Below are positions 1-64,000 of a stretch of 64,000 nt of DNA, piece after piece. The position numbers and the translations under genes were made by a program. Every line of letters begins with the position of its first letter. The first letter of the stretch is position 1. The notes under the pieces were generated by a model. The model had not been told where the DNA came from, did not search any database, and was given only the letters and a program-made list of their open reading frames with translations. Origin of the DNA: Streptomyces djakartensis (GTDB taxonomy: Bacteria > Actinomycetota > Actinomycetes > Streptomycetales > Streptomycetaceae); the NCBI RefSeq assembly GCF_014651075.1, contig NZ_BMWE01000004.1:124001-188000 (forward strand), given 5' to 3'.

Positions 1-1678
1 GGTAGGAGAGCGGGTGGTAGGCCGGCTGGCCGGCGGCCAGGGTGCGCACGCCCCAGCCGGAGAAGAAGTCCGGCTCCAGCAGACGCCGGCCGACCTGCTC
101 GCCGTACTCCTTGTCCAGCAGGCCCGACCACAGCAGATGACCGGCGTCGGAGGCGAGCGCGTCGACCTGGTCGCCGCGGCCGTCGAGGGCGAGTGCCGGG
201 AAGGAGTGCTCCGGCATCCAGAAGTCCCGCTGGAAACGGTCGCGCAGGTCACCGGCCGCTTGTTCCAGCAGGTCCGCGTACGTGCCGTCCTGCCACACCG
301 TGCGTGCGAGCCACGCCGTGCGGCGCAGCGCGTCGTACGCGTAGCCCTGGGCGCCCGCCGCGGTCACCGGGCCGTGCGGGCGGGTGCCTTCGGCGGAGCA
401 GATCGCGCCGGGGGAGTCCTTCCAGTTCTGGTTGGCGAGGCCGCCCTGGTCGGCGCGGTAGACGAGGTAGCCGCGTGAGGTCAGGCCGCCGTGGTCGAGC
501 ATCCAGCCGACGGCGGCGCGGGCGTGGGGTTCGAGGCGGCGGGCCAGGGCGGTGTCGCCGGTCTGCTCCACGTAGGCGCCGAGGAGGACGAGGAACAGGG
601 GTGTGGCGTCGACCGAGCCGTAGTAGCGGCCGTAGGGGACCTGGCCGAAGTGCGCCAGTTCGCCGTGCCGCACCTCGTGCACGATCTTGCCCGGCTGGGC
701 GACCTCGCTGACCGCGGCCTCCGTGGCCTGGGTCGCGGCGAGCGCGGGCAGTGTGGCGGCGGCCAGCCGTGGCCGGTAGGGCAGCGCGAACAGCGAGGTC
801 AGCAGGGCGTCCCGGCCCAGCAGGGTCTGGAACCAGGGCGCGCCGGCCGCGGGGACGCGCAGTTCCTCGCCGTCCGGGCCGGTCGCCGGGACCTGGAGCG
901 CGGCGAGGTCGGCGAGGCCCCGGGCGCAGGCCGCCGCCAGCTCCGGCCGGCCGCTGGGGAGGGCCACCCCCTCCATGAAATCGGCTTCCCGCGCGCGGAG
1001 TCGCTCCCGGAGGGCGGCGGGGGAGCGGGGCACACGCAGGGCGCGCTTGTCGCCGTGCGGGCGGGCGACGACCCGCAGGATCAGCTCGGCGGTGCCGTGC
1101 GCGGCGAGGTCCAGGGTCCACACCAGGCGGCGGGCGCCGGTGCCGGTCTCCTCCACGGCGTCCGGCCGCGGTTCGGCCGTCACGGACGTGACGGAACACC
1201 ACTCGCCCCGCCGGTAGGTGAACTCCACACCGTGCCCGAGGACCCGGCGGGAGCGGACCGCCCCGGGCTTGGTGTAGGTGCGGTGGTCGGCGCGCAGTTC
1301 GAACTGGTCGGTGAAGTCGGCGTCGGCGGTGACCGCGAGCCGCACCGTCGTCGGAACGGGACGGTTGCTGGTGACGCGCAGGGCCTCGACGAACGACGAG
1401 TCACCGACGGCCTGTTCGCGGAAGAGCGTGCAGGCGGGCGGTTCGTCGCGGCCGCCGCGCGGGACGAGGACGCACGACGCCGTGTCGCCGTCCGTGACCG
1501 GCGTCAGCGTGTCCGGCACGGCCCCGTCGACGGTGAGCTGCCAGCGGCTCAGATGCCGCGCGTCCCGTACGAACATGCCGTCCGGGGCGCTGCCGCCCCG
1601 GTAGCCGCTGATGTCGCCGCGGTCGCCGACGGCGGCGAACGTGCCGCCGTGCACGAGCAGATGATGCCGGTCCGTCAT
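1..1678 (-). CDS. Amylo-alpha-1,6-glucosidase-like protein (glycogen debranching N-terminal domain), partial
   Basis: The gene runs off the left edge, so only the first 559 codons are seen. The N-terminus (HGGTFAAVGDRGDISG, then GMFVRDARHLSRW) matches the 'GDE_N_bis' domain of actinobacterial debranching-enzyme-like proteins. Further on, PWFQTLLGRDALLTSLFALP and GKIVHEVRHGELAHFGQVPY are typical of the (alpha/alpha)6 glycosidase barrel of the amylo-1,6-glucosidase group. The likely role is hydrolysis of alpha-glucosidic bonds in storage or trehalose-type glucans, in the cytoplasm since no signal peptide is visible. The start ATG at 1678 overlaps the stop of the upstream glycosidase gene (ATGA), so the two are probably translated together. 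Substrate is not predictable from sequence. Confidence 0.8.
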   Translation of the reverse strand, partial: MTDRHHLLVHGGTFAAVGDRGDISGYRGGSAPDGMFVRDARHLSRWQLTVDGAVPDTLTPVTDGDTASCVLVPRGGRDEPPACTLFREQAVGDSSFVEALRVTSNRPVPTTVRLAVTADADFTDQFELRADHRTYTKPGAVRSRRVLGHGVEFTYRRGEWCSVTSVTAEPRPDAVEETGTGARRLVWTLDLAAHGTAELILRVVARPHGDKRALRVPRSPAALRERLRAREADFMEGVALPSGRPELAAACARGLADLAALQVPATGPDGEELRVPAAGAPWFQTLLGRDALLTSLFALPYRPRLAAATLPALAATQATEAAVSEVAQPGKIVHEVRHGELAHFGQVPYGRYYGSVDATPLFLVLLGAYVEQTGDTALARRLEPHARAAVGWMLDHGGLTSRGYLVYRADQGGLANQNWKDSPGAICSAEGTRPHGPVTAAGAQGYAYDALRRTAWLARTVWQDGTYADLLEQAAGDLRDRFQRDFWMPEHSFPALALDGRGDQVDALASDAGHLLWSGLLDKEYGEQVGRRLLEPDFFSGWGVRTLAAGQPAYHPLSY

Positions 1679-3099
1679 CCCAGGTCCCCTCCCTTGATGG
1701 TCGTGACGCGGTTCCCGTCCCCCGTGGGCCGGTCGTGCAGCAGGTCGAGTGCGAGCGCGGCGGTCCAGCCGAAGCCGGTGGCGCCGCAGGGCTGTGCCGT
1801 GTACGGGTCGACGTACTCCGCGAAGCCGGAGGCGCCGGCGGCGTGCAGGATGCCCTTGCGCAGGGCGTCGGCCCGGCCGCGCTCGCCGTGCAGCCGCAGC
1901 CCGCGCTCCAGCAGCCAGCCGGTGTTGAACCAGGCCGGGCCGCGCCAGTAGCGGTGCGGGTCGAAGGCCTCGCCGAGCAGGTCGTAGCTGGGCACCAGGC
2001 GGGTCGTGCCGCCGAGGCCGAAGTGCGGGCCGCAGACCGTGCGGACCAGGGTGGTGGCGAGGTCGCGGGGGAGGGCGGGCAGCAGCAGGGGGACGAGGCC
2101 GGTGACACCGCGCTCGGGGATGAGCTCCCCGGCGCGCACGTCCCGGCACAGGAACATCCCCGCGGCCGGGTCCCACAGCCGCTCCACGAGGGTGGCGGTC
2201 AGCCGCTCGGCGCGGGCCCGCGGACCAGACTCCGACGCGCCCAGCTCGTGCGCGATCCGGGCCAGGGCGTACTCGGACGTGATGAGCAGGGCGTTGAACG
2301 CCGGGTCCTCCACCGCGAAGTCGCCCACCCCCTCGATTCCGCCGTCGGCGTATCCCCGGTCGCGGTAGTCCGCCGCCAGCCGCACGTACCGCCCGTAGTC
2401 CAGGTCCGTCGGCCGGTCCCCGGGGGAGCCGTGGTCGAGGTCGGCGCGGCGGAAGGAGCGGGCCGGGGCCGGAGCGACCCGGGACAGCGGGCGGTCCCAG
2501 CAGGGGCTGTTGTCCATCCCCTGCTCCCAGGGGTGCACGACGGAGACCAGCCCGCCGCCGCCGAGGTCGCGCCGGTGCAGCAAGTAGCGGTGCCAGGCGG
2601 CGAGTCGCGGGTACGCCCGGGCGAGGAAGCCGCGCGCCCGGGACAGCCCCGGGTCGGCGAGGTGGACCAGCCACGCGGCCAGCGCGTGCACCGGTGGCTG
2701 CACGATCCCGGAGGTCTGTACGGTGCGCGGGGCACCCGCGGCGCGTCCCGCGGTCGAGGAGCGCCAGAAGTCGGGGCTCGGGAAGTACGCGTCGAGCGGG
2801 ACGGAGGGGTTGAAGACGATGTGCGGGATCCGGCCGTCCGCCCACTGGGCGGCCAGCAGCGTCTCCAGCTCCGTCTGCGCCCGTAACGGCGACAGGTGGC
2901 GCAGACCGATTGCGATGAACGCCGAGTCCCACGACCACTGGTGCGGATACAGGCTGCGCGAGGGCACGGTGGATTTGCCCGTCCAGTTGCCCTCCAGCAC
3001 CTTCGCTGCCCTGACCTGCAGGGATGGCGGCGCGACGGCCGGATCGTATGCGACCTCGCGCCCGCCGGGACGCGCTGTGAGCTGGACGATGCGATCCAC
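1675..3099 (-). CDS. MGH1/GH63-type glycoside hydrolase
   Basis: A protein of 474 residues. HQWSWDSAFIAIGLRH near the N-terminus and YWRGPAWFNTGWLLERGL near the C-terminus are the signature segments of the (alpha/alpha)6 barrel glycosidases (mannosyl-oligosaccharide glucosidase, MGH1 and trehalase-like families). The GTG at 3099 is chosen as start because a GGGAGAGG ribosome site lies about 4-8 bases before it; the same frame stays open upstream but antisense to the ROK gene. It is first in a two-gene operon with the debranching-like gene and is transcribed divergently from the ROK regulator at 3220, its likely repressor. Exact substrate is unknown. Confidence 0.78.
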   Translation of the reverse strand: MDRIVQLTARPGGREVAYDPAVAPPSLQVRAAKVLEGNWTGKSTVPSRSLYPHQWSWDSAFIAIGLRHLSPLRAQTELETLLAAQWADGRIPHIVFNPSVPLDAYFPSPDFWRSSTAGRAAGAPRTVQTSGIVQPPVHALAAWLVHLADPGLSRARGFLARAYPRLAAWHRYLLHRRDLGGGGLVSVVHPWEQGMDNSPCWDRPLSRVAPAPARSFRRADLDHGSPGDRPTDLDYGRYVRLAADYRDRGYADGGIEGVGDFAVEDPAFNALLITSEYALARIAHELGASESGPRARAERLTATLVERLWDPAAGMFLCRDVRAGELIPERGVTGLVPLLLPALPRDLATTLVRTVCGPHFGLGGTTRLVPSYDLLGEAFDPHRYWRGPAWFNTGWLLERGLRLHGERGRADALRKGILHAAGASGFAEYVDPYTAQPCGATGFGWTAALALDLLHDRPTGDGNRVTTIKGGDLG

Positions 3100-3177
3100 T
3101 CGGGCCTCTCCCAAAGACGTACGGCCGACCAGTTCGGCGAGGCCTGCCGTAGGGTTACGTCTATTTAACACGCAAAA

Positions 3178-3201
3178 CCCAATATGTAATGCAGGGTTGG
3201 G
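3178..3201. promoter_or_regulatory. Possible ROK-repressor operator in the divergent promoter region
   Basis: CCCAA and TTGGG form an inverted repeat in the unusually AT-rich stretch between the divergent glycosidase and ROK genes. A site here could control both directions. The arms are short, so this is only a suggestion. Confidence 0.3.
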
Positions 3202-3219
3202 AAACACAAGGGGGTGCGC

Positions 3220-4422
3220 ATGACGGGACGTGCTCAGGCAAGCGCCGGCGAACTGCTCGAACTGGTGCGCAGTCGCCGCGCCGTGACCCGGGGTGCCCTT
3301 CAGCAGGCGACCGGACTGTCCCGGGCCACTGTCGGGCAACGGCTCGACCGGCTCTTCAGAGCGGGCTGGCTGCGCGAGGGCGCCGGGGGGCCGGTGGACT
3401 CCCCGCTGGGCGGACGTCCCTCCATCACCCTGGAGTTCGACGACGAGCACGCGGTGGTGCTGGCCGCCGACCTCGACACCCGGCACGCGCGTGCCGCCGT
3501 GCTGTCGCTGAGCGGCCAGATCCTCGCCGAGCACTCCGGCGTCCTGCTCGTCGAGGACGGCCCGGACGCCGTGCTCGGTGAGGTCGGCCGCTGGTTCGCC
3601 GAGCTGCTGGAGAAGGCCGGGCGTGGCGCGGAGACGGTGTGCGGGATCGGGCTCGCGGTGCCCGGCCCGGTCGACACCGAGACCGGGCGTGTCGTCCAGC
3701 CCCCGATCATGCCCGGCTGGGACGGCTACGACATCAGGGGCAGACTGGCCCGGGCGCTCGCCGCGCACACGGGCGCCGACGCCGTGCCGGTACTGGTGGA
3801 CAACGACGCCAACCTCATGGCGTACGGCGAACAGCGCACCGGCTACCCCGACTGCTCCGCCTTCGTGCTGGTGAAGGTCTCCACCGGCATCGGCGCCGGC
3901 GTCGTGGTCGGCGGGTCGGTGTTCCGGGGCATCGACGGCGGCGCCGGGGACATCGGGCACATCCGGGTGCCGGAGGGCGCCCAGGCGCTGTGCCGGTGCG
4001 GTTCCTACGGCTGTCTGGCCGCCGTCGCGAGCGGTGGCGCGGTGGCCCGGCGGCTCATGGAGGCCGGGGTGCCGGCGGCGTCCGGCTCGGACGTGCGGGA
4101 CCTGCTGGCGTCCGGACACCCCGAGGCGGTCGGCCTCGCCCGGGAGGCCGGGCGGCGGGTCGGGGACGTGCTGGCGACCGTGGTGACCCTCCTCAATCCG
4201 GGCGTGCTGATGATCGCCGGGGATCTGGCCGGAACTCCCTTCCTCACCGGCGTGCGCGAACTGCTCTACCAGCGGGCCCTGCCCCGCTCCACCGCCCACC
4301 TGGACGTCGTGACGGCCCGGCTCGGTGAACGAGCCGGGCTGGTGGGGGCCGGTGCGATGGTCGTGGAGCACCTGTACGCCCCGGAGCGGGCCGAGGAGCG
4401 GCTGCGCGCACTCGGCGTGTGA
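3220..4422 (+). CDS. ROK family transcriptional regulator
   Basis: A 400-residue protein. Residues about 1-75 form a winged helix (RRAVTRGALQQATGLSRATVGQRLDRL). The rest is a ROK sugar-kinase fold with the DNDAN segment around the sugar site, GIGAGVVVGG, and the ROK zinc motif CRCGSYGC preceded by GHIRV. It probably represses the divergent glycosidase operon and responds to a sugar. ATG 3220 is preferred over GTG 3214 because AAGGGGG sits five bases before it. The ROK motif normally ends GCxE; here it is GCLA, so the kinase activity may be lost, as in many ROK repressors. Confidence 0.85.
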   Translation: MTGRAQASAGELLELVRSRRAVTRGALQQATGLSRATVGQRLDRLFRAGWLREGAGGPVDSPLGGRPSITLEFDDEHAVVLAADLDTRHARAAVLSLSGQILAEHSGVLLVEDGPDAVLGEVGRWFAELLEKAGRGAETVCGIGLAVPGPVDTETGRVVQPPIMPGWDGYDIRGRLARALAAHTGADAVPVLVDNDANLMAYGEQRTGYPDCSAFVLVKVSTGIGAGVVVGGSVFRGIDGGAGDIGHIRVPEGAQALCRCGSYGCLAAVASGGAVARRLMEAGVPAASGSDVRDLLASGHPEAVGLAREAGRRVGDVLATVVTLLNPGVLMIAGDLAGTPFLTGVRELLYQRALPRSTAHLDVVTARLGERAGLVGAGAMVVEHLYAPERAEERLRALGV

Positions 4423-4827
4423 CGGGCGCGTTCCGGCCCCGGGGCACGTCCGCATGGTGAAATCCGGTCGGCTGTGGCAGCGTGATTCTCGCCACCCTTG
4501 ATAAGGGCTGCGCTCAGATGAGCGGATCTTGAGCGGCTGCACTTCCTCAAAGGGTGGCACTGAGTGCCACGCTTTGATCGTTCATCGAGCGAAATCAAGC
4601 GTGCAGGAACCCCGCTCATCTGAGCAACCGGAGGGCTCAGGGAGGTTCTTGCGTTCAAGAAGTGAAAACATGCGGCTGCGATCACTTGCTCAGCCTTGAC
4701 TTTCGATCCACTGGCGGACCAATGGTTACAGGCGCATGACGCACAAGTGGACGTACCCAGACGCCTTTGATCTGGGTATGTTCCTGCCCGTCAGGGCAGC
4801 CACCGCGTCCTCGAGGAGTCGAGACCC
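4423..4827 (+). promoter_or_regulatory. Structured non-coding leader upstream of ppdK
   Basis: This 405-base gap has no convincing gene. It holds nested inverted repeats: a perfect 14-base pair of arms, GCTCAGATGAGCGG at 4512-4525 and its complement at 4612-4625; inside them a perfect hairpin GTGGCAC-TGA-GTGCCAC at 4554-4570 and an imperfect one around 4570-4602. A TTGACT -35-like hexamer lies near 4696. The nested folds suggest an attenuator, a small RNA or a terminator of the ROK gene plus a regulated leader. Confidence 0.5.
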
Positions 4828-7575
<2,748 letters not shown>

Positions 7576-7666
7576 ACCCGTGGCCCGTGCGGGGCCACGC
7601 AGGAACCCGGAGCCGTCGGCGGTCCCCGACCCTCACCGATCGCGGCGGCTCCGGTGCACGGAGAAG

Positions 7667-7701
7667 AAGGGGCGGCACCTTGTGCGGAGGTGCCGCCCCT
7701 T
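7667..7701. terminator. Bidirectional terminator after ppdK
   Basis: A perfect 14-base stem (AAGGGGCGGCACCT and its complement) with a seven-base loop lies between the convergent ppdK and Nudix genes. Confidence 0.85.
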
Positions 7702-7715
7702 CGGTGGCACGGCGG

Positions 7716-8234
7716 TCACCTGGGCAGTCCTTCGCGCAGGCAGACGACGGTCCCGGCCAGCGCCGCCCCGTGCAGGGCGGTGAGGGCCGGCAGCGGGGTC
7801 GACAACCGCGCGGATTCCAGGTCGGCGAGGGCGAACAGGCCGTCGTCGTCGTGCTCCGCGCTGCGCAGGACGGTCAGCTCACTCGGCAGACGGCCGCCGT
7901 AGAAGTAGAAGTCGATCACCGGGCCGGTCTCCTTCACGTCGGCCCGGTGGTCGTACCCGATGAGCCGGGGCGGGCCGTCGAGCACGATCCCGGTCTCCTC
8001 GCACACCTCCCGGCGCGCGGCGGCGACGGGATCCTCACCGTGGTCGAGCATGCCGCCCGGCAGCCCCCACAGTCCCGCGCCGGGCTGGCCCCCGGCGTAG
8101 CGCAGCAGCAGCATCCGGTCCTCGGCGTCGAGCAGCAGGACGCAGGACGCGACGACGGTCTGCGGCAGCGTCTTGACCCACTCGGCGCGCGGCAGCACGC
8201 GTTCGGTGTCGGGGGCGGGCACGGTCGTGTCCAC
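7716..8234 (-). CDS. Nudix hydrolase
   Basis: 172 residues. The Nudix box is complete: GGMLDHGEDPVAAARREVCEETGI reads as G-x5-E-x7-REVCEETG, which binds the metal and cleaves nucleoside diphosphate-linked substrates. WGLPGG precedes the box as usual. The GTG at 8234 is chosen as start because GGAAGGA lies eight bases upstream. The N-terminal QTVVASCVLLLDAEDRMLLLRY strand pattern is typical. The substrate is not predictable. Confidence 0.88.
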   Translation of the reverse strand: MDTTVPAPDTERVLPRAEWVKTLPQTVVASCVLLLDAEDRMLLLRYAGGQPGAGLWGLPGGMLDHGEDPVAAARREVCEETGIVLDGPPRLIGYDHRADVKETGPVIDFYFYGGRLPSELTVLRSAEHDDDGLFALADLESARLSTPLPALTALHGAALAGTVVCLREGLPR

Positions 8235-8324
8235 GGTGGTGTTCCTTCCGTCGGCCGGGCAGCCCGGACGAGCTGCCCAACCGGTGGAACGGCCGCGCGC
8301 GCCGATGGTCACCGGCGCACCGGG

Positions 8325-8840
8325 TCATGTGTCGCAGGCGACCCCGTCGTCGTCCCGGTCCAGGTGGGAGGCGTACCCGGGTTCGCCCCGGTGGATGGGG
8401 GCGGCACCGGCGGCCCGGACCTCGGCGCAGTTGCCGTAGTAGACGTCCTGGGAGCCGCCCGAGCCGCCCGAGCCGCCGTCGTCAAAGCCGCCGCCCCCGG
8501 CCGGCTGTGCCGTGACCGTGGTGGTGACCTTGACGGTCTTCGTGACGGTGACGGTGGGGGCGGGCTCCGGCTTCTCGGCGAGCGGGGTGGCGGTCGCCGT
8601 GGCGGTGGCGGTGGTCGTCGCGGTGACCGTGACGGTCGGCTGCGGCTTGGCGGCCGCCGGCTCGGCGTCGGGGGTGGACTCCCCGCCGCCGGCGCCTATT
8701 CCGGCACCCAGGAACAGGGCCAGCGCGAGCGCGGGCAGTATGTAGCGCTTCCGGGCCCAGCGGGGTGCCGGTCTGCCGGGCTGCGGCATCGGCGGTGCGG
8801 GGTACGGGGTGTTGTGCGGGCCGGTGTACGGGTTGGTCAT
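8325..8840 (-). CDS. Membrane-anchored protein with C-terminal Excalibur calcium-binding domain
   Basis: About 171 residues: a proline-rich cytoplasmic N-terminus, one membrane segment (YILPALALALFLGAGIGAG), a long Thr/Val repeat region (TVTVTATTTATATATAT and TVTVTKTVKVTTTVTA), then a C-terminal Excalibur domain (NCAEVRAAGAAPIHRGEPGY followed by LDRDDDGVACD) with the DxDxDGxxC calcium loop. The protein is probably exposed at the cell surface. Two ATGs, 8846 and 8840, follow a GGGGGG; the second has the better spacing. Confidence 0.82.
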   Translation of the reverse strand: MTNPYTGPHNTPYPAPPMPQPGRPAPRWARKRYILPALALALFLGAGIGAGGGESTPDAEPAAAKPQPTVTVTATTTATATATATPLAEKPEPAPTVTVTKTVKVTTTVTAQPAGGGGFDDGGSGGSGGSQDVYYGNCAEVRAAGAAPIHRGEPGYASHLDRDDDGVACDT

Positions 8841-8942
8841 GGTCATCCCCCCAGGCGTCGTTCGTGAGGGGATGACCGTAGGACCGGGTGGCCCGGTATG
8901 AGGGATGGGTGACCATTTTGTAATGGTCACGTGAAGGCGGGG

Positions 8943-10100
8943 CTACGAGCGGAACGGTCCCGTCACCTCGTAGGTGATGCCGCCCGAGGAGCTTCCGGTG
9001 GTGCCGCGCTGGCTGGAGAAGTAGAGGCGGGTGCCGTCGGGGGAGAAGGCCGGGCCCGTGATCTCCGAGCTCGACTGGCCGTCGACGCGCAGGAAGGAGG
9101 CGACGACGTCGTCCGGGGTGATGACGCAGATCTCCATGTTGCCGCCGTCCTCGGCGACGAAGAGGTCACCGGAGGAGGCGCCGGTGATGTTGTCGACGCC
9201 GGTGAGAGGGGCCGTGCCGTTGACGAGGGAGTCGTCGTAGGCCAGTTCGTACGTGTTGTTCAGCAGGTTGAGCTGCCAGACGCGGTTGTCGCCCTTGGTG
9301 GTGAACCAGACGGTGTCGTTCGCGTAGTGGCAGCCCTCGCCGCCGTTGAAGGACTTCGAGCCGGAGACCTGGGAGCGGGTGGCGGTGGGGGAGCCGTCCG
9401 GGTCGGGGACGTCGGTCCAGGTGAACGAGCCGCTCGTGGCGCTGCCCGCGACCATCACCTGGAGTTTGCCGGAGGACAGGTTGCCCCAGGTCGTCGGCAC
9501 GAAGCGGTAGAAGCGGCCGTCCGACTCGTCCTCGGTCAGGTAGATCACCTTGCGCACCGGGTCGGCGGCCGCCGCCTCGTGCTTGAAGCGGCCCATCGCC
9601 GCGCGCTGCACCGCCGCGTTCGTGCCCCACGGGTCGGTCTCGTAGACGTAGCCGAGGGACACCTCCTCGCAGGACAGCCAGGTGTTCCACGGCGTCTTGC
9701 CGCCCGCGCAGTTCTGCCGGGTGTTCGAGAGGATGCGGTACGCGCCGGTGATCGCGCCCGTCGAGGAGAACCTCACCGCGCTCGCGCCGCCCGAGGGGTT
9801 GATCTCGGAGTTGGAGACGTAGATCCAGCCCGTCCCGTCGGCGTAACAGGCGCCGCCGTCCGGGGCGTTGTGCCAGGTGTAGGACGTGCTGCCGACGCGC
9901 TGGCCCGACCGGGCGATGACCCGGCTGGTGAAGCCGCTGGGGAGCCGGATGCCGTTGGCGTCCGGGGAGCCCAGCGGGCCGTAGGGGCCGGCGCCGGGCT
10001 GGGCCGGGGCCGCGTACGCGGCGCCGCGCCACAGGGTTCCGCCGAGCGCGGCGGAGGTACCGCCGAGGACGGCCGCACGCAGGAGGTTACGACGTTCCAC
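8943..10100 (-). CDS. PhoX-like (DUF839) secreted phosphatase, Tat substrate
   Basis: 385 residues. The N-terminus ERRNLLRAAVLGGTSAALGG with an AxA-like cleavage site (GAAYAAPA) is a twin-arginine-type signal with RRN. The body reads as a beta-propeller of the PhoX/DUF839 type: NTWLSCEEV, GRFKHEAAAADP, YLTEDESDGRFYRFVP, GGEGCHYANDTVWFTTKGDNRVW and FVAEDGGN are the acidic iron/calcium-binding segments of that family. A periplasm-like or cell-wall location and phosphate-ester hydrolysis are inferred from the family. GTG start at 10100, GGAG five bases before. Confidence 0.82.
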   Translation of the reverse strand: MERRNLLRAAVLGGTSAALGGTLWRGAAYAAPAQPGAGPYGPLGSPDANGIRLPSGFTSRVIARSGQRVGSTSYTWHNAPDGGACYADGTGWIYVSNSEINPSGGASAVRFSSTGAITGAYRILSNTRQNCAGGKTPWNTWLSCEEVSLGYVYETDPWGTNAAVQRAAMGRFKHEAAAADPVRKVIYLTEDESDGRFYRFVPTTWGNLSSGKLQVMVAGSATSGSFTWTDVPDPDGSPTATRSQVSGSKSFNGGEGCHYANDTVWFTTKGDNRVWQLNLLNNTYELAYDDSLVNGTAPLTGVDNITGASSGDLFVAEDGGNMEICVITPDDVVASFLRVDGQSSSEITGPAFSPDGTRLYFSSQRGTTGSSSGGITYEVTGPFRS

Positions 10101-10315
10101 GCTCACTCCAAGAGGTGCCGTACCGCCCCGCCGCCGGTCGACGGCAGGGTTGTGCGTGGGGGGAGGCGGAAGGGACGCTATGGGGGCAGGGTTGACGGAG
10201 CGTGGACAACTCGTGGCCGTGGGGCGGCGTGCTGTGTGCCGCCAGTGTCCCCCTGGGGGGTGTCCGCGCAGCCGCGTCGTCCGCCCGGAGGGCGGGTCGC
10301 GCGGTGTCACGAGGG

Positions 10316-10353
10316 TGCCCCCTGCTCGAGCGAAGCCGAGAGCTTGGGGGAGC
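10316..10353. repeat. Palindromic intergenic element (CTCGAGCGAAGCCGAGAGC type)
   Basis: CCCCC, then TCGAGCGAAGCCGAGA, then GGGGG form a compact hairpin between two minus-strand genes. I recall very similar palindromes in many Streptomyces intergenic regions; here it could terminate the transcript from the upstream two-component system read on the minus strand. Confidence 0.5.
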
Positions 10354-10395
10354 GTGCCGGGCGTCGCGGGGTGGGCGGGACTTTGCGGCCACCCC

Positions 10396-11883
10396 CTACG
10401 CGGGCAGCGCCGGGGCCTCTCGTCTCGGCCGCCTCGGACGGTCCCCGCCCGGCCCGCCGCCCTCGCCCTGCGCCCGCGCCGACGGCAGCCGGATCACCAC
10501 GTCCAGGCCACCGGTCGCCGCCGCGCGCAGGGTCGCCTCGCCGCCGCTGGCATGGGCGAGGCGCTGCACCAGGGCGAGGCCGAGTCCCGTACCGCCCTTG
10601 GGGGCACCGGGAGCGCGCCAGAACCGGTCGAAGGCGCGGACCCGCTGCTCCTCCGTCATGCCGGGACCCTCGTCGGTGACGTGCAGGTCGACCCAGCCGG
10701 GGCGGCCGTCGCGCAGGGTGCGGCGGGGCGGTGTCTGCATCCGCAGTTCGATCGTGACGGTGCTGCCCGCCGGGGACGCCCGCAGGGCGTTGGAGAGCAG
10801 GTTGTCCATGATCTGCTCGACGGCCCCCGGCACCGCGAGCACCGGGCCCACGCTCCCCGCGAACAGCACCAGGGAGACGTCCTCCCGCGCGAACAGCGGC
10901 TGCCAGGTGCGGTGCCGTTCCGCGCAGACCGCCCCCAGGTCGACGGCTGCGGGGATGGCCGCGTGCTCCTCCAGCCGGGCCATCGCCAGCAGGTGCCCGA
11001 CCATCCTGGCCAGCCGGTCCGTCTCGGTGACGGCGGCGGTGAGGCTGCCCCGGGCACGCGCGGTCACGTCCGGCTCCAGGTTCTCCAGGCGCAGCCGCAG
11101 CGCCGCGAGCGGCGTCTTCAGCTGGTGCGAGGCCTCGCCCGCGAACGCCCGCTGGGAGGACAGCAGATGGGCGAACCGTGCCGCGGTGTGGTTGAACGCG
11201 GCGGCCAGACTGCGTACTTCCGGCGGACCCTTCGTGATCGTCACCGGGGTGAACCGGCCGCCTCCCTCGGCCAGCTCGTGTGTGGCGACCTCCAGCTCGC
11301 GGATCGGGCGGCCCGCCCAGCGGGCGAAGGCGAAGCCCAGCACGGCCACCGCCGCCAGCACGGCGAGTCCGCCCAGGGCCAGCAGCAGCCACACGTGGTG
11401 GACCCGCTCGTGCACCGTCCGAGTGGGCACCGTCAGCCACACGGCACCCGCCGGCCGTGCCTCCGGCCCGACCGGCGCGGCCACCGACAGGTACTCGACG
11501 CCACCGATCCTCGAGGTGCGCACGTCCACCGTGGAGGTGCCCCGCAGCGCCGCCGCGATCCCCGGCCGGGCGGCCAGGGTGCCGGACAGACCGACGTCGA
11601 GCCGGTGCGAGGTGGCGAGCAGCGTGCCGGAAGCGTCGACGATCACCACCTTCCCGCCGATACGCCGCGCGCAGTGCACCACCCGTTCGGGCAGGTCGCG
11701 CTCGGCCCGCCCCGCCGCGAGGGACAGCGCCGCGTACGCCGAGACCGACTCGGCCTCGTCCTTCGCCGCGTTGACCACCCGCTCCCGCTCCCCGCGGGAG
11801 TAGACGAAACCCAGCGGGATCTCCAGGCAGAGCAGCACCAGCGCGGCGAGGCTGAGGTAACTGACCAGCAGCCGGCGGGTCAT
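10396..11883 (-). CDS. Two-component sensor histidine kinase
   Basis: 495 residues. Membrane segment near residues 8-26, extracytoplasmic sensor of roughly 115 residues, second membrane segment (VWLLLALGGLAVLAAVAVLGFAF), HAMP, then a HisKA domain with FAGEASHQLKTPLAALR (phosphoacceptor His in SHQLKTP) and an HATPase domain (N box MDNLLSNALRAS, G1 DEGPGM, G2 GTGLGLALV). The ATG overlaps the stop of the response-regulator gene (ATGA). An arginine- and glycine-rich tail follows the ATPase. The signal is unknown. Confidence 0.93.
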   Translation of the reverse strand: MTRRLLVSYLSLAALVLLCLEIPLGFVYSRGERERVVNAAKDEAESVSAYAALSLAAGRAERDLPERVVHCARRIGGKVVIVDASGTLLATSHRLDVGLSGTLAARPGIAAALRGTSTVDVRTSRIGGVEYLSVAAPVGPEARPAGAVWLTVPTRTVHERVHHVWLLLALGGLAVLAAVAVLGFAFARWAGRPIRELEVATHELAEGGGRFTPVTITKGPPEVRSLAAAFNHTAARFAHLLSSQRAFAGEASHQLKTPLAALRLRLENLEPDVTARARGSLTAAVTETDRLARMVGHLLAMARLEEHAAIPAAVDLGAVCAERHRTWQPLFAREDVSLVLFAGSVGPVLAVPGAVEQIMDNLLSNALRASPAGSTVTIELRMQTPPRRTLRDGRPGWVDLHVTDEGPGMTEEQRVRAFDRFWRAPGAPKGGTGLGLALVQRLAHASGGEATLRAAATGGLDVVIRLPSARAQGEGGGPGGDRPRRPRREAPALPA

Positions 11884-12698
11884 GGAGAGGCCACCTGCGT
11901 CGCGTTCGGGCCCGTGTGCACCGACAGCCGGAAACCCACGCCCCGCAGCGTCCGGATCCACGCCGGGTGCCCCAGCTTGCGGCGCAGCGCGGCGACGTGG
12001 ACGTCCAGTGTCTTGGTCGGGCCGTCGTAGTGCTCGTCCCACACGCGGTCCAGGATCTGCTGACGGGAGTAGACCGCGCCCGGGTCCTCGCTGAGGAGCG
12101 CCAGCAGGTCGAACTCCTTGGGAGTGAGCGGCACGGGCGACTCACCGACCCAGACCTGCCGGGTGCGGCGGTCCACGACGAGGGGGCCCGGATCGTGCGC
12201 CGGGCCGGGGGCGGGGTCGTACGGCGGTGCGGCAGGGGGTTCGTAGGAGAGGGCCGGGGCCGGTTCGGGGGCCGGGGCCGGGGTGGGCGGTTCGTACGCC
12301 TGACCGGCTGGAGCCGCGGGCTCGGGGAACGTCTGCCGGGTGCGTTGCGTACGGCGGGTCACCGCCCGGACCCGGGCCACCAGCTCTCGAACGCTGAAAG
12401 GTTTCGCCAGGTAGTCGTCGGCGCCCAGCTCCAGGCCCAGCACCCGGTCGGCCTCCTCGCCGCGCGCGCTGAGGATGAGGATGGGCACGTCCGAGACCTG
12501 CCGGATGCCGCGGCAGACGTCGATGCCGTCCATGTCCGGCAGTCCCAGGTCGAGCAGGACGGCGTCGTGGTACGGACCTCTCAGACCGTCCGTGCCCGTG
12601 GCGACGTGGTCGACCGTCAGCCCGAAGTGACCGAGCCCCTCGGTGAGCGGTTCGGCGATCGTCTCGTCGTCCTCGATGAGCAGTACTCGTATGCCCAT
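11880..12698 (-). CDS. OmpR-family response regulator with a long proline-rich linker
   Basis: 272 residues. Receiver domain with the phosphoacceptor in VLLDLGLPDMDG and the Lys of DYLAKPFS; C-terminal winged helix (LTPKEFDLLALLSEDPGAVYSR, TLDVHVAALRRKL). Between them lies a Pro/Ala-rich stretch of about 60 residues (PTPAPAPEPAPALSYEPPAA), much longer than the usual OmpR linker. It is first in the operon with the kinase at 11883. The chosen ATG (12698) has an AGGA ribosome site; an earlier ATG at 12725 is less likely. Confidence 0.92.
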   Translation of the reverse strand: MGIRVLLIEDDETIAEPLTEGLGHFGLTVDHVATGTDGLRGPYHDAVLLDLGLPDMDGIDVCRGIRQVSDVPILILSARGEEADRVLGLELGADDYLAKPFSVRELVARVRAVTRRTQRTRQTFPEPAAPAGQAYEPPTPAPAPEPAPALSYEPPAAPPYDPAPGPAHDPGPLVVDRRTRQVWVGESPVPLTPKEFDLLALLSEDPGAVYSRQQILDRVWDEHYDGPTKTLDVHVAALRRKLGHPAWIRTLRGVGFRLSVHTGPNATQVASP

Positions 12699-12736
12699 TC
12701 GTCCTGTCTCTCCGTGAGCCGGCATGAACCCGGGCA

Positions 12737-12771
12737 GTGTGAATTCCTATTCCCCGCCCAGGAGTTCACAC
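12737..12771. promoter_or_regulatory. Inverted repeat upstream of the two-component operon
   Basis: GTGTGAATTCCT at 12737-12748 faces AGGAGTTCACAC at 12760-12771, an imperfect 12-base dyad between the divergent response-regulator and carbonic-anhydrase genes. It may bind the response regulator itself, which would also let it act on the carbonic anhydrase operon. Confidence 0.45.
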
Positions 12772-12915
12772 GCTACAAGACAGTGGTTCGTATGTATATC
12801 CAGGACAAAGAATGTTCAATTCCTGGACGGGTGCAGGGTCTGGCTTAACCTTCCGCTGTAGGTCGTCCGTCTACGGTGTGGTGCACAGGTTGAACTCGCA
12901 GCTCAGGAGGCCGAG

Positions 12916-13521
12916 TTGAAGGCTTTGCTGGACCGTGCGCGCACCTTCAGGACGCGCATCGATTTCGACAGCGGTGAATACCGGAAACTGGCTGAAGGGC
13001 AATATCCGGAGGCGTTGTTCATTACCTGCTCGGACTCGCGGGTCATACCCGCACTGATCACCGGTGCGCGACCCGGAGAGATATTCGAGCTACGCAACGC
13101 GGGCAATATCGTGCCGCCCTACGGACGGCCCGGGGCCTCCGGAGAGGCGGCCACCATCGAGTACGCGCTGGAGGTGCTCGGGGTTCAGGACATCGTGGTG
13201 TGCGGTCACTCACACTGCGGCGCGATGGGCGCGCTGAAGTCCGGCGACGACCTCTCCCGGCTGCCCGGCGTCGACGCCTGGCTGCGCATCGCCCGCCCCG
13301 AACTCACCCCCGTCCTCCAGACCGCTCCCGACGACCCGTCGCTGCCGGAGGTGTCCCAGGGCAACGTCGTCAACCAATTGGCGGCCCTGCGGACTTACCC
13401 GGGGGTGCGCCAGCGGCTCGACACCGGCCGACTGCGGCTGCACGGCTGGTACTACGAGGTCGACACGGCGTTCGTGTACGAACTCGGCGACGACGGCGAC
13501 TTCCGGGTGCATGCCGCGTGA
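12916..13521 (+). CDS. Beta-carbonic anhydrase
   Basis: 201 residues. Zinc ligands of the beta class are all present: Cys38 and Asp40 in CSDSR, His98 and Cys101 in HSHC. It interconverts CO2 and bicarbonate. The start is TTG with AGGAGG six bases upstream. The stop overlaps the GTG of the following SulP transporter (GTGA), which strongly suggests that the pair works together: the enzyme makes or uses the bicarbonate that the transporter moves. Confidence 0.95.
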   Translation: MKALLDRARTFRTRIDFDSGEYRKLAEGQYPEALFITCSDSRVIPALITGARPGEIFELRNAGNIVPPYGRPGASGEAATIEYALEVLGVQDIVVCGHSHCGAMGALKSGDDLSRLPGVDAWLRIARPELTPVLQTAPDDPSLPEVSQGNVVNQLAALRTYPGVRQRLDTGRLRLHGWYYEVDTAFVYELGDDGDFRVHAA

Positions 13522-15797
13522 GCGGGGCGCACGCGAGGGGCCGGGCACGGGGCGGTACCGCGCCGGGGGGCCCGGCGGGCGGCACCGGTGGGGGTGCCGC
13601 GGGCTGGGGGCCCGCCGGTTCCGGGGGAGGCGACGCCGACTGGGGAACGGGCGGGTTCCCCGGCGGTGGCGACTGGCGAACGGGCGGATTCTCCGGCGAT
13701 GGCGCGGACTGGGGCTCGGCCGTGCCCGAGGGGGGCGCCGGGGACTGGGGCGCGTCCGGCTTCACGGAGAGTGCCGCTGACTGGGGTCCAGGCGGCAGAG
13801 GGGAGGGTGCCGCTGACTGGGGCCCGGGCGGTCGTGGGGAAGGGGCCGCGGGCTGGGGGTCCGCCGGCGGCCACGCGGGGGGTGACGCGGACTGGGGGGC
13901 GGGCTACGTCGGAGGGAGCGCCGGCCGGCAGGCGACCGGGCCGGTGGGCGGACGCCTGGGGAGCGCGATGGGCGGTCCGTCCGGCCGCACGGTGGGCGGT
14001 CTACCGGGTGGTCCGCCGGGACGTCGGGCGGGTGCCCCCGGCGGCGGTCCGGCACCGGGCGAGGCCGGACGGCCGATGGGAGGGCCGGTCGGCGGTGCGC
14101 TGGGCGGGCTGATCGCCAGGGTGACGCGTGGTGCGAAGACCGTCGGCGGCAAGGGCGGGGCCAAGGGCGATCTCGTCACCGACATCACCGCCTCGCTCGT
14201 CGTCTTCCTCGTCGCACTGCCGCTCTGCATCGGCGTAGCCGTCGCCTCCGGCGTCCCCGCCGAGCTCGGGATCATCTCCGGGGTGATCGGCGGTCTGGTC
14301 GTCGGCGCGGTCCGGGGCAGCACGCTCCAGGTCAGCGGCCCGGCCGCCGGACTCGCCGCGCTGGTCGCGGAGACCGTCGCCGAAGTCGGCGTGGCCATGC
14401 TCGGCGTGATCGTGCTGTTCGCCGGCCTCCTCCAGATCGTGCTGGGACTGGTGCGGCTGGGCCGGGTGTTCCAGGCCATCTCGGTCGCCGTCGTGCAGGG
14501 CATGCTGGCGGGCATCGGCGTACCGCTCATCTTCAGCCAGGCCTATCCGATGGCGGACGCCAAGGCCCCGGGCACCGCGCTGGAGAACATGGCCGGAATC
14601 CCCGGGCTGCTGGCCGCCGTCCTGACGAACCCGCAGGCCATGATCGCCACCCTGCTCGGCGTCGTCACGATCGTGCTCAGCTTCGTGTGGAAGAAGGTGC
14701 CCGGCCCGGCCGGGAAGATCCCGGCCGCACTGGTCGCCGTGGGCATCGGCATCGTCGTCGCCGCGCTGCCCGGAGTGGACGTGAAGACGCTCCAGGTGGG
14801 CAACCTGCTCGCGTCCGTACAGGTGCCCGGGGCGGAGCAGTTCGCCCGGCTCACGGACGGGGCGATCATCACCGCCATCCTCACCTTCACGGTCATCGCC
14901 TCCGCCGAGAGCCTGTTCACGGCAGCCGCCGTGGACCGCATGCACAGCGGGCCGCGCACCCGCTACAACACCGAGCTGATCGCGCAGGGCGCCGGCAACA
15001 CCGTCGCGGGCATCCTCGGCGCGCTCCCCGTCACCGCGGTCGTGGCCCGCAGTTCGGCCAACGTCCAGGCCGGTGCCAAGACCCGGCTCTCCCGCACGCT
15101 GCACGGCCTGTGGCTGCTGCTGTTCGCGCTGCTGCTGCCGCAGGTCCTCGCGCTGATCCCGATCTCGGTGCTGGCCGGTGTCCTCGTGCACAGCGGCTGG
15201 AAGCTGTTCGCGCCCGCGGAGTTCCCGAAGATGTGGCGGCAGGACAAGGGCGAGTTCGCGGTGATGACGACGACCATGCTCGTCATCGTGGCGACCGCGC
15301 TGCTGGAAGGCGTGCTGTTCGGTGTCGCCGCGGGAATCCTGCTGGCCGCGCTGCGCATGTCGCAGACCGTGATCCGCCAGCACATCGAGGAGGACACGGC
15401 GAAGGTCGTCATGGCGGGCAACGCCACGTTCCTGCGGCTGCCGCAGGTGATCGAGGCGCTGGAGGCCGCCGCCGCCTCCGGCAAGCAGCGGATCCGGCTC
15501 GACCTGACGGGCGTGACGCACCTGGACCACGCCTGCCGCAACCAGGTCGAGGAGTTCACCGCCCAGCAGCGGGGCCTGGGACTACGGGTGGAACTGCTGA
15601 TGCCGGGCGAGACGAAGCCGGCCCGTTCCCCGGCCGCCGCCGGCGCTCAGGCGCCGCTGCCCCGGCGCCCGGTCGCCGCGACGGTGCAGGAACCGGTGGG
15701 ACCACCGCCCTGGCCATCCGCCGACGCCGAGTGGTTCTACCTCGACACCCGGCCTCTCGCGGAGGAACAGCGGCCGGGCTCGCCCCTCGTGGGCTGA
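13518..15797 (+). CDS. SulP-family anion (probable bicarbonate) transporter with a Gly/Trp repeat extension
   Basis: 759 residues. From about residue 214 on, a typical SulP core: DITASLVVFLVALPLCIGVA, GLVVGAVRGSTLQVSGPAAG, about 10-14 membrane segments, then a cytoplasmic STAS-like domain (ATFLRLPQVIEAL, RLDLTGVTHLDHACRNQVEE). The first about 200 residues are low-complexity, with about eight copies of a D-W-G/R unit (DADWGTGGF, GADWGSAV, AADWGPGGRGEG twice). Coupling to carbonic anhydrase argues for bicarbonate rather than sulfate. A later start is possible, but the GTGA overlap and the coding-like codon bias favour this one. Confidence 0.88.
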   Translation: MSGAHARGRARGGTAPGGPAGGTGGGAAGWGPAGSGGGDADWGTGGFPGGGDWRTGGFSGDGADWGSAVPEGGAGDWGASGFTESAADWGPGGRGEGAADWGPGGRGEGAAGWGSAGGHAGGDADWGAGYVGGSAGRQATGPVGGRLGSAMGGPSGRTVGGLPGGPPGRRAGAPGGGPAPGEAGRPMGGPVGGALGGLIARVTRGAKTVGGKGGAKGDLVTDITASLVVFLVALPLCIGVAVASGVPAELGIISGVIGGLVVGAVRGSTLQVSGPAAGLAALVAETVAEVGVAMLGVIVLFAGLLQIVLGLVRLGRVFQAISVAVVQGMLAGIGVPLIFSQAYPMADAKAPGTALENMAGIPGLLAAVLTNPQAMIATLLGVVTIVLSFVWKKVPGPAGKIPAALVAVGIGIVVAALPGVDVKTLQVGNLLASVQVPGAEQFARLTDGAIITAILTFTVIASAESLFTAAAVDRMHSGPRTRYNTELIAQGAGNTVAGILGALPVTAVVARSSANVQAGAKTRLSRTLHGLWLLLFALLLPQVLALIPISVLAGVLVHSGWKLFAPAEFPKMWRQDKGEFAVMTTTMLVIVATALLEGVLFGVAAGILLAALRMSQTVIRQHIEEDTAKVVMAGNATFLRLPQVIEALEAAAASGKQRIRLDLTGVTHLDHACRNQVEEFTAQQRGLGLRVELLMPGETKPARSPAAAGAQAPLPRRPVAATVQEPVGPPPWPSADAEWFYLDTRPLAEEQRPGSPLVG

Positions 15798-15814
15798 CCC
15801 GCCGGACATGCCGC

Positions 15815-15850
15815 GGTGGCGTGCACGCGCGAGTACGCGTGCACGCCACC
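15815..15850 (+). terminator. Terminator after the carbonic anhydrase-SulP operon
   Basis: A perfect 15-base stem, GGTGGCGTGCACGCG and its complement, with a six-base loop, begins 18 bases after the SulP stop. Confidence 0.85.
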
Positions 15851-15979
15851 CGGTGCGAGGGGGCGGATCAGCCGCAGCTGCCCGAGAGCGGCCGCGCGCC
15901 GTCCGGCAGCGGCGGCGGAGGGCGGAGCACCGGTGACGGACGGCCGTTGTTCTCCGCCAACTGCCCACCCGTGGTCGCC

Positions 15980-16510
15980 ATGGGTGAACAGGACGAGTGC
16001 GTACGGGAGGTGCAGCGGCTCCTGCACGCCAAGGGAGCGGACATCGACGTCGACGGGAGCTTCGGCCCGCAGACGCAGCGCCGCGTCACCGCCTTCCAGG
16101 TGCTCACCGGTCTCCGGCCCAACGGCGTCGTCGAGGAACCCACCAAGAGGGCGCTCTACACCTCGGACGTCCGGATGGGCGTCTGGCCGCCGGAAAAGGT
16201 GCGCGAGCGGGTTCGCGAGGTGTTCCCCGAGGCGCCGGACAAGGCGGTCGCCATCGCCGACTGCCAGTCCTTCCTCGACCCGCTGCACATCCTGCCCAAC
16301 ACCAACGGCACCCGGAACCGGGGCCTGTTCCAGATCTCCGACGCCCGGCTGCGCGAACTCGGAGGCACACCGCGCCAGGCCCTGGACCCGGAGTGGAACA
16401 TCCAGGCGGCGAGAAGGCTGTGGAGCCGGGACCGCGACTTCGGTGACTGGCCGCACTGCGCCAGGGCCGCCGGTCCCACACCGTCGCCGACAGCCGGCAG
16501 CCCCTCGTAG
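15980..16510 (+). CDS. Peptidoglycan-binding domain protein
   Basis: About 176 residues from the first [17 protein letters not shown]...[19 protein letters not shown] is a PG_binding_1 repeat. The second half ([47 protein letters not shown]) resembles the helical lysozyme-like fold around the GLFQI motif of transglycosylases. The domain seems to begin with NCPPVV just before this ATG, so the real start may be upstream (for example TTG 15947). No export signal is visible with either start. It may bind or cut cell-wall glycan, but the catalytic Glu cannot be assigned safely. Confidence 0.7.
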
Positions 16511-16541
16511 GCTGGTCGTGCCACCGCGGAGGGAGCCCGTC

Positions 16542-17437
16542 ATGCCAGGCTGGACCACGCACGACATCCCCGACCAGAGCGGCCGCGTCGCCGTGGTCAC
16601 CGGAGCCAACAGCGGGATCGGCCTCGTCACGGCACGGGAGCTGGCCCGCAAGGGCGCGCGGGTGGTGCTCGCCTGCCGGAGCGAGGCCCGGGGGAACGCG
16701 GCCCTGGACCGGCTCCGTGCCGAAGTGCCGCAGGCCCGGGTCGAGCGGTGCGCGCGTTCGCGGCCGGGTTCCCGTACGAGCGGCTGGACGTGCTCGTCGA
16801 CAACGCCGGGGTGATGGCGCTGCCGTACGGGACGACGGCGGACGGATTCGAGACGCAGTTCGGGATCAACCACCTGGGGCACTTCGCCCTCACCGGCCTG
16901 CTGCTGCCGGCGCTGCTCGCGGCGCCGGAGGCGAGAGTCGTGGCCGTGTCCAGCCCGGCGCACGCGCTCGCCAACATCGACATCACCGACCTGGGCAGCG
17001 AGCGGCGCTACCGGCGCTGGACCGCGTACGCCCGCTCCAAGACGGCGAACCTGCTGTTCACACACGAGCTGGCGCGCAGGGCGGCGGCCCACGGCAGCGA
17101 CCTGGTGGCGGTCGCGGCCCACCCCGGGTACGCGGCGACCAACCTCCAGACGGCCGGTCTGCGGGCCGAGGGCCGCCGGGCCGCCGAGCGGTTCATGCGG
17201 ATCGGCAACCGCTTCCTCGCCCAGTCGGCCGAGGCGGGCGCCCTGCCGATCCTGTACGCCGCGACACAGCCCGGCGTACCGCCCGACTCCTTCACCGGTC
17301 CGTCCTTCGCGATGTGGCGCGGGTCGCCCGCACCCTCCTGGCGGGCGCCCTGGACCCTCAGCGACGCGGCCGGGGAACGGCTGTGGGCCGCGTCGGAGGA
17401 GCTGACCGGGGTGACGTACGGCGCCTGGAAGGCGTGA
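16542..17437 (+). pseudogene. Short-chain dehydrogenase/reductase broken by an internal frameshifting deletion
   Basis: From ATG 16542 the frame encodes the SDR N-terminus ([20 protein letters not shown], cofactor motif TGxxxGIG) up to VPQARVE near 16746, then runs out of the family pattern and stops at 16814. The family pattern resumes in another frame from about 16748 ([23 protein letters not shown]), with the NAG motif, the catalytic YARSK and the end at 17437. The segment that normally reads like LDLADLASV is missing, so an internal deletion of length not divisible by three explains the break. It is probably nonfunctional. Confidence 0.75.
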
Positions 17438-17471
17438 CGTCCACAGCGCGAAGGCGGGCAACGGACGCGAC

Positions 17472-17501
17472 GGGAACACCCCTCCGAAGAGGGGTGTTCC
17501 C
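17472..17501. terminator. Bidirectional terminator between the SDR remnant and nirD
   Basis: A perfect 13-base stem (GGGAACACCCCTC and its complement) with a CGAA loop lies between convergent genes. Confidence 0.85.
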
Positions 17502-17513
17502 AGTCGGGCGCTC

Positions 17514-17864
17514 CTACGCGGCGCGGACCTTGTACACCGTGACCTGTACCGCCTCGTCGTCCAGGCACTGCCCGGAGGCCAGGTCGAAGCGCTGCTTGAG
17601 CAGCGGGGAGGCGACGAAGGGGCGGCCCTGGTGGGTGCCGGTCAGGCCGCGGGAGAGGACCGCCGCGCCGGTGAACGGGTCGCGGTTGTCGATGGCGAAG
17701 AGCTCGCCGGAGCGGTCGCGGAAGATCGCTGCCTGGCGGCCGTCCGGCAGCAGCGCCGCCACCCCGCGGCCCGGGAGCAGCGTGCTCAGGTCGCAGACCG
17801 GGAACCAGTCGCCGTCCAGGGCGAGTTCGATCTTCAGCTCGGTGGTCTCGGGTGCCAGGGTCAT
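17514..17864 (-). CDS. nirD: Nitrite reductase [NAD(P)H] small subunit
   Basis: 116 residues with the Rieske-like fold of NirD: DGDWFPVCDLSTLLPGRGVA, DGRQAAIFR, FAIDNRDPFTGAAVLSRGL, PFVASPLLKQRFDL. As usual for NirD the Rieske cluster ligands are absent. It partners NirB in assimilatory reduction of nitrite to ammonium in the cytoplasm. The ATG overlaps the nirB stop (ATGA), and it is last in a three-gene operon. Confidence 0.93.
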   Translation of the reverse strand: MTLAPETTELKIELALDGDWFPVCDLSTLLPGRGVAALLPDGRQAAIFRDRSGELFAIDNRDPFTGAAVLSRGLTGTHQGRPFVASPLLKQRFDLASGQCLDDEAVQVTVYKVRAA

Positions 17865-20467
17865 CGCTGGGTGCTTCCTTCCAGAACGTCGGCGGGTCGC
17901 ATACCGATGGACAGCAGCGGCAGGTCGGGCTTCATCTGGTCGCGCTCCGGCACGAAGGCGACGACCGGGTCCGGGGTGTCCGGGGCGTTCACGAAGGACA
18001 CGAACCGGGCGAGCTTCTCGGGGTCGTTGATGGTCTCGGCCCACTCGTCGCGGTAGTGCGCGACGTGCGCCCGCATCAGGCTCTCGAGCTCGTCGCAGAT
18101 GCCGAGCGAGTCGTGGACGACCACGTCGCGGACGTGGTCCAGGCCGCCGGGGATCCGCTCCAGCCAGGTCGAGGTGCGCTCCAGCCGGTCGGCCGTGCGG
18201 ATGTAGAACATCAGGAACCGGTCGATCAGGCGGACCAGTTCGGCGTCCGACAGATCCTGCGCGAGCAGGTCCGCGTGGCGCGGGGTCGCGCCGCCGTTGC
18301 CGCCGACGTAGAGGTTCCAGCCGTTGGCGGTGGCGATGACGCCGAAGTCCTTCGACTGGGCCTCCGCGCACTCGCGCTGGCAGCCGGAGACCGCCGACTT
18401 CAGCTTGTGCGGGGAGCGCAGGCCCCGGTAGCGCAGCTCCAGGTCGATCGCCATGCGGACGGAGTCCTGGACGCCGTAGCGGCACCAGGTCTGCCCGACG
18501 CACGACTTCACCGTGCGCAGCGACTTGCCGTAGGCGTGACCGGACTCGAAGCCGGCGTCCACCAGCCGGGCCCAGATCAGGGGCAGTTGCTCGACGCGGG
18601 CGCCGAACATGTCGATGCGCTGACCACCGGTGATCTTCGTGTAGAGGCCGAAGTCGCGGGCGATCTCGCCGATGACGATCAGCTTCTCCGGGGCGATCTC
18701 ACCGCCGGGGATCCGCGGCACCACCGAGTACGAGCCGTTCTTCTGCAGGTTGGCCAGGAAGTGGTCGTTGGTGTCCTGCAGGGCCGCCTGCTCGCCGTCG
18801 AGGACGTAGCCGCTCGCGCCGATCGCCGGGGCGAGGGAGGCGATGATGGAGCCGACGGCCGGCTTGCAGATCTCGCAGCCGTCACCGCCCCGGGCCTCCT
18901 CGCGGCCGTAGCGGTCCAGCAGCTCCTGGTAGGTGTTGATGCGCAGGGCGAGGACGATCTCGTACAGCTCCTCGCGGGTCTGCCCGAAGCAGCCGCACAG
19001 GCCCTTGTCGACCTCGATGCCGCTGGCCTCCAGCTCGGCGTTGACGAGCTGGCCGAGGACCTTCACGCAGGAGCCGCAGCCCGTGCCGGCCTTGGTGCAC
19101 TTCTTCACCTCGGGCACGGTCGTGCACTGGTGGTCGGTGACCGCGCCGCGGATCGCGCCCTTGGAGACGTTGTGGCAGGAGCAGACGATCGCGTCGTCCG
19201 GCAGCGCGGACGGGCCGAGCTGGGCGGACTCCCCGGCACCGGCCGGGAGTACCAGCGACTCGGGCGAGACCGGCGGGACGGAGCCGGTGAACGCCTTCAG
19301 CGTGCCGTACGCCTCCGCGTCGCCGACCAGGATGCCGCCGAGCAGCGTCCCGTCGCGGCCGATGACCAGCTTCTTGTACAGGCCCGCGCGGGAGTCGGAG
19401 TAGACGACGTCCAGGCAGTCCTCGGCGGTGCCGTGCGCGTCGCCGAAGGACGCCACGTCCACGCCGAGCAGCTTCAGCTTGGTGGACAGGTCGGCGCCGG
19501 TGAACGACGCCTCGTCCGAGGCGATCGTGGCCGCCGCGGTCTCCGCCTGCTCGTAACCGGGCGCCACCAGGCCGTACACCCGGCCGTCGGCGGCCAGCGC
19601 GCACTCGCCGATCGCGAAGACGTGCGGGTCGCCGACCGTGCGGCACTGCTCGTCGACGGTGATGCCGCCGCGCTCGCCGACGTCGAGACCGCAGTCCCGG
19701 GCGAGCTGGTCGCGGGGCCGCACGCCGGCGCTGAACACCACCATGTCGGTGGCCAGTTCGGAGCCGTCGGACAGCTTCATGCCGGTCACGGCACCGTCCT
19801 CGCCGACGACGATCTCCTGCGTGCCCACACCGGTGTGGACGCTCAGGCCCATCTCCTCGATGGTGCGCAGCAGGGCGGCGCCACCGCCCTCGTCCACCTG
19901 TACGGGCATCAGCCGGGGCGCGAACTCCACGATGTGCGACTCGACACCCAGGCCCTTCAGCGCACCCGCGGCCTCCAGGCCCAGCAGGCCGCCGCCGACC
20001 ACGGCACCCGTGGTGGCCCTCGTCTTCGCGTACTCCTCGATCGCGAGCAGGTCCTCGATCGTGCGGTAGACGAAGCAGCCCTCGGCGTCCTTGTTGGGCA
20101 CCGGCGGCACGAACGGGTAGGAGCCGGTGGCGAGGACGAGCGTGTCGTACTCGAAGACCTCGCCGGAGCGGGCGGTGACCTTCTTCGCGTCACGGTCGAC
20201 GGCGACCGCCGGGTCGCCGATGTACAGCTCGATGCCGTGGTCCTTGATGAACTCCATGTCCGTCATGGACAGGTCTTCCGGCGTCTTGCCCGAGAAGTAC
20301 GAGGTGAGGGCGACGCGGTCGTAGGCCGGACGCGGCTCCTCGCAGAGCACGACCACGCGGTGCGTGGCGGTCAGGCCGCGCTCGGCGAGCGCTTCGAGGA
20401 AGCGCTGGCCGACCATGCCGTGGCCGACGAGCACGATCGTGGGGGTGGCCCCCAGGGTGGCCGTCAT
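17861..20467 (-). CDS. nirB: Nitrite reductase [NAD(P)H] large subunit
   Basis: 868 residues. Domain order: FAD/NAD(P)H oxidoreductase (about 10-300), a BFD-like [2Fe-2S] domain with CSCHNVSKGAIRG and CTKAGTGCGSC (about 425-480), a second Cys-rich region (CGCFGQ, CEICKP), the ferredoxin-like half domain and the siroheme/[4Fe-4S] domain with CVGQTWC and CQREC (Cx5C and Cx3C) and GGNGG. It carries six electrons from NAD(P)H to nitrite. The start overlaps the stop of the upstream flavoprotein (TGATG). Siroheme could come from the chelatase at 33880. Confidence 0.96.
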   Translation of the reverse strand: MTATLGATPTIVLVGHGMVGQRFLEALAERGLTATHRVVVLCEEPRPAYDRVALTSYFSGKTPEDLSMTDMEFIKDHGIELYIGDPAVAVDRDAKKVTARSGEVFEYDTLVLATGSYPFVPPVPNKDAEGCFVYRTIEDLLAIEEYAKTRATTGAVVGGGLLGLEAAGALKGLGVESHIVEFAPRLMPVQVDEGGGAALLRTIEEMGLSVHTGVGTQEIVVGEDGAVTGMKLSDGSELATDMVVFSAGVRPRDQLARDCGLDVGERGGITVDEQCRTVGDPHVFAIGECALAADGRVYGLVAPGYEQAETAAATIASDEASFTGADLSTKLKLLGVDVASFGDAHGTAEDCLDVVYSDSRAGLYKKLVIGRDGTLLGGILVGDAEAYGTLKAFTGSVPPVSPESLVLPAGAGESAQLGPSALPDDAIVCSCHNVSKGAIRGAVTDHQCTTVPEVKKCTKAGTGCGSCVKVLGQLVNAELEASGIEVDKGLCGCFGQTREELYEIVLALRINTYQELLDRYGREEARGGDGCEICKPAVGSIIASLAPAIGASGYVLDGEQAALQDTNDHFLANLQKNGSYSVVPRIPGGEIAPEKLIVIGEIARDFGLYTKITGGQRIDMFGARVEQLPLIWARLVDAGFESGHAYGKSLRTVKSCVGQTWCRYGVQDSVRMAIDLELRYRGLRSPHKLKSAVSGCQRECAEAQSKDFGVIATANGWNLYVGGNGGATPRHADLLAQDLSDAELVRLIDRFLMFYIRTADRLERTSTWLERIPGGLDHVRDVVVHDSLGICDELESLMRAHVAHYRDEWAETINDPEKLARFVSFVNAPDTPDPVVAFVPERDQMKPDLPLLSIGMRPADVLEGSTQR

Positions 20468-21684
20468 CAGGAGCCTCCATCGTTGGTGAGCAGGTGGAGC
20501 AGCGGGCCGCCGTCGGAGGGGAGCGGCTCTGCTCCCTCCCAGGCGCGGGCGAGCGCGCCGACGGTGCCGAGTTCGCCGACGAGGACCCCGCCGACCAGGC
20601 GGTCGTCGCGGACGACGACCTTGCGGTAGGTGCCGCGGGTGGCGTCGGTGAGCTGGACGACGTCGTCGCCCGGGAGCGCCTCGGTCTCGCCGAACGCGGC
20701 GAGGTCGAAGGGGCTGTCGTGCCCGTTCAGCGTGAGCCGGGTCAGGGAGCGGGTGCCGGTGTAGCGGGCGGTCGCGTCACCGGCGAGCAGTTCCGCGAGG
20801 GCGTCGGCCTGTTCCAGCGCGGGGGTGGCGAGTCCGTAGAGGACGCCGTCGTGCTGGGCGCAGTCGCCGATCGCGTGGATGCGGGGGTCGGAGGTGCGCA
20901 GCTCGTCGTCGACGACGACGCCCTTGCGGACGTCGAGGCCGGCGGCCTGGGCGAGACCCACCCGGGGGCGGACCCCGCAGGCGACGACGACGAGGTCCGC
21001 GTCGAGCGCGTACCCGTCGGCCATCTCCACGGAGCGGACGGCGCCGCCCACGCAGCGCACGTCCCGGACGCGGCACTCGGTGTGCACCTCGACGCCCAGG
21101 TCGTTCAGGTGCCGCTTGACGAGCTTCGAGGCGGCCGGGTCGAGCTGGCGCTCCATCAGCCGCTCGGACTGCTGGGCGAGGACGACCTGGGCGCCGCGCA
21201 GCGCGAGCGCGCGGGCCGCGGAGACCCCGAGGAGCCCGCCGCCGATGACGACCGCCCGCGCCCCGGGCCGTACCGCCTTGGAAAGGCCCAGGCAGTCGTC
21301 CATGGTGCGGAAGGCGTGCACGCCCTCGGGCAGGACGTGGTCGGGGGTGAACAGCCCGCGCAGCGGCGGCAGGACGGGGTTGGATCCGGTGGCGAGGACG
21401 AGCCGGTCGTATGAGACCAGCGAGCCGTCCGCCAGTTCGACGGTCCTTCCGTCGCGGTCGATGCCGGTGACCCGGCCGCGCCGCAGCTCCGCGGGCGCCG
21501 GCAGGGCGATCACCTCCGGGCTGTATCGTCCGGCCAGCACCTCGGCGAGCAGCACCCGGTTGTAGGGCCGGTGCTCCTCCTCGCCGATCAGCAGCGCGGG
21601 CGTGCCGAGCTCACCGAGCCGCCGGGCGAGCCGTACGCCCGCGAGGCCGGTGCCGATCACCACCACACGCTCATTCGAGGTCAT
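20467..21684 (-). CDS. NirB-like FAD-dependent oxidoreductase (probable NasB-type electron carrier)
   Basis: 405 residues, resembling only the flavin half of NirB: FAD motif VVVIGTGLAGVRLARRL, NAD(P) motif AVVIGGGLLGVSAARAL, and the late IHAIGDCA. The [2Fe-2S] and siroheme parts are missing. First gene of the nir operon. Because nasA lies nearby and its catalytic subunit needs an electron donor, this protein may feed nitrate reductase (NasB-like role) or assist NirB. Start ATG 21684; a GlnR-like box lies 24 bases upstream. Confidence 0.85.
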   Translation of the reverse strand: MTSNERVVVIGTGLAGVRLARRLGELGTPALLIGEEEHRPYNRVLLAEVLAGRYSPEVIALPAPAELRRGRVTGIDRDGRTVELADGSLVSYDRLVLATGSNPVLPPLRGLFTPDHVLPEGVHAFRTMDDCLGLSKAVRPGARAVVIGGGLLGVSAARALALRGAQVVLAQQSERLMERQLDPAASKLVKRHLNDLGVEVHTECRVRDVRCVGGAVRSVEMADGYALDADLVVVACGVRPRVGLAQAAGLDVRKGVVVDDELRTSDPRIHAIGDCAQHDGVLYGLATPALEQADALAELLAGDATARYTGTRSLTRLTLNGHDSPFDLAAFGETEALPGDDVVQLTDATRGTYRKVVVRDDRLVGGVLVGELGTVGALARAWEGAEPLPSDGGPLLHLLTNDGGS

Positions 21685-21707
21685 GTCCTTGAGCGTGCGG
21701 TGCCGGT

Positions 21708-21745
21708 GTTACCCGGCAGCATCACGTCTGTTTCCCACGGGGAAC
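21708..21745 (+). promoter_or_regulatory. GlnR-like box upstream of the nir operon
   Basis: Read on the + strand, the pattern GTTAC-n6-GCATC-n6-GTTTC-n6-GGAAC fits the streptomycete GlnR a/b-site consensus (gTnAc-n6-GaAAc) repeated with a 22-base period. It begins 24 bases before the first ATG of the operon, so nitrogen control by GlnR is likely. Confidence 0.6.
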
Positions 21746-21807
21746 GCTGCCCTCAGCGGGGGCGGGGGACCGGTGTGAGGCTTCCTGAGGTGCGGTGACA
21801 GCGCACT

Positions 21808-21906
21808 GTGAGGGTTCCCGGGGTGCGGCGGCGACGGGCTGTGAGGGTTCCCGGCGGGTGGCGGCGGCGGGCTGTGAGGGTTCCCGGCAGGTGGCGGCGG
21901 CGGGCT
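21808..21906. repeat. Three tandem 33-base repeats
   Basis: Three adjacent 33-base units each starting GTGAGGGTTCCCGG and ending GGGCT, differing at a few positions; a fourth copy starts (GTGAGAG) and decays. A unit length divisible by three keeps frames open on both strands, but no known protein is recognisable in them. Confidence 0.8.
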
Positions 21907-21946
21907 GTGAGAGGGCGTCGCACCGGCCTCGCACAGGGTCTCGATC

Positions 21947-22159
21947 ATGCCCGGCATATCCCTGACCGTGATCGTCCTGCTCTGCCTCGCGGCCCTCGCC
22001 GCCGGGTGGATCGACGCCGTGGCCGGCGGCGGCGGACTGCTGCTGTCGCCGGCGCTGCTGTCGGGTGGGCGTGTCTCGGGCCAGTTCGGCCGCCGTCTCC
22101 GGCGGGGACGCCAAGGCGCCCGCCCGGCCTCGACCTGGATGCCCAGCCTGGATCGTTGA
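21947..22159 (+). pseudogene. N-terminal remnant of a TSUP (TauE/SafE) transporter
   Basis: The first about 41 codons (LTVIVLLCLAALAAGWIDAV then AGGGGLLLSPALL) match the first membrane segment and AGGGG motif of TSUP sulfite/organosulfonate exporters, which are normally about 250 residues. After that the frame turns into arginine-rich non-family sequence and stops. The gene is cut off, possibly in connection with the repeats just upstream. Confidence 0.65.
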
Positions 22160-22247
22160 TCCGAAGCGGTTCGTCCGGACGCGGACCGCGGACAGAGACC
22201 TCGAACGGCCTCGCCGGAGTTTTCGACCGAGTTCCCGACTCAGGACA

Positions 22248-22688
22248 TCAGGCCTTCTTCGCGTGCCAAGGGCTGCAGGAGCCGGCTTGCACATTCAGCC
22301 TCGAGTAACTGCCCCTGCAAGCTCTGAAGTTGACGTAGTAGCCCTCGGTGAAGTCCTTGTTCTTCGAGCGCCATCCCGCGTCGACACCGTCAGGGTTCCA
22401 GATGCGTCCGGAGCGCACCTTCTCGCCGGTGGTGGGCACCTGCAAGAACCACTCGATGACGGCTGAGAGGCCATCCTCGTAGGTGTCCCTGACGCCGAAC
22501 CAGTCACCCTCATGGTAGAAGCACGCCTGAGACCACGAACCGCCGGAGGTGCAGATTGCACCGCTGTCCGGCCCTCCCGTGGAGGTGGCGCGCTCGTCCC
22601 CGTCCACCGCGGAGGCGCTGGTGATGGTCAGCATGGTGGCGGCGGCAATGCCGCCGATGACTGTGGCTATGCGCGATCTTGCTCTCAT
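22248..22688 (-). CDS. Small secreted protein of unknown function
   Basis: 146 residues. RSRIATVIGGIAAATMLTITSASA is a clear Sec signal peptide with cleavage after SASA. The mature part has about five cysteines (GAICTSGGSWSQACFYHEGD, NFRACRGSY, AGSCSPW) and many aromatic residues, which suggests a small disulfide-bonded extracellular domain. I do not recognise the family. A GTG at 22715 would extend it by nine residues; neither start has a strong ribosome site. Confidence 0.7.
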   Translation of the reverse strand: MRARSRIATVIGGIAAATMLTITSASAVDGDERATSTGGPDSGAICTSGGSWSQACFYHEGDWFGVRDTYEDGLSAVIEWFLQVPTTGEKVRSGRIWNPDGVDAGWRSKNKDFTEGYYVNFRACRGSYSRLNVQAGSCSPWHAKKA

Positions 22689-22825
22689 TCGCGAAATCGT
22701 ACGCCAAGGATTCACTCCGCGGGCACGCCAAGTCCTGCGCCGGTTCCTGCAGTTGCCGTCGATGTCACGGTCGGCGGTGGCGCCCCCGCCGGAGAGACCC
22801 GCTCCAGGGGCCCGATCTGCCCCGG

Positions 22826-23293
22826 CTACCGCCCGCGCAGCCGTTCGGCCTGTTCGGACCCCACCTGCGTGGCGCGGTGCAGGTACCGCTCGACCACCGC
22901 GAGTTCGTCGTCGGTGAAGTCGTCGAGGGCCTGCGCGAAGGCGCTGCCCGGCGCGTCCCACGCCGCGTCCGCCTCCGGGGAGCGCCGCGCGGTGAGCGAG
23001 ATCAGGCTTCTCCTGCGGTCGTGCGGGTCGGGCCGCCTCTCGACCAGCCCGGCTCGCTCCAGCCTGTCGACGAGCCGAGTGGCCGAACCGGAGGTGAGGC
23101 CGGTCAGCTTGGCGATCTCACCCGTGGTCAGAGGCCCTGGTTCGAGGCCGAGCAGGCTGATGCACTGCAGGTCCGTCGGGTGCAGGCCGAGGCGGTCCGC
23201 CATGGCCTGGTTGAAGAGGGCGTAGGCGGCGTGCTGGCGCCGGGCGGCCACGGTGACGGCCGCGAGCAGGTCCGCGCGATTCCGGTTTGACAA
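22826..23293 (-). CDS. MarR-family transcriptional regulator
   Basis: 155 residues with the MarR winged helix: LTTGEIAKLTGLTSGSATRLVDRLERAGLVERRPDPHDRRR, including the DxRR wing. TTG start at 23293 with GGAGG seven bases before it. It is divergent from the SnoaL-like gene at 23419, and palindromes in the shared promoter region are probable binding sites, so it likely represses both itself and that gene in response to a small molecule. Confidence 0.9.
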   Translation of the reverse strand: MSNRNRADLLAAVTVAARRQHAAYALFNQAMADRLGLHPTDLQCISLLGLEPGPLTTGEIAKLTGLTSGSATRLVDRLERAGLVERRPDPHDRRRSLISLTARRSPEADAAWDAPGSAFAQALDDFTDDELAVVERYLHRATQVGSEQAERLRGR

Positions 23294-23322
23294 GGCTCGG
23301 CCTCCACCTCTTCAATTCCTGT

Positions 23323-23394
23323 GTCACGCAGATAATGCGCCACGAAGATAATGTGTTGCGAAGAAATTGCGTCACGCACATGATGCGTGACGCA
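23323..23394. promoter_or_regulatory. MarR operator region between divergent genes
   Basis: A perfect dyad, TGCGTCACGCA-CATGA-TGCGTGACGCA, lies at 23368-23394. A second, imperfect copy with the same half-site (GTCACGCA-GATAA-TGCGCCAC) begins at 23323, and a third degenerate half-site is between them. Repeated dyads of this size in a MarR divergent promoter fit autoregulation. Confidence 0.7.
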
Positions 23395-23418
23395 AACTCT
23401 ACCTCCTTGGAGAACACC

Positions 23419-23886
23419 GTGAGCACCTTGCCCGCCTGGCGGATGCGCGAACTGTACGGCCGCTGGTCCGAGTTATGGCGCGGAGACTTCAGCCATGCCC
23501 CGGAGATCCTCGACCCGGACTTCGTCGTCCATCAGGCGCGACCGGACGGCACTGACTCGGAAGCGTCGAGGGGTCCCGCGCGACTGCTTCCCGAGATCGA
23601 GCAGACCATGGCGGCGTTCGGCGACATCACCATCACCGTGGACGTCGGGCCGATCGTCCAGGGTGACCTGATCGCGGCGCGATGGACGATGCGCGCCCGC
23701 TACACGGGCGGCCTCGACCATGCGACGGCACCGGTCGGCACGGAGATCTCCTTCAGCGGCCACGACATCCTGCGAGTGTCCGGCGGCAAGTTCGTCGAGT
23801 ACTGGACCTGCACCGACGTGCTGGCCGGCCTCACCCAGCTCGGCGCCATCTCCGGACCCAACGGCCCGGCCCGGCCGCACACCTAG
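23419..23886 (+). CDS. SnoaL-like polyketide cyclase/ester cyclase-family protein
   Basis: 155 residues with the NTF2-like cone fold pattern of SnoaL-type proteins: LYGRWSELWRGDFSHAPEIL, a middle DITITVDVGPIVQGDLIAARWTMRAR, TEISFSGHDILRVSGGKFVEYW, then a C-terminal helix. These proteins bind or cyclise small hydrophobic molecules. GTG start with GGAG seven bases before. The divergent MarR gene probably regulates it. It ends by overlapping the convergent gene at 23883. Confidence 0.75.
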   Translation: MSTLPAWRMRELYGRWSELWRGDFSHAPEILDPDFVVHQARPDGTDSEASRGPARLLPEIEQTMAAFGDITITVDVGPIVQGDLIAARWTMRARYTGGLDHATAPVGTEISFSGHDILRVSGGKFVEYWTCTDVLAGLTQLGAISGPNGPARPHT

Positions 23887-24803
23887 GCGGACACCCCCGG
23901 CCGCAGGCCGAGCAGTTCGATGATGCCGGTACCGTCCTCGTCGCCGTGCCCCTGCGCGAGCCGCCGCGCCATCAGCTCCATGTACGGCGTCAGCAGCTCC
24001 GGGCTGACCCGCTGCTCCTCGGCGGTGCGCAGCAGCGTGGTGTTGCCGGCGACCTGCATCGCGAGGTTGGAGACGACGTTGCTGGTGTAGTCGCCGCTCT
24101 CCAGCCGCTCGGCGCTCTGGTGCACGGCCGGCATCATCGCCGTCAGCCATTCGGCGAGCAGCGGCGCGAAGTCCTTCGGCGCGATGTCCTCCGGGCGGAT
24201 CAGCGCGAAGGCGTGCGCGATGCCCGCGAGCATGCCCGTCATCGCGCTGAGCAGCGCCACGTCGTGCAGCGCGGCGAGGCCCGCGTCGGCACCGACGTAG
24301 CGGGTGCCGGCCGGAATGGCGAGGGTTTCGCGGTGCTCGGCGAAGAGCTCGGGGGAGCCGCTGTAGAAGACGTAGGCGCCGGACTCCGGGGCCCCGATCA
24401 TCGGCGGTACGGCCATGATCCCGCCGTCCAGGAAACGGGCACCGCGCGCGGCCGCCCACTCGGCGCGGGCGCGGCCCTCGGCGGGGGTGCCCGTGGTGAG
24501 GTTCACCAGGTCCCGCCCCGTGAGGTCCGCCCCCTCGAAGGCCGCGTCCACGGAGGCGTCGTCGAGCAGGCAGGCGACCACGAGCCGGTTCGCGGCCACC
24601 GCCTCCGCGGCGGTCCTGGCGACCGTGGCGCCCTCGGCGGCGAGGACCTCGGCCCGCGCGGGCGTGCGGTTCCAGACGGTCACCTCGTGCCCGGCGGCGA
24701 GCCAGGCACGGGCGAGGGCCGTGCCCATCGCGCCGGTGCCGAGGAGGGTCAGGGGGGCGGGGGAGGCAACGGGGTTGGGGGAGGCAACTGGGTTGTGGGT
24801 CAT
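23883..24803 (-). CDS. Imine-reductase-like NAD(P)-dependent oxidoreductase
   Basis: 306 residues of the beta-hydroxyacid dehydrogenase superfamily. N-terminal Rossmann motif LLGTGAMGTALARAWLAAGHEVTVWNRT (NADP-type Arg after the strand). The segment MAVPPMIGAPESGAYVFYSG is what I know from bacterial imine reductases rather than from 3-hydroxyisobutyrate dehydrogenases, and the catalytic Lys of the latter is not found. The C-terminal helical domain continues the family length. The HxlR regulator at 24910 is divergent and probably controls it. Confidence 0.78.
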   Translation of the reverse strand: MTHNPVASPNPVASPAPLTLLGTGAMGTALARAWLAAGHEVTVWNRTPARAEVLAAEGATVARTAAEAVAANRLVVACLLDDASVDAAFEGADLTGRDLVNLTTGTPAEGRARAEWAAARGARFLDGGIMAVPPMIGAPESGAYVFYSGSPELFAEHRETLAIPAGTRYVGADAGLAALHDVALLSAMTGMLAGIAHAFALIRPEDIAPKDFAPLLAEWLTAMMPAVHQSAERLESGDYTSNVVSNLAMQVAGNTTLLRTAEEQRVSPELLTPYMELMARRLAQGHGDEDGTGIIELLGLRPGVSA

Positions 24804-24909
24804 GGCGTTTAGGCTCGTCGCGGGGGGCGGTCCGCTCAAGTACGCACTTCGGAGTGGGTGGTTACCCCGGGGAAAGGGTGCAGGCAGCAGGAGGGGGAGG
24901 GTGCCGGGT

Positions 24910-25275
24910 ATGGCGACGGCGGGGCGGCCGGGGGCGTACGTCTGCGGGATCGACGCGGCGATGGACCTGATCGGCGGCAAGTGGAAGGTGCTGATCCTCT
25001 GGGCGCTGAACGAGCGGCCCCGCCGCTTCGGCGAGCTGCGCCGGGAACTGCCGGGGGTCACCGAGAAGGTCCTCGCCTCGCACCTGCGGGAGATGGAGTC
25101 CGACGGGCTCGTGCACCGTGAGGCGTACGACGAGGTGCCGCCCCGCGTCGAGTACTCGCTGACACCCCGGGGCGTCTCGCTCAACGAGGCGCTGGAGCCA
25201 CTGGGGGCATGGGGCAGGGCCAACGTCCTGGGCGGGGCACCGGCCGCCGGCCGGGCGGGCGCGCGAACCCCCTGA
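24910..25275 (+). CDS. HxlR-family transcriptional regulator
   Basis: 121 residues: CGIDAAMDLIGGKWKVLILW and ALNERPRRFGELRRELPGVTEKVLASHLREMESDGLVHRE define the HxlR winged helix with its conserved N-terminal Cys. Divergent from the imine-reductase-like gene, its probable target. GTG 24901 lies in the same frame and is an alternative start. Confidence 0.88.
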   Translation: MATAGRPGAYVCGIDAAMDLIGGKWKVLILWALNERPRRFGELRRELPGVTEKVLASHLREMESDGLVHREAYDEVPPRVEYSLTPRGVSLNEALEPLGAWGRANVLGGAPAAGRAGARTP

Positions 25276-25372
25276 CGCACCCGCGCCCCCGCACCCCCTC
25301 CGGGCCGCGAGGGGCGTCGGACCCGGAGGGGAGGGGCACGCGGTACCGGCGACGGGCAGCGGAGGGTGCCCG

Positions 25373-25909
25373 TCAGATCCCGTCGCCTCTCGCCCGGCGA
25401 TGCAGGAGCCAGGTACCGCCCGCGGCGGCGACGGCCAAGGCCGCCACACCGGCCGCGGTCTGCACGGGGTCGGGGCCCAGGGCGCCGCCGACCCCCGTCT
25501 TCACACCTCCCCGGGGTTGCACCCGTTCCCGCGCCGGCGTCAGCGTCACCACCAGATCACCCGTGACCCGCCGGCCGCTCGCGGTGCACGTCGCTCTGAT
25601 CTCGTACGTCCCCGGCTGCGCGCTCGGCGGCACCCTGAACCGCCCGGTCGCGTCCCGCTCGCCCGGTTCCGGCGCCAGACCCAGCGGGCCGGCCCCGACC
25701 GCGCCGGCGTCGCCCGTCGCCGTGCCGCCCTCCCCGCAGGCCGAGGTGCGGACCGTGACCCGGTCGCCCGGGACGGCCGCCGACGGGTCCACCCGCACCT
25801 CGTCGGCGGGCACGCCGTACGCGGGCACGCCGTACGCGGGGGCGACGGCGAGGGCCACGGCGGTGACGGCGAGCGCGGTGCCGGTCAGCGGCCGGGCGGT
25901 ACGTCGCAT
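25373..25909 (-). CDS. Secreted, C-terminally membrane-anchored protein of unknown function
   Basis: 178 residues. Signal peptide (TGTALAVTAVALAVAPAYG), an Ig-like extracellular domain with two Cys (VDPSAAVPGDRVTVRTSACG; PGTYEIRATCTASGRRVTGDLVVTL), and a C-terminal membrane helix followed by HRRARGDG. AAGGAG precedes the ATG. This layout is common for streptomycete cell-surface proteins; function unknown. Confidence 0.75.
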   Translation of the reverse strand: MRRTARPLTGTALAVTAVALAVAPAYGVPAYGVPADEVRVDPSAAVPGDRVTVRTSACGEGGTATGDAGAVGAGPLGLAPEPGERDATGRFRVPPSAQPGTYEIRATCTASGRRVTGDLVVTLTPARERVQPRGGVKTGVGGALGPDPVQTAAGVAALAVAAAGGTWLLHRRARGDGI

Positions 25910-26145
25910 CGGTGCTCCTTCGAGCGGTTCGGTCGTGCACCTGCCCTCCAGAGGTAACGGGCAACGGGCCGACCCCGCTTTCTGATGGGTCGTCAGAATT
26001 GAGGTGAATGGGTGTCAGGGTGAGTGGCGGCTACGGCTGCTCGGCGCAGTTTGGGCAGGTCACAGGGGTTCACTGGGCGAGGCGAGGAAAAGGGCCGGGC
26101 GCGGGTGTGAACGGGTGATCCGAGGGTGGCGCGCATCACGGCTTG

Positions 26146-26165
26146 ACCTCAACAATGGTTGAGGT
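26146..26165. promoter_or_regulatory. SoxR/MerR-type operator
   Basis: ACCTCAAC-AATG-GTTGAGGT is a perfect 8-base dyad overlapping the end of a TTGACC -35 box, 15 bases before the FMN reductase ATG. It closely resembles the SoxR boxes I know from streptomycetes, in which a NADPH-FMN reductase gene is a SoxR target. Confidence 0.65.
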
Positions 26166-26180
26166 ACGAGGCTCTGCGGC

Positions 26181-26798
26181 ATGGACACAGCAGTTACCCA
26201 CGCACCCACCGCAGCCCCGCCCGCGACCGGTCCTCTCCGCGTGACCCTCGTCGTCGGCAGCAACCGCCACGGCCGCTTCGGCCCCGTCGTGGCCGACTGG
26301 CTCCTGAGCCACCTCCGCGGCCGGGACGACCTGACCGCCGAGGTGGTGGACGTCGCCGGCGCCGAGCTGCCGACCTCGTTCGAACGGACCCCCGAGGCGA
26401 CCGCCGCGCTGGCCGGCATCACCCCGAAGCTGGCCGGGGCGGACGCCTTCGTGGTCCTCACGCCCGAGTACAACCACTCCTTCCCGGCGGGCCTGAAGAA
26501 CCTCGTCGACTGGCACTACGGCGAGTGGCGGGCCAAGCCCGTCGCCCTCGTCTCCTACGGCGGACTGGCGGGCGGCCTGCGGGCCGCGGAGCATCTCCGT
26601 CAGGTCTTCGCCGAGCTCCACGCCGTGACGGTCCGCGACACCGTCTCCTTCCACAACGCCGGTGCCTCCTTCGACGACGAGGGCACCCTGCGGGACCCGG
26701 CGGGCCCGGACGCCGCGGCGAAGGCCATGCTGGACCAACTGGTGTGGTGGGGACGGGCGTTGCGGGAGGCCAGGGAGAGGTGGCCGTACGCGGGCTGA
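26181..26798 (+). CDS. NADPH-dependent FMN reductase
   Basis: 205 residues of the flavodoxin-like FMN_red family: TLVVGSNRHGRFGPVVADWL binds the FMN phosphate and TPEYNHSFPAGLKNLVDW is the hallmark flavin segment. It reduces FMN or quinone-like compounds with NADPH. The operator upstream suggests induction by redox-active compounds through SoxR. The regulator itself is not in this window. Confidence 0.92.
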   Translation: MDTAVTHAPTAAPPATGPLRVTLVVGSNRHGRFGPVVADWLLSHLRGRDDLTAEVVDVAGAELPTSFERTPEATAALAGITPKLAGADAFVVLTPEYNHSFPAGLKNLVDWHYGEWRAKPVALVSYGGLAGGLRAAEHLRQVFAELHAVTVRDTVSFHNAGASFDDEGTLRDPAGPDAAAKAMLDQLVWWGRALREARERWPYAG

Positions 26799-26850
26799 CC
26801 CGCGGCCACCTGCCCGGAACGGCCCGCTCACCTCCCGCGGCGCCCCGCCC

Positions 26851-27267
26851 TCACCCCCGCGCCCGCCAGTCACCGCCCGGGATCGGCCTGCCCCTGGCCC
26901 GGAGCCGTGCGGCGACGGCGGGCGCGGCCACGTACACCCAGGCGCGGACCGTCGCCCCGTCCGCGTCCCGTACGACCTTCCGCTCGACGCGTTCGTACAG
27001 GCTGCGCGGGTCGCCGGGCACGTACTCCTCCAGGCGGTCGAGCTCGGCGAGCAGCTCCGCGTACGTCTCCGGCAGCGCGGTCACCAGCTCCCCGCTGACC
27101 GCGCCGCCGCCCGGCTCCTCGACCGCGTACGGGTAGCCGGGCCCCTCGTACAGCACCGCTCCCACGAGGCGCCCCGGTTCCGCGGAGCGGGTGCGGCCGC
27201 GCAGGAAGGTGCCGTGGTTCACCCCGCCGGGGCGGAGGGTGCCGTAGACGAAGAAGGGCAAGGTCAC
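26851..27267 (-). CDS. Gamma-glutamylcyclotransferase-like (AIG2/GGCT fold) protein
   Basis: 138 residues. PFFVYGTLRPGGVNH is the diagnostic GGCT motif, followed by GPGYPYAVEEPGG and LDRLEEYVPGDPRSLYERV with the Glu expected near the active site. The family makes 5-oxoproline from gamma-glutamyl compounds, but many members have unknown substrates. GTG start without a strong ribosome site. Confidence 0.85.
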   Translation of the reverse strand: MTLPFFVYGTLRPGGVNHGTFLRGRTRSAEPGRLVGAVLYEGPGYPYAVEEPGGGAVSGELVTALPETYAELLAELDRLEEYVPGDPRSLYERVERKVVRDADGATVRAWVYVAAPAVAARLRARGRPIPGGDWRARG

Positions 27268-27406
27268 AGGAACGATTCTCCACCCTCACACACCTCCACA
27301 TCGGGCCTATGGACATGACATGTCCGGGCCGCCTTAACTCGCGGTCAACATCAACGCCGCACCCGGTCGACCCCACGCGACCGGGCGCGCCCGTATGAGG
27401 AGACCG

Positions 27407-29053
27407 ATGAGTCGGATACGCACCGCCCGGGGTTCCCGTCTCGCCACCACGGGTGTGGCCGTCACCGGCACCGCCGCCCTGCTGGCCGCCGCCCTCTCGC
27501 CGGCCGCCCTGGCGGAGGACCGGCCGACCCGGTCCGACGCGATCGAGAGCGCGGAGACGGTCCTCTCCGACCGGGCCGCGGAACTGGGCCTCACCCCGGC
27601 CCAGGAGACGAAGGTCCGGGACGTCGTCGTGGACCAGGACGGCACCCGGCACGTCCGCTACGACCGCACCTACCACCGACTCCCCGTCCTCGGCGGCGAC
27701 TTCGTCGTCCACCTGAACCCGGACGGCACGTACCGCGGCACCAGCAGGGCGACGAGGTCGGAGCTCTCCCTCGACACCGTCACACCGAAGGTGACCGCCC
27801 CGAAGGCCGCCGACCTCGCGGCGAGCCTGCTGCGCGCGGCGCACCTCGGCGAGACCCTGGAGAAGCTGACCGCCAGGCCCCGGCTGGTCGTCGACGCCCT
27901 GCACGGCGCCCCGAGGCTGGCCTGGCAGACCGACGCGGTGGCACACGACGAACTCGGCAACCCGGTCGGGCGCACCGTGCTGACCGACGCGGCCACCGGC
28001 GCCCGAATAGACACCTGGGACACCATGGAGTCGGCCTCCGGCGACGGCGAGTCCCTCTACGGAGGCACGGTTGCGCTGGAGACGACCAGGTCCGGCTCGA
28101 CGTACCGGCTGAAGGACGCGACGCGCGGCGGCACGTACACCGGCGACGCGGCGAACAAGACGGACCGGTGCCTGCTGACCGTCTGCCTGACCCGCGCCCC
28201 CGCGACGGTCTTCACGGACGCCGACAACCAGTGGGGGACGGGCACGACCGCCGACCGGTCCACGGTCGCGGTGGACGCCCAGTACGGCACGGACGTCACC
28301 TGGGACTACTACAAGGACGTCCACGGCCGCAGCGGCATCGCCGGCGACGGCAAGGGCTCGTTCAACCGAGTCCACTACGGCAAGGCCTACAACAACGCCT
28401 TCTGGGACGACAACTGCTTCTGCATGACGTACGGCGACGGCGACGGGAAGGTGATGGGCCCGCTGGTCTCACTGGACGTCGCCGGGCACGAGATGTCCCA
28501 CGGCGTGACATCGAAGACGGCGGCGCTGACGTACTCGGGCGAGCCCGGCGGCCTGAACGAGGCCACCTCGGACATCTTCGGCACGCTGGTGGAGTTCCAC
28601 GCGGGCAACGCCGAGGACCCGGGCGACTGGCTGATCGGCGAGAAGGTCGTCCGCTCCGGCCTCGGCCGAGAGGCCCTGCGCTTCATGGACAAGCCGTCGA
28701 GGGACGGCAAGTCCGCCGACTGCTGGAGCGAGGAACTGGCCGACCTCGACGTCCACTACTCCTCGGGCGTGGGCAACCACTTCGCGTACCTGCTCGCGGA
28801 GGGCAGCGGCAAGAAGACGCTGAACGGCGTCAGTTACACCTCCCCGACCTGCGACGACTCCACGGTGCAGGGCATCGGCCGGGCCAAACTGGGCAAGATC
28901 TGGTACCGCGCCCTCACGGTCTACATGACGTCCTCCACCGACTACGCGGGCGCACGCAAGGCCACCCTGAACGCGGCCGGGGACCTCTACGGCGCTGACA
29001 GCGCGGAGCGGAAGGCGGTGGCAGCGGCCTGGAGCGCGGTCGGCGTCGGTTGA
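27407..29053 (+). CDS. Secreted M4 (thermolysin-like) zinc metalloprotease
   Basis: 548 residues: signal peptide, FTP/PepSY propeptide (YHRLPVLGGDFVVHLNPDGTY region), then the M4 catalytic part with HEMSH (His361, Glu362, His365), the third zinc ligand in GGLNEATSDIFG and the late catalytic His in SGVGNHFAYLL. It is an extracellular general protease. No extra C-terminal binding domain is present. ATG 27407 is preferred to 27395 because AGGAG lies five bases before it. Confidence 0.95.
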   Translation: MSRIRTARGSRLATTGVAVTGTAALLAAALSPAALAEDRPTRSDAIESAETVLSDRAAELGLTPAQETKVRDVVVDQDGTRHVRYDRTYHRLPVLGGDFVVHLNPDGTYRGTSRATRSELSLDTVTPKVTAPKAADLAASLLRAAHLGETLEKLTARPRLVVDALHGAPRLAWQTDAVAHDELGNPVGRTVLTDAATGARIDTWDTMESASGDGESLYGGTVALETTRSGSTYRLKDATRGGTYTGDAANKTDRCLLTVCLTRAPATVFTDADNQWGTGTTADRSTVAVDAQYGTDVTWDYYKDVHGRSGIAGDGKGSFNRVHYGKAYNNAFWDDNCFCMTYGDGDGKVMGPLVSLDVAGHEMSHGVTSKTAALTYSGEPGGLNEATSDIFGTLVEFHAGNAEDPGDWLIGEKVVRSGLGREALRFMDKPSRDGKSADCWSEELADLDVHYSSGVGNHFAYLLAEGSGKKTLNGVSYTSPTCDDSTVQGIGRAKLGKIWYRALTVYMTSSTDYAGARKATLNAAGDLYGADSAERKAVAAAWSAVGVG

Positions 29054-29245
29054 GCCGCGCCGGGTCACGACCCTTGTGTGTGTCCGCGGTGCGGGATGCC
29101 GACGGTCAGGTTGTCGTAGGGGCGCGTGTGCACTCCGGGCCCCGGACACGCGCCCCGGGATGCAGCAGGGCGGCGCCTGGGCCGGAACCATCTCCTGAGC
29201 GGGTCTTCACCGCCCCTACTGCCCAGGCCGGGGCGGACGAGAACC

Positions 29246-29494
29246 TCAACCGGGCTTTTTCTCATGGCCGCTGTTCTGGCTGCCCTGCCCGAAAAGCAGC
29301 GGCACGGCGAACATGAGCACCACCTGTCCGGCCAGCAGCCAGCTGAAGGTGAGGTGGTTGATCAAGAGCGGGATCCCGAGAAGGGCGGCGATCAGGAATC
29401 CGCCCTTCAGCGAGCGCATGAACCCGCCCGCGATCAGTGCCAACACCAGCAGCGCCACCATCAACAGCGGCGTGAAAACCGTGGCGGTGACCAT
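29246..29494 (-). CDS. Small membrane protein of unknown function
   Basis: 82 residues with three hydrophobic segments (FTPLLMVALLVLALIAGGF, GGFLIAALLGIPLLINHL, AGQVVLMFAVPLLFG) and a charged tail (SGHEKKPG). GGAGG eight bases before the ATG supports translation. No family is recognised. Confidence 0.6.
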   Translation of the reverse strand: MVTATVFTPLLMVALLVLALIAGGFMRSLKGGFLIAALLGIPLLINHLTFSWLLAGQVVLMFAVPLLFGQGSQNSGHEKKPG

Positions 29495-29810
29495 GTGTTC
29501 ATCCTCCCACCGGTTGATTGGCCCATCTCACGCGACGGGAAGGAATTCGTCCACCCGGAGGATGTCGGGCCGCACCGGCCCGCTTACGGCGGGCTCGGTC
29601 CGTCGATGCCGCCCGATACCGCACTTCACCGCGAGCCCTATCGGTCCCACTCAGGGCCCGCATGTTCACCGAGTCGATGGCACACCGCGACCATTCCGGT
29701 GCAGCTTCGCCCTCCGGGGCGACGAGGCAGGGCGGTTGTCGCCGAATCGGCGCGTACCTCGTCACCGGCCACAGATTCGGGCCAGGGGGCGGCGTCCTGG
29801 ACTGGAGGGA
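29495..29810. other. Intergenic region without a supported gene
   Basis: About 316 bases between the small membrane protein gene and the tRNA-like sequence. Open frames here lack ribosome sites and family motifs. I see nothing else in it. Confidence 0.5.
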
Positions 29811-29882
29811 GCGGGGCGGTCGGATTCGAACCGACGTCCTCCGAGATGACGTCGCGGCGCACTACCTCTGTGCTGCGCCCCC
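29811..29882 (-). tRNA. tRNA-like sequence, unusual or decayed (anticodon position reads GTC)
   Basis: The minus strand folds as a complete cloverleaf of 72 bases: acceptor GGGGGCG/CGCCCCG (six of seven pairs; G1 faces G72), D stem GCAC/GTGC with an AGAGGTA loop, anticodon stem with one mismatch, five-base variable loop, and a perfect T arm GTCGG-TTCGAAT-CCGAC. Oddities: position 33 is C instead of the near-universal T, position 8 is C, and no CCA is encoded. It lies 26 bases after the nasA stop on the same strand. It may be a tRNA pseudogene, a divergent tRNA, or a tRNA-shaped RNA element. Confidence 0.45.
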
Positions 29883-29908
29883 GCCCGCCTCACCACGGAG
29901 GGCACGGT

Positions 29909-32116
29909 CTAAGGCCGCACCGCCTCCAACCGCACCGCGCACGTCTTGAACTCCGGCATCCTGGAGGTCGGGTCGAGCGCGGGGTTGGTGAGGGAGTTGG
30001 CGCGGCCCTCGCCCGGCCAGTGGAACGGCATGAAGACGGTGTCGGGCCGGATGGCGTTGGTGATCCGGGCGGGTGCCACGGCCCGGCCCCGCCGGGACAC
30101 GACGGCGACGGGGTCGCCCTCGGCCGCCCCGAGCCGGGCCGCCAGCCGTGGATGCAGCTCCACGAACGGCCCGGGCGCCGCGGCGTTGAGTTCCGTGACC
30201 CGCCGGGTCTGCGCCCCGGACTGGTACTGCGCCACGACCCGCCCGGTGGTGAGCAGCACCGGGTACTCGTCGTCGGGTTCCTCGGCGGTCGCGCGGTGCG
30301 AGACGGAAACGAACCGGGCGCGGCCGTCGGGGGTGGCGAAACGGTCGAGGAAGAGGCGGGGGGTGCCGGGGTGCGCCGGGCCTGTCGCGTCACCGGCTGC
30401 CGGGCGGCTCGCCGGGTCGCCGACGACGGCTGAGCGGCCGGCTGTGTCGGCCGTGGGGTCCGCCGAACCGGTCGCGGGGGAGGGGCTGCCCGCCGGCTCC
30501 TCCGCCTCCACCGCCGGACACGGCCAGAACACCCCGTTCTCCTCCGCCAGCCGCCGGTAGGTGATCCCCGAGTAGTCCGCCGCTCCGCCCGCGCTCGCCC
30601 TGCGGAGCTCCTCGAAGACCTCCTCCGGGTCGGTCGGGAAGCCCTTCTCCACGCCCAGCCGGGCGGCCAGTTCGTGCAGGACCTCCAGGTCGCTGCGGAC
30701 GCCGTCGGGTGGCGTGACGGCCTGGCGGCGCAGCAGGACGCGGCCCTCCAGGCTGGTCGTCGTGCCCGTTTCCTCCGCCCACTGCGTGACCGGCAGGACC
30801 ACGTCGGCGAGTTCCGCCGTCTCCGACAGCACCACGTCACAGACGGCCAGGAAGTCCAGCGACCTGATGCGCTCCTCGATGTGGGCGGCGCGCGGCGCCG
30901 ACACCACCGGGTTGGACGCCATCAGCAACAGGGAGCGGATGTCCGTGCCCAGCGCGTCGAGCAGCTCGTAGGCACTGCGCCCCGGGCCGGGCAGTGAGTC
31001 CGGGTCCACGCCCCACACCTCGGCGACATGTGCCCGCGCCGCCGGATCGTCGAGCTTGCGGTAGCCCGGCAACTGGTCGGCCTTCTGCCCGTGTTCGCGC
31101 CCGCCCTGGCCGTTGCCCTGCCCGGTCAGGCAGCCGTACCCGGAGAGCGGGCGGCCCGCCCGGCCGGTGGCCAGGCACAGGTTGATCCAGGCGCCCACCG
31201 TGTCCGTGCCCTTGGACTGCTGCTCGGGCCCGCGCGCGGTGAGCACCATGGCCGACTCCGGCTCGCAGAACAGCCGTACGGTCTCCCGCAGCTGGGGAAC
31301 GGACACCCCCGTGATCCGCTCCACGTACTCCGGCCAGTGCGCCATCGCGGCGGCCCGGGCGTCCTCCCAGCCCACGGTCCGCTCCTGGACGTACTCCTCG
31401 TCCACCCGCCCTTCGGCGATCACCAGGTGCAGCAGGCCCAGCGCCAGGGCCAGGTCCGTGCCCGGCCGGGGCGCCAGGTGCAGGTCCGCCTGCTCGGCGG
31501 TCTTCGTGCGGCGCGGGTCGATGACGACGAGCGTGCCGCCGTTCTCCTTCAGCTCGGTGAGGAACCGCAGGGACGGCGGCATGGTCTCCGCGAGGTTCGA
31601 GCCGACCAGGATCACGCAGCCGGTCCTCGGGATGTCCTCCAGCGGGAAAGGCAGCCCCCGGTCCAGCCCGAAGGCCTTGATGCCGGCCGCCGCGGCCGAC
31701 GACATGCAGAAACGGCCGTTGTAGTCGATCTGGGACGTGCCGAGCACGACCCGCGCGAACTTGCCGAGCGTGTACGCCTTCTCGTTCGTCAGGCCGCCCC
31801 CGCCGAACACCCCGACCCCGTCCGGCCCGTACTCGGCACGCGTGCGGCGCAGCGCCTCGGCGATCCTCTCCAGCGCCTCGTCCCAGGAGGCGGGCACCAG
31901 CGCGCCGCCCTCGTCCCGCACCAGCGGCGAGGTCAGGCGGACGTCGCGCGCCAGCACCGCCGCCGCCGTACGGCCCTTGCCGCACAGCGCGCCCCGGTTC
32001 ACCGGGAAGTCGGTCCGCTCGCTCACCTCGACGGTCCCGTCCGGTGCAGGCGTGAGGTTCATCCCGCACTGCAGGGCGCAGTACGGGCAGTGCGTGGGCG
32101 TGGCGGTGTTCTGCAT
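29909..32116 (-). CDS. nasA: Assimilatory nitrate reductase catalytic subunit (molybdopterin oxidoreductase)
   Basis: 735 residues. N-terminal [4Fe-4S] site Cys10, Cys13, Cys17 and Cys45 (CPYCALQC, LCGKG). GRFCMSSAAAAGIKAFG contains the Cys expected to ligate molybdenum, and GQGNGQGGREHGQKADQLPG is typical of NasA-type enzymes. C-terminal molydop_binding domain with LLTTGRVVAQYQSGAQT. It reduces nitrate to nitrite in the cytoplasm for the NirBD enzyme. An inserted Ala/Pro/Ser-rich stretch of about 50 residues around 545-595 is low complexity. A GlnR-like box lies 24 bases upstream of the ATG. Confidence 0.9.
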   Translation of the reverse strand: MQNTATPTHCPYCALQCGMNLTPAPDGTVEVSERTDFPVNRGALCGKGRTAAAVLARDVRLTSPLVRDEGGALVPASWDEALERIAEALRRTRAEYGPDGVGVFGGGGLTNEKAYTLGKFARVVLGTSQIDYNGRFCMSSAAAAGIKAFGLDRGLPFPLEDIPRTGCVILVGSNLAETMPPSLRFLTELKENGGTLVVIDPRRTKTAEQADLHLAPRPGTDLALALGLLHLVIAEGRVDEEYVQERTVGWEDARAAAMAHWPEYVERITGVSVPQLRETVRLFCEPESAMVLTARGPEQQSKGTDTVGAWINLCLATGRAGRPLSGYGCLTGQGNGQGGREHGQKADQLPGYRKLDDPAARAHVAEVWGVDPDSLPGPGRSAYELLDALGTDIRSLLLMASNPVVSAPRAAHIEERIRSLDFLAVCDVVLSETAELADVVLPVTQWAEETGTTTSLEGRVLLRRQAVTPPDGVRSDLEVLHELAARLGVEKGFPTDPEEVFEELRRASAGGAADYSGITYRRLAEENGVFWPCPAVEAEEPAGSPSPATGSADPTADTAGRSAVVGDPASRPAAGDATGPAHPGTPRLFLDRFATPDGRARFVSVSHRATAEEPDDEYPVLLTTGRVVAQYQSGAQTRRVTELNAAAPGPFVELHPRLAARLGAAEGDPVAVVSRRGRAVAPARITNAIRPDTVFMPFHWPGEGRANSLTNPALDPTSRMPEFKTCAVRLEAVRP

Positions 32117-32139
32117 GCAGTTCAGCGTGCTTCGGCCGT

Positions 32140-32177
32140 GTTACGTGCGCGACGGTTCCCTGTTACACGGCCGGGAC
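32140..32177 (+). promoter_or_regulatory. GlnR-like box upstream of nasA
   Basis: On the + strand, GTTAC-n6-GACGG-n6-GTTAC-n6-GGGAC has two a-sites exactly 22 bases apart. The b-sites are weaker than at nirB. The box begins 24 bases before the nasA ATG, the same offset as at the nir operon. Confidence 0.55.
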
Positions 32178-32333
32178 GGGGACCTCCCCGCCCTCGCCCC
32201 GCCCGCGTGAGGCACAGGGCTGGCCACCTTCAGGTCGCCGCCGGCCGGCACCTGCGTTGCCTCTGTGGCATAAAACGTCACATGTGGCTCATTTCGTTCC
32301 TTTCATGGCCGATCCAACCTCGTTGAGTGTTAG

Positions 32334-33000
32334 AAGATCCACCGCTTCGGCGGCTGGACCGCCCTGGCCCTGTTCCGGACGCACACGCTGCTGTCGTCAC
32401 CGGGCCCCGTCGAGGTCGGCGTCCTCGCGGTGGTCACCTTCAGCGTCGCCCTGCCCTGGCTGCGGCTGCGCAAGGTGGACGTACGCCTCGAACGCCCCTC
32501 CGCACACGTGGTGCTGGCCCGCTTCGACCACGGCGAGACCCCGTTCGCGGGCTCCTCCACCGCGATCAGCCGCAGTCCGCTGAGCCAGTGGCACTCGTTC
32601 GCCAACGTCCCCGCCCCCGGCGAGTCCGGCTTCCGCCTCACCATCTCCCGGGCCGGCGACTGGACCGGCTCCTTCATCGACGACCTGCCCGAACGGGTGT
32701 GGGTGAAGGGCATCACCACGGCCGGCGTCGCCAACATCGAGGTCCTCTTCGCCAAGGTGGTCTACGTGGCGACCGGCAGCGGCATCGGCCCCTGCCTGCC
32801 CCACTTGCTCGCCGCCGAGGTTCCCTCCCGCCTGGTCTGGGCGACCCGCGACCCCCGGGCCACCTATGGAGACGCACTCGCCGACGAGATCCTCGCCGTC
32901 CAGCCGCACGCCCTGATCTGGGACACCTCCCGGCACGGCAAGCCCGACATGGTGCGCCTCTCCCACGACGCGTACCGCTACTTCGGCGCGGAGGCCCGGT
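32334..33000 (+). pseudogene. Remnant of a membrane-linked ferredoxin-reductase-like protein
   Basis: In one frame the region encodes RFGGWTALALFRTHTLL, a membrane segment, a beta-barrel-like flavin region (SGFRLTISRAGDWTGSFIDD, VWVKGITTAG) and a nucleotide-binding VVYVATGSGIGPCLPHLL ending at AYRYFGAEAR. The frame has a stop (TAG 32331) right before and no start with a ribosome site, so the N-terminal membrane part is gone. At the right end the family-like sequence stops where the convergent SanA-like gene begins. Truncated at both ends, hence a remnant. Confidence 0.6.
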
Positions 33001-33689
33001 CAGGGCACGGCCCCGGCCAACGCCCGCTCCACGCCCGGCTCCCGCGGCCCGAGGAACCGGGGATCGGGACGGAACACGGCGTCCATCGCCGCCTTCCCGG
33101 CGGCGAGGATCTCCCGGGCACCCCCGTAGTACCAGGTCGCGTCGTGCACGGCGTCCACACCCACGCCGTACGACTCCACCCCGGCGGCCTCGCACAGCGC
33201 CACCGCCCGCCGGATGTGGAACCCCTGGCTGATCAGCACCGCCTCGTCCACCCCGAAGATCTTCTTCGCGCGCACGCAGGAGTCCCAGGTGTCGAACCCG
33301 GCGTAGTCGCTGACGATCCGAGCGTCGGGCACCCCGTGCCGCGTCAGGTACGCGCGCATCGCGTCCGGCTCGTCGTAGTCCGCGCGGCTGTTGTCCCCGG
33401 TCACGAGCACCACCTCGATCCGCCCCGCCCGGTACAGCCCGGCCGCCGCGTCCAGCCGGTGCGCGAGATACGGCGACGGCTCCCCGTCCCACAGTCCGGC
33501 ACCGAACACCACGGCCACATCGGTACGCGGCACGTCCGCCGCCGTCCGCAGCCGGTCACCCGCCACCGCGTACATCCAGGTCGCCGGAAGCAGCGCCAGC
33601 GCGCACCCGGCCATCACGGCCTGCACCAGCCGCCGCCGGCCGCGACGGGTGCGCGGCAGCCGGGGTCTGCGCAACGTCAAACGCCGCAT
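33000..33689 (-). CDS. SanA/YdcF-family (DUF218) membrane protein
   Basis: 229 residues: an Arg-rich N-terminus, one membrane segment (QAVMAGCALALLPATWMYAV), then the DUF218 domain with TDVAVVFGAGLWDGEPSPYLAHRL, VVLVTGDNS, DTWDSCVRAKKIF and SQGFHIRRAVALCE. SanA is linked to envelope integrity and vancomycin exclusion in other bacteria; a role in the envelope is inferred. GGAGG lies nine bases before the ATG. Confidence 0.85.
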   Translation of the reverse strand: MRRLTLRRPRLPRTRRGRRRLVQAVMAGCALALLPATWMYAVAGDRLRTAADVPRTDVAVVFGAGLWDGEPSPYLAHRLDAAAGLYRAGRIEVVLVTGDNSRADYDEPDAMRAYLTRHGVPDARIVSDYAGFDTWDSCVRAKKIFGVDEAVLISQGFHIRRAVALCEAAGVESYGVGVDAVHDATWYYGGAREILAAGKAAMDAVFRPDPRFLGPREPGVERALAGAVP

Positions 33690-33879
33690 CGAACGGTCCC
33701 TCCCCAGGTCGGCCCCTCGACAGTCAGGGACGTCCATCCGGGCCCCCCGGTTCATTCCCGCCACGGAAACCGCAGGTCGAAGGGGCTCACACACCCTCTG
33801 TCCCGGATCGTGAACCGCCGGAAAACACCCGTGACGCCCATGCAACGGGAAGGCAACGTGGCGCCGCGACCATCGGTGC

Positions 33880-34650
33880 ATGACCAGCAAGCTCAGCCTC
33901 GTCCCGCCGCCCGCCACGCGCCGCCCGGCCCGGCCCGCCCTCGTCGTCGTGGCGCACGGCAGCCGCGACCCACGCGCGCTGAGCACGGTCCGCGCGCTCC
34001 TCGACCGGGTCCGCGCCCTGCGCCCCGACGTGCCGGTGCACCTCGGTCACATCGAACTGAACGCCCCCCTGCTTCCCGACACGCTGGCCGCCCTGGGAGA
34101 CACCGAGGCGGTCCTCGTCCCGCTCCTCCTCAGCCGTGGCTACCACGTCAAGCAGGACATCCCCGAGATGGCGGCGGCCTCCCCGGCCCGCACGCACCTG
34201 GCGGCCCCCCTGGGCCCGCACCCGCTCCTGGTGGACGCCCTCCAGGCCCGCCTCACGGAGGCAGGCTGGGGCGGCACACCCCGCCGCGACAGCGCGGTCG
34301 TCCTCGCCGCGGCAGGCTCCCGCGACCCCGACGCCAAGACGGACACCGCCCGCACGGCCCACCTCCTCGCCGCCCGCCTGGGCGTCCCCGTCCTGCCCGC
34401 CTACGCCTCTGCCGCCACCCCCACCGTCCCGGAGGCCGTCCGCACCCTCCTGGCCAGGGGCCGCCGCCACATAGCCCTCGCCTCCTACTTCACCGCCCCC
34501 GGCCGCTTCGCCACGGAGTGCGCCCAGGCGGCCCCCTGGATCGCCGCGGCCCCCCTCGGCACCCACCCGTCGATGGCCCACCTCCTCCTCCACCGCTACG
34601 ACGAGGCACTGACGACAACGGCTGCCGTACAGGAGCTGGCCTCGGCCTGA
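33880..34650 (+). CDS. CbiX-type sirohydrochlorin chelatase
   Basis: 256 residues made of two related halves, the first with the catalytic VVVAHGSRDPRAL and RPDVPVHLGHIELNAP, LLLSRGYHVKQDIP; the second with LAAAGSRDPDAK and ASYFTAPGRFA. It inserts Fe2+ (or Co2+) into sirohydrochlorin. Siroheme is the cofactor of NirB, encoded 13 kb away in the same nitrogen-related section, which gives this enzyme a clear local purpose. Confidence 0.9.
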   Translation: MTSKLSLVPPPATRRPARPALVVVAHGSRDPRALSTVRALLDRVRALRPDVPVHLGHIELNAPLLPDTLAALGDTEAVLVPLLLSRGYHVKQDIPEMAAASPARTHLAAPLGPHPLLVDALQARLTEAGWGGTPRRDSAVVLAAAGSRDPDAKTDTARTAHLLAARLGVPVLPAYASAATPTVPEAVRTLLARGRRHIALASYFTAPGRFATECAQAAPWIAAAPLGTHPSMAHLLLHRYDEALTTTAAVQELASA

Positions 34651-34675
34651 AGAGCGGCGGCCGGGCACGCCCCCA

Positions 34676-34702
34676 GGGGCGCGGGGAACTGCGGGACCAG
34701 CC
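34676..34702. repeat. Intergenic repeat GGGGCGCGGGGAACTGCG..ACCAGCC, copy 1
   Basis: 27 bases just after the chelatase stop. The same sequence, direct or inverted, recurs at 40834, 40888 and 46317 in this window. Confidence 0.85.
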
Positions 34703-34767
34703 ACAGACCACCCGCACACGCCCGAAAAGAGAACCCGGCACACGCACAGGCGCCTACTGTTCGACAC

Positions 34768-36078
34768 ATGTCAGGCACCACAGACAACCCCCCGGCCTAC
34801 GACCCCACGTCAGTGGCCCGCTGGGCCCCGGAACCCGACAAACGCCCCGGCCGCACGGCCTTCCAACGCGACCGGGCCCGGGTCCTGCACAGCGCCGCCC
34901 TGAGGAGACTCGCCGGCAAGACCCAAGTGGTGACGCCCGGCACCATGGGCCCCGCCTGGGACGCCAGCCCCCGCACCCGCCTCACCCACTCCCTCGAATG
35001 CGCCCAGGTCGGCCGCGAACTGGGCGCGGCCCTCGGCTGCGACCCGGACCTCGTGGAAGCCGCCTGCCTCTCCCACGACCTCGGCCACCCGCCCTTCGGC
35101 CACAACGGCGAACAGGCCCTCAACGAGTTCGCGGCGGACTGCGGCGGCTTCGAGGGCAACGCCCAGTCCCTCAGGCTCCTCACCCGCATCGAGCCCAAAC
35201 GGTTCACCCCCGAGGGTTCCGTCGGCCTCAACCTCACCCGCGCCGTCCTGGACGCCGCCACCAAGTACCCGTGGCCCCGGGGCGCCCACCCCACCGACCC
35301 GGCGTCGAACAAGTTCGGCGTCTACGAGGACGACCGGCCCGTCTTCGACTGGGTCCGCAAGGACGCCCCCGGCACCCGCACCTGCTTCGAGGCCCAGGTC
35401 ATGGACTGGTCCGACGACGTCGCCTACTCGGTGCACGACGTGGAGGACGGCCTGCACGCCGGCCACATCGACCCGCGCTGCCTGCACGCCGAACCCGAAC
35501 GGCGGGACGTCTTCCAGGTCGCCCTCGGCCGCTACGTCCCCGCCGGCACCGACCCCGCCGAACTCGCCGAAGCCCTCGACCGGCTCCTCGCCCAGGAGTG
35601 GTGGCCGCACGGCTACGACGGCACGGCGGTCGCCCAGGCCCGGCTGAAGGACGCCACCAGCCAGCTCATCGGCCGCTTCTGCCTGGCGGCCGAGACCGCG
35701 ACCCGCACCGCATGGGGGTACCACCCAGGCCGTGCAGGCACTGGGGGAGGGGCCGGGCGGCTCACCCGGTACGCCGCCGAGTTGGTCGTCCCGCGCGGAA
35801 CCCGGATGGAGTGCGCCGTCCTCAAGGCCGTCGCCGACCGCTACGTCATGCAGCGCGCCGAGCAGGAACGCCTGCGCGCCGACCAGCGCGTCGTCGTCGC
35901 CGAACTGGCCGAGGCGCTCACCGCCCGCGCCCCGGACGGACTGGATCCGCAGTTCCGCGCCCTGTTCGACCGGGCGCCGGACGACCGGGCGCGCAAACGG
36001 GTGATCGTCGACCAGATCGCCTCCCTCACCGACACCTCGGCCCGCTCGCTGCACGCCCGTCTGACCGGGCACGCGTGA
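34768..36078 (+). CDS. dgt: Deoxyguanosinetriphosphate triphosphohydrolase-like protein
   Basis: 436 residues of the HD-domain dNTPase family: GKTQVV near the start, [18 protein letters not shown], then [17 protein letters not shown] (HD metal site) and [22 protein letters not shown]. It hydrolyses dNTPs to deoxynucleosides and triphosphate. A TACTGT -10-like hexamer ends seven bases before the ATG with no ribosome site, which suggests a leaderless transcript. It is the first of a run of + strand genes leading to dnaG. Confidence 0.93.
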
Positions 36079-36223
36079 GACCGGAGGGAGAGGGAGGACC
36101 CGGTACGCGCGCATGTGACCCCGAATGTGACACCCCGTGGCCTGATCGGGTCACTCCCCCTTCCCGCATCACGCTCCGTGCGGGACGCTCGCAAGTGGCG
36201 ACACCCTTACGAGGAGGCAACAA

Positions 36224-37489
36224 GTGGTCGACGCGGATCAGACATTCGTCATCGTCGGAGGCGGGCTGGCCGGCGCCAAGGCGGCCGAGACGCTCCGCGC
36301 GGAGGGCTTCACCGGCCGCGTGATACTGATCTGCGACGAGCGTGACCACCCGTACGAGCGCCCGCCGCTGTCCAAGGGCTACCTCCTCGGCAAGGAGGAG
36401 CGCGACAGCGTCTTCGTGCAGGAGCCGGCCTGGTACGCGGCCAACGACATCGAGCTCCACCTCGGCCAGACCGTCGACGCCATCGACCGCACGGCGAAGA
36501 CGGTCCACTTCGGCGAGGACGGCACGGTCGTCCGCTACGACAAGCTGCTCCTGGCGACCGGCGCCGAGCCCCGCCGCCTGGACATCCCGGGCACGGACCT
36601 GGCCGGCGTCCACCACCTGCGCCGCCTCGCCCACGCCGAGCGCCTCAAGCAGGTCCTGACCCGCCTCGGGCGCGACAACGGCCACCTGGTGATCGCGGGC
36701 GCCGGCTGGATCGGCCTGGAGGTCGCGGCGGCGGCCCGCGAGTACGGCGCGGAGGTCACGGTCGTCGGACACGGGCCGACCCCGCTGCACGGCGTGCTGG
36801 GCCCGGAGCTCGGCGCGCTCTTCGCCGAACTGCACCGTGAGCACGGGGTGCGCTTCCACTTCGGCAGGCGGCTGACGGAGATCGTCGGCCAGGACGGCAT
36901 GGTCCTCGCGGCCCGCACCGACGACGGCGAGGAGTACCCGGCGCACGACGTGCTGGCCGCGATCGGAGCGGCACCGCGCACCCACCTCGCGGAGGCGGCC
37001 GGCCTGGAGATCGCGGACCGGGCGCACGGGGGCGGCATCGTCGTCGACGAGCGGCTGCGCACCTCCGACCCGGACATCTACGCCGCGGGCGACGTCGTCT
37101 CCTTCCCGCACGCCCTGTTCGGCACGCGGGTGCGCGTCGAGCACTGGGCCAACGCTCTCAACGGCGGCCCGGCGGCCGCGCGCGCCATGCTGGGCCAGGA
37201 CGTGACGTACGACCGTGTGCCCTACTTCTTCTCCGACCAGTACGACCTGGGCATGGAGTACTCCGGCTGGGCGCCGCCGGGGACGTACGACCAGGTCGTG
37301 ATCCGCGGGGACGCCGGGAAACGCGAGTTCATCGCCTTCTGGCTGAAGGACGGCCGGGTGCTGGCCGGGATGAACGTGAACGTGTGGGATGTCACGGACA
37401 AGATCCAGCGCCTGGTCCGCAGCAAGGCCCGGGTGAACACGGAGAACCTCGCGGATCCGCACATTCCGCTCGAAGACCTCGGACCGTGA
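36224..37489 (+). CDS. FAD-dependent ferredoxin/rubredoxin-reductase-type oxidoreductase
   Basis: 421 residues: FAD motif TFVIVGGGLAGAKAAETLR, ERPPLSKGYLLG, LLLATGAEPRRLD, NAD motif LVIAGAGWIGLEVAAAA, IYAAGDV with EHWANALNGG, and a C-terminal reductase domain (PYFFSDQYDLGMEYSGWAP). It resembles the reductases that feed bacterial dioxygenases or cytochromes P450 via ferredoxin. GTG start with AGGAGG six bases before. The electron acceptor is not encoded next to it. Confidence 0.9.
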   Translation: MVDADQTFVIVGGGLAGAKAAETLRAEGFTGRVILICDERDHPYERPPLSKGYLLGKEERDSVFVQEPAWYAANDIELHLGQTVDAIDRTAKTVHFGEDGTVVRYDKLLLATGAEPRRLDIPGTDLAGVHHLRRLAHAERLKQVLTRLGRDNGHLVIAGAGWIGLEVAAAAREYGAEVTVVGHGPTPLHGVLGPELGALFAELHREHGVRFHFGRRLTEIVGQDGMVLAARTDDGEEYPAHDVLAAIGAAPRTHLAEAAGLEIADRAHGGGIVVDERLRTSDPDIYAAGDVVSFPHALFGTRVRVEHWANALNGGPAAARAMLGQDVTYDRVPYFFSDQYDLGMEYSGWAPPGTYDQVVIRGDAGKREFIAFWLKDGRVLAGMNVNVWDVTDKIQRLVRSKARVNTENLADPHIPLEDLGP

Positions 37490-37506
37490 GTGTCGGCCCG
37501 CCCGCA

Positions 37507-37512
37507 TAGAAT
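37507..37512 (+). promoter_or_regulatory. -10 element of a probable leaderless dnaG promoter
   Basis: TAGAAT ends six bases before the dnaG GTG, and there is no ribosome site between, so transcription probably begins at or next to the start codon. Confidence 0.5.
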
Positions 37513-37518
37513 TCACGC

Positions 37519-39432
37519 GTGGCAGGACGGATCAACGACGAGGACGTGAAGGCGGTACGGGACGCGGTCCCGATCGACGCCGTGGTGTCCGAGTACCTCC
37601 AGCTGCGAAACGCGGGCGGCGGGAACCTCAAGGGTCTCTGCCCGTTCCACGACGAGAAGTCGCCCTCCTTCCAGGTCAGCCCCAGCAAGGGCCTGTTCCA
37701 CTGCTTCGGCTGCCAGGAGGGCGGCGACACCATCACGTTCGTGATGAAGATCGACCACCTCTCCTTCTCCGAGGCGGTCGAGCGCCTGGCCGGCCAGGCG
37801 GGCATCACCCTGCGCTACGAGGAGGGCGGGTACAACCCCTCCCACCAGCGCGGCGAACGGATCCGCCTGGTCGAGGCCCACAAGATCGCCGCCGAGTGGT
37901 ACGCGGAACAGCTCGCGACCTCCCCCGAGGCCGACACCGGCCGGGTCTTCCTCGCCGAGCGCGGCTTCGACCAGGCCGCCGCCGTCCACTTCGGCGTCGG
38001 CTACAGCCCCCAGGGCTGGGACCACCTCACCCGCTATCTGCGCGGCAAGGGCTTCACCGACAAGGAACTGCTCCTCTCCGGCCTCTCCCAGGAGGGCCGC
38101 CGCGGCCCCATCGACCGCTTCCGCGGCCGGCTGATGTGGCCCATCCGCGACATCGGCGGCGACGTCGTCGGCTTCGGCGCCCGCAAGCTCTACGAGGCGG
38201 ACAACGGCCCCAAGTACCTCAACACGCCCGATACGGCGATCTACAAGAAGTCCCAGGTCCTCTACGGCATCGACCTCGCCAAGAAGGAGATCGCGAAGAC
38301 GTCCCGCGCGGTCGTGGTCGAGGGCTACACGGACGTGATGGCCTGCCACCTGGCCGGCGTCACGACCGCCATCGCCACCTGCGGCACGGCCTTCGGCGGC
38401 GAGCACATCAAGATCCTGCGCCGGCTGCTCATGGACAACGGCTCGGCCCGGGTCATCTTCACCTTCGACGGTGACGCGGCCGGCCAGAAGGCGGCCCTGC
38501 GCGCGTTCGAGGACGACCAGAAGTTCGCCGCCGAGACGTACATCGCCATCGCCCCGGACGGCATGGACCCCTGCGACCTGCGCCTCGCCAAGGGCGACGA
38601 GGCCGTCGCCGACCTGGTCGAACCCCGCACCCCGCTCTTCGAGTTCGCCCTGCGCCAGATCGTGAGCCGCTACGACCTCGACACCCCGGCGGGCCGTGCC
38701 GCGGCCCTGGACGAGGCGGCCCCGATCGTCGCCCGCATCAAGAACAGCGGCGCCCAGCACGAGGTCGCCGTCGAGCTCGCCGGCATGCTCGGCATCCTCG
38801 ACACCCAGTTCGTCGTCAAGCGCGTGGCCCAGCTGGCCCGCTGGGCCCGCGACCGCGGTGGCAAGGGCCCGGCCCCGGACCGGCACCAGCACGCGTCACA
38901 GCAGTACGCCGCCGCCCAGCCGTCCGCCGCCCCCCGCGGCCCGGCCCTCAACCTCCGCAACCCCGTCTACGCCACCGAACGCGAACTGCTCAAACTGGCC
39001 CTCCAGCGCCCCGAGCTGGTCTCCCCGGCCTTCGACGCGTACGGCGTCGACGAGTTCACCGCCCCGCCCTACGCCGCCGTACGCCAGGCCATCCTGGACG
39101 CCGGCGGCGCCGAGCTGGGCGTCCAGGACCCCCAGGACTACCTGGTCAGGGTCCGCGAGGCCGCCCCGGACGACATGGTCCGCGCCATGGTGACGGAACT
39201 CGCGGTGGAGGCGATCCTGCTCCGCCGGGCGGTCGACGAGGCCTACGCGGGCGCCCAGTTGGTCACCGTCCGCCGCCGCGCCGTGGAACGCCGCATCCGC
39301 GACATCCAGAGCCAGCTCACCCGCCTCGGCGCCCACGGCGACCCCGCCCAGCTGGCCGCCGTGCAGAACGAACTCTGGGTCCTCCAGCAGTACGACCAGA
39401 CCCTCCGCGTCCACGGCGCCGCCGCGCTCTGA
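37519..39432 (+). CDS. dnaG: DNA primase
   Basis: 637 residues. N-terminal zinc-binding domain ([19 protein letters not shown] then [14 protein letters not shown]2 type), the RNA-polymerase basic motif region, TOPRIM domain ([26 protein letters not shown]), and a C-terminal helicase-binding domain (from about 480) ending in a helical hairpin. It makes RNA primers at the replication fork. GTG start. Followed 86 bases later by the hrdA-type sigma gene, an arrangement like the dnaG-rpoD neighbourhood of other bacteria. Confidence 0.97.
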
Positions 39433-39518
39433 GGTCACCGCCCGGTCACGGACCGAGCGCAAAAAGTCATCGCACGCCCCTCGTGGGGACTGTGTGTCTT
39501 ACCCCACACTGGGTTGCG

Positions 39519-40811
39519 GTGCCTGAGTCCTCGGAGCGCGGCCGATCCGTCACCGACGGGTTCCACACCCCCGCGGTTCCGCTCATCGCGTACGGGACGG
39601 ACAGCGGCGAGGCCGCCTACTCCGCCCCCGAAGTACCGCTGTCGCCCGCCCTGGCAGCGATCATCCTGGAGGTCGCCCCCGTGCAGACCCAGACCCTCAC
39701 CCAGACCGACGTCAGTGCTGCGGTCGGCGCGGACGGCCCCGTGCCGGAGGCCGACGTCCTCCCCGCAGTCCCCGCGCAGAGCCGCGTGGCGCTCCACCCG
39801 GAGCCGGAGCCGGAACCGGAGGAGCCGCCCGCCGAGGCCGTCGCCGCGGCCGAGGCCCCCGAAGCCGTCGTACCGCCCCCCGCCCGGACCGAGACCGGCG
39901 GCCCCTCCTCGGACCTGTTCCGCCAGTATCTGCGGGAGATCGGCCGGATCCCCCTGCTGACCGCCGCCGAGGAGGTCGAACTCGCCCGCCGCGTGGAGGC
40001 CGGCCTGTTCGCCGAGGAGAAACTGCGGCTCACCCCCGACCTGGACAGCCAGCTGGCGCTGGACCTCGACCGGCTCGTCGTGATGGGCAGGGTGGCCAAG
40101 CGCCGGCTCATCGAGGCCAACCTGCGGCTCGTGGTCTCCGTCGCCAAGCGCTACGTGGGGCGTGGGCTGACCATGCTCGACCTCGTCCAGGAGGGCAACC
40201 TCGGACTCATCCGGGCCGTCGAGAAGTTCGACTACGCCCGCGGCTACAAGTTCTCCACCTATGCCACCTGGTGGATCCGCCAGGCCATGTCCCGCGCCCT
40301 GGCCGACCAGGCCCGCACCATCCGGGTGCCCGTGCACGTCGTGGAGCTCATCAACCGGGTCATCCGCGTCCAGCGCCGCATGCTGCAGGAGCGGGGCTGC
40401 GAGCCGACCCCCGAGGAGGTCGCCGCGCACCTGGACCTCCCCCCGGAGCGGGTCTGCGAGGTGCTCCGCCTCGCCCAGGAGCCGGTGTCGCTGCACGCGC
40501 CGGTGGGGGAGGAGGACGAAGTCGCCCTCGGTGACCTCATCGAGGACGGCGACGCGGCCTCCCCGGTGGAGTCGGCGGCGTTCCTGCTGCTCAGGGAGCA
40601 CCTGGAGGCGGTCCTGTCGACCCTGGGGGAGCGGGAGCGGAAGGTGGTCCAACTCCGCTACGGGCTGGCGGACGGCCGCCCCCGCACCCTGGAGGAGATA
40701 GGCCGCATCTTCGGGGTGACGCGGGAACGGATACGGCAGATCGAGTCGAAGACCCTCAACAAGCTGAGGGACCACACCTTCGCGGACCAGCTGAGGGGCT
40801 ACCTGGACTGA
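39519..40811 (+). CDS. hrdA: Principal-type RNA polymerase sigma factor (HrdA-like)
   Basis: About 430 residues. An acidic Pro/Glu/Ala-rich N-terminal part is followed by region 1.2 ([21 protein letters not shown]), region 2 ([20 protein letters not shown] and [20 protein letters not shown]), region 3 ([17 protein letters not shown]) and region 4 ([20 protein letters not shown]). Group 1/2 sigma factor; position next to dnaG recalls hrdA of S. coelicolor. The start is uncertain: GTG 39519 is used, GTG 39483 is also in frame. Confidence 0.88.
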
Positions 40812-40833
40812 CGCTGTCCGCGGGCCCGGTGGA

Positions 40834-40912
40834 GGCTGGTCGCGCAGTTCCCCGCGCCCCTGGGGTGCGTGCGGCTGACGCCCCTTCAGGGGCGCGGGGA
40901 ACTGCGTGATCC
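40834..40912. terminator. Large bidirectional terminator made of two inverted repeat copies
   Basis: Copy 2 of the intergenic repeat (40834-40860, GGCTGGTCGCGCAGTTCCCC...) faces copy 3 (40888-40912) in opposite orientation, giving a perfect stem of about 20 bases (CGCAGTTCCCCGCGCCCCTG and its complement) between the convergent hrdA and ABC transporter genes. Confidence 0.85.
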
Positions 40913-40968
40913 GCCCCCACCGGACCCGCAGCCGCCCCACGACCCCACTCGGCACCCCCCGACGCAAC

Positions 40969-42897
40969 TCAGTCCACTTCGGCCACCGCCTGCGCGAACT
41001 GCGCCTTGTACAGCCGCGCATACGCCCCGTCCGCCGCCAGCAGCTCCCCGTGGGTGCCCTGCTCGACAATCGCCCCGTTCTCCATCACCAGAATCGCGTC
41101 CGCGTCCCGGATCGTCGACAGCCGGTGCGCGATCACGAACGACGTCCGCCCGTGCGCGAGCTTCGCCATGGCCTTCTGGATCAGCACCTCGGTCCGCGTG
41201 TCGACCGAACTCGTCGCCTCGTCCAGCACCAGGATCACCGGATCCGACAGGAACGCCCGAGCGATCGTGATCAGCTGCTTCTCACCCGCGCTGACCCCCG
41301 TCCCCTCGTCGTCGATCACCGTGTCGTACCCGTCCGGCAGCGTACGGATGAACCGGTCCGCGTGCGCCGCCCGGGCCGCCTCCTCGATCTCCCCGCGGGT
41401 GACCTCGCGGGCGGCCCCGTACGCGATGTTCTCCGCGATCGTCCCGCCGAACAGCCAGGTGTCCTGCAGCACCATGCCGATCCCGGCGCGCAGTTCGTCC
41501 CGGGACATCCGCGCGATGTCGACCCCGTCCAGGGTGATGCGCCCGCCGGTGACGTCGTAGAACCGCATCAGCAGGTTCACCAGCGTCGTCTTGCCCGCAC
41601 CCGTCGGGCCGACGATGGCGACCGTCTGCCCCGGCTCGACCTTCAGCGACAGGTCCTCGATCAGCGGCTTGTCCGGGTCGTAGCGGAACGACACGTTCTC
41701 CAGCGCCACCCGCCCGCGCAGCTCCTCGGGCCGCGCACCCGGCACCGGATCGGCGCTCTGCTCCTGCGCGTCCAGCAGCTCGAAGACCCGCTCCGCCGAG
41801 GCGACACCCGACTGCACCAGGTTCGCCATGGACGCGACCTGCGTCAGCGGCATGGAGAACTGCCGCGAGTACTGGATGAAGGCCTGCACATCACCGATCG
41901 ACAGCGAGCCCGAGGCGACCCGCAGCCCGCCCACCACCGCGACCAGCACATAGTTGAGGTTCGACACGAACATCATCAGCGGCTGCATGACCCCGCTGTT
42001 GAACTGCGCCCGGAACCCGGCCTCGTACAGCGCCTCGTTCTGCTCGGCGAACTGCCGCGCCGACTCCTCCTGCCGCCCGAACACCTTCACCAGGGTGTGC
42101 CCGGTGTACATCTCCTCGATGTGCGCGTTCAGCTTGCCCGTGGAGCGCCACTGCTGCACGAAGTGCGGCTGCGACCGCTTGCCCACGCGCGTGGCCACGA
42201 CGAACGACAGCGGCACGGTCACCAGCGCGACCAGCGCCAGGATCCAGGACACGTAGAACATCATCGCCAGGACACCGATGATGGTCAGCACCGAGTTGAT
42301 GAGCTGCCCCATCGACTGCTGCAGCGTCTGCCCGATGTTGTCGATGTCGTTCGTCGCCCGCGACAGCACCTCACCGCGCTGGCGCTTGTCGAAGTACGAC
42401 AGCGGCAGCCGCGAAAGCTTCGTCTGCACGTCCTCGCGCATCCGGAACATGGTGCGGTTCACGGCCCGGTTCACCAGCCGCGTCGCCACCGCCATCAGCA
42501 GACCGGCCACCGTGAACACGCCCACCGCGAGCAGCAGCACATGCCCGACGGCCGTGAAGTCGATGCCCTCGCCCGGGATGAAGTCGGTGCTGCGCAGCAT
42601 GTCGGCGACGTCACCGTCCCCGCGCTGCCGCATCCGCTCCAGGACCTGCTCCTTGCTCGCCCCCTCCGGCATGCCGCGCCCGACGATCCCGGCGAAGACC
42701 AGGTCGGTCGCCTTGCCGAGGATCTTCGGCCCGACGACGTTCAGGCCGACGCTCAGCACCACGCACAGCAGCAGCACACCGATGGTCAGCCGCTCGGGCC
42801 GGAACTGCGCGACGAGCCGTTTGCCCGATCCCCTGAAGTCCAGCGAGCGCTGGTCGGGGCCGCCCCCGGCCATCATCCGCCCCATGGGCCCCGCCAT
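40969..42897 (-). CDS. ABC exporter half-transporter, subunit with canonical ATPase motifs
   Basis: 642 residues: six membrane segments in the exporter fold, then an ATPase domain with Walker A GPTGAGKTT, signature VSAGEKQLITIAR (non-canonical SAGE), Walker B VILVLDEATSS with the catalytic Glu, and H-loop VIAHRLSTIRDAD. It overlaps its partner gene by ATGA (42897), so the two very likely form a heterodimer. The exported compound is unknown. Confidence 0.93.
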   Translation of the reverse strand: MAGPMGRMMAGGGPDQRSLDFRGSGKRLVAQFRPERLTIGVLLLCVVLSVGLNVVGPKILGKATDLVFAGIVGRGMPEGASKEQVLERMRQRGDGDVADMLRSTDFIPGEGIDFTAVGHVLLLAVGVFTVAGLLMAVATRLVNRAVNRTMFRMREDVQTKLSRLPLSYFDKRQRGEVLSRATNDIDNIGQTLQQSMGQLINSVLTIIGVLAMMFYVSWILALVALVTVPLSFVVATRVGKRSQPHFVQQWRSTGKLNAHIEEMYTGHTLVKVFGRQEESARQFAEQNEALYEAGFRAQFNSGVMQPLMMFVSNLNYVLVAVVGGLRVASGSLSIGDVQAFIQYSRQFSMPLTQVASMANLVQSGVASAERVFELLDAQEQSADPVPGARPEELRGRVALENVSFRYDPDKPLIEDLSLKVEPGQTVAIVGPTGAGKTTLVNLLMRFYDVTGGRITLDGVDIARMSRDELRAGIGMVLQDTWLFGGTIAENIAYGAAREVTRGEIEEAARAAHADRFIRTLPDGYDTVIDDEGTGVSAGEKQLITIARAFLSDPVILVLDEATSSVDTRTEVLIQKAMAKLAHGRTSFVIAHRLSTIRDADAILVMENGAIVEQGTHGELLAADGAYARLYKAQFAQAVAEVD

Positions 42898-44630
42898 CAG
42901 GCAGCCTCCGCTTCCGTGAGCTGGGAGAGCACGATCTCCCGGTAGGTCTCGTTGTCCGCCATCAGCTCGTGGTGCCGGCCCGCGCCGACGACCCGGCCCT
43001 CGTCGAGGACGACGATCCGGTCGGCGTCCCGGATGGTCGCCACCCGCTGGGCGACGATCACCACGGTCGCCTCCGCGGTCTCCTCGGCCAGCGCGGCCCG
43101 CAGCGCCGCGTCCGTGGCGTAGTCGAGCGCGGAGAAGGAGTCGTCGAAGAGGTAGATCTCGGGCCGCTGCACCAGCGTCCGGGCGATCGCCAGGCGCTGC
43201 CGCTGACCGCCGGAGACGTTCGTCCCGCCCTGTGCGATCGGCGCGTCGAGCCCGCCCTCCAGCCGCTCGACGAAGTCCTTGCCCTGCGCCACCTCCAGCG
43301 CGTGCCACAGCTCCTCGTCGGTGGCGTCCGGATTGCCGTACCGCAGGTTGGTCGCCACCGTGCCCGCGAACAGATACGGCTTCTGCGGCACCAGCCCGAC
43401 GGTCTTCGCCAGCAGCACGGGATCGATGTCCGCCACCTCGACACCGTCCACGAGCACCTGCCCCTCGGTCGCGTCGAACAGCCGCGGGACCAGCCCCAGC
43501 AGCGTGGACTTGCCGCTGCCGGTCGACCCGATGACGGCGGTCGTCTCACCCGGCCGGGCCACCAGGTCCACGGCCCGCAGCACCGGCTCCTCGGCACCCG
43601 GGTAGCGGAAGCCCGCCCCGCGGATCTCCAGATGCCCGTGCCGGCGCAACTCCCGCACCGGCGCGGCCGGCGGCACGACGCTCGACTCGGTGTCCAGCAC
43701 CTCCTGGATCCGCTCCGCGCACACCTCGGCCCGCGGCACCATCATGAACATGAAGGTGGCCATCATCACGGACATGACGATCTGCATCAGATAGGCGAGG
43801 AACGCCGTCAGATCGCCGATCTGCATCCCGCCGCTGTCGATCCGGTGCGCACCGAACCACACCACCGCGATCGACGACAGGTTCACCACCGTCATCACGA
43901 TCGGGAACATCAGCGCGAGCAGGTTGCCGGTGCCCAGCGCGAAGTCCGTGAGGTCGGTGTTGGCCTTCCGGAAGCGCTGCTGCTCGTACTCGTCCCGGAC
44001 GAAGGCCCGGATGACCCGGTTGCCGGTGATCTGCTCACGCAGCACCCGGTTCACCGTGTCCAGCCGCTCCTGCATGGCCCGGAACAGCGGCCGCAGCCGC
44101 CGCACGATCAGCGTCACGCAGACGCCCAGCACCGGCACGACCGCCACCAGCACCCCGGACAGCGGCACGTCCAGACCGAGCGCCAGCACGATGCCGCCCA
44201 CGCACATGATCGGCGCCGACACCATCAGCGTGAACGTCATCAGCGCCAGCATCTGCACCTGCTGGACGTCGTTCGTCGTCCGGGTGATCAGCGACGGCGC
44301 ACCGAAGTGACCCACCTCACGCGCGGAGAACGACTGCACCCGGTCGAACACGGACGCCCGCACGTCCCGCCCGAGCGCCGACGCCGTACGGGCGCCGTAG
44401 TACACGGCCCCGATGTTGCACACGACCTGGACCAGCGAGATGCCGATCATCAGACCGCCGTAGCCCAGGATGTAGCCGGTGTCGCCGTTCACGACACCCT
44501 GGTCGATGATGTCCGCGTTCAGCGTGGGCAGGTAGAGCGTGGCGCAGGTCTGCAGGAACTGCAGCAGCACCAGCAGGGCGATGGGTCTCTTGTAGGGCCT
44601 GAGATAGGTCCGCAGGAGTCGTATGAGCAC
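42897..44630 (-). CDS. ABC exporter half-transporter, subunit with a degenerate ATPase site
   Basis: 577 residues (LIRLLRTYLRPYKRPI...). Six membrane segments, Walker A GSTGSGKST, canonical signature VSGGQRQRLAIAR, but Walker B ends LFDDS (Asp for the catalytic Glu) and the H-loop is VIVAQRVAT (Gln for His). Together with the partner's SAGE signature this gives one degenerate and one active composite site, as in heterodimeric exporters such as BmrCD. GTG 44630 is chosen as start; ATG 44693 is in frame upstream. Confidence 0.92.
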   Translation of the reverse strand: MLIRLLRTYLRPYKRPIALLVLLQFLQTCATLYLPTLNADIIDQGVVNGDTGYILGYGGLMIGISLVQVVCNIGAVYYGARTASALGRDVRASVFDRVQSFSAREVGHFGAPSLITRTTNDVQQVQMLALMTFTLMVSAPIMCVGGIVLALGLDVPLSGVLVAVVPVLGVCVTLIVRRLRPLFRAMQERLDTVNRVLREQITGNRVIRAFVRDEYEQQRFRKANTDLTDFALGTGNLLALMFPIVMTVVNLSSIAVVWFGAHRIDSGGMQIGDLTAFLAYLMQIVMSVMMATFMFMMVPRAEVCAERIQEVLDTESSVVPPAAPVRELRRHGHLEIRGAGFRYPGAEEPVLRAVDLVARPGETTAVIGSTGSGKSTLLGLVPRLFDATEGQVLVDGVEVADIDPVLLAKTVGLVPQKPYLFAGTVATNLRYGNPDATDEELWHALEVAQGKDFVERLEGGLDAPIAQGGTNVSGGQRQRLAIARTLVQRPEIYLFDDSFSALDYATDAALRAALAEETAEATVVIVAQRVATIRDADRIVVLDEGRVVGAGRHHELMADNETYREIVLSQLTEAEAA

Positions 44631-44774
44631 GCTGCTTCTCTCGGAGTGGACGACGGGGCCGGTTGGTTGCCCCTGGCCCCTATCGTCGGACACTCCACCG
44701 GTGTTACCTCAACCGAATTAACCCAACAGGCGGTCAAAGCCCCCCGGGGCGCACCGGATCTCCATGACCAGCCG

Positions 44775-46229
44775 CTACGGCCGCAACGCCCCCGGATGGG
44801 TCTGCTCCCGCACCGCCACGAACTGCTGCCGCACCGCCTGCCCCACGGCCAGCTCCTCCCCGGGCTCCAGCACCTGCGCGACCGCGCCCTGCCAGGCCGG
44901 CGGGGTCCGGGCGTCGAGCGTGCCCTGGGACGCCCCGAGCGCCCAGGCCGCCTGCCGGGCGGCTCCGATCGCCGCGTAGTCGGCCGGCTGGGGGACGACG
45001 ACCTGCGTCCCGAACAGCGACGGAGCGGCGGCCTGCACAGCGGGCAGCTCGGCGGCCGGCCCGAGCAGGAACACCCGCCGCACCTCCACACCCCGGCCGC
45101 GCAGCACGTCCAGCGCGTCCGCGAGCCCGCACAGCATGCCCTCGAAAGCCGCCCGCGCCAGATGCTCCGGCTTCATCGACTCACGCCGCAGCCCCGCCAG
45201 CGTCCCGGCGGTGTGCGGCAGGTTCGGCGTCCGCTCACCCTCCAGATAGGGAAGCAGCACCAGCCCGTGCGACCCCGGCGTCGACTTCATCGCCAGGTCG
45301 GACAGGCTTTCCAGATCGGGCAGCCCCAGCAACTCGGCGGCCCCGCGCAGTGTCCGTACGGCGTTCAGCGTGGTGACGACGGGCAGGTGCATGCCCGTCG
45401 CGTCGGCGAGCGCGGTGATCATGCCCGTCGGATCGACCAGCGCCTCGGGATGCACGGCCATCACGGACCCGGAGGCGCCCAGCGACACCACCGCGTCCCC
45501 GAGGCCGATGCCCAGCCCGAAGGCCGCCGCCATGGTCTCGCCGGTCCCGACGGAGATCATCAGGCCCTCCGGCGTCGTACCGGCCGCGTCCGCCGGGCCG
45601 ATCACCTCCGGCAGCATCACCTGGTGCCCCAGGGCCAGCTCGACGAGGTCGGGCCGGTAGGCACCGGTCGCCGCCGACCAGTACCCGGTGCCGGACGCCC
45701 CGCCGCGGTCGGTGGTTCTGCGGACCGGCCGGCCCAGCAGCTGCCACACCAGCCAGTCGTGCGCCTGCAGGAGGATCGCCGTGCGCTGCGCGTTCTCGGG
45801 CTCGGTCCGGGCCAGCCACCGCAGCTTCGTCACCGGCTGCGCGGCCTGCGGCACACAGCCCACCGCCTGCGCCCACGCCTCGCGCCCGCCGAGCGCGTCG
45901 ACCAGGTCGGCAGCGGCGACCTGCGTCCGCTTGTCGCCGCCGACCATCGCCGGGCGCACCGTGCCGCCCTGCGCGTCCAGCGGCACGACGGCGTTCTGCT
46001 GCGCCGAGACGCCGATCGCCTGCACGCCTTCCAGCAGCCCGCCGCCCGCGGCCTCGCCCAGGGACAGCAGCCAGGCCTGCGGGTCGACGTCGGACGGCCG
46101 TCCGACGCCCTCGGGGCCGTCCACCGGATGCGGCGCATATCCCTGCCTGAGCACGGCTCCGGTATCCGAGTCACAGACGACGATGCGAGTGAAATCGGGT
46201 GAACTGTCCAACCCGGCGACTATCCCCAT
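44775..46229 (-). CDS. FGGY-family carbohydrate kinase (xylulokinase-like)
   Basis: 484 residues. N-terminal phosphate-binding start GIVAGLDSSPDFTRIVVCD, middle GVSAQQNAVVPLD, RGGASGTGYWS (sugar-binding), VSVGTGETMAAAFGLGIG and C-terminal GLVLLPYLEGERTPNLP and FEGMLCGLADALDVL. It phosphorylates a ketose or polyol with ATP, most like D-xylulose kinase. No sugar-transport genes are adjacent, so the substrate stays uncertain. Confidence 0.85.
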   Translation of the reverse strand: MGIVAGLDSSPDFTRIVVCDSDTGAVLRQGYAPHPVDGPEGVGRPSDVDPQAWLLSLGEAAGGGLLEGVQAIGVSAQQNAVVPLDAQGGTVRPAMVGGDKRTQVAAADLVDALGGREAWAQAVGCVPQAAQPVTKLRWLARTEPENAQRTAILLQAHDWLVWQLLGRPVRRTTDRGGASGTGYWSAATGAYRPDLVELALGHQVMLPEVIGPADAAGTTPEGLMISVGTGETMAAAFGLGIGLGDAVVSLGASGSVMAVHPEALVDPTGMITALADATGMHLPVVTTLNAVRTLRGAAELLGLPDLESLSDLAMKSTPGSHGLVLLPYLEGERTPNLPHTAGTLAGLRRESMKPEHLARAAFEGMLCGLADALDVLRGRGVEVRRVFLLGPAAELPAVQAAAPSLFGTQVVVPQPADYAAIGAARQAAWALGASQGTLDARTPPAWQGAVAQVLEPGEELAVGQAVRQQFVAVREQTHPGALRP

Positions 46230-46316
46230 GGCCAAAATTCTGCCGCACGCTCCGCCGGGGTTGAGCAGGGGAGACCGTGGGGGCTGTGCGTGGAGTTTCG
46301 GGCGCGGCTGCGTCGT

Positions 46317-46342
46317 GGCTGGTCGCGCAGTTCCCCGCGCCC
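46317..46342. repeat. Intergenic repeat, copy 4 (GGCTGGTCGCGCAGTTCCCC...)
   Basis: 26 bases identical to the start of copy 2 at 40834, located between the FGGY kinase and the YtxH-like gene. Confidence 0.85.
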
Positions 46343-46383
46343 TTCGGAAGGCACGCGTGTGCTCGGTGTCTGCAAAGGAACTG

Positions 46384-46689
46384 TTACGTGTTGCTCGTGC
46401 CCCAGTCGTCCTCACCGCCGTTGTGGGTGGCCCGGTCGCGGAGGTGGCGGACCCGCTCGGTCACCGAGTCGGGGACGCGGTCGCCGACCTTGTCGCTCAC
46501 CACGTGGTACGCCTTGCCCGCGAACTCGCGGCCCTGGTGCGCCGCGGTCTCCGCGGTGTTGCGGACGGCCGGGTTCTGAGCGAACTGCTGGGCCGTCTTC
46601 TTCAGCTGTTCGTAGCGCTCGCGTCCGGCCCTCGTGCCCAGCACGTAACCAAGGACGACTCCCGCGACGAACGTGAGCCGGTAACGCAT
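46384..46689 (-). CDS. YtxH-like membrane-associated protein
   Basis: 101 residues: a short glycine-rich membrane helix (RLTFVAGVVLGYVLGTRAG) followed by an amphipathic charged helix (RERYEQLKKTAQQFAQNP) and an acidic tail. This is the layout of YtxH-type general-stress-related proteins. ATG 46689 has AAGGGTGG five bases upstream; GTG 46698 is an alternative. Confidence 0.78.
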   Translation of the reverse strand: MRYRLTFVAGVVLGYVLGTRAGRERYEQLKKTAQQFAQNPAVRNTAETAAHQGREFAGKAYHVVSDKVGDRVPDSVTERVRHLRDRATHNGGEDDWGTSNT

Positions 46690-46847
46690 GTCGGCCACCC
46701 TTCTCTTGCGTAGGTCTCCGGTGCGGTGGCGGCGCCGGGGAGTACCGATTGGCGGAGCACCCCCCTGCTTGCGCTAATGTATGTGTCGCAGCGAGCGCGC
46801 GCCCCCTGGCGAATACCCAGGTAGGTACGTTCGATGCAACGAGACCT

Positions 46848-46920
46848 TCCTCGGTAGCTCAATTGGCAGAGCAGCCGGCTGTTAACCGGCAGGTTACTGG
46901 TTCGAGTCCAGTCCGGGGAG
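46848..46920 (+). tRNA. tRNA-Asn(GTT), copy 1
   Basis: 73-base cloverleaf with anticodon loop CTGTTAA, acceptor TCCTCGG/CCGGGGA, T arm with GTTCGAGTCC. CCA is not encoded. Confidence 0.95.
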
Positions 46921-46925
46921 CTCGG

Positions 46926-46998
46926 TCCTCCGTAGCTCAATTGGCAGAGCAGCCGGCTGTTAACCGGCAGGTTACTGGTTCGAGTCCAGTCGGGGGAG
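46926..46998 (+). tRNA. tRNA-Asn(GTT), copy 2
   Basis: Same body as the copy five bases upstream; only the acceptor pairs differ (TCCTCCG/CGGGGGA). The two are clearly a tandem duplication in one transcript. Confidence 0.95.
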
Positions 46999-47009
46999 CA
47001 GGATGAACG

Positions 47010-47032
47010 AGGACCCCGCAGGGGTCCTTTTT
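47010..47032 (+). terminator. Terminator of the tRNA-Asn pair
   Basis: AGGACCCC-GCA-GGGGTCCT followed by TTTT, 12 bases after the second tRNA: a textbook rho-independent terminator. Confidence 0.9.
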
Positions 47033-47186
47033 CATGTCCGTTCCGATCTCCCGGGAACCGGGCGGCGCTGTACGCGGTCCTCATGGTCACGAGGGCCGTG
47101 CGAAGCCGACCATCCGAAGCAGGAGATCGTATGAGCGGCTATGCTGCGGCAGACGGCGCGCACACATGTACGCGACACGCCGCTAT

Positions 47187-47260
47187 GGGGCGGTAGCTCA
47201 GCCGGTTAGAGCAGCGGACTCATAATCCGTCGGCCGTGGGTTCGAGTCCCACCCGCCCCA
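47187..47260 (+). tRNA. tRNA with CAT anticodon (elongator Met or Ile2), probable integration site
   Basis: 74-base cloverleaf: acceptor GGGGCGG/CCGCCCC, D arm AGCTCAGCCGGTTAGAGC, anticodon loop CTCATAA, T arm GTGGGTTCGAGTCCCAC; CCA is encoded at 47261-47263. I cannot decide from sequence alone between elongator Met and the lysidine-modified Ile2. The integrase gene begins its reading end 124 bases downstream, so the 3' end is a likely attachment site. Confidence 0.93.
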
Positions 47261-47358
47261 CCACTCGCTACGCGAGGAGAAACCTTCTGACCAGCAACTT
47301 AGCTGGTTGGGGGCGACAGTCGAGAGATCTTGGCGGCCCGTCCCGATCATGGGATTAC

Positions 47359-47382
47359 GCATGTTGGGACAATGTTGGGACG
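47359..47382. repeat. Direct repeats ATGTTGGGAC, possible integrase/Xis arm sites
   Basis: ATGTTGGGAC occurs at 47361-47370 and again at 47372-47381, 11 bases apart, between the tRNA and the end of the integrase gene. The GCATGTTGG core recurs on the other side of the integrase near 49073. Confidence 0.55.
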
Positions 47383-47386
47383 CAGG

Positions 47387-48970
47387 TCACGCGGCGGTAC
47401 GGAGCCCCTCCTCCGGCTTATCGCCCTCGGTGTCCCCGCCTGTCTTGGGCGCCTCATCCTGTGCCCTCGATCGCCTCGGCTTCTCTCGCCGGGGACCGAC
47501 CTTCTTCGAGCGGGGTACGACCGCGCTCGTGGACTCCGCCTCGGCGGTCAGGAGCTGAGGCAGGACGCTCGTGTACGTGTCTGAGGTGATCTGGCGGGAG
47601 CTGTGTCCCAGCCGCTCCTGGACGACCTTGATGTCCGCCTTGCCGAGCAGCGCCAACGTTGCCGACAGATGCCGAGTGTCGTGCAGGCGGATCGGAGGTA
47701 ACCCAGACAGTTCGACCAGCCGGTTGAACCGCCGGCTGATCCAGTCGGGGTGGAGCGGCTCGCCGTTCTCGTGGGTCCAGACCCGGTTGCTCTCAACCCA
47801 TGCCTTCTCCCCGGACCACTGCTGCCGTTCCTGTTTCTGGGTCTCCCGCCACTCGGCCCACAGCGCGCGTGTCAGCGTGTCGAGCGTGACGGTGCGCACA
47901 CTGTCCTGTTTCGGGGCCTCGTCGTACATCCGATAGGCGATCTCGACGACCTGTGCGGAGATGCGGAACCACGAGCCGGTCAGACTGACCTCGCTCCACG
48001 GCAGCGCACACATCTCACCGCGTCGGGGTCCTCGGAAGATGAACCCGTGCCACATGCCGTACAGCCTGTCGTCGGCGATGTAGTCCAAGAACTCGCCAGT
48101 CTGCTCCGGGGTCCAGACCATGACGGGACTGGGTTTCACGCCCGTGCGCTTCCACTCTGCGACCCGTTCCGGCGTCCAGACCAGTGCCTTGGGCCGCTTG
48201 ACCGGCGGCAGCTCGACCATCGCGGCCCAGTTCTTCGTGTAGTCGCCGCGCTTGATGCCGCTGCCCAGGAACGAGCTCAGGGTGGCGTTGATACGGTGCA
48301 TCGTGGAGGCGCTGGTGATCTTCCGCTTGCCCTTGCGGCCTTCGCGGAGGGCGGCGTTGGCATCGAGGTAAGCGAGGCGCGTGGCACGACGCTCCTCTTT
48401 GTTCCCCGCAGCGCGGACCCACGCCGTGTAGGCGGCGTCGCGAGCTTGCTGCAGCTCGACTATCCGGCCGTGGTGGATCAGCCGCTCGGCGTTCTCCCGC
48501 TCGATCGCGCCGTACATCGCCTCGACGTGCCGCAGCTTGAGGTCCCGGCGTTTGATGTGCCCGAGGTGAGGTTCGAGGTAGAGCCGGACGTGCTCCTCAT
48601 ACCCGTGGAAGGTCGTGCGCGCCAGGCTCCTCTTCCTCTTGAGCCACGCATCCAGGTCTTCCTTCACGGTGGCGTTACTGAGCACATCTGTGCCGTCGAC
48701 GGATTCCCGGTAGACCTCGGCCGCCTTGGCCTGCGCCGCGTCCTTCGTGGCGAAGCCACCTCGCCGCACGCGCTGTCGCTCGCCACCCTCGCCCGCTTCG
48801 AGTTCGAAGTAGAAGTACCAGCGGCCGTGGCTCTTCTGCTTGAGCTTGGGGCAGCCCGCGCCGACCAGGCGCCGCTTCGGTTTGCCGTCGTCGTTGAACA
48901 CCGGTTTGCCATCATCGCCGATCACATCCTCTCGGCAGGCGCATTGCCGGTAGTAGCTGGGGTTGAACAC
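47387..48970 (-). CDS. int: Tyrosine recombinase (site-specific integrase)
   Basis: 527 residues. Residues about 1-90 include a Cys-rich beginning (CACREDV, GAGCPKLKQKSHG) and an arm-binding-like beta region; 110-250 is the SAM-like core-binding domain; the C-terminal catalytic domain has the Arg in FRGPRRGEMCALPW, HDTRHLSATLALLG (HxxR), LGHSSRQITSDTYT with the nucleophilic Tyr near residue 466. A Lys/Arg-rich tail follows. GTG start with AGGAG six bases before. It converges on the CAT tRNA, its likely target. Confidence 0.93.
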   Translation of the reverse strand: MFNPSYYRQCACREDVIGDDGKPVFNDDGKPKRRLVGAGCPKLKQKSHGRWYFYFELEAGEGGERQRVRRGGFATKDAAQAKAAEVYRESVDGTDVLSNATVKEDLDAWLKRKRSLARTTFHGYEEHVRLYLEPHLGHIKRRDLKLRHVEAMYGAIERENAERLIHHGRIVELQQARDAAYTAWVRAAGNKEERRATRLAYLDANAALREGRKGKRKITSASTMHRINATLSSFLGSGIKRGDYTKNWAAMVELPPVKRPKALVWTPERVAEWKRTGVKPSPVMVWTPEQTGEFLDYIADDRLYGMWHGFIFRGPRRGEMCALPWSEVSLTGSWFRISAQVVEIAYRMYDEAPKQDSVRTVTLDTLTRALWAEWRETQKQERQQWSGEKAWVESNRVWTHENGEPLHPDWISRRFNRLVELSGLPPIRLHDTRHLSATLALLGKADIKVVQERLGHSSRQITSDTYTSVLPQLLTAEAESTSAVVPRSKKVGPRREKPRRSRAQDEAPKTGGDTEGDKPEEGLRTAA

Positions 48971-49041
48971 CTATGGCTCCTTGTCGTCTCCGCTTGTGGA
49001 TCTTCTGTGCCGGTCTATGTCGACCCATCTCCTATCTTGCC

Positions 49042-49059
49042 CCAACACTCCAGTGTTGG
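49042..49059. promoter_or_regulatory. Palindrome CCAACACT-CC-AGTGTTGG between int and xis
   Basis: A perfect 8-base dyad in the divergent promoter region of the integrase and the xis-like gene, followed at 49073 by GCATGTTGG. The shared TGTTGG core with the repeats at 47359 suggests Xis or integrase binding or autoregulation. Confidence 0.5.
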
Positions 49060-49105
49060 AGTATCCTTGTGGCATGTTGGCGCGGGGGAGATCGCGACAA
49101 CGGGA

Positions 49106-49354
49106 ATGACAACGAAGGACGCTTCTGTACCTACGGACTCCGGGGCCAGACCCATGACCCGGGAAGAACTGCTCGCGCTTCCGCCGACCGTGAACGTCAC
49201 GACGGCTGCTCGGGCGCTCGGGATCGGTACGCACAAGGCTTACAGCTTGATCAAGAAGGGGTCTTTCCCCGTGCAGACACTCCCTCTGGGTAGCACGGTG
49301 AGAGTCCCCACTGCTGCACTCTGGCGCGTTCTGGGGGTGACGCCCCCGGAGTAG
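49106..49354 (+). CDS. xis: Excisionase-like (helix-turn-helix) protein
   Basis: 82 residues: MTREELLALPPTVNVTTAAR then ALGIGTHKAYSLIKKGSFPV and a wing (GSTVRVPTAALWRVLGV) is the MerR/Xis-type small helix-turn-helix found next to actinobacterial integrases. It probably bends attachment DNA and directs excision. Divergent from int across the palindrome at 49042. Confidence 0.82.
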   Translation: MTTKDASVPTDSGARPMTREELLALPPTVNVTTAARALGIGTHKAYSLIKKGSFPVQTLPLGSTVRVPTAALWRVLGVTPPE

Positions 49355-49447
49355 TGACCTGCCTAGCCCTTGATCAGCCGGTCCTCTGGTCATAGCCACG
49401 GCACGGGCGCTGTGGCCTAGGATTCGGGCGGCTACAGGGCGTATGAG

Positions 49448-50488
49448 ATGAGAACGGACCACCGCATGCCACGGCTCTACGGTTTCGACGATCAGTCGCG
49501 TCAGCGGCTGCGTGATGACGAAGTGGACCCGCTGCGCCAGATGGTCAGCCGGGCTCTGGTCGACTTGTCTGTGTCCAATGCGGACGTCGCTGTCTGGGCG
49601 AACGGACAGGGCTACCGGGGGACGCTCGGCGGGGAGTGGAAGGACGCCTCGGTCGGACGGCTCTTCCGTAACCCGGCGATTGCGGGGCTGCGCTACGGCG
49701 ACGATGGCCAGCTCGTCGACGCCGGCCACCCGGGCGTCATCACCCGTGAGGAGTTCGAGGCACTGCTCGCGCGTGAGCAGCATCGGAAGACGGGCGACGC
49801 CGATAAGCCGTACGACTACCTGCTGACCGATGGCGGGTGCACCTGCGGCCAGTGCACCCATGCGCTTCAGGGCGCACGGACCAACGCGGGGACCCCTGGT
49901 TATCGCTGTCGTCCGAAGGACAAGGACGGGCGAGGCGGGTGCGGCGAAGTCCGTATCGATGCGGAGCTGTTGGAGGGTCACGTCGGTGAGTACGTCGTGG
50001 CCGAGCTCCTCAAGCCCGGTGTCCGCGCCCAGATCCTCAAGTCCCAGGCCTTTGTGCGACAGCTGGTGGAAAACCTTGACCGTGAGATCAAGGACCTGGA
50101 AGCGCGACGGACCGAGGTAGGGACCCTGTACGGAACGCGTCAGATCAGCAAAGACGCGCTCGTGGCCGCCGAGAAGCAGATCGCCGACAGCCTCAAGTCC
50201 GCCCGATCGCGGAAGAGGTACGCGGAGCAGATGGCGAACTTCTCACTGGGTAGGGCGAAGGATCTGGTGAGGTGGTGGAACTCTGCGCCGACCGCATCGA
50301 AGAAGGCGATCACCACGCTGCTCCTGTCGAGCGTTGAGGTCTTCCCAGCGAGCGCCCGCGGTGTCCGAACGGTGGAGCCAGGGCGCGTCGTCCTCCACTG
50401 GCGCAAGCTGGCCGACCTCTCAGCGGAATCAGACGATGCGCGCGGCGAGCCGCCTGCCGATCATTGCCATAGTCAGTCCGGTGATTAG
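49448..50488 (+). CDS. Large serine recombinase C-terminal half, lacking the catalytic resolvase domain
   Basis: 346 residues. RLYGFDDQSRQRLRDDEVDP and WKDASVGRLFRNPAIAGLRY form the pfam 'Recombinase' DNA-binding domain; CTCGQC with a later KDGRGGCGEV is the zinc ribbon, followed by a long coiled coil (LVENLDREIKDLEARRTEV, residues about 200-270). The roughly 150-residue N-terminal resolvase domain with the catalytic Ser is missing, and the upstream sequence does not encode it in any frame. It starts right at the domain border. It may be a decayed gene or a DNA-binding protein in its own right. Confidence 0.8.
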   Translation: MRTDHRMPRLYGFDDQSRQRLRDDEVDPLRQMVSRALVDLSVSNADVAVWANGQGYRGTLGGEWKDASVGRLFRNPAIAGLRYGDDGQLVDAGHPGVITREEFEALLAREQHRKTGDADKPYDYLLTDGGCTCGQCTHALQGARTNAGTPGYRCRPKDKDGRGGCGEVRIDAELLEGHVGEYVVAELLKPGVRAQILKSQAFVRQLVENLDREIKDLEARRTEVGTLYGTRQISKDALVAAEKQIADSLKSARSRKRYAEQMANFSLGRAKDLVRWWNSAPTASKKAITTLLLSSVEVFPASARGVRTVEPGRVVLHWRKLADLSAESDDARGEPPADHCHSQSGD

Positions 50489-51187
50489 CGTGATCACGGC
50501 GAGCCCGGCCAGGAGGGGGGAGATGACCTCTTCCGTCTCCAGCGCCCATGGGTGTCCGAGGTAGTTGGCCACGAGGTATGAGCCCTTGCTGGCGGCGTAC
50601 CCGACTCCGAGAAGTGCCGACACCGTAGACAGGCCCAGACCGCGAGCCGACCAGGAGTGTCCGCCACGCCGGGCGACGAGCGCCATCCCGGAGCACAGGA
50701 ACGCGATCTCGCCGCAAGTGATCGCGACGTAGCCGAGGTAGACCAGCAAGTAGACGGTGACGCCAGGGATGCTGGCGTATTCGGTTGTGAACTCGATGCC
50801 CTCTTCGGTGGTGTAGGCGAACAGCGGCAGCATGGCTGCGAGGACGCACACCGCGAAGGCGATACGCGCGTAGAGGCTGGCCTTCAGTACCTCCTGGTTG
50901 TACGACCAGTCCACGAGCATGAGTTGAAGGCTGCCGCACCAGAGCACCGCGCAGATATGAGCGCCTATCTTCGCGGCGTTGTTCATGCCGGTCACGGACT
51001 CGACGAGATCCTCAACTGGCGGCACGGCCAGGATCACGCCCACCGTGCAGACGCCGAAGGCCGTAGCCCGGGTGAATCGAGCGATGCGGTATTCGACTTG
51101 ATCCCGATGGCGCCACGCCTCGCGGGCGGAGAGCGCGGTGCCCGCTATGCCGAACAGGGCGCAAAGTCCGAAGACGATGCTGTCCAT
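50429..51187 (-). CDS. Seven-helix membrane protein, MAB_1171c-like
   Basis: 252 residues with about seven hydrophobic segments (IVFGLCALFGIAGTALS, FGVCTVGVILAVPPV, ICAVLWCGSLQLML, IAFAVCVLAAMLPLFAY, VTVYLLVYLGYVAITCG, LLAGLAVITLITGLTMAMIG). Actinobacteria often encode such a protein directly after an XRE-type regulator, as here (six bases after it). The role is unknown. Its 3' end overlaps the convergent recombinase-like gene by 60 bases. Confidence 0.75.
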   Translation of the reverse strand: MDSIVFGLCALFGIAGTALSAREAWRHRDQVEYRIARFTRATAFGVCTVGVILAVPPVEDLVESVTGMNNAAKIGAHICAVLWCGSLQLMLVDWSYNQEVLKASLYARIAFAVCVLAAMLPLFAYTTEEGIEFTTEYASIPGVTVYLLVYLGYVAITCGEIAFLCSGMALVARRGGHSWSARGLGLSTVSALLGVGYAASKGSYLVANYLGHPWALETEEVISPLLAGLAVITLITGLTMAMIGRRLAARIV

Positions 51188-51192
51188 TTGGT

Positions 51193-51720
51193 TCAGTTTC
51201 CTTCCAGATCAGAGACCGCGCGCTCGGCTGCTTCGGTGAAGCTGAGGCGCCTCCGCCGGCCTGGCCGCGGTGGTTCCGCGACAGGGGGAAGCGGCTCAGG
51301 CACCTCTGGGACAGTTAGATCATTGCGTCCGTGTCGCAGCCGGATCTCACGCGCGGCCTCCAGTAGTTCAGCGGCGCCGGCTTCACCTAGGTCATGGATG
51401 AGCCGGAGCGCCTCGCGAGCGTCTTGGTGTTCCTCGTAGACCGATAGGGAGGTCAGACCGTTGTAACCGGGGAGTAGGTAAGCTACCGGACCACCGAACG
51501 CCCTTGCGAGCCCGACTAGTTGAGTGGTCTTCGGGTCCGTCTTCACCCCGTTCAGGAGATCATTGACCACTTGGTGGGTCATCACCGGTTTACCCCCGGG
51601 CGTCGCCGCCGTTGCGGCGGCCAGGGCGCGCGTGCTGGGGGTTCTCCCGTCTCTCTGTCGTTTCCTGCCAAGCAGGACGGCGAGCTTGCTGGAGAGAGGG
51701 GTGTCCGGGCCGAGCGGCAT
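51193..51720 (-). CDS. XRE-family helix-turn-helix regulator
   Basis: 175 residues: an N-terminal HTH region (SSKLAVLLGRKRQRDGRTPS, then MTHQVVNDLLNGVKTDPKTT) and a helical C-terminal part with LGEAGAAELLEAAREIRLRHG and an Arg-rich tail. It probably represses its own operon; a dyad ATTGTC/GACAAT lies upstream. Co-transcribed with the membrane protein at 51187. Confidence 0.8.
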   Translation of the reverse strand: MPLGPDTPLSSKLAVLLGRKRQRDGRTPSTRALAAATAATPGGKPVMTHQVVNDLLNGVKTDPKTTQLVGLARAFGGPVAYLLPGYNGLTSLSVYEEHQDAREALRLIHDLGEAGAAELLEAAREIRLRHGRNDLTVPEVPEPLPPVAEPPRPGRRRRLSFTEAAERAVSDLEGN

Positions 51721-52055
51721 ATGGCGGCTACTCCTCGGTGGTGTGGCAGGCCCGGTTGGGCGGAACGTGGCAGGTCAAGGCGCACCCAAGTATCCGTGTA
51801 TGAGGCGACGATGTCTCGCGGACCTGCCTATTGTCTAGGTTAGTTGACAATGGGTAACCCGCTGGGCAAGATCGGTAGTCGCAGTAGATAGCGCACTCAG
51901 TGCCGGGTTGCCGCCCCCTCTTCCACCTCCCAGGCTGCGAGATCGTGTCCGGCACCCCTTGGGCCACTTGATGTGTGCCGCCAGCATGACTGTGTGGGGA
52001 TCTAAGTTTGCCGCCGCTTGCTATCGGGCGGAACTGCAATGCGGGGAGGGTACGG
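51721..52055. other. Intergenic regulatory region of the XRE operon
   Basis: About 335 bases without a supported gene. It contains the dyad at 51830-51851 and a TTGACA -35-like box at 51844-51849 reading right with a weak CAAGAT -10 at 51867. Confidence 0.5.
51830..51851. promoter_or_regulatory. Probable XRE operator ATTGTC-n10-GACAAT
   Basis: Inverted hexamers separated by ten bases, overlapping the TTGACA box of the rightward promoter, about 110 bases before the XRE start. This is the size and position expected for a dimeric repressor site. Confidence 0.5.
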
Positions 52056-52226
52056 GTGGGGATCGAGCTGGACCGAGTGCTGGCCCGATTGGAAGAGTCG
52101 GACGGCGTGGAGAACGTCACTCTGGATGAGAGGGCGGCGCTCGCCGCACTCGGGGCGCTGGCCATCGTCGACCCGAAGCGGGTTGACTGTGAAGTGCGGC
52201 AGCCGGGCGTTCCGAGCGCGGGCTGA
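52056..52226 (+). CDS. Small protein of unknown function
   Basis: 56 residues from a GTG with GGGGAGGG five bases upstream. GIELDRVLARLEESDGVENV and LDERAALAALGALAIVDP suggest two amphipathic helices. No family recognised; the strong ribosome site is the main support. Confidence 0.5.
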   Translation: MGIELDRVLARLEESDGVENVTLDERAALAALGALAIVDPKRVDCEVRQPGVPSAG

Positions 52227-52386
52227 TTTTGGCGGGTAGCCAAACGCGGACCCTTGTGCGTCCGCGTTTACGCGTCTGACCTGCAAAAACTTCTCGAAAA
52301 ATGTGGACCCACCCCTGTAATGCATATAGAATAGAACTAGAAGGAGAGGGAAACAAGAAGCCTCCACCGACCTCTTGGAGTCTGAA

Positions 52387-53532
52387 ATGTCGCACAAGTT
52401 CGCCACCCTGAAGATGCGTCAGATCCGCCGCAACGAGAACCAGCCCCGCGAGACCTTCGACGAGGAGGCCCTGAAGGAGCTGGCCGACTCGATCAAGCAG
52501 CACGGCCTCCTCCAGCCGATCGTCGTCCGAAAGGTGGCGGAGGGCGGCTACGAGCTGGTCGCCGGTGAGCGCCGCTTCCGCGCAAACCAGATGGCCGACA
52601 ACATCACCATCGAGGCGAAGATCCTCCTGCCCGACGGCGACGACGTCGAGATCAGCGACATGGACTCCTTCAAGAAGGCGATGGCCGAGAACCTCAACCG
52701 CGAGGACATGCTGCCGCTCGAGGAGGCCCGCGGCTTCAAGAAGGTCCTGGACCAGGAGGAGGGAGCCGCGGTCGAGACCGTCGCGAAGACGTTCTCCAAG
52801 TCAGTCCAGTACGTCAACTTCCGCTTGGCACTGCTCAACCTGCGCCCGGAGATCCAGACCGCCGTCGACATGGGCCACATCGGCACACAGGCTGCCGTAC
52901 AGATCGCCGCGCTCTCGCCGGGCAACCAGAAGGCGGTCTTCGAGGACTGGAAGAAGGGCGCCAAGAGCGACAACCAGCTGGTTCACATGGCCTACGCCAT
53001 GCGCAAGCAGGAGAAGGCTGCCAAGCAGGACTCCATGGTCGATGTCGAGGAGATGACCGAGGAGCAGAAGGCCGAGCGGAGCCGCGCCCAGGCCAAGACC
53101 AAGAACGACCTCGACGAGATCGAGCGGATGTGCACGCTGCTGGAGGACATCGGCAAGGCCGACCCTATGGAGCTGGCCAACAGCCTGGAGGGCGAGGTCG
53201 GCAAGCGGCTTGAGCAGATGGACCGAGTCGCCGCCCTCCTCCAGAAGGCTCGCTTCCAGCTCCGTCAGGCCAAGGCACATGCCGACGCCAAGGAGATCAT
53301 GGTCAACCCCGACGCGGCGGCGCCCGACCTGGCGGCTGAGGCCGACGCGCGGCTCGCCGAGTTGGAGCCGACCGCGGGGGACGCCGAGCCGGAGATGGAC
53401 GTCGAGCCCGCTCCGAAGGAAGAGGCGGACGGCCGGGCGGAGCTCGCTCCCGCCGCCGAGACGGAGTCCGAGAGCCCGGCGGAGTCGGAGGGCGCCGAGG
53501 CTGAGGCCGAGCCGATCGCCGTCGCGGCCTGA
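52387..53532 (+). CDS. ParB/RepB/Spo0J-family protein
   Basis: 381 residues. N-terminal ParB nucleotide-binding domain (IRRNENQPRETFDEEALKEL, GLLQPIVV, ELVAGERRFRANQMA with the GERRxRA CTP-binding motif), a central HTH region (VETVAKTFSKSVQYVNFRLA), then a long charged coiled-coil and an acidic Ala/Glu-rich tail. No ParA is adjacent, so a role in partition of an excised element or in regulation are both possible. ATG 52387 has GGAG six bases before. Strong AT-rich promoter-like sequence (TATAGAAT near 52324) lies upstream. Confidence 0.85.
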   Translation: MSHKFATLKMRQIRRNENQPRETFDEEALKELADSIKQHGLLQPIVVRKVAEGGYELVAGERRFRANQMADNITIEAKILLPDGDDVEISDMDSFKKAMAENLNREDMLPLEEARGFKKVLDQEEGAAVETVAKTFSKSVQYVNFRLALLNLRPEIQTAVDMGHIGTQAAVQIAALSPGNQKAVFEDWKKGAKSDNQLVHMAYAMRKQEKAAKQDSMVDVEEMTEEQKAERSRAQAKTKNDLDEIERMCTLLEDIGKADPMELANSLEGEVGKRLEQMDRVAALLQKARFQLRQAKAHADAKEIMVNPDAAAPDLAAEADARLAELEPTAGDAEPEMDVEPAPKEEADGRAELAPAAETESESPAESEGAEAEAEPIAVAA

Positions 53533-53542
53533 CCTACCCGCC

Positions 53543-53571
53543 GGGGGCGGCCCGCTGAGGGGGCCGCCCCC
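53543..53571 (+). terminator. Hairpin after the ParB-like gene
   Basis: A perfect 11-base stem GGGGGCGGCCC with its complement and a seven-base loop, 11 bases after the stop; no T-run follows. It may be a terminator or an attenuator for the small genes downstream. Confidence 0.65.
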
Positions 53572-53593
53572 TTCCCTGAGGAGTCCCACCGCA

Positions 53594-53929
53594 ATGAACC
53601 CGATCCCGAGCATGCGCAACATCAACCGCAACCTGTTCGACGTGCCGGCCTCGGCCAACGCCCTTGAGGAGTACGACTCCAACGTGGCCGAACTCGTTCG
53701 CCAGGCTGCCAATCACCTGTTCACGGCACGCCGTGACGACGATCAGGCGGCCCTGGACGAGGCGTACAACCTGACCCTCCTCGCCGCCGCCGACCTCATG
53801 AAGGGTGCCGGTAGCTCGGTGTACGTACGCACCCACATCATGATCACGGCCCGCTTGGTCGAGCTCGAAGCGGCGCTGCTTGCCGCTGGAACCAAGACCG
53901 CGGGTGAGCGAGGAGGGCGGACGGCATGA
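53594..53929 (+). CDS. Hypothetical helical protein
   Basis: 111 residues, mostly helical (ANALEEYDSNVAELVRQAAN, ALDEAYNLTLLAAADLMKGA, RTHIMITARLVELEAALLAA). GAGTCCC-like weak ribosome site. It overlaps the next gene (ATGA at 53926), so it belongs to the same operon. Function unknown. Confidence 0.6.
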   Translation: MNPIPSMRNINRNLFDVPASANALEEYDSNVAELVRQAANHLFTARRDDDQAALDEAYNLTLLAAADLMKGAGSSVYVRTHIMITARLVELEAALLAAGTKTAGERGGRTA

Positions 53930-54177
53930 AGCGCCCCGCCCACATCAACGGCTTGAAGACCTGGCCCGACGACGGCACGCTGCCGCCCTCCGTCTGTCGA
54001 CTCTGTGACACCGACCTGGCCGATGCCTACAACCGGCTCGCCTCCGCGATCTGTGTTGTCTGCGGCTATTGGGTCTGCGAGCTGTGCGATGGCGGTACCG
54101 ACCCGAACACGGGCGACGCCGTCTGCGACGACCACAAGGGCCATCCGCTCGCCGCCACCTGCACTCAGTACTCGTGA
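53926..54177 (+). CDS. Small zinc-binding-like Cys-rich protein
   Basis: 83 residues with paired cysteines CRLC, CVVC, CELC and a later CDDH, a pattern suited to two zinc sites. The spacing suggests a treble-clef or ribbon fold. It is translationally coupled to the gene before it and followed at 54193 by the methyltransferase. Function unknown. Confidence 0.6.
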   Translation: MKRPAHINGLKTWPDDGTLPPSVCRLCDTDLADAYNRLASAICVVCGYWVCELCDGGTDPNTGDAVCDDHKGHPLAATCTQYS

Positions 54178-54192
54178 TCAGGAGACCGAGCC

Positions 54193-55113
54193 ATGCAGAT
54201 AGATCCTGATGTCCTCGACGTGATCCGGGCGGCCACGGCCGACGGCCCGATGCTTCGACTTCCCGGTCAGCTCGACCGCAAGCTGTACGAGCGCGTCAAC
54301 CTCGCCTTGGGCGCGGCGGGTGGCCGGTGGAACCGCTACAAGCGCGCTCACCTCTTCCCCGGTGATGCCGCCGAGGCCATCGCGGGACTACTCGCCACCG
54401 GTGAGGTAACCACCGATGCCGAGCGCGGCTACTATCCGACGCCTGATCCCGTCGTTGAACAGCTCTTGGAGCTGGCCGAGCTCGAACCCGGCTGCGAGAT
54501 GCTGGAGCCGTCGGCCGGCCGCGGCGCCATCGCCAAGCCTGCCGCCGCCCGCGGCGTCATCGTCGACTGCGTGGAGCTCGACGCCACCCGGGCCGAGCAC
54601 ATCCGCTCCGACGGGTACGCCCGAAGAGTCATGACCGCAGACTTCCTCGACGTCAAGGTTGAGCGCCGGTACCACCGGGCAGTCCTCAACCCACCCTTCG
54701 CAGACCGGCAGGACATCAGGCACGTGGAGAGGGCCCTGCGCTTCGTTCGGCCGGGCGGCCTGGTGGTTGCGGTGATGTCCGGCGGCCTCACTTTTCGCTC
54801 CGACCGCCTGACCAAGGACTTCCGCGCGCGTGTCCAGGAGGCGCGAGGCACCATCACGGAATTGCCGGACGGCGCGTTCCCCTCCGTGGGGGTGCGTACG
54901 GTTGTCGCGGTGATACCGGTCCGGGATGCGCCGCCGCCCTCCGGCTTCAACCGGTTCGCGCCGAGAGTCGAGGACTTCCGAGCGCGACCTCGAGCTGTCC
55001 AGCAGGACCTGTTCCTTGTCGACGCTCCAACAGCCCACGGGACGGCCCCCTTTGACGGACTCGGATACGGAGCAGCCCTATGGGCAAAGATAGATCCCAA
55101 CACTGAAGCGTGA
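54193..55113 (+). CDS. N6-adenine-type DNA methyltransferase-like protein
   Basis: 306 residues of the class I SAM-dependent fold: motif I EPSAGRGAIA, acidic motif II CVELDATRAEHI and the catalytic motif IV NPPF with the following FADRQDIRHVERALRFVRPGG. The N-terminal 80 residues form a separate segment (LRLPGQLDRKLYERVNLALG, KRAHLFPGD). NPPF is typical of amino-methylating enzymes of adenine or glutamine. Genes like this are common in phages and mobile elements; no restriction partner is adjacent. Confidence 0.8.
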   Translation: MQIDPDVLDVIRAATADGPMLRLPGQLDRKLYERVNLALGAAGGRWNRYKRAHLFPGDAAEAIAGLLATGEVTTDAERGYYPTPDPVVEQLLELAELEPGCEMLEPSAGRGAIAKPAAARGVIVDCVELDATRAEHIRSDGYARRVMTADFLDVKVERRYHRAVLNPPFADRQDIRHVERALRFVRPGGLVVAVMSGGLTFRSDRLTKDFRARVQEARGTITELPDGAFPSVGVRTVVAVIPVRDAPPPSGFNRFAPRVEDFRARPRAVQQDLFLVDAPTAHGTAPFDGLGYGAALWAKIDPNTEA

Positions 55114-55298
55114 TACGTTCTATTTCGTTGGCGGGAACGGCCACAGCCGAGGAACCGGCCCGTCAGCACGCCGTGGCATGCGGCATCCCCTTCGGTGTCT
55201 GGCGGGTGGCCAATCCCCCGCGCCCTACCCGCCAGGCACCGGCCCCGCACCGAAAGCGGAGCCACCCGGGACGCCGCCAAGATCCACGATCGCGACCC

Positions 55299-55330
55299 GA
55301 CCCGCCCCCAGCTCACGCTGGGGGCGGGTC
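55299..55330 (+). terminator. Strong hairpin between the methylase-like gene and the next small gene
   Basis: GACCCGCCCCCAGC-TCAC-GCTGGGGGCGGGTC, a perfect 14-base stem, ends 20 bases before the next ATG. The 237-base gap 55114-55350 also contains an inverted pair GGCGGGT and ACCCGCC around 55200 and has no supported gene. Confidence 0.7.
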
Positions 55331-55350
55331 CCCCTGCACTCAGGAGTGCC

Positions 55351-55560
55351 ATGAACGCAGAGGACTTCAAGGGGGACCCAGGAGACCGGGAGCTGTACGA
55401 GCGCCTCCTCGTCGAGCGGGACGGTCCGGTGGCCAAAGTCCTTGCTGAGCGGGACCCCGTCCCCGAACCCCGGGGAGGCCCGGATCCCGACGCAGCAAGG
55501 CACTTGGCGGAACTTGAACAGGCCCTATCCCCCCGACGCCGAAAGGACACAGCAGCATGA
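55351..55560 (+). CDS. Small hypothetical protein
   Basis: 69 residues, strongly charged (EDFKGDPGDRELYERLLVER; RHLAELEQALSPRRRKDTAA). CAGGAG five bases before the ATG. It overlaps the next small gene by ATGA (55557), so the two are coupled. No family recognised. Confidence 0.6.
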   Translation: MNAEDFKGDPGDRELYERLLVERDGPVAKVLAERDPVPEPRGGPDPDAARHLAELEQALSPRRRKDTAA

Positions 55561-55685
55561 CCGCCAAGCAGGTGCCCCAGCCCGAGCCGGAAAACCGGAC
55601 CCCTCCCGTACCTGGAGCTGTGTGGTGCGCATCCTGTGACTCCTGGTGCCTGCCGCCCGGCATCTGCCGCTGCAACAACCGGTGA
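55557..55685 (+). CDS. Very small Cys-rich protein
   Basis: 42 residues. After a Pro-rich start the end reads WCASCDSWCLPPGICRCNNR, with five Cys in 20 residues, enough for one zinc site. Its start overlaps the previous stop and its stop overlaps the next start (TGATG), which supports that it is translated. Too short to be found by most gene finders. Confidence 0.5.
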   Translation: MTAKQVPQPEPENRTPPVPGAVWCASCDSWCLPPGICRCNNR

Positions 55686-55939
55686 TGCGCACCCTCCTTC
55701 GCCTCGCCGCCGACGCGCTGGCCGCCCTGCTCATGGCGCTTATCGCCGTCATCGCCTGGGTGATCGTCCAGCTCGGCGGCGAGGCCTTCCTCGCCAGCCT
55801 CCTTGCCATCCCCGCCTGCGCACTCGTGGCAGCCTTCATAGACCACGCTCAACGTCGGACGAGACGCCGGCCAGCGTCGTACAGGCTGAGTGGCTGGATC
55901 CGGCGACCACCGCGACGCGGCGTAGATCGTCTACTCTGA
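55685..55939 (+). CDS. Small membrane protein
   Basis: 84 residues with two hydrophobic segments (AADALAALLMALIAVIAWVIV and AFLASLLAIPACALVAAFI) and an Arg-rich cytoplasmic tail. Coupled by TGATG to the Cys-rich protein. Function unknown. Confidence 0.55.
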   Translation: MRTLLRLAADALAALLMALIAVIAWVIVQLGGEAFLASLLAIPACALVAAFIDHAQRRTRRRPASYRLSGWIRRPPRRGVDRLL

Positions 55940-55982
55940 GCAGCTGTAGGGCGCGGGGACCGACCTACACAAGGGATCCCCC

Positions 55983-56654
55983 GTGACGTCGACGCCCGCC
56001 AACATCCCCGAACTGCTCCTGCCTCTCGCCGTCCCCATCGGGGATCTGACGCCGTACTACCGCAACCCGCGCAACGGCGATCTCCCCGCCATCGCCGAAT
56101 CGCTCACCGTGAACGGCCAGTACCGCGCGATCGTCGTCAACAAGGGCACGCTCACCGGACGGTCCAACGAGATCCTCGCGGGCAACCACACCTACGCCGC
56201 CGCTCAGCAGCTCGGCTGGGAGCAGATCGCCGTCACCTGGGTTGACGTCGACGACAGCGCAGCAGACCGCATCGTCGTCGTCGACAACCGGACCAACGAC
56301 CTCGCCGGATACGACTCCGTTCTCCTGGCCGAGATTCTCTCCGACATCCCCGACCTCGCAGGCACCGGCTACGACCGCGAGAGCGTAGACCGACTCCTGG
56401 ACGACACCTCCCTCCCCGAGACGCTCGAACTCACCTCCGACGGAGCGGGCACCGGGGCCGCAGCCACCGTCGACTACCTCCAGTGGGGCTACCTCCAGTG
56501 GGAGTCCAAGCGCGTACGGATCACCTCCGAAGAGGTCGAAACCCTCAACGCGATCTACACGAAGTTCGTGGACGACACCAACAGCGACCTCGGCTTCGGC
56601 TGGCACGTCATTCAGCACGCCCACCAGGAGGGCCAGGAGGGGCAGACCGCATGA
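55983..56654 (+). CDS. ParB-like nuclease/kinase-fold protein without the GERR motif
   Basis: 223 residues from GTG. It has the ParB/sulfiredoxin fold pattern (VPIGDLTPYYRNPRNGDLPA, VNGQYRAIVVNK, NEILAGNHTYAAAQQLGWEQ) but GNHT replaces the GERR of partition ParB proteins; GNHT/GNHR variants occur in phage ParB-like enzymes that use ATP. It overlaps the next gene (ATGA), so the two probably act together. Not a partition protein by motif. Confidence 0.72.
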   Translation: MTSTPANIPELLLPLAVPIGDLTPYYRNPRNGDLPAIAESLTVNGQYRAIVVNKGTLTGRSNEILAGNHTYAAAQQLGWEQIAVTWVDVDDSAADRIVVVDNRTNDLAGYDSVLLAEILSDIPDLAGTGYDRESVDRLLDDTSLPETLELTSDGAGTGAAATVDYLQWGYLQWESKRVRITSEEVETLNAIYTKFVDDTNSDLGFGWHVIQHAHQEGQEGQTA

Positions 56655-58096
56655 GTACAGCGCCCACCACACAGTTCTACGAGGCGTACCCGCTCGACCA
56701 GCTCCGCCCGGCCGACTACAACCCGCGCCGCCTCAGCGAGGACGCGTTCGTCCGGCTCCAGGCTTCCCTGCGTCGCCACGGCGTCGTGAAGCCGGTCATC
56801 CTCAACGCCGATGGCACGCTGGTCGCAGGTCACCAGCGAACCAAGGGACTCAAGGCCATCGGGCTGACGCACACGCCCGCTGTCATGCTCGGGACGAAGG
56901 TTCGCTTGCAGGACGAAATCCAGTTCAACCTTCTGCACAACCGGGTCGAGACCGAGGCCAGCGTCGTCTACGCCGAGCCCGGCCCGATCGGCGCATGGTC
57001 CTGGATTCCCTGGCAGTCCATCCACGTCGCCGAGCGCAAGAACCTCAGCTTCGTCAACGCCATCGGCCACATGACCGCCGGCCACGGCCCCTGGGGCAGC
57101 GTCGTCATTGACGACCAGGGCCGCATCGTGCTGAACGCCGAGTACGCCGTCGTCGCCTCCATCTCCCGATTCGACCTCCTCGCCTGGACCGTGACATCAG
57201 GCGACGCCGCCCAGCTCCACGCCGACCTCACCGGCGAATACGGCGTCTACGACTGGACGGCCATCGAGGACAAGGCCCCCGTCTGGAACCAGCACATCGT
57301 CCAACCGAAGCGCCTGCGGAAGTTCTCCTCCAAGGCCAAGGCCGGAAAGCTCGCCTACGGATCCGAGACCTGGGACCAGTTGGTCACCCCATGGCTCAAG
57401 CCCACACACAGGGTCGTGGACTTCGGCGCCGGATACGGCGACTACGCCAAGCACCTACGCGCCAAGGGCTTCAACATCCACGACTACGAGCCCTACCGCT
57501 GCCGTGACGGCTCGTACGCCGTCGACGTCCGCGCCGTCGTCGGCATGATCCGCGACATCAACACCGACATCGAGGCCCATGGTCTCTACGACGTCGTGGT
57601 CCTCGACTCGGTCATCAACGCCACCACGTCTCTCGACTACCAGCACTGGGTGCTGACCACCGTCAACGCCCTGTGCGCGGCTGACGGCGTCGTGTGCCTC
57701 GGCACACGCAGCCTCGCCCGCGAACTCCGCGACGAGCAAGCCAAGCGCGTCACCTCCCAGACAGCCACCACGAAGATGAGCTTCCTCGACGAGAACAACG
57801 TCGAGATGAACTTCGTCAAGGGAAAGTGGCAGAAGCTCCGTTTCCACACGCCGGAAACCCTGGAGGCACTGCTACGGCGCTACTTCAAGGACGTGCAGCT
57901 CAGCGACCTGAGCGGCTCCAATCTGAAAGCCACCTGCCGAGGTCCGATCGCGCTCCCCAGGGAAGAATACGAGAAGGCTTTTGAAGAAGAATTCAACATG
58001 CCCTATCCGAACGGATTCCGGCACGATAGGCATCTGGAATTGGTGGGAAATTTGATAAAATTGACAGAAGAGAGAAGTTCCTCTCTCGTGAATTAG
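56651..58096 (+). CDS. ParB-like domain fused to a SAM-dependent methyltransferase
   Basis: 481 residues. Residues about 10-110 are a ParB fold (LDQLRPADYNPRRLSEDAFV, GVVKPVILNADGTLVAGHQR, TKGLKAIG; GHQR in place of GERR); 110-230 is a separate region of unknown fold; from about 245 a class I methyltransferase (HRVVDFGAGYGDYAKHLRA, YDVVVLDSVINAT, GVVCLGTRSLA). Such fusions are known mostly from phages and mobile elements. The fusion and the coupling to the previous ParB-like gene argue for one joint activity on DNA or nucleotides. Confidence 0.72.
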   Translation: MSTAPTTQFYEAYPLDQLRPADYNPRRLSEDAFVRLQASLRRHGVVKPVILNADGTLVAGHQRTKGLKAIGLTHTPAVMLGTKVRLQDEIQFNLLHNRVETEASVVYAEPGPIGAWSWIPWQSIHVAERKNLSFVNAIGHMTAGHGPWGSVVIDDQGRIVLNAEYAVVASISRFDLLAWTVTSGDAAQLHADLTGEYGVYDWTAIEDKAPVWNQHIVQPKRLRKFSSKAKAGKLAYGSETWDQLVTPWLKPTHRVVDFGAGYGDYAKHLRAKGFNIHDYEPYRCRDGSYAVDVRAVVGMIRDINTDIEAHGLYDVVVLDSVINATTSLDYQHWVLTTVNALCAADGVVCLGTRSLARELRDEQAKRVTSQTATTKMSFLDENNVEMNFVKGKWQKLRFHTPETLEALLRRYFKDVQLSDLSGSNLKATCRGPIALPREEYEKAFEEEFNMPYPNGFRHDRHLELVGNLIKLTEERSSSLVN

Positions 58097-58115
58097 AGTT
58101 TCAAATGGGGAGTGC

Positions 58116-58628
58116 ATGTCGCAGCGAATAAAGGTCGAAATTGAGTCGCGGACCCGATATCACATCATGTGGCTGGCAGGTGTGCGGCACGTCGCCCTGG
58201 ATCAGCACTGCCTTCGGAGCTTTGGTCAGCCCGATCGGCCTCGGGTGGATGTTCGCCGCCGGCGCCAGATCGTCGAACTGCCCGAGCAGAAACCCCCGTT
58301 GGCCTGGTATCTCTGTGCGCTGCCTAACCCTTGGAAGTGGAGCGACAACGCCCACCTGGCCTTCGAGGACGCTCCGGGTGAGCAATGGGAGGGGCCAGCC
58401 CTGGTGTCGGGATTGTATGTCCGCTTGGAGAACGCTCGCCCGATCGCCGGGTGGGGTGAGCACAGCATTCCTGACGCCGAACCTCGGCGGCGCTCGTACC
58501 GCTTCCGCACGTGCCGCAACTATCAGTTCGCCTGGTGGCTGCGGACGGAGCGCAACGCGCCGGACGCCCCGCCTGAGCTCGTGCCGCCCAAGAGGCCTGG
58601 CGAAGGTGAACAGATGTCGCTGATGTGA
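58116..58628 (+). CDS. Hypothetical protein
   Basis: 170 residues, ATG with GGGGAG four bases upstream, 19 bases after the ParB-methyltransferase gene, hence probably in the same operon. Rich in Trp, Arg and Pro (PLAWYLCALPNPWKWSDNAH; CRNYQFAWWLRTERNAPDAP). No family recognised. Confidence 0.5.
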   Translation: MSQRIKVEIESRTRYHIMWLAGVRHVALDQHCLRSFGQPDRPRVDVRRRRQIVELPEQKPPLAWYLCALPNPWKWSDNAHLAFEDAPGEQWEGPALVSGLYVRLENARPIAGWGEHSIPDAEPRRRSYRFRTCRNYQFAWWLRTERNAPDAPPELVPPKRPGEGEQMSLM

Positions 58629-59210
58629 ACTTGGCGGGGCCGGAGTGGTGTTTCCGGCCCCATGCCAGGACCTGGCCCTCGCGACACTCCGTACGAGCTG
58701 TAGGGCTATTCCTCCATCTCGTAAGGCGTGCCGAGGGCGCGGGTCAACGCTGAGGAGCGGATCAACGAGGCGAAGGACAGGCGGTTACCCCGGCGTGGCC
58801 GAGGAGCTTGCCCACTTGGCTGGGTCGCTCATCTGCGAACTCAGAAGGCCCGCGTAGCCGAGTAGGCCCTTGCCGCGCGTTGAGTAGCAGCCGAGCGGGC
58901 CCGTGCGCGGTCACCAAGGCACGCCGCAGCAGTGCGCGGCTCCTCGGGCTCTGGAGACGATGCAGAGCCGGTCCGCTGTCACTCGTTACCCGCCATCTCA
59001 AGGGGATGAGACGTAGATCAGGACGCTGACCACCATCCCTCCTGGCATCCTGACGCGCCCCTCCACGATGCCGTCTGCGTGGCACAGCCGATCACCAGCC
59101 GCAGCCCGCGCGGAGTTCTCAAGATGTCCTTAGAATGTAGTGGGAGTGGTCGATAGATCTTGCGAGCAGTGGGTTCGATCCCTGCTCCCCTATGGCAGGG
59201 GAGGCCACCG
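58629..59210. other. Gene-poor region with a tRNA-3'-like, structured leader at its right end
   Basis: 582 bases with no convincing gene. Near the end, TAGAAT at 59130 is a -10-like box, and GGGAG at 59141 can pair with CTCCC at 59184 around a T-arm-like GCAGTGGGTTCGATCCCTGC. A second hairpin (CTCCCC...GGGGAG) includes the ribosome site of the hydrolase gene. Confidence 0.45.
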
Positions 59211-60431
59211 ATGCCGATCCTCTTTATTCACGGAATCACCGTTCGCCGGGAACGTTTCGATGGCCTGCTAGGTGACCTTGAGAAGGGATTTGCTGCCGTT
59301 TCAACCACTGCCGTTCAGTCTGTGAAACCATGCTATTGGGGCGACCTGGGCAGATCCGATGCGTACAAAGGCGCAACCATTCCGGGCTTTACAGTAGGAA
59401 CCCGGGATCTGGAAGGCTCGCTGCCGGAGGAGTCGGAAGTGGGTCTCCTCACTGCGCTGCTGGAGGCCCCGTTGGCAGAGTTGGCGGGCCTGAGGGACGT
59501 CGAGGACTTTGGGGATGACGCTCCCGGTTTCCTCTCGGTACCCGAGGCCGTGGAAGAGCGAAACCAACGGTTCGACGAGGCGGATGCTGCGGTTAGCAAC
59601 CGAGTTGCGAGCATCAGTCCCTCGGTCTCTGGTCCGTACCCCCCGCTTGATCACGAGACGGTCGACACCATCGTCCACGCGGTATTCGATGAGGTAAAGC
59701 GCGCGGATCGTGCATTGGGGGTGGAGGACCTGTGCCCCCCAGTAGCGCGTGCCATCACGGCATGGCTCTACCGAGACACTGTGAGAGGTGATGTGCTGGC
59801 TGGCGGATTCCGATGGAATCAAGCAGTTGACCTCGTCGAAACCGCACTGCGCGAGAACGAGCAACTCGGCGGCGAACGAGGAATGTTTAGGGAACTCGCC
59901 AAGGATTTGGCGTCCGAGTCACTGACATTTGCATTCCGGGCAGGGCTTCGAAATCGCATTATGCCGGGATTGTCGCTGTTTCTGGGTGACGTCTTCGCGT
60001 GGTTCCGTAACAGGACCCAGATCTTGGAGCGGGTTGAGGCTGCGGTGAGAGATGCGGGCAACCAGGGCCCATTGGTCATCATAGGCCATAGTTTGGGTGG
60101 GGTGATTGCCTTCGAATACTGCATGGAGGCGGGAAGAACCATAGAGTTGCTCGGCACGGTAGGAAGCCAAGTTGGTCTATTTTCTGAACTTGGTGCAATA
60201 CATCAGGTCCCTGCGCGGCTGGCTAGTGGACAGTTTGAGTCTCCGGCGCACGTGGGCACCTGGCTCAATATTTACGACCCGGATGACGTATTGAGCTTCC
60301 TCGCTGCTCCTGTTTTCACGCGAGTCAACGACATCGTGCTCGATACTGGTGCACCATTCCCTGCAGCGCACAGCGAGTACTGGAACCTACCCGAGACTTA
60401 TCGAAAGTTGGCAGCGGGGTGGGCGCCGTGA
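59211..60431 (+). CDS. Alpha/beta hydrolase (lipase/esterase-like), first gene of the caspase operon
   Basis: 406 residues. The oxyanion-hole HGI at the very start (PILFIHGITVRRE), nucleophile Ser294 in IIGHSLGGVIAFEY and a C-terminal His387 in PAAHSEYW, with acidic residues at DPDDV before it, complete a plausible catalytic triad. Between residues about 60 and 270 there is a large helical insert. No signal peptide, so it is cytoplasmic. GGGGAGG six bases before the ATG. Its stop overlaps the caspase start (GTGA). The lower GC than the surroundings suggests transfer. Could be a lipase that damages membranes, or an activator of the protease. Confidence 0.8.
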   Translation: MPILFIHGITVRRERFDGLLGDLEKGFAAVSTTAVQSVKPCYWGDLGRSDAYKGATIPGFTVGTRDLEGSLPEESEVGLLTALLEAPLAELAGLRDVEDFGDDAPGFLSVPEAVEERNQRFDEADAAVSNRVASISPSVSGPYPPLDHETVDTIVHAVFDEVKRADRALGVEDLCPPVARAITAWLYRDTVRGDVLAGGFRWNQAVDLVETALRENEQLGGERGMFRELAKDLASESLTFAFRAGLRNRIMPGLSLFLGDVFAWFRNRTQILERVEAAVRDAGNQGPLVIIGHSLGGVIAFEYCMEAGRTIELLGTVGSQVGLFSELGAIHQVPARLASGQFESPAHVGTWLNIYDPDDVLSFLAAPVFTRVNDIVLDTGAPFPAAHSEYWNLPETYRKLAAGWAP

Positions 60432-61474
60432 CTCAAGATCAGGACTATGCGTTGATCATTGGTATAGCGCATTACCCGCATCTGAAGTCCCTGCAGGGTC
60501 CGATCGAAGATGCTCGTCGAGTGGCGCATTGGCTAAAGGGACCGGGGGGCCTGCCATGGCAAAATGTCAAAGTCATTGAAAGTCTGGGGCTGGAGCACGA
60601 GCGGCCCGTTATCGACGAGATTAACAAGGGGTTCGATGAAATATTTGCACGTGCCGAAGCCTACAATAAGGAACGCCCCCGGAGGCCCGTCCGTAGGCTA
60701 TACGTCTACTTTGCTGGGCACGGCTGCTCTCGAGAGCGGAACCACCTCGCGCTCATCATGGCTAATGCGGATCGGCGCAATCTGAACCGCGCGATGAACT
60801 CTACAGAATACCGTAACGCATTGGCTCGGCGCATGTTTCCGGAACAAATCTATCTATTTGATTGCTGCCGCAAGTATGACGGCCGAATCACAGGGCACGG
60901 ACCCGACTGGACTAGCGATGACACCGAGGAGGACGTTCAGGGCCTCACTCAGGTGGTGATGTACGCAGCCGGCTTCAGACAGGCAGCCCACGAACGCAGC
61001 ATGCGCTGGTCGGTGCGTCGCGGTTTGTTCACCCAGGCACTGATGGAAGGCCTGGAGGGGGCGGCAGCAACCGCAAGCGGTGTCATCACTAGCGCCGGAC
61101 TTGGGGCATATGTCCAAAGACGGCTCGCTGTGCTGGCAAAGAGTGAAAAGGTTCGTCAATGTTACACGGGGGACACTCAAGGTGAGAAGCAGCACCTCAT
61201 CCTGGCTTCGGGCGTTGAGCCATGGCGCAGGGAGGTGAGCGTCACGCTGCCGATCGATGCGAGTCGCATTGTCGTGAACGACGAACACGGTGACACTGTG
61301 TGGACGCAAGTGACGGCCCCAGGGCAAACGCAGGCGGCGCTGCACCTGACGTTGGGCCTTTACACGATCAAGGTTGAGCCGACGGGAGTCTCGATGACCA
61401 TCGATCTGCTACCCGACCTCGACGGCAACGCCTACCCCCTTGATCTCTCGGGGACCTACTCATGCCACGGTTGA
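60428..61474 (+). CDS. Caspase-like (peptidase C14) protease with a C-terminal beta domain
   Basis: 348 residues. N-terminal caspase core: YALIIGIAHYPHLKSLQGPIEDARRVAHWL, catalytic His98 in YFAGHGCSRE and catalytic Cys147 in LFDCCRKY, preceded by the hydrophobic beta strand. The C-terminal about 90 residues (VSVTLPIDASRIVVNDEHGD, TLGLYTIKVEPTG) look like a small beta sandwich of the PEGA/Ig type. Bacterial caspases with partner genes are often effectors of suicide-type defence, but here no NTPase or sensor is adjacent. It overlaps both neighbours, so expression is tightly coupled. Confidence 0.82.
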   Translation: MTQDQDYALIIGIAHYPHLKSLQGPIEDARRVAHWLKGPGGLPWQNVKVIESLGLEHERPVIDEINKGFDEIFARAEAYNKERPRRPVRRLYVYFAGHGCSRERNHLALIMANADRRNLNRAMNSTEYRNALARRMFPEQIYLFDCCRKYDGRITGHGPDWTSDDTEEDVQGLTQVVMYAAGFRQAAHERSMRWSVRRGLFTQALMEGLEGAAATASGVITSAGLGAYVQRRLAVLAKSEKVRQCYTGDTQGEKQHLILASGVEPWRREVSVTLPIDASRIVVNDEHGDTVWTQVTAPGQTQAALHLTLGLYTIKVEPTGVSMTIDLLPDLDGNAYPLDLSGTYSCHG

Positions 61475-62781
61475 TCGTCGAGGGTAGACACGAGTTTACT
61501 CAACTCCGGGTGCTCGACTCGCTCATGCGCGAGGTCGCTGCCGGCACGCACATGCTCACGGCGCACCTGCCCCGTGGCATCTATCGTGTAGAAGCGCGAG
61601 TGCCCGGTGCAGTTGACGAACGTCTGGTCACCCTCCCGTCATCTGGGTGGATTCACCTTAAGGATCTAGCGCCGATCTTGGACTCGCCGGTTCCCCTGCA
61701 TGATGTGCGTACGCACCGTGCGATCCACGAGGCCGCCGCGGTCCACGAGAGTCGAAAGGTTCACCTGGACTGGGGGACAAACAGCTCTGGACAGCTTTTC
61801 ATCTTCGTCCGAACCGACGGATCTCCTCGTAGTCTGCCACCGGTCCTCACTGTTGAGACCCTGGACCGCGAACCCATTGCCAGCGTTGCCGAGGACGGCG
61901 TCGGTGACCTAGGGATGGGATTCTATGCGCTCTCTGTCGCGCTACCGCCAGGCACTTACTTGCTTACCCATCAAGTGTCAGATCTAGGTTTGCGTGGCCA
62001 GGCAGTCTTTGTTGAGGAAGGCTGGCAGACACAGCTCTTCGTGCCCTGGGGTGCAGAGGGAGGCGCTTCTGATTTTCCTGGCGGCGAAGCTGAACTCGAG
62101 CGGAGTCTTTTCACTATGGTGCCGCGTGCGGCAGGGTTTTCTCCGAAAGCGGCGTGGCAATACACTCATGTCGAAGCAGCACTTGACGGACTGGCCGAGG
62201 GGCGGATCATTCTCTCTCGAAAGGATGAGCGTGCTCTCCGGAATGGCAAATTCGATAACCCAATCCTCGCCCTAATTGGCGCCTACGGTCTTGCCTTTGG
62301 GTTTGTGAACTACTATAAGTGTGAAATCGGGGACGAAGATCGGGCGGAATGGTCGTCTGTCATTGCTAATCGGATTTTGCAGCTAATTCCTCATAGCCCA
62401 GATGCTCACCTTGTTCGTCACCTGCTATGCGGTCCCGGATCACTGCCTGAGTTCGACCAAATGGGTGGTGTAGGAACCCCTGCTGCACCAGCATTGACAG
62501 CCTTCGGAGAGCCGCCCATTTTTGCTGATGGAATAGAGGCCCTAATTGGGCGGGCCGTGACGGACGAGCGGATTATTCCAGCAGGCAGTTGGAACGCCAG
62601 AATGGCCTCCGTGCGGACTAGCGGAAGTGTTTATAGCCGCTGGGACCTTGACATAGACCCGCGCCAGCAAATTCGAGATGTGCTCGCCGCGGCTCACGCT
62701 GTTGGTATTCTTGACTCCGCAGCCCTTTCCGCCCATAGCGGGCTCCCCTTGTCCTTGGTCCAAGAGGCTGGCGTCACATAG
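61462..62781 (+). CDS. Unknown protein with two putative beta domains, third gene of the caspase operon
   Basis: 439 residues; starts 13 bases before the caspase stop. Two segments (LTAHLPRGIYRVEARVPGAVDERLV region and YALSVALPPGTYLLTHQVSD) share the 'G-x-Y-x-hydrophobic' beta pattern that also occurs at the caspase C-terminus. Residues about 225-330 are a helical region with NPILALIGAYGLAFGFVNYY. The C-terminal part ends in VRTSGSVYSRWDLDIDPRQQIRDV, a mixed segment. I do not recognise the family. It may present the caspase to its trigger or be its substrate. Confidence 0.7.
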   Translation: MPRLIVEGRHEFTQLRVLDSLMREVAAGTHMLTAHLPRGIYRVEARVPGAVDERLVTLPSSGWIHLKDLAPILDSPVPLHDVRTHRAIHEAAAVHESRKVHLDWGTNSSGQLFIFVRTDGSPRSLPPVLTVETLDREPIASVAEDGVGDLGMGFYALSVALPPGTYLLTHQVSDLGLRGQAVFVEEGWQTQLFVPWGAEGGASDFPGGEAELERSLFTMVPRAAGFSPKAAWQYTHVEAALDGLAEGRIILSRKDERALRNGKFDNPILALIGAYGLAFGFVNYYKCEIGDEDRAEWSSVIANRILQLIPHSPDAHLVRHLLCGPGSLPEFDQMGGVGTPAAPALTAFGEPPIFADGIEALIGRAVTDERIIPAGSWNARMASVRTSGSVYSRWDLDIDPRQQIRDVLAAAHAVGILDSAALSAHSGLPLSLVQEAGVT

Positions 62782-62924
62782 CTGCCTCAGCCGGAAACCG
62801 GCTCACCTGTAGCGGCACCGAAGTAGTCGCAAGCCAGCTCGCTGACGATGGCTCCCAGGAGTGATCTGCGTTCAATTATTCCCCCGTTATCAGCCTGGTG
62901 TACTGGCTCACTGAAGGTTCACAA

Positions 62925-63758
62925 CTACTCCAGGGCGAAGCCGCCATTTATGTACCATGAGCTGTCAGCCAGTGCCTGGTACATGGCAGCCCGCCACAGG
63001 TTCGGATCTTCCTCGGCTAAGCCTGCGGCTTCGTCTCGCAGATAATCGCCCACCACCGACGGAGCCTTGCGCTTCAGGACGTACCGAAGACTGCTCATCT
63101 CTCGAGCTGCCTGCGATCCGTACAGCGACGCGAGTTCGAACGTGCGGAAGTGCCCGTGAACCCGTGCCGTTAGAACGGTGTCCCACGCCGACGGCGGATT
63201 CACATAAAACTCGACGGCTGCAGGGGCCACTTCGTGGACACGGGCGAAGAGCCACTTTTCTTTACCGACGTCGTCGAAGTAGGGGTGAAGCGTCTGCTCA
63301 ACGGCACTCGTCGGAACGGTCTCGCCCTTCACCGTGTTGCAGCTACGGCACGCGGGAACCAGGTTGAACGGCACAACGGACAGCAGCGGATACGCCGTCT
63401 TCGGCAACTGATGGTCGAGGGTCTCTACATCCCGATGACCGCACAGGGGGCAACGCCCCAGGGGCGCGGCGGCCTTCAGCTTGTCGTACTCGTCCCTACC
63501 TGGATTGCCCTTTCGGGACATACGCTGCGTGTAGTTCTTCTTCAGCTCGGCTCTATCGGTCTTGTCGGCGGGCTTGGCCCTGAGGTCAGCCAGCGTGTGC
63601 AGGGTTGCCGCCGCGGCTGCGGTTTCAAAGCGGTCAGCGGCGTTGACCACCTCTTCTTCCAGGGCCATCAGCCGTGTCATGGCCTTCGGCCGGGACTTGC
63701 TTATGCAAGTCAGGTAGACCGTGCGGGCCGAGAGGGCAGGGACTGGCAGAGTCCACAT
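62925..63758 (-). CDS. HNH endonuclease, PtuB-like
   Basis: 277 residues. CPLCGHRDVETLDHQLPKTAYP and NLVPACRSCNTVKGE form a zinc-ribbon HNH motif (Cx2C ... DH ... CxxC ... K) of the kind found in PtuB of the Septu defence system and in related retron effectors. Residues about 30-85 are helical (ALEEEVVNAADRFETAAAAATL). It overlaps its upstream gene (ATGA), as PtuB does with PtuA. Cleavage of DNA is inferred from the family. Confidence 0.75.
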   Translation of the reverse strand: MWTLPVPALSARTVYLTCISKSRPKAMTRLMALEEEVVNAADRFETAAAAATLHTLADLRAKPADKTDRAELKKNYTQRMSRKGNPGRDEYDKLKAAAPLGRCPLCGHRDVETLDHQLPKTAYPLLSVVPFNLVPACRSCNTVKGETVPTSAVEQTLHPYFDDVGKEKWLFARVHEVAPAAVEFYVNPPSAWDTVLTARVHGHFRTFELASLYGSQAAREMSSLRYVLKRKAPSVVGDYLRDEAAGLAEEDPNLWRAAMYQALADSSWYINGGFALE

Positions 63759-64000
63759 CAGGTCCGGCCCTCCCAGTTCACGGGTCCGTCTGAGTCTCGG
63801 ACAGCGATGAGGGATCGGACGATAGCCTTGGCCTCGCCTCCGAGCTTGCCGTCGAACCGTCCGAGGACATGCTCGTACGAGAGGCCCTGGCGTACCGCGG
63901 CCTTCAGGTCACGGTGGAATCCGGAGTCGGTTACCTCTAGCCCAAAGACCTCGTGAGTGAGGACGCCGACGTTCTCACCGAAAGTCTCGATGGCGGGGCG
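63758..64000 (-). CDS. C-terminal end of the gene upstream of the HNH endonuclease (partial)
   Basis: Only the last about 80 residues are in the window: ETFGENVGVLTHEVFGLEVT, then HRDLKAAVRQGLSYEHVLGR and EAKAIVRSLIAVRDSDG before the stop. This resembles the helical tail that follows the ATPase core of AAA-type partners such as PtuA, but no nucleotide-binding motif is visible in this part. The stop overlaps the HNH start by ATGA. Confidence 0.45.
   Translation of the reverse strand, partial: RPAIETFGENVGVLTHEVFGLEVTDSGFHRDLKAAVRQGLSYEHVLGRFDGKLGGEAKAIVRSLIAVRDSDGPVNWEGRT

Follow-up and report, generated by a model that had tools for sequence, protein, structure and literature searches.

Caspase-type proteases with a role in bacterial defense occur in type III CRISPR, gasdermin/CARD, NLR, Thoeris, and Canu systems, as set out in the part of PMC12799240 on which we draw. 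In Canu, according to the same text, the caspase has a partner, CanB, the two forming a soluble complex when coexpressed, and it activates a gated pro-nuclease. The sections of Kaur et al. 2020 (PMC7159879) used here describe further arrangements. In VMAP (vWA-MoxR) ternary systems, the caspase always adjoins an α/β-hydrolase. In EACC1-caspase two-gene systems, a constant nonenzymatic protein and a caspase are accompanied by exchangeable domains, EACC1 being a single-transmembrane (TM) protein encoded 5' of the caspase. System 3 contains Endonuclease_NS (NucA) and trypsin modules and is found mostly in alphaproteobacteria. A constant core with variable domains is read in those sections as a layout for effector release via proteolysis.

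We analyzed an operon of Streptomyces djakartensis that lies within a stretch of 64,000 nucleotides, referred to here as the window, and whose products are an α/β-hydrolase, a protease of the caspase family, and a third protein (Table 1). We read this trio as a variant of the peptidase-activated conflict systems, in which a caspase and a new constant component are combined with exchangeable effectors. It was directly observed that the caspase and the third protein occur together across phyla, fused in two species, and that the partner enzyme varies. No published description of the trio was recognized in the literature searched, most subscription papers and supplementary data (the source data of Kaur et al. 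included) lying outside that search. The original prediction had put the operon forward as a candidate new system; this stands for the third component, which has no match above cutoff in the libraries searched, but not for the pairing of hydrolase with caspase, which already appears in the consulted sections of Kaur et al. 2020 (PMC7159879).

An ORF check found all three genes where they had been predicted, at positions 59211 to 62781, intact, on the forward strand, and with overlapping frames. The predicted overlaps of GTGA and 13 bases are obtained when the caspase is started at the GTG at 60428, which is retained at the equivalent position in a near relative, locus L005. Counted from this start, the catalytic residues carry the predicted numbers, His98 and Cys147; counted from 60419, they are 101 and 150. 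Among 10 tabulated junctions between the caspase gene and the third gene, whose overlap lengths are putative because start codons were ORF-based picks, the overlap spans 13 to 26 bases in 9 and 4 bases in L005. A 14-base form is found in four rhizobial plasmids of this table and in the actinobacterium L075, and we read the joint as an old one. Hydropathy analysis gave no TM-like stretch in any of the three operon proteins (highest 19-residue value, 1.14 to 1.44).

Table 1. Features of the operon and of the element that carries it
Feature	Position	Strand	Remarks
α/β-Hydrolase	59211..60431	+	406 aa
Caspase-family (C14) protease	60428..61474	+	GTG start; mechanical ORF from 60419; His98/Cys147; C-terminal beta-like tail
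Third protein	61462..62781	+	439 aa; constant component
GTGA start/stop overlap, hydrolase/caspase	60428..60431	+	4 bases, given the GTG start at 60428
Caspase/third protein overlap	61462..61474	+	13 bases
Left att-like repeat	47216..47262	+	47 bp; in 3' end of tRNA-Met
Right att-like copy	Contig C4, near 263456-263502		~92 kb downstream; outside any tRNA
Tyrosine integrase of the element	47387..48970	-	PF00589, 1.9e-13
HNH nuclease, neighbor outside the operon	62925..63758	-	PADLOC PDC-M01B, E = 2.1e-102; AAA+HNH (PDC-M01) candidate defense pair

The third protein had been described as being of unknown family, and within Pfam, NCBIfam, and PADLOC this was borne out. PADLOC gave no match and the other two libraries gave nothing above cutoff, the best Pfam match being TcfC (E = 0.13; 12.3 bits against a cutoff of 29.4), and membership in a known family is unsupported within these three libraries. 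The third proteins of the scanned relatives from Streptomyces, S. mexicanum, and M. onobrychidis likewise had no match in NCBIfam. The predicted model (pLDDT 88) consists of two beta-domains followed by helices. The first beta-domain, at residues 1 to 73, is transthyretin/CnaB-like in this model, structure comparison being informative for those residues only; the second spans residues ~105 to 196, and the helical C-terminal region terminates in a GLPLSxV-like motif. A profile-profile comparison paired these two beta-domains with one another at 90%. The helical half modeled poorly when taken alone (pLDDT 57.5) and yielded no fold. Foldseek on the full model gave TM-scores by query length of 0.08 to 0.15 among the matches listed, and these matches were left aside. 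No sensor domain was recognizable in the third protein of the window.

The third protein was located at 16 further loci in actinobacteria, rhizobia, and Cupriavidus. With the window included, a caspase is adjacent or fused to the third protein at 17 of 17 loci, and its catalytic His and Cys, whose conservation had been named beforehand as a point on which the prediction depended, are both retained at all 17. Twelve loci were reached by third-protein queries, one of these queries being itself a copy that had first come up in a caspase search; the caspase is encoded directly upstream in all 12 and is preceded by a hydrolase-like gene in 11, in agreement with the expectation that the three genes would be found together elsewhere. 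In Cupriavidus, a single ORF comprises the caspase (3-352) and the third protein (367-756), and in Sinorhizobium terangae, the arrangement is the same (1-351 and 358-770).

The window caspase matches PF00656 (53.1 bits; cutoff, 21.4) and has a PADLOC match at 8.4e-19; a search of solved structures with its sequence gave no meaningful match. Its C-terminal tail carries an LxxGxYxx motif, seen in the sequence alone, for which the feature to compare in Canu is a C-terminal Ig-like fold. A beta motif had been predicted to be shared by this tail and the third protein. The short LxxGxYxx pattern is present in both proteins, but common ancestry is unsupported beyond a 15-column motif: profile-profile comparison of the tail with the third-protein beta-domain aligned 15 columns at 21.6% probability, and homology is therefore not demonstrated.

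The hydrolase matches PF00975 (29.4 bits; cutoff, 26.4). It has an HG at about residue 7, the nucleophile Ser294 within GHSLGG, as predicted, and a candidate Asp and a candidate His at about residues 356 and 387. A gap of ~290 residues separates the HG strand from the nucleophile, and the spacing from HG to GH[S/G] is 266 to 290 residues in 17 of the 20 hydrolases examined, the motif not being found in the remaining 3. The expected conservation of hydrolase residues held for GHSxG in 10 of 11 aligned hydrolases but not at L021, where the nucleophile Ser is lost. The L021 third protein bears an M4 peptidase. Because the L021 caspase beside this altered hydrolase is intact, hydrolysis is perhaps dispensable at some loci. 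The hydrolase-like genes of L015 to L021 were identified from motifs and alignment; the three that were scanned gave nothing above the Pfam cutoff, and two scanned rhizobial hydrolase-like proteins gave an Abhydrolase_6 match below cutoff only.

The window hydrolase resembles the hydrolases of MoxR/SAV_2336/VMAP-type loci, having a similar sequence and sharing their long gap from HG to GHSLGG, and the operon shares with VMAP systems, as the consulted sections of Kaur et al. 2020 (PMC7159879) describe them, a caspase adjoining an α/β-hydrolase and variable effector domains. Matches to this hydrolase were found in 197 of 392 same-genus genomes (E ≤ 1e-3), and a caspase directly adjoins 19 of the 29 best other same-genus hydrolase loci by tblastn, with two more by profile. 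Among the caspases of these loci, that of L062 bears VMAP-C and that of L059 has VMAP-M0 just below cutoff, while L062 and L069 each have SAV_2336 neighbors. These observations favor a VMAP-type ternary system in reduced or rewired form, whose NTPase parts would have been lost or be encoded elsewhere and whose VMAP would have been replaced by the third protein. We nevertheless consider such an origin rather improbable. No VMAP model, whether VMAP-C or VMAP middle domain, is among the Pfam hits of the trio at E ≤ 1, the same library giving VMAP-C at 5.8e-35 for L062. The operon encodes no NTPase, as had been predicted, and Pfam revealed no MoxR-type AAA or vWA/SAV_2336 protein in the trio, in nine genes at 55983-58625 and 62925-75986, or in four at 47387-55110 (E limits of 1, 0.5, and 0.001, respectively); the AAA gene downstream is the AAA_21 member of the AAA+HNH pair. 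The trio also differs in having another third protein fixed to the caspase, and this protein was encoded in none of 29 short stretches and none of 10 wider neighborhoods around hydrolase homologs. In a tree that took in the caspases from 14 of the 17 loci with the third protein, together with one of the three additional caspases of the genome, eight caspases sampled from hydrolase loci formed one clade (97/100) with the window caspase outside it. The rows from third-protein loci were not united with support (2 changes; a single clade in 37% of bootstrap trees), and the tree therefore supports only the separateness of those eight. Since hydrolases that resemble one another accompany two different third components, it would be the caspase to which they are linked.

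Across the 17 loci, the first gene encodes a hydrolase-like protein in 13 cases, a metzincin in 2 (L055 and L057), and a subtilase (S8 peptidase) in 1 (L076), with no recognized product in 1. Third proteins of some relatives are fused to trypsin plus Endonuclease_NS (NucA), to trypsin plus PLD, or to an M4 peptidase. Further database proteins, from protein searches that scored the ~8,000 candidates having most words in common with the query, join the third protein to subtilase, WD40, or sigma-70 region 4. Fusions to Dak1 and cpn60 (P0006 and P0025) were dropped as evidence, given partial domain coverage and possible assembly chimeras. As the pair recurs in distantly related bacteria while its partner enzyme changes, the caspase and the third protein likely constitute the fixed core and the hydrolase an exchangeable part. 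A constant core with variable C-terminal domains is the layout that the consulted sections of Kaur et al. 2020 (PMC7159879) read as proteolytic effector release, and the third protein might on that account be chiefly a tether and substrate, a caspase cut releasing the C-terminally fused effector or, in the window, freeing the hydrolase. This we regard as unlikely, since the third proteins of the window, L005, and L015 to L019 are of core length (439 to 481 aa) with no added domain recognized, the Endonuclease_NS-trypsin protein of S. mexicanum is encoded by a separate next gene, and the fusion of caspase to third protein at L055 and L057 suggests that the complex persists.

A fixed core of caspase and third protein can be set beside the other described systems. 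It resembles EACC1-caspase systems in pairing a constant nonenzymatic protein and a caspase with exchangeable domains but differs in that the third protein has no TM-like stretch by hydropathy, has its gene on the 3' side, and bears the variable domains itself, the 5' gene encoding a hydrolase; the window caspase scored 70.3 bits against the EACC1-associated caspase model NF047832 of NCBIfam, below the cutoff of 140. Canu, as covered by the consulted part of PMC12799240, likewise comprises a caspase, a partner, and a cleavage-activated enzyme. Its effector, however, is an MBL nuclease, whereas the window has an α/β-hydrolase and relatives have a metzincin, NucA, or PLD; Pfam gave no MBL family for the trio or for the scanned neighbors. 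In R. gallicum and S. mexicanum, the third protein is fused to, or neighbored by, the modules of NucA-trypsin System 3, but System 3 is described in the consulted sections of Kaur et al. without a caspase or third protein. By Pfam, Endonuclease_NS and trypsin are present in relatives L056 and L058 and absent from the window trio.

The operon sits in a region of low GC (0.584 versus 0.699) inside a ~92-kb element integrated in tRNA-Met. The mobile element of the original prediction is supported by a tyrosine integrase and a 47-bp att-like repeat with copies ~92 kb apart, and the predicted PtuB-like nuclease corresponds to the HNH protein that matches PDC-M01B, whose partner, an AAA_21 ATPase (L022:7762-9384), extends beyond the window edge. 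AbiJ-like and DUF499/DUF1156/SNF2 (helicase/methylase) genes complete a neighborhood that is of defense type, as had been proposed. We tentatively favor, at slightly under an even chance, an anti-phage abortive infection system in which the caspase would work with the third protein as predicted adaptor/sensor and the predicted lipase-like hydrolase is the likely killer. Searches of viral contigs and of phage records found no relative.

Six Streptomyces relatives (L015 to L020) have a settled chromosomal place, with a solute-binding protein, a BTAD regulator, or a long AAA-type gene recurrent nearby and no recognized defense gene among the few neighbors scanned; in L020, the third gene is broken. 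Their conserved setting argues against a role in defense alone. It would suit a module that serves regulated cell death or development in mycelial bacteria and has nothing in particular to do with phages, as would the association of caspase-type systems with a multicellular habit in the consulted sections of Kaur et al. 2020 (PMC7159879). We doubt that explanation, since the rhizobial copies are plasmid-borne, the window copy lies at low GC among defense-type neighbors on an integrated element, and the distribution is patchy: the system is present in at least 8 of 392 same-genus genomes, at least 2 of 394 genomes sampled from the class, and at least 1 of 396 sampled from the phylum, the window's genome included in each, counts that rest on four scored candidates per genome among the matches listed and may be lower bounds. 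The integrated element and the rhizobial plasmids might point to a gene set of mobile elements that serves conflict between them (exclusion, addiction, or plasmid competition) and not against phages. That seems highly improbable, as no antitoxin-like gene was recognized among the three of the operon, chromosomal settings also occur, and the sets of enzymes are like those found in conflict systems.

For the favored abortive infection system, both the defense role and the order of activation are ones that we infer. The third protein would bind the caspase and hold it idle; once the third protein sensed an infection cue, the complex would be altered or clustered, and the caspase could then cleave its partner, the most plausible target being the long insert between the oxyanion strand and the nucleophile of the hydrolase. 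No cleavage site was identified. The freed hydrolase might attack a lipid or another ester, and the cell would be killed or arrested. Canu, whose caspase switches on a gated pro-nuclease (PMC12799240), offers a precedent. A caspase core of this kind, soluble-looking and NTPase-free, with a dedicated partner and with effectors that vary by species, would offer a compact set of three proteins with which the passage from sensing to activation by proteolysis could be rebuilt in vitro, and it bears on the 2020 observation that α/β-hydrolases accompany bacterial caspases. A bolder reading, held with less confidence, is an NTPase-free death machine that crosses phyla, in which a transthyretin-fold adaptor would be both sensor and scaffold and an initiator caspase would cut a built-in insert of interchangeable pro-enzymes. 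If it were true, the system would be a cascade of proteases whose fixed core takes exchangeable killers, an arrangement comparable to that of the initiator and executioner caspases of animals. The pro-enzymes would in that case be the lipase-like hydrolase, the metzincin, the subtilase, and, via trypsin, the nuclease.

Re-reading of the three open reading frames bore out the coordinates, overlaps and residues given in the original prediction; a start at 60428 yields both the GTGA overlap and the His98/Cys147 numbering of the caspase. The GC content across the trio genes is 0.584 versus 0.699 for the whole window, and the operon type was absent from the curated protein libraries searched (Pfam, NCBIfam and PADLOC).

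Features of the trio and its surroundings
Feature	Position	Strand	Remarks
α/β-hydrolase	59211-60431	+	first gene of head-to-tail trio
Caspase-family protease	60428-61474	+	GTG start
Third protein, 439 aa	61462-62781	+	last gene of trio
Left repeat copy	47216-47262		3' end of tRNA-Met, tyrosine integrase adjoining
Right repeat copy	contig C4, ~263500, ~92 kb downstream		outside any tRNA
Defence-type gene cluster	L022:7762-19987		directly beyond window end; AAA+HNH, AbiJ/Abi_C, DUF499 + DUF1156 methylase + SNF2/NOV_C helicase

Queries with the third protein identified 12 loci besides the window: L005, the sole confirmed locus among 96 pattern matches; seven more genomes among 392 of the genus; two rhizobial plasmids; M. 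huakuii; and one further actinobacterial genome. In all 12, a caspase gene lies directly upstream of the third gene, and in 11 a hydrolase-like gene precedes the caspase, the exception being M. huakuii, where an S8 peptidase is found. The genes co-occur elsewhere, so the original prediction was not refuted on this point. The reverse search, starting from the caspase, matched seven plasmid records. Six of them carry the third protein, and the remaining one, L059, lacks it and is VMAP-like. With four new loci from this search (L055 to L058), the set comprised 17 third-protein loci including the window. The caspase is adjacent or fused to the third protein in every one, and the two form a single polypeptide in Cupriavidus campinensis and Sinorhizobium terangae. 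The first gene is hydrolase-like in 13 loci, a metzincin in two, a subtilase in one and without a match above cut-off in one (L058). The operon is real and conserved.

R. leguminosarum, R. gallicum, S. mexicanum and M. huakuii share a 14-base overlap between the caspase and third genes, measured from ORF starts; the overlap is 23 to 26 bases in four tabulated Streptomyces, while the window has 13 bases and L005 has 4. The junction of the actinobacterial locus L075 has the same 14-base form as the rhizobia, and a corresponding ATG-to-TAA stretch occurs at the joint in M. onobrychidis, whose annotated third gene starts further downstream. Similar double reading at 14- or 23- to 26-base joints spans actinobacteria to alphaproteobacteria (L024, L056, L058, L075, L076, L015, L016, L018 and L019). 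At eight of ten tabulated junctions, the shared stretch reads as a short hydrophobic caspase tail (VQF, VQL, VTF, VSF, VVV or VAI) and the third protein opens with an S-rich segment (SSSE, SPSE, SASE or SPSS); the window and L005 deviate. The recurrence of these two ends points to an inherited joint.

The caspase His and Cys, predicted to be conserved in homologues, are retained at all 17 third-protein loci (eleven from alignment, five from a residue pattern and L076, of M. huakuii, from its sequence); the residue pattern yielded no call for L016 or L076. The corresponding prediction for the hydrolase held in part: GHSxG is retained in 10 of 11 aligned proteins, in an alignment without L056 and L075, and the L021 hydrolase (11557-13023) has Gly at the nucleophile position. 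The nucleophile serine of this protein appears to have been lost, since GHGSG stands where GHSxG is expected. The L021 third protein bears an M4 peptidase. At L020, the third gene (9331-10900) is split by a frame change, reflecting either a sequencing error or decay, and the hydrolase-like gene and caspase upstream stay open. The first genes of L015 to L021 were named hydrolases from HGG and GHSxG motifs and from alignment to rhizobial copies, one of which is annotated as an alpha/beta hydrolase; none of these first genes and their rhizobial counterparts that were scanned scored over the Pfam cut-off.

Separate partner genes encode hydrolases of two kinds, metzincins, an S8 peptidase and Endonuclease_NS+trypsin. 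The third protein itself is fused to trypsin+Endonuclease_NS in R. gallicum, to trypsin+PLD in M. onobrychidis and to an M4 peptidase in G406, and database relatives are fused to subtilase and WD40 domains (precomputed labels) and to sigma-70 region 4. We read the sequence of the relative P0023 (labelled Streptomyces yangpuensis) as probably carrying a second hydrolase-like tail, for which there was no Pfam match. Two further relatives, P0006 and P0025, end in partial Dak1 and cpn60 domains, and are either assembly chimaeras or housekeeping-protein decoys joined to the core. The two hydrolase kinds are marked by GHSLGG (window and L005) and HFHGG...GHSAG (most other loci), and BLAST between them revealed no likeness. 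In the 17 of 20 hydrolases examined in which both motifs were found, 266 to 290 residues separate the nucleophile position from the HG strand. Since about 100 residues is usual in the α/β-hydrolase fold, we infer an insert of approximately 200 residues between the two. By analogy with gated nucleases, as described in PMC12799240, this insert is a candidate gate.

The trio might alternatively be a VMAP derivative. VMAP-system caspases always adjoin an α/β-hydrolase, according to Kaur et al. 2020 (PMC7159879). Among the 29 best homologues of the window hydrolase within the genus, 19 have a caspase directly beside them (tblastn, ±1.5-kb stretches); the third protein was found in none of these 29 stretches. 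Profile analysis of 10 wider neighbourhoods added a caspase in two of the ten remaining loci and found no third protein. Proteins of L062 and L069 were scanned with Pfam and NCBIfam, and one protein each of L061 and L059 with Pfam. VMAP-C was detected in L062; VMAP-M0 reached the cut-off there and fell just short of it in L059. L061 and L069 had EAD2 instead, and SAV_2336 proteins were present in L069 and, with TIR, in L062. The description "VMAP-type" is therefore demonstrated for part of the hydrolase loci and assumed for the remainder. A tree built from 23 caspase domains covered 14 of the 17 third-protein loci; its deep branches are long and poorly resolved. In it, eight caspases taken from hydrolase loci group as a single clade (97/100), and that of the window lies outside, grouping with L005 and, weakly, L058. 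The likeness of the hydrolase to VMAP-type loci and the position of the caspase outside their clade suggest that the window trio couples a hydrolase like those of VMAP loci with a caspase of the third-protein kind. In layout the trio resembles EACC1, Canu and System 3 (NucA-trypsin), but features tested for these systems are missing from it. TRADD-N/EACC2 systems, as outlined in PMC8195603, have a comparable described layout, in which a constant module is joined to a caspase. We read the operon type as a new form within the known peptidase-activated conflict systems.

The trio lies 12 kb into an element flanked by two copies of a 47-bp repeat. The repeat was located by a 26-base pattern (two genome sites at ≤1 mismatch), and its length was judged by eye. 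Besides the tyrosine integrase, this ~92-kb tRNA-Met element carries a second recombinase, of the serine type, at 49448-50488, and two genes upstream of the trio (55983-58093) encode ParB-like N-terminal domains, one also with a methyltransferase domain. Beyond the trio is an AAA_21+HNH pair (HNH: PADLOC PDC-M01B, 2.1e-102), followed by an AbiJ/Abi_C gene and by DUF499, DUF1156-methylase and SNF2-helicase/NOV_C genes. AAA ATPase and HNH-type genes resembling this pair also lie a few kilobases from the L005 trio (L005:14981-17604) and from the caspase-third fusion of S. terangae (L057:14481-16852). Their recurrence near the core in these three places might be beyond chance.

The constant caspase-third pair, the fusions, the kept active sites, the exchangeable partners and the defence-type surroundings in the window form the observed basis for a core of phage-triggered self-killing with exchangeable effectors, to which we give slightly less than an even chance. 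The caspase and third protein would form a complex that is kept off until infection, with the third protein acting as sensor; the caspase would then cleave the partner enzyme, and the hydrolase would attack lipids and kill the cell, protecting kin from phage. Alternatively, the third protein could be a tether released by cleavage. The six Streptomyces relatives L015 to L020 have a common chromosomal setting with recurring non-defence neighbours, namely, a solute-binding protein upstream in some and a BTAD regulator or a long AAA-type gene downstream in some. This shared setting weighs against a purely defensive role and in favour of the competing idea that the trio is a developmental death module. 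The window's genome encodes three more caspase domains over cut-off (L002, L003 and L004), in open frames of 1653 to 1808 codons.
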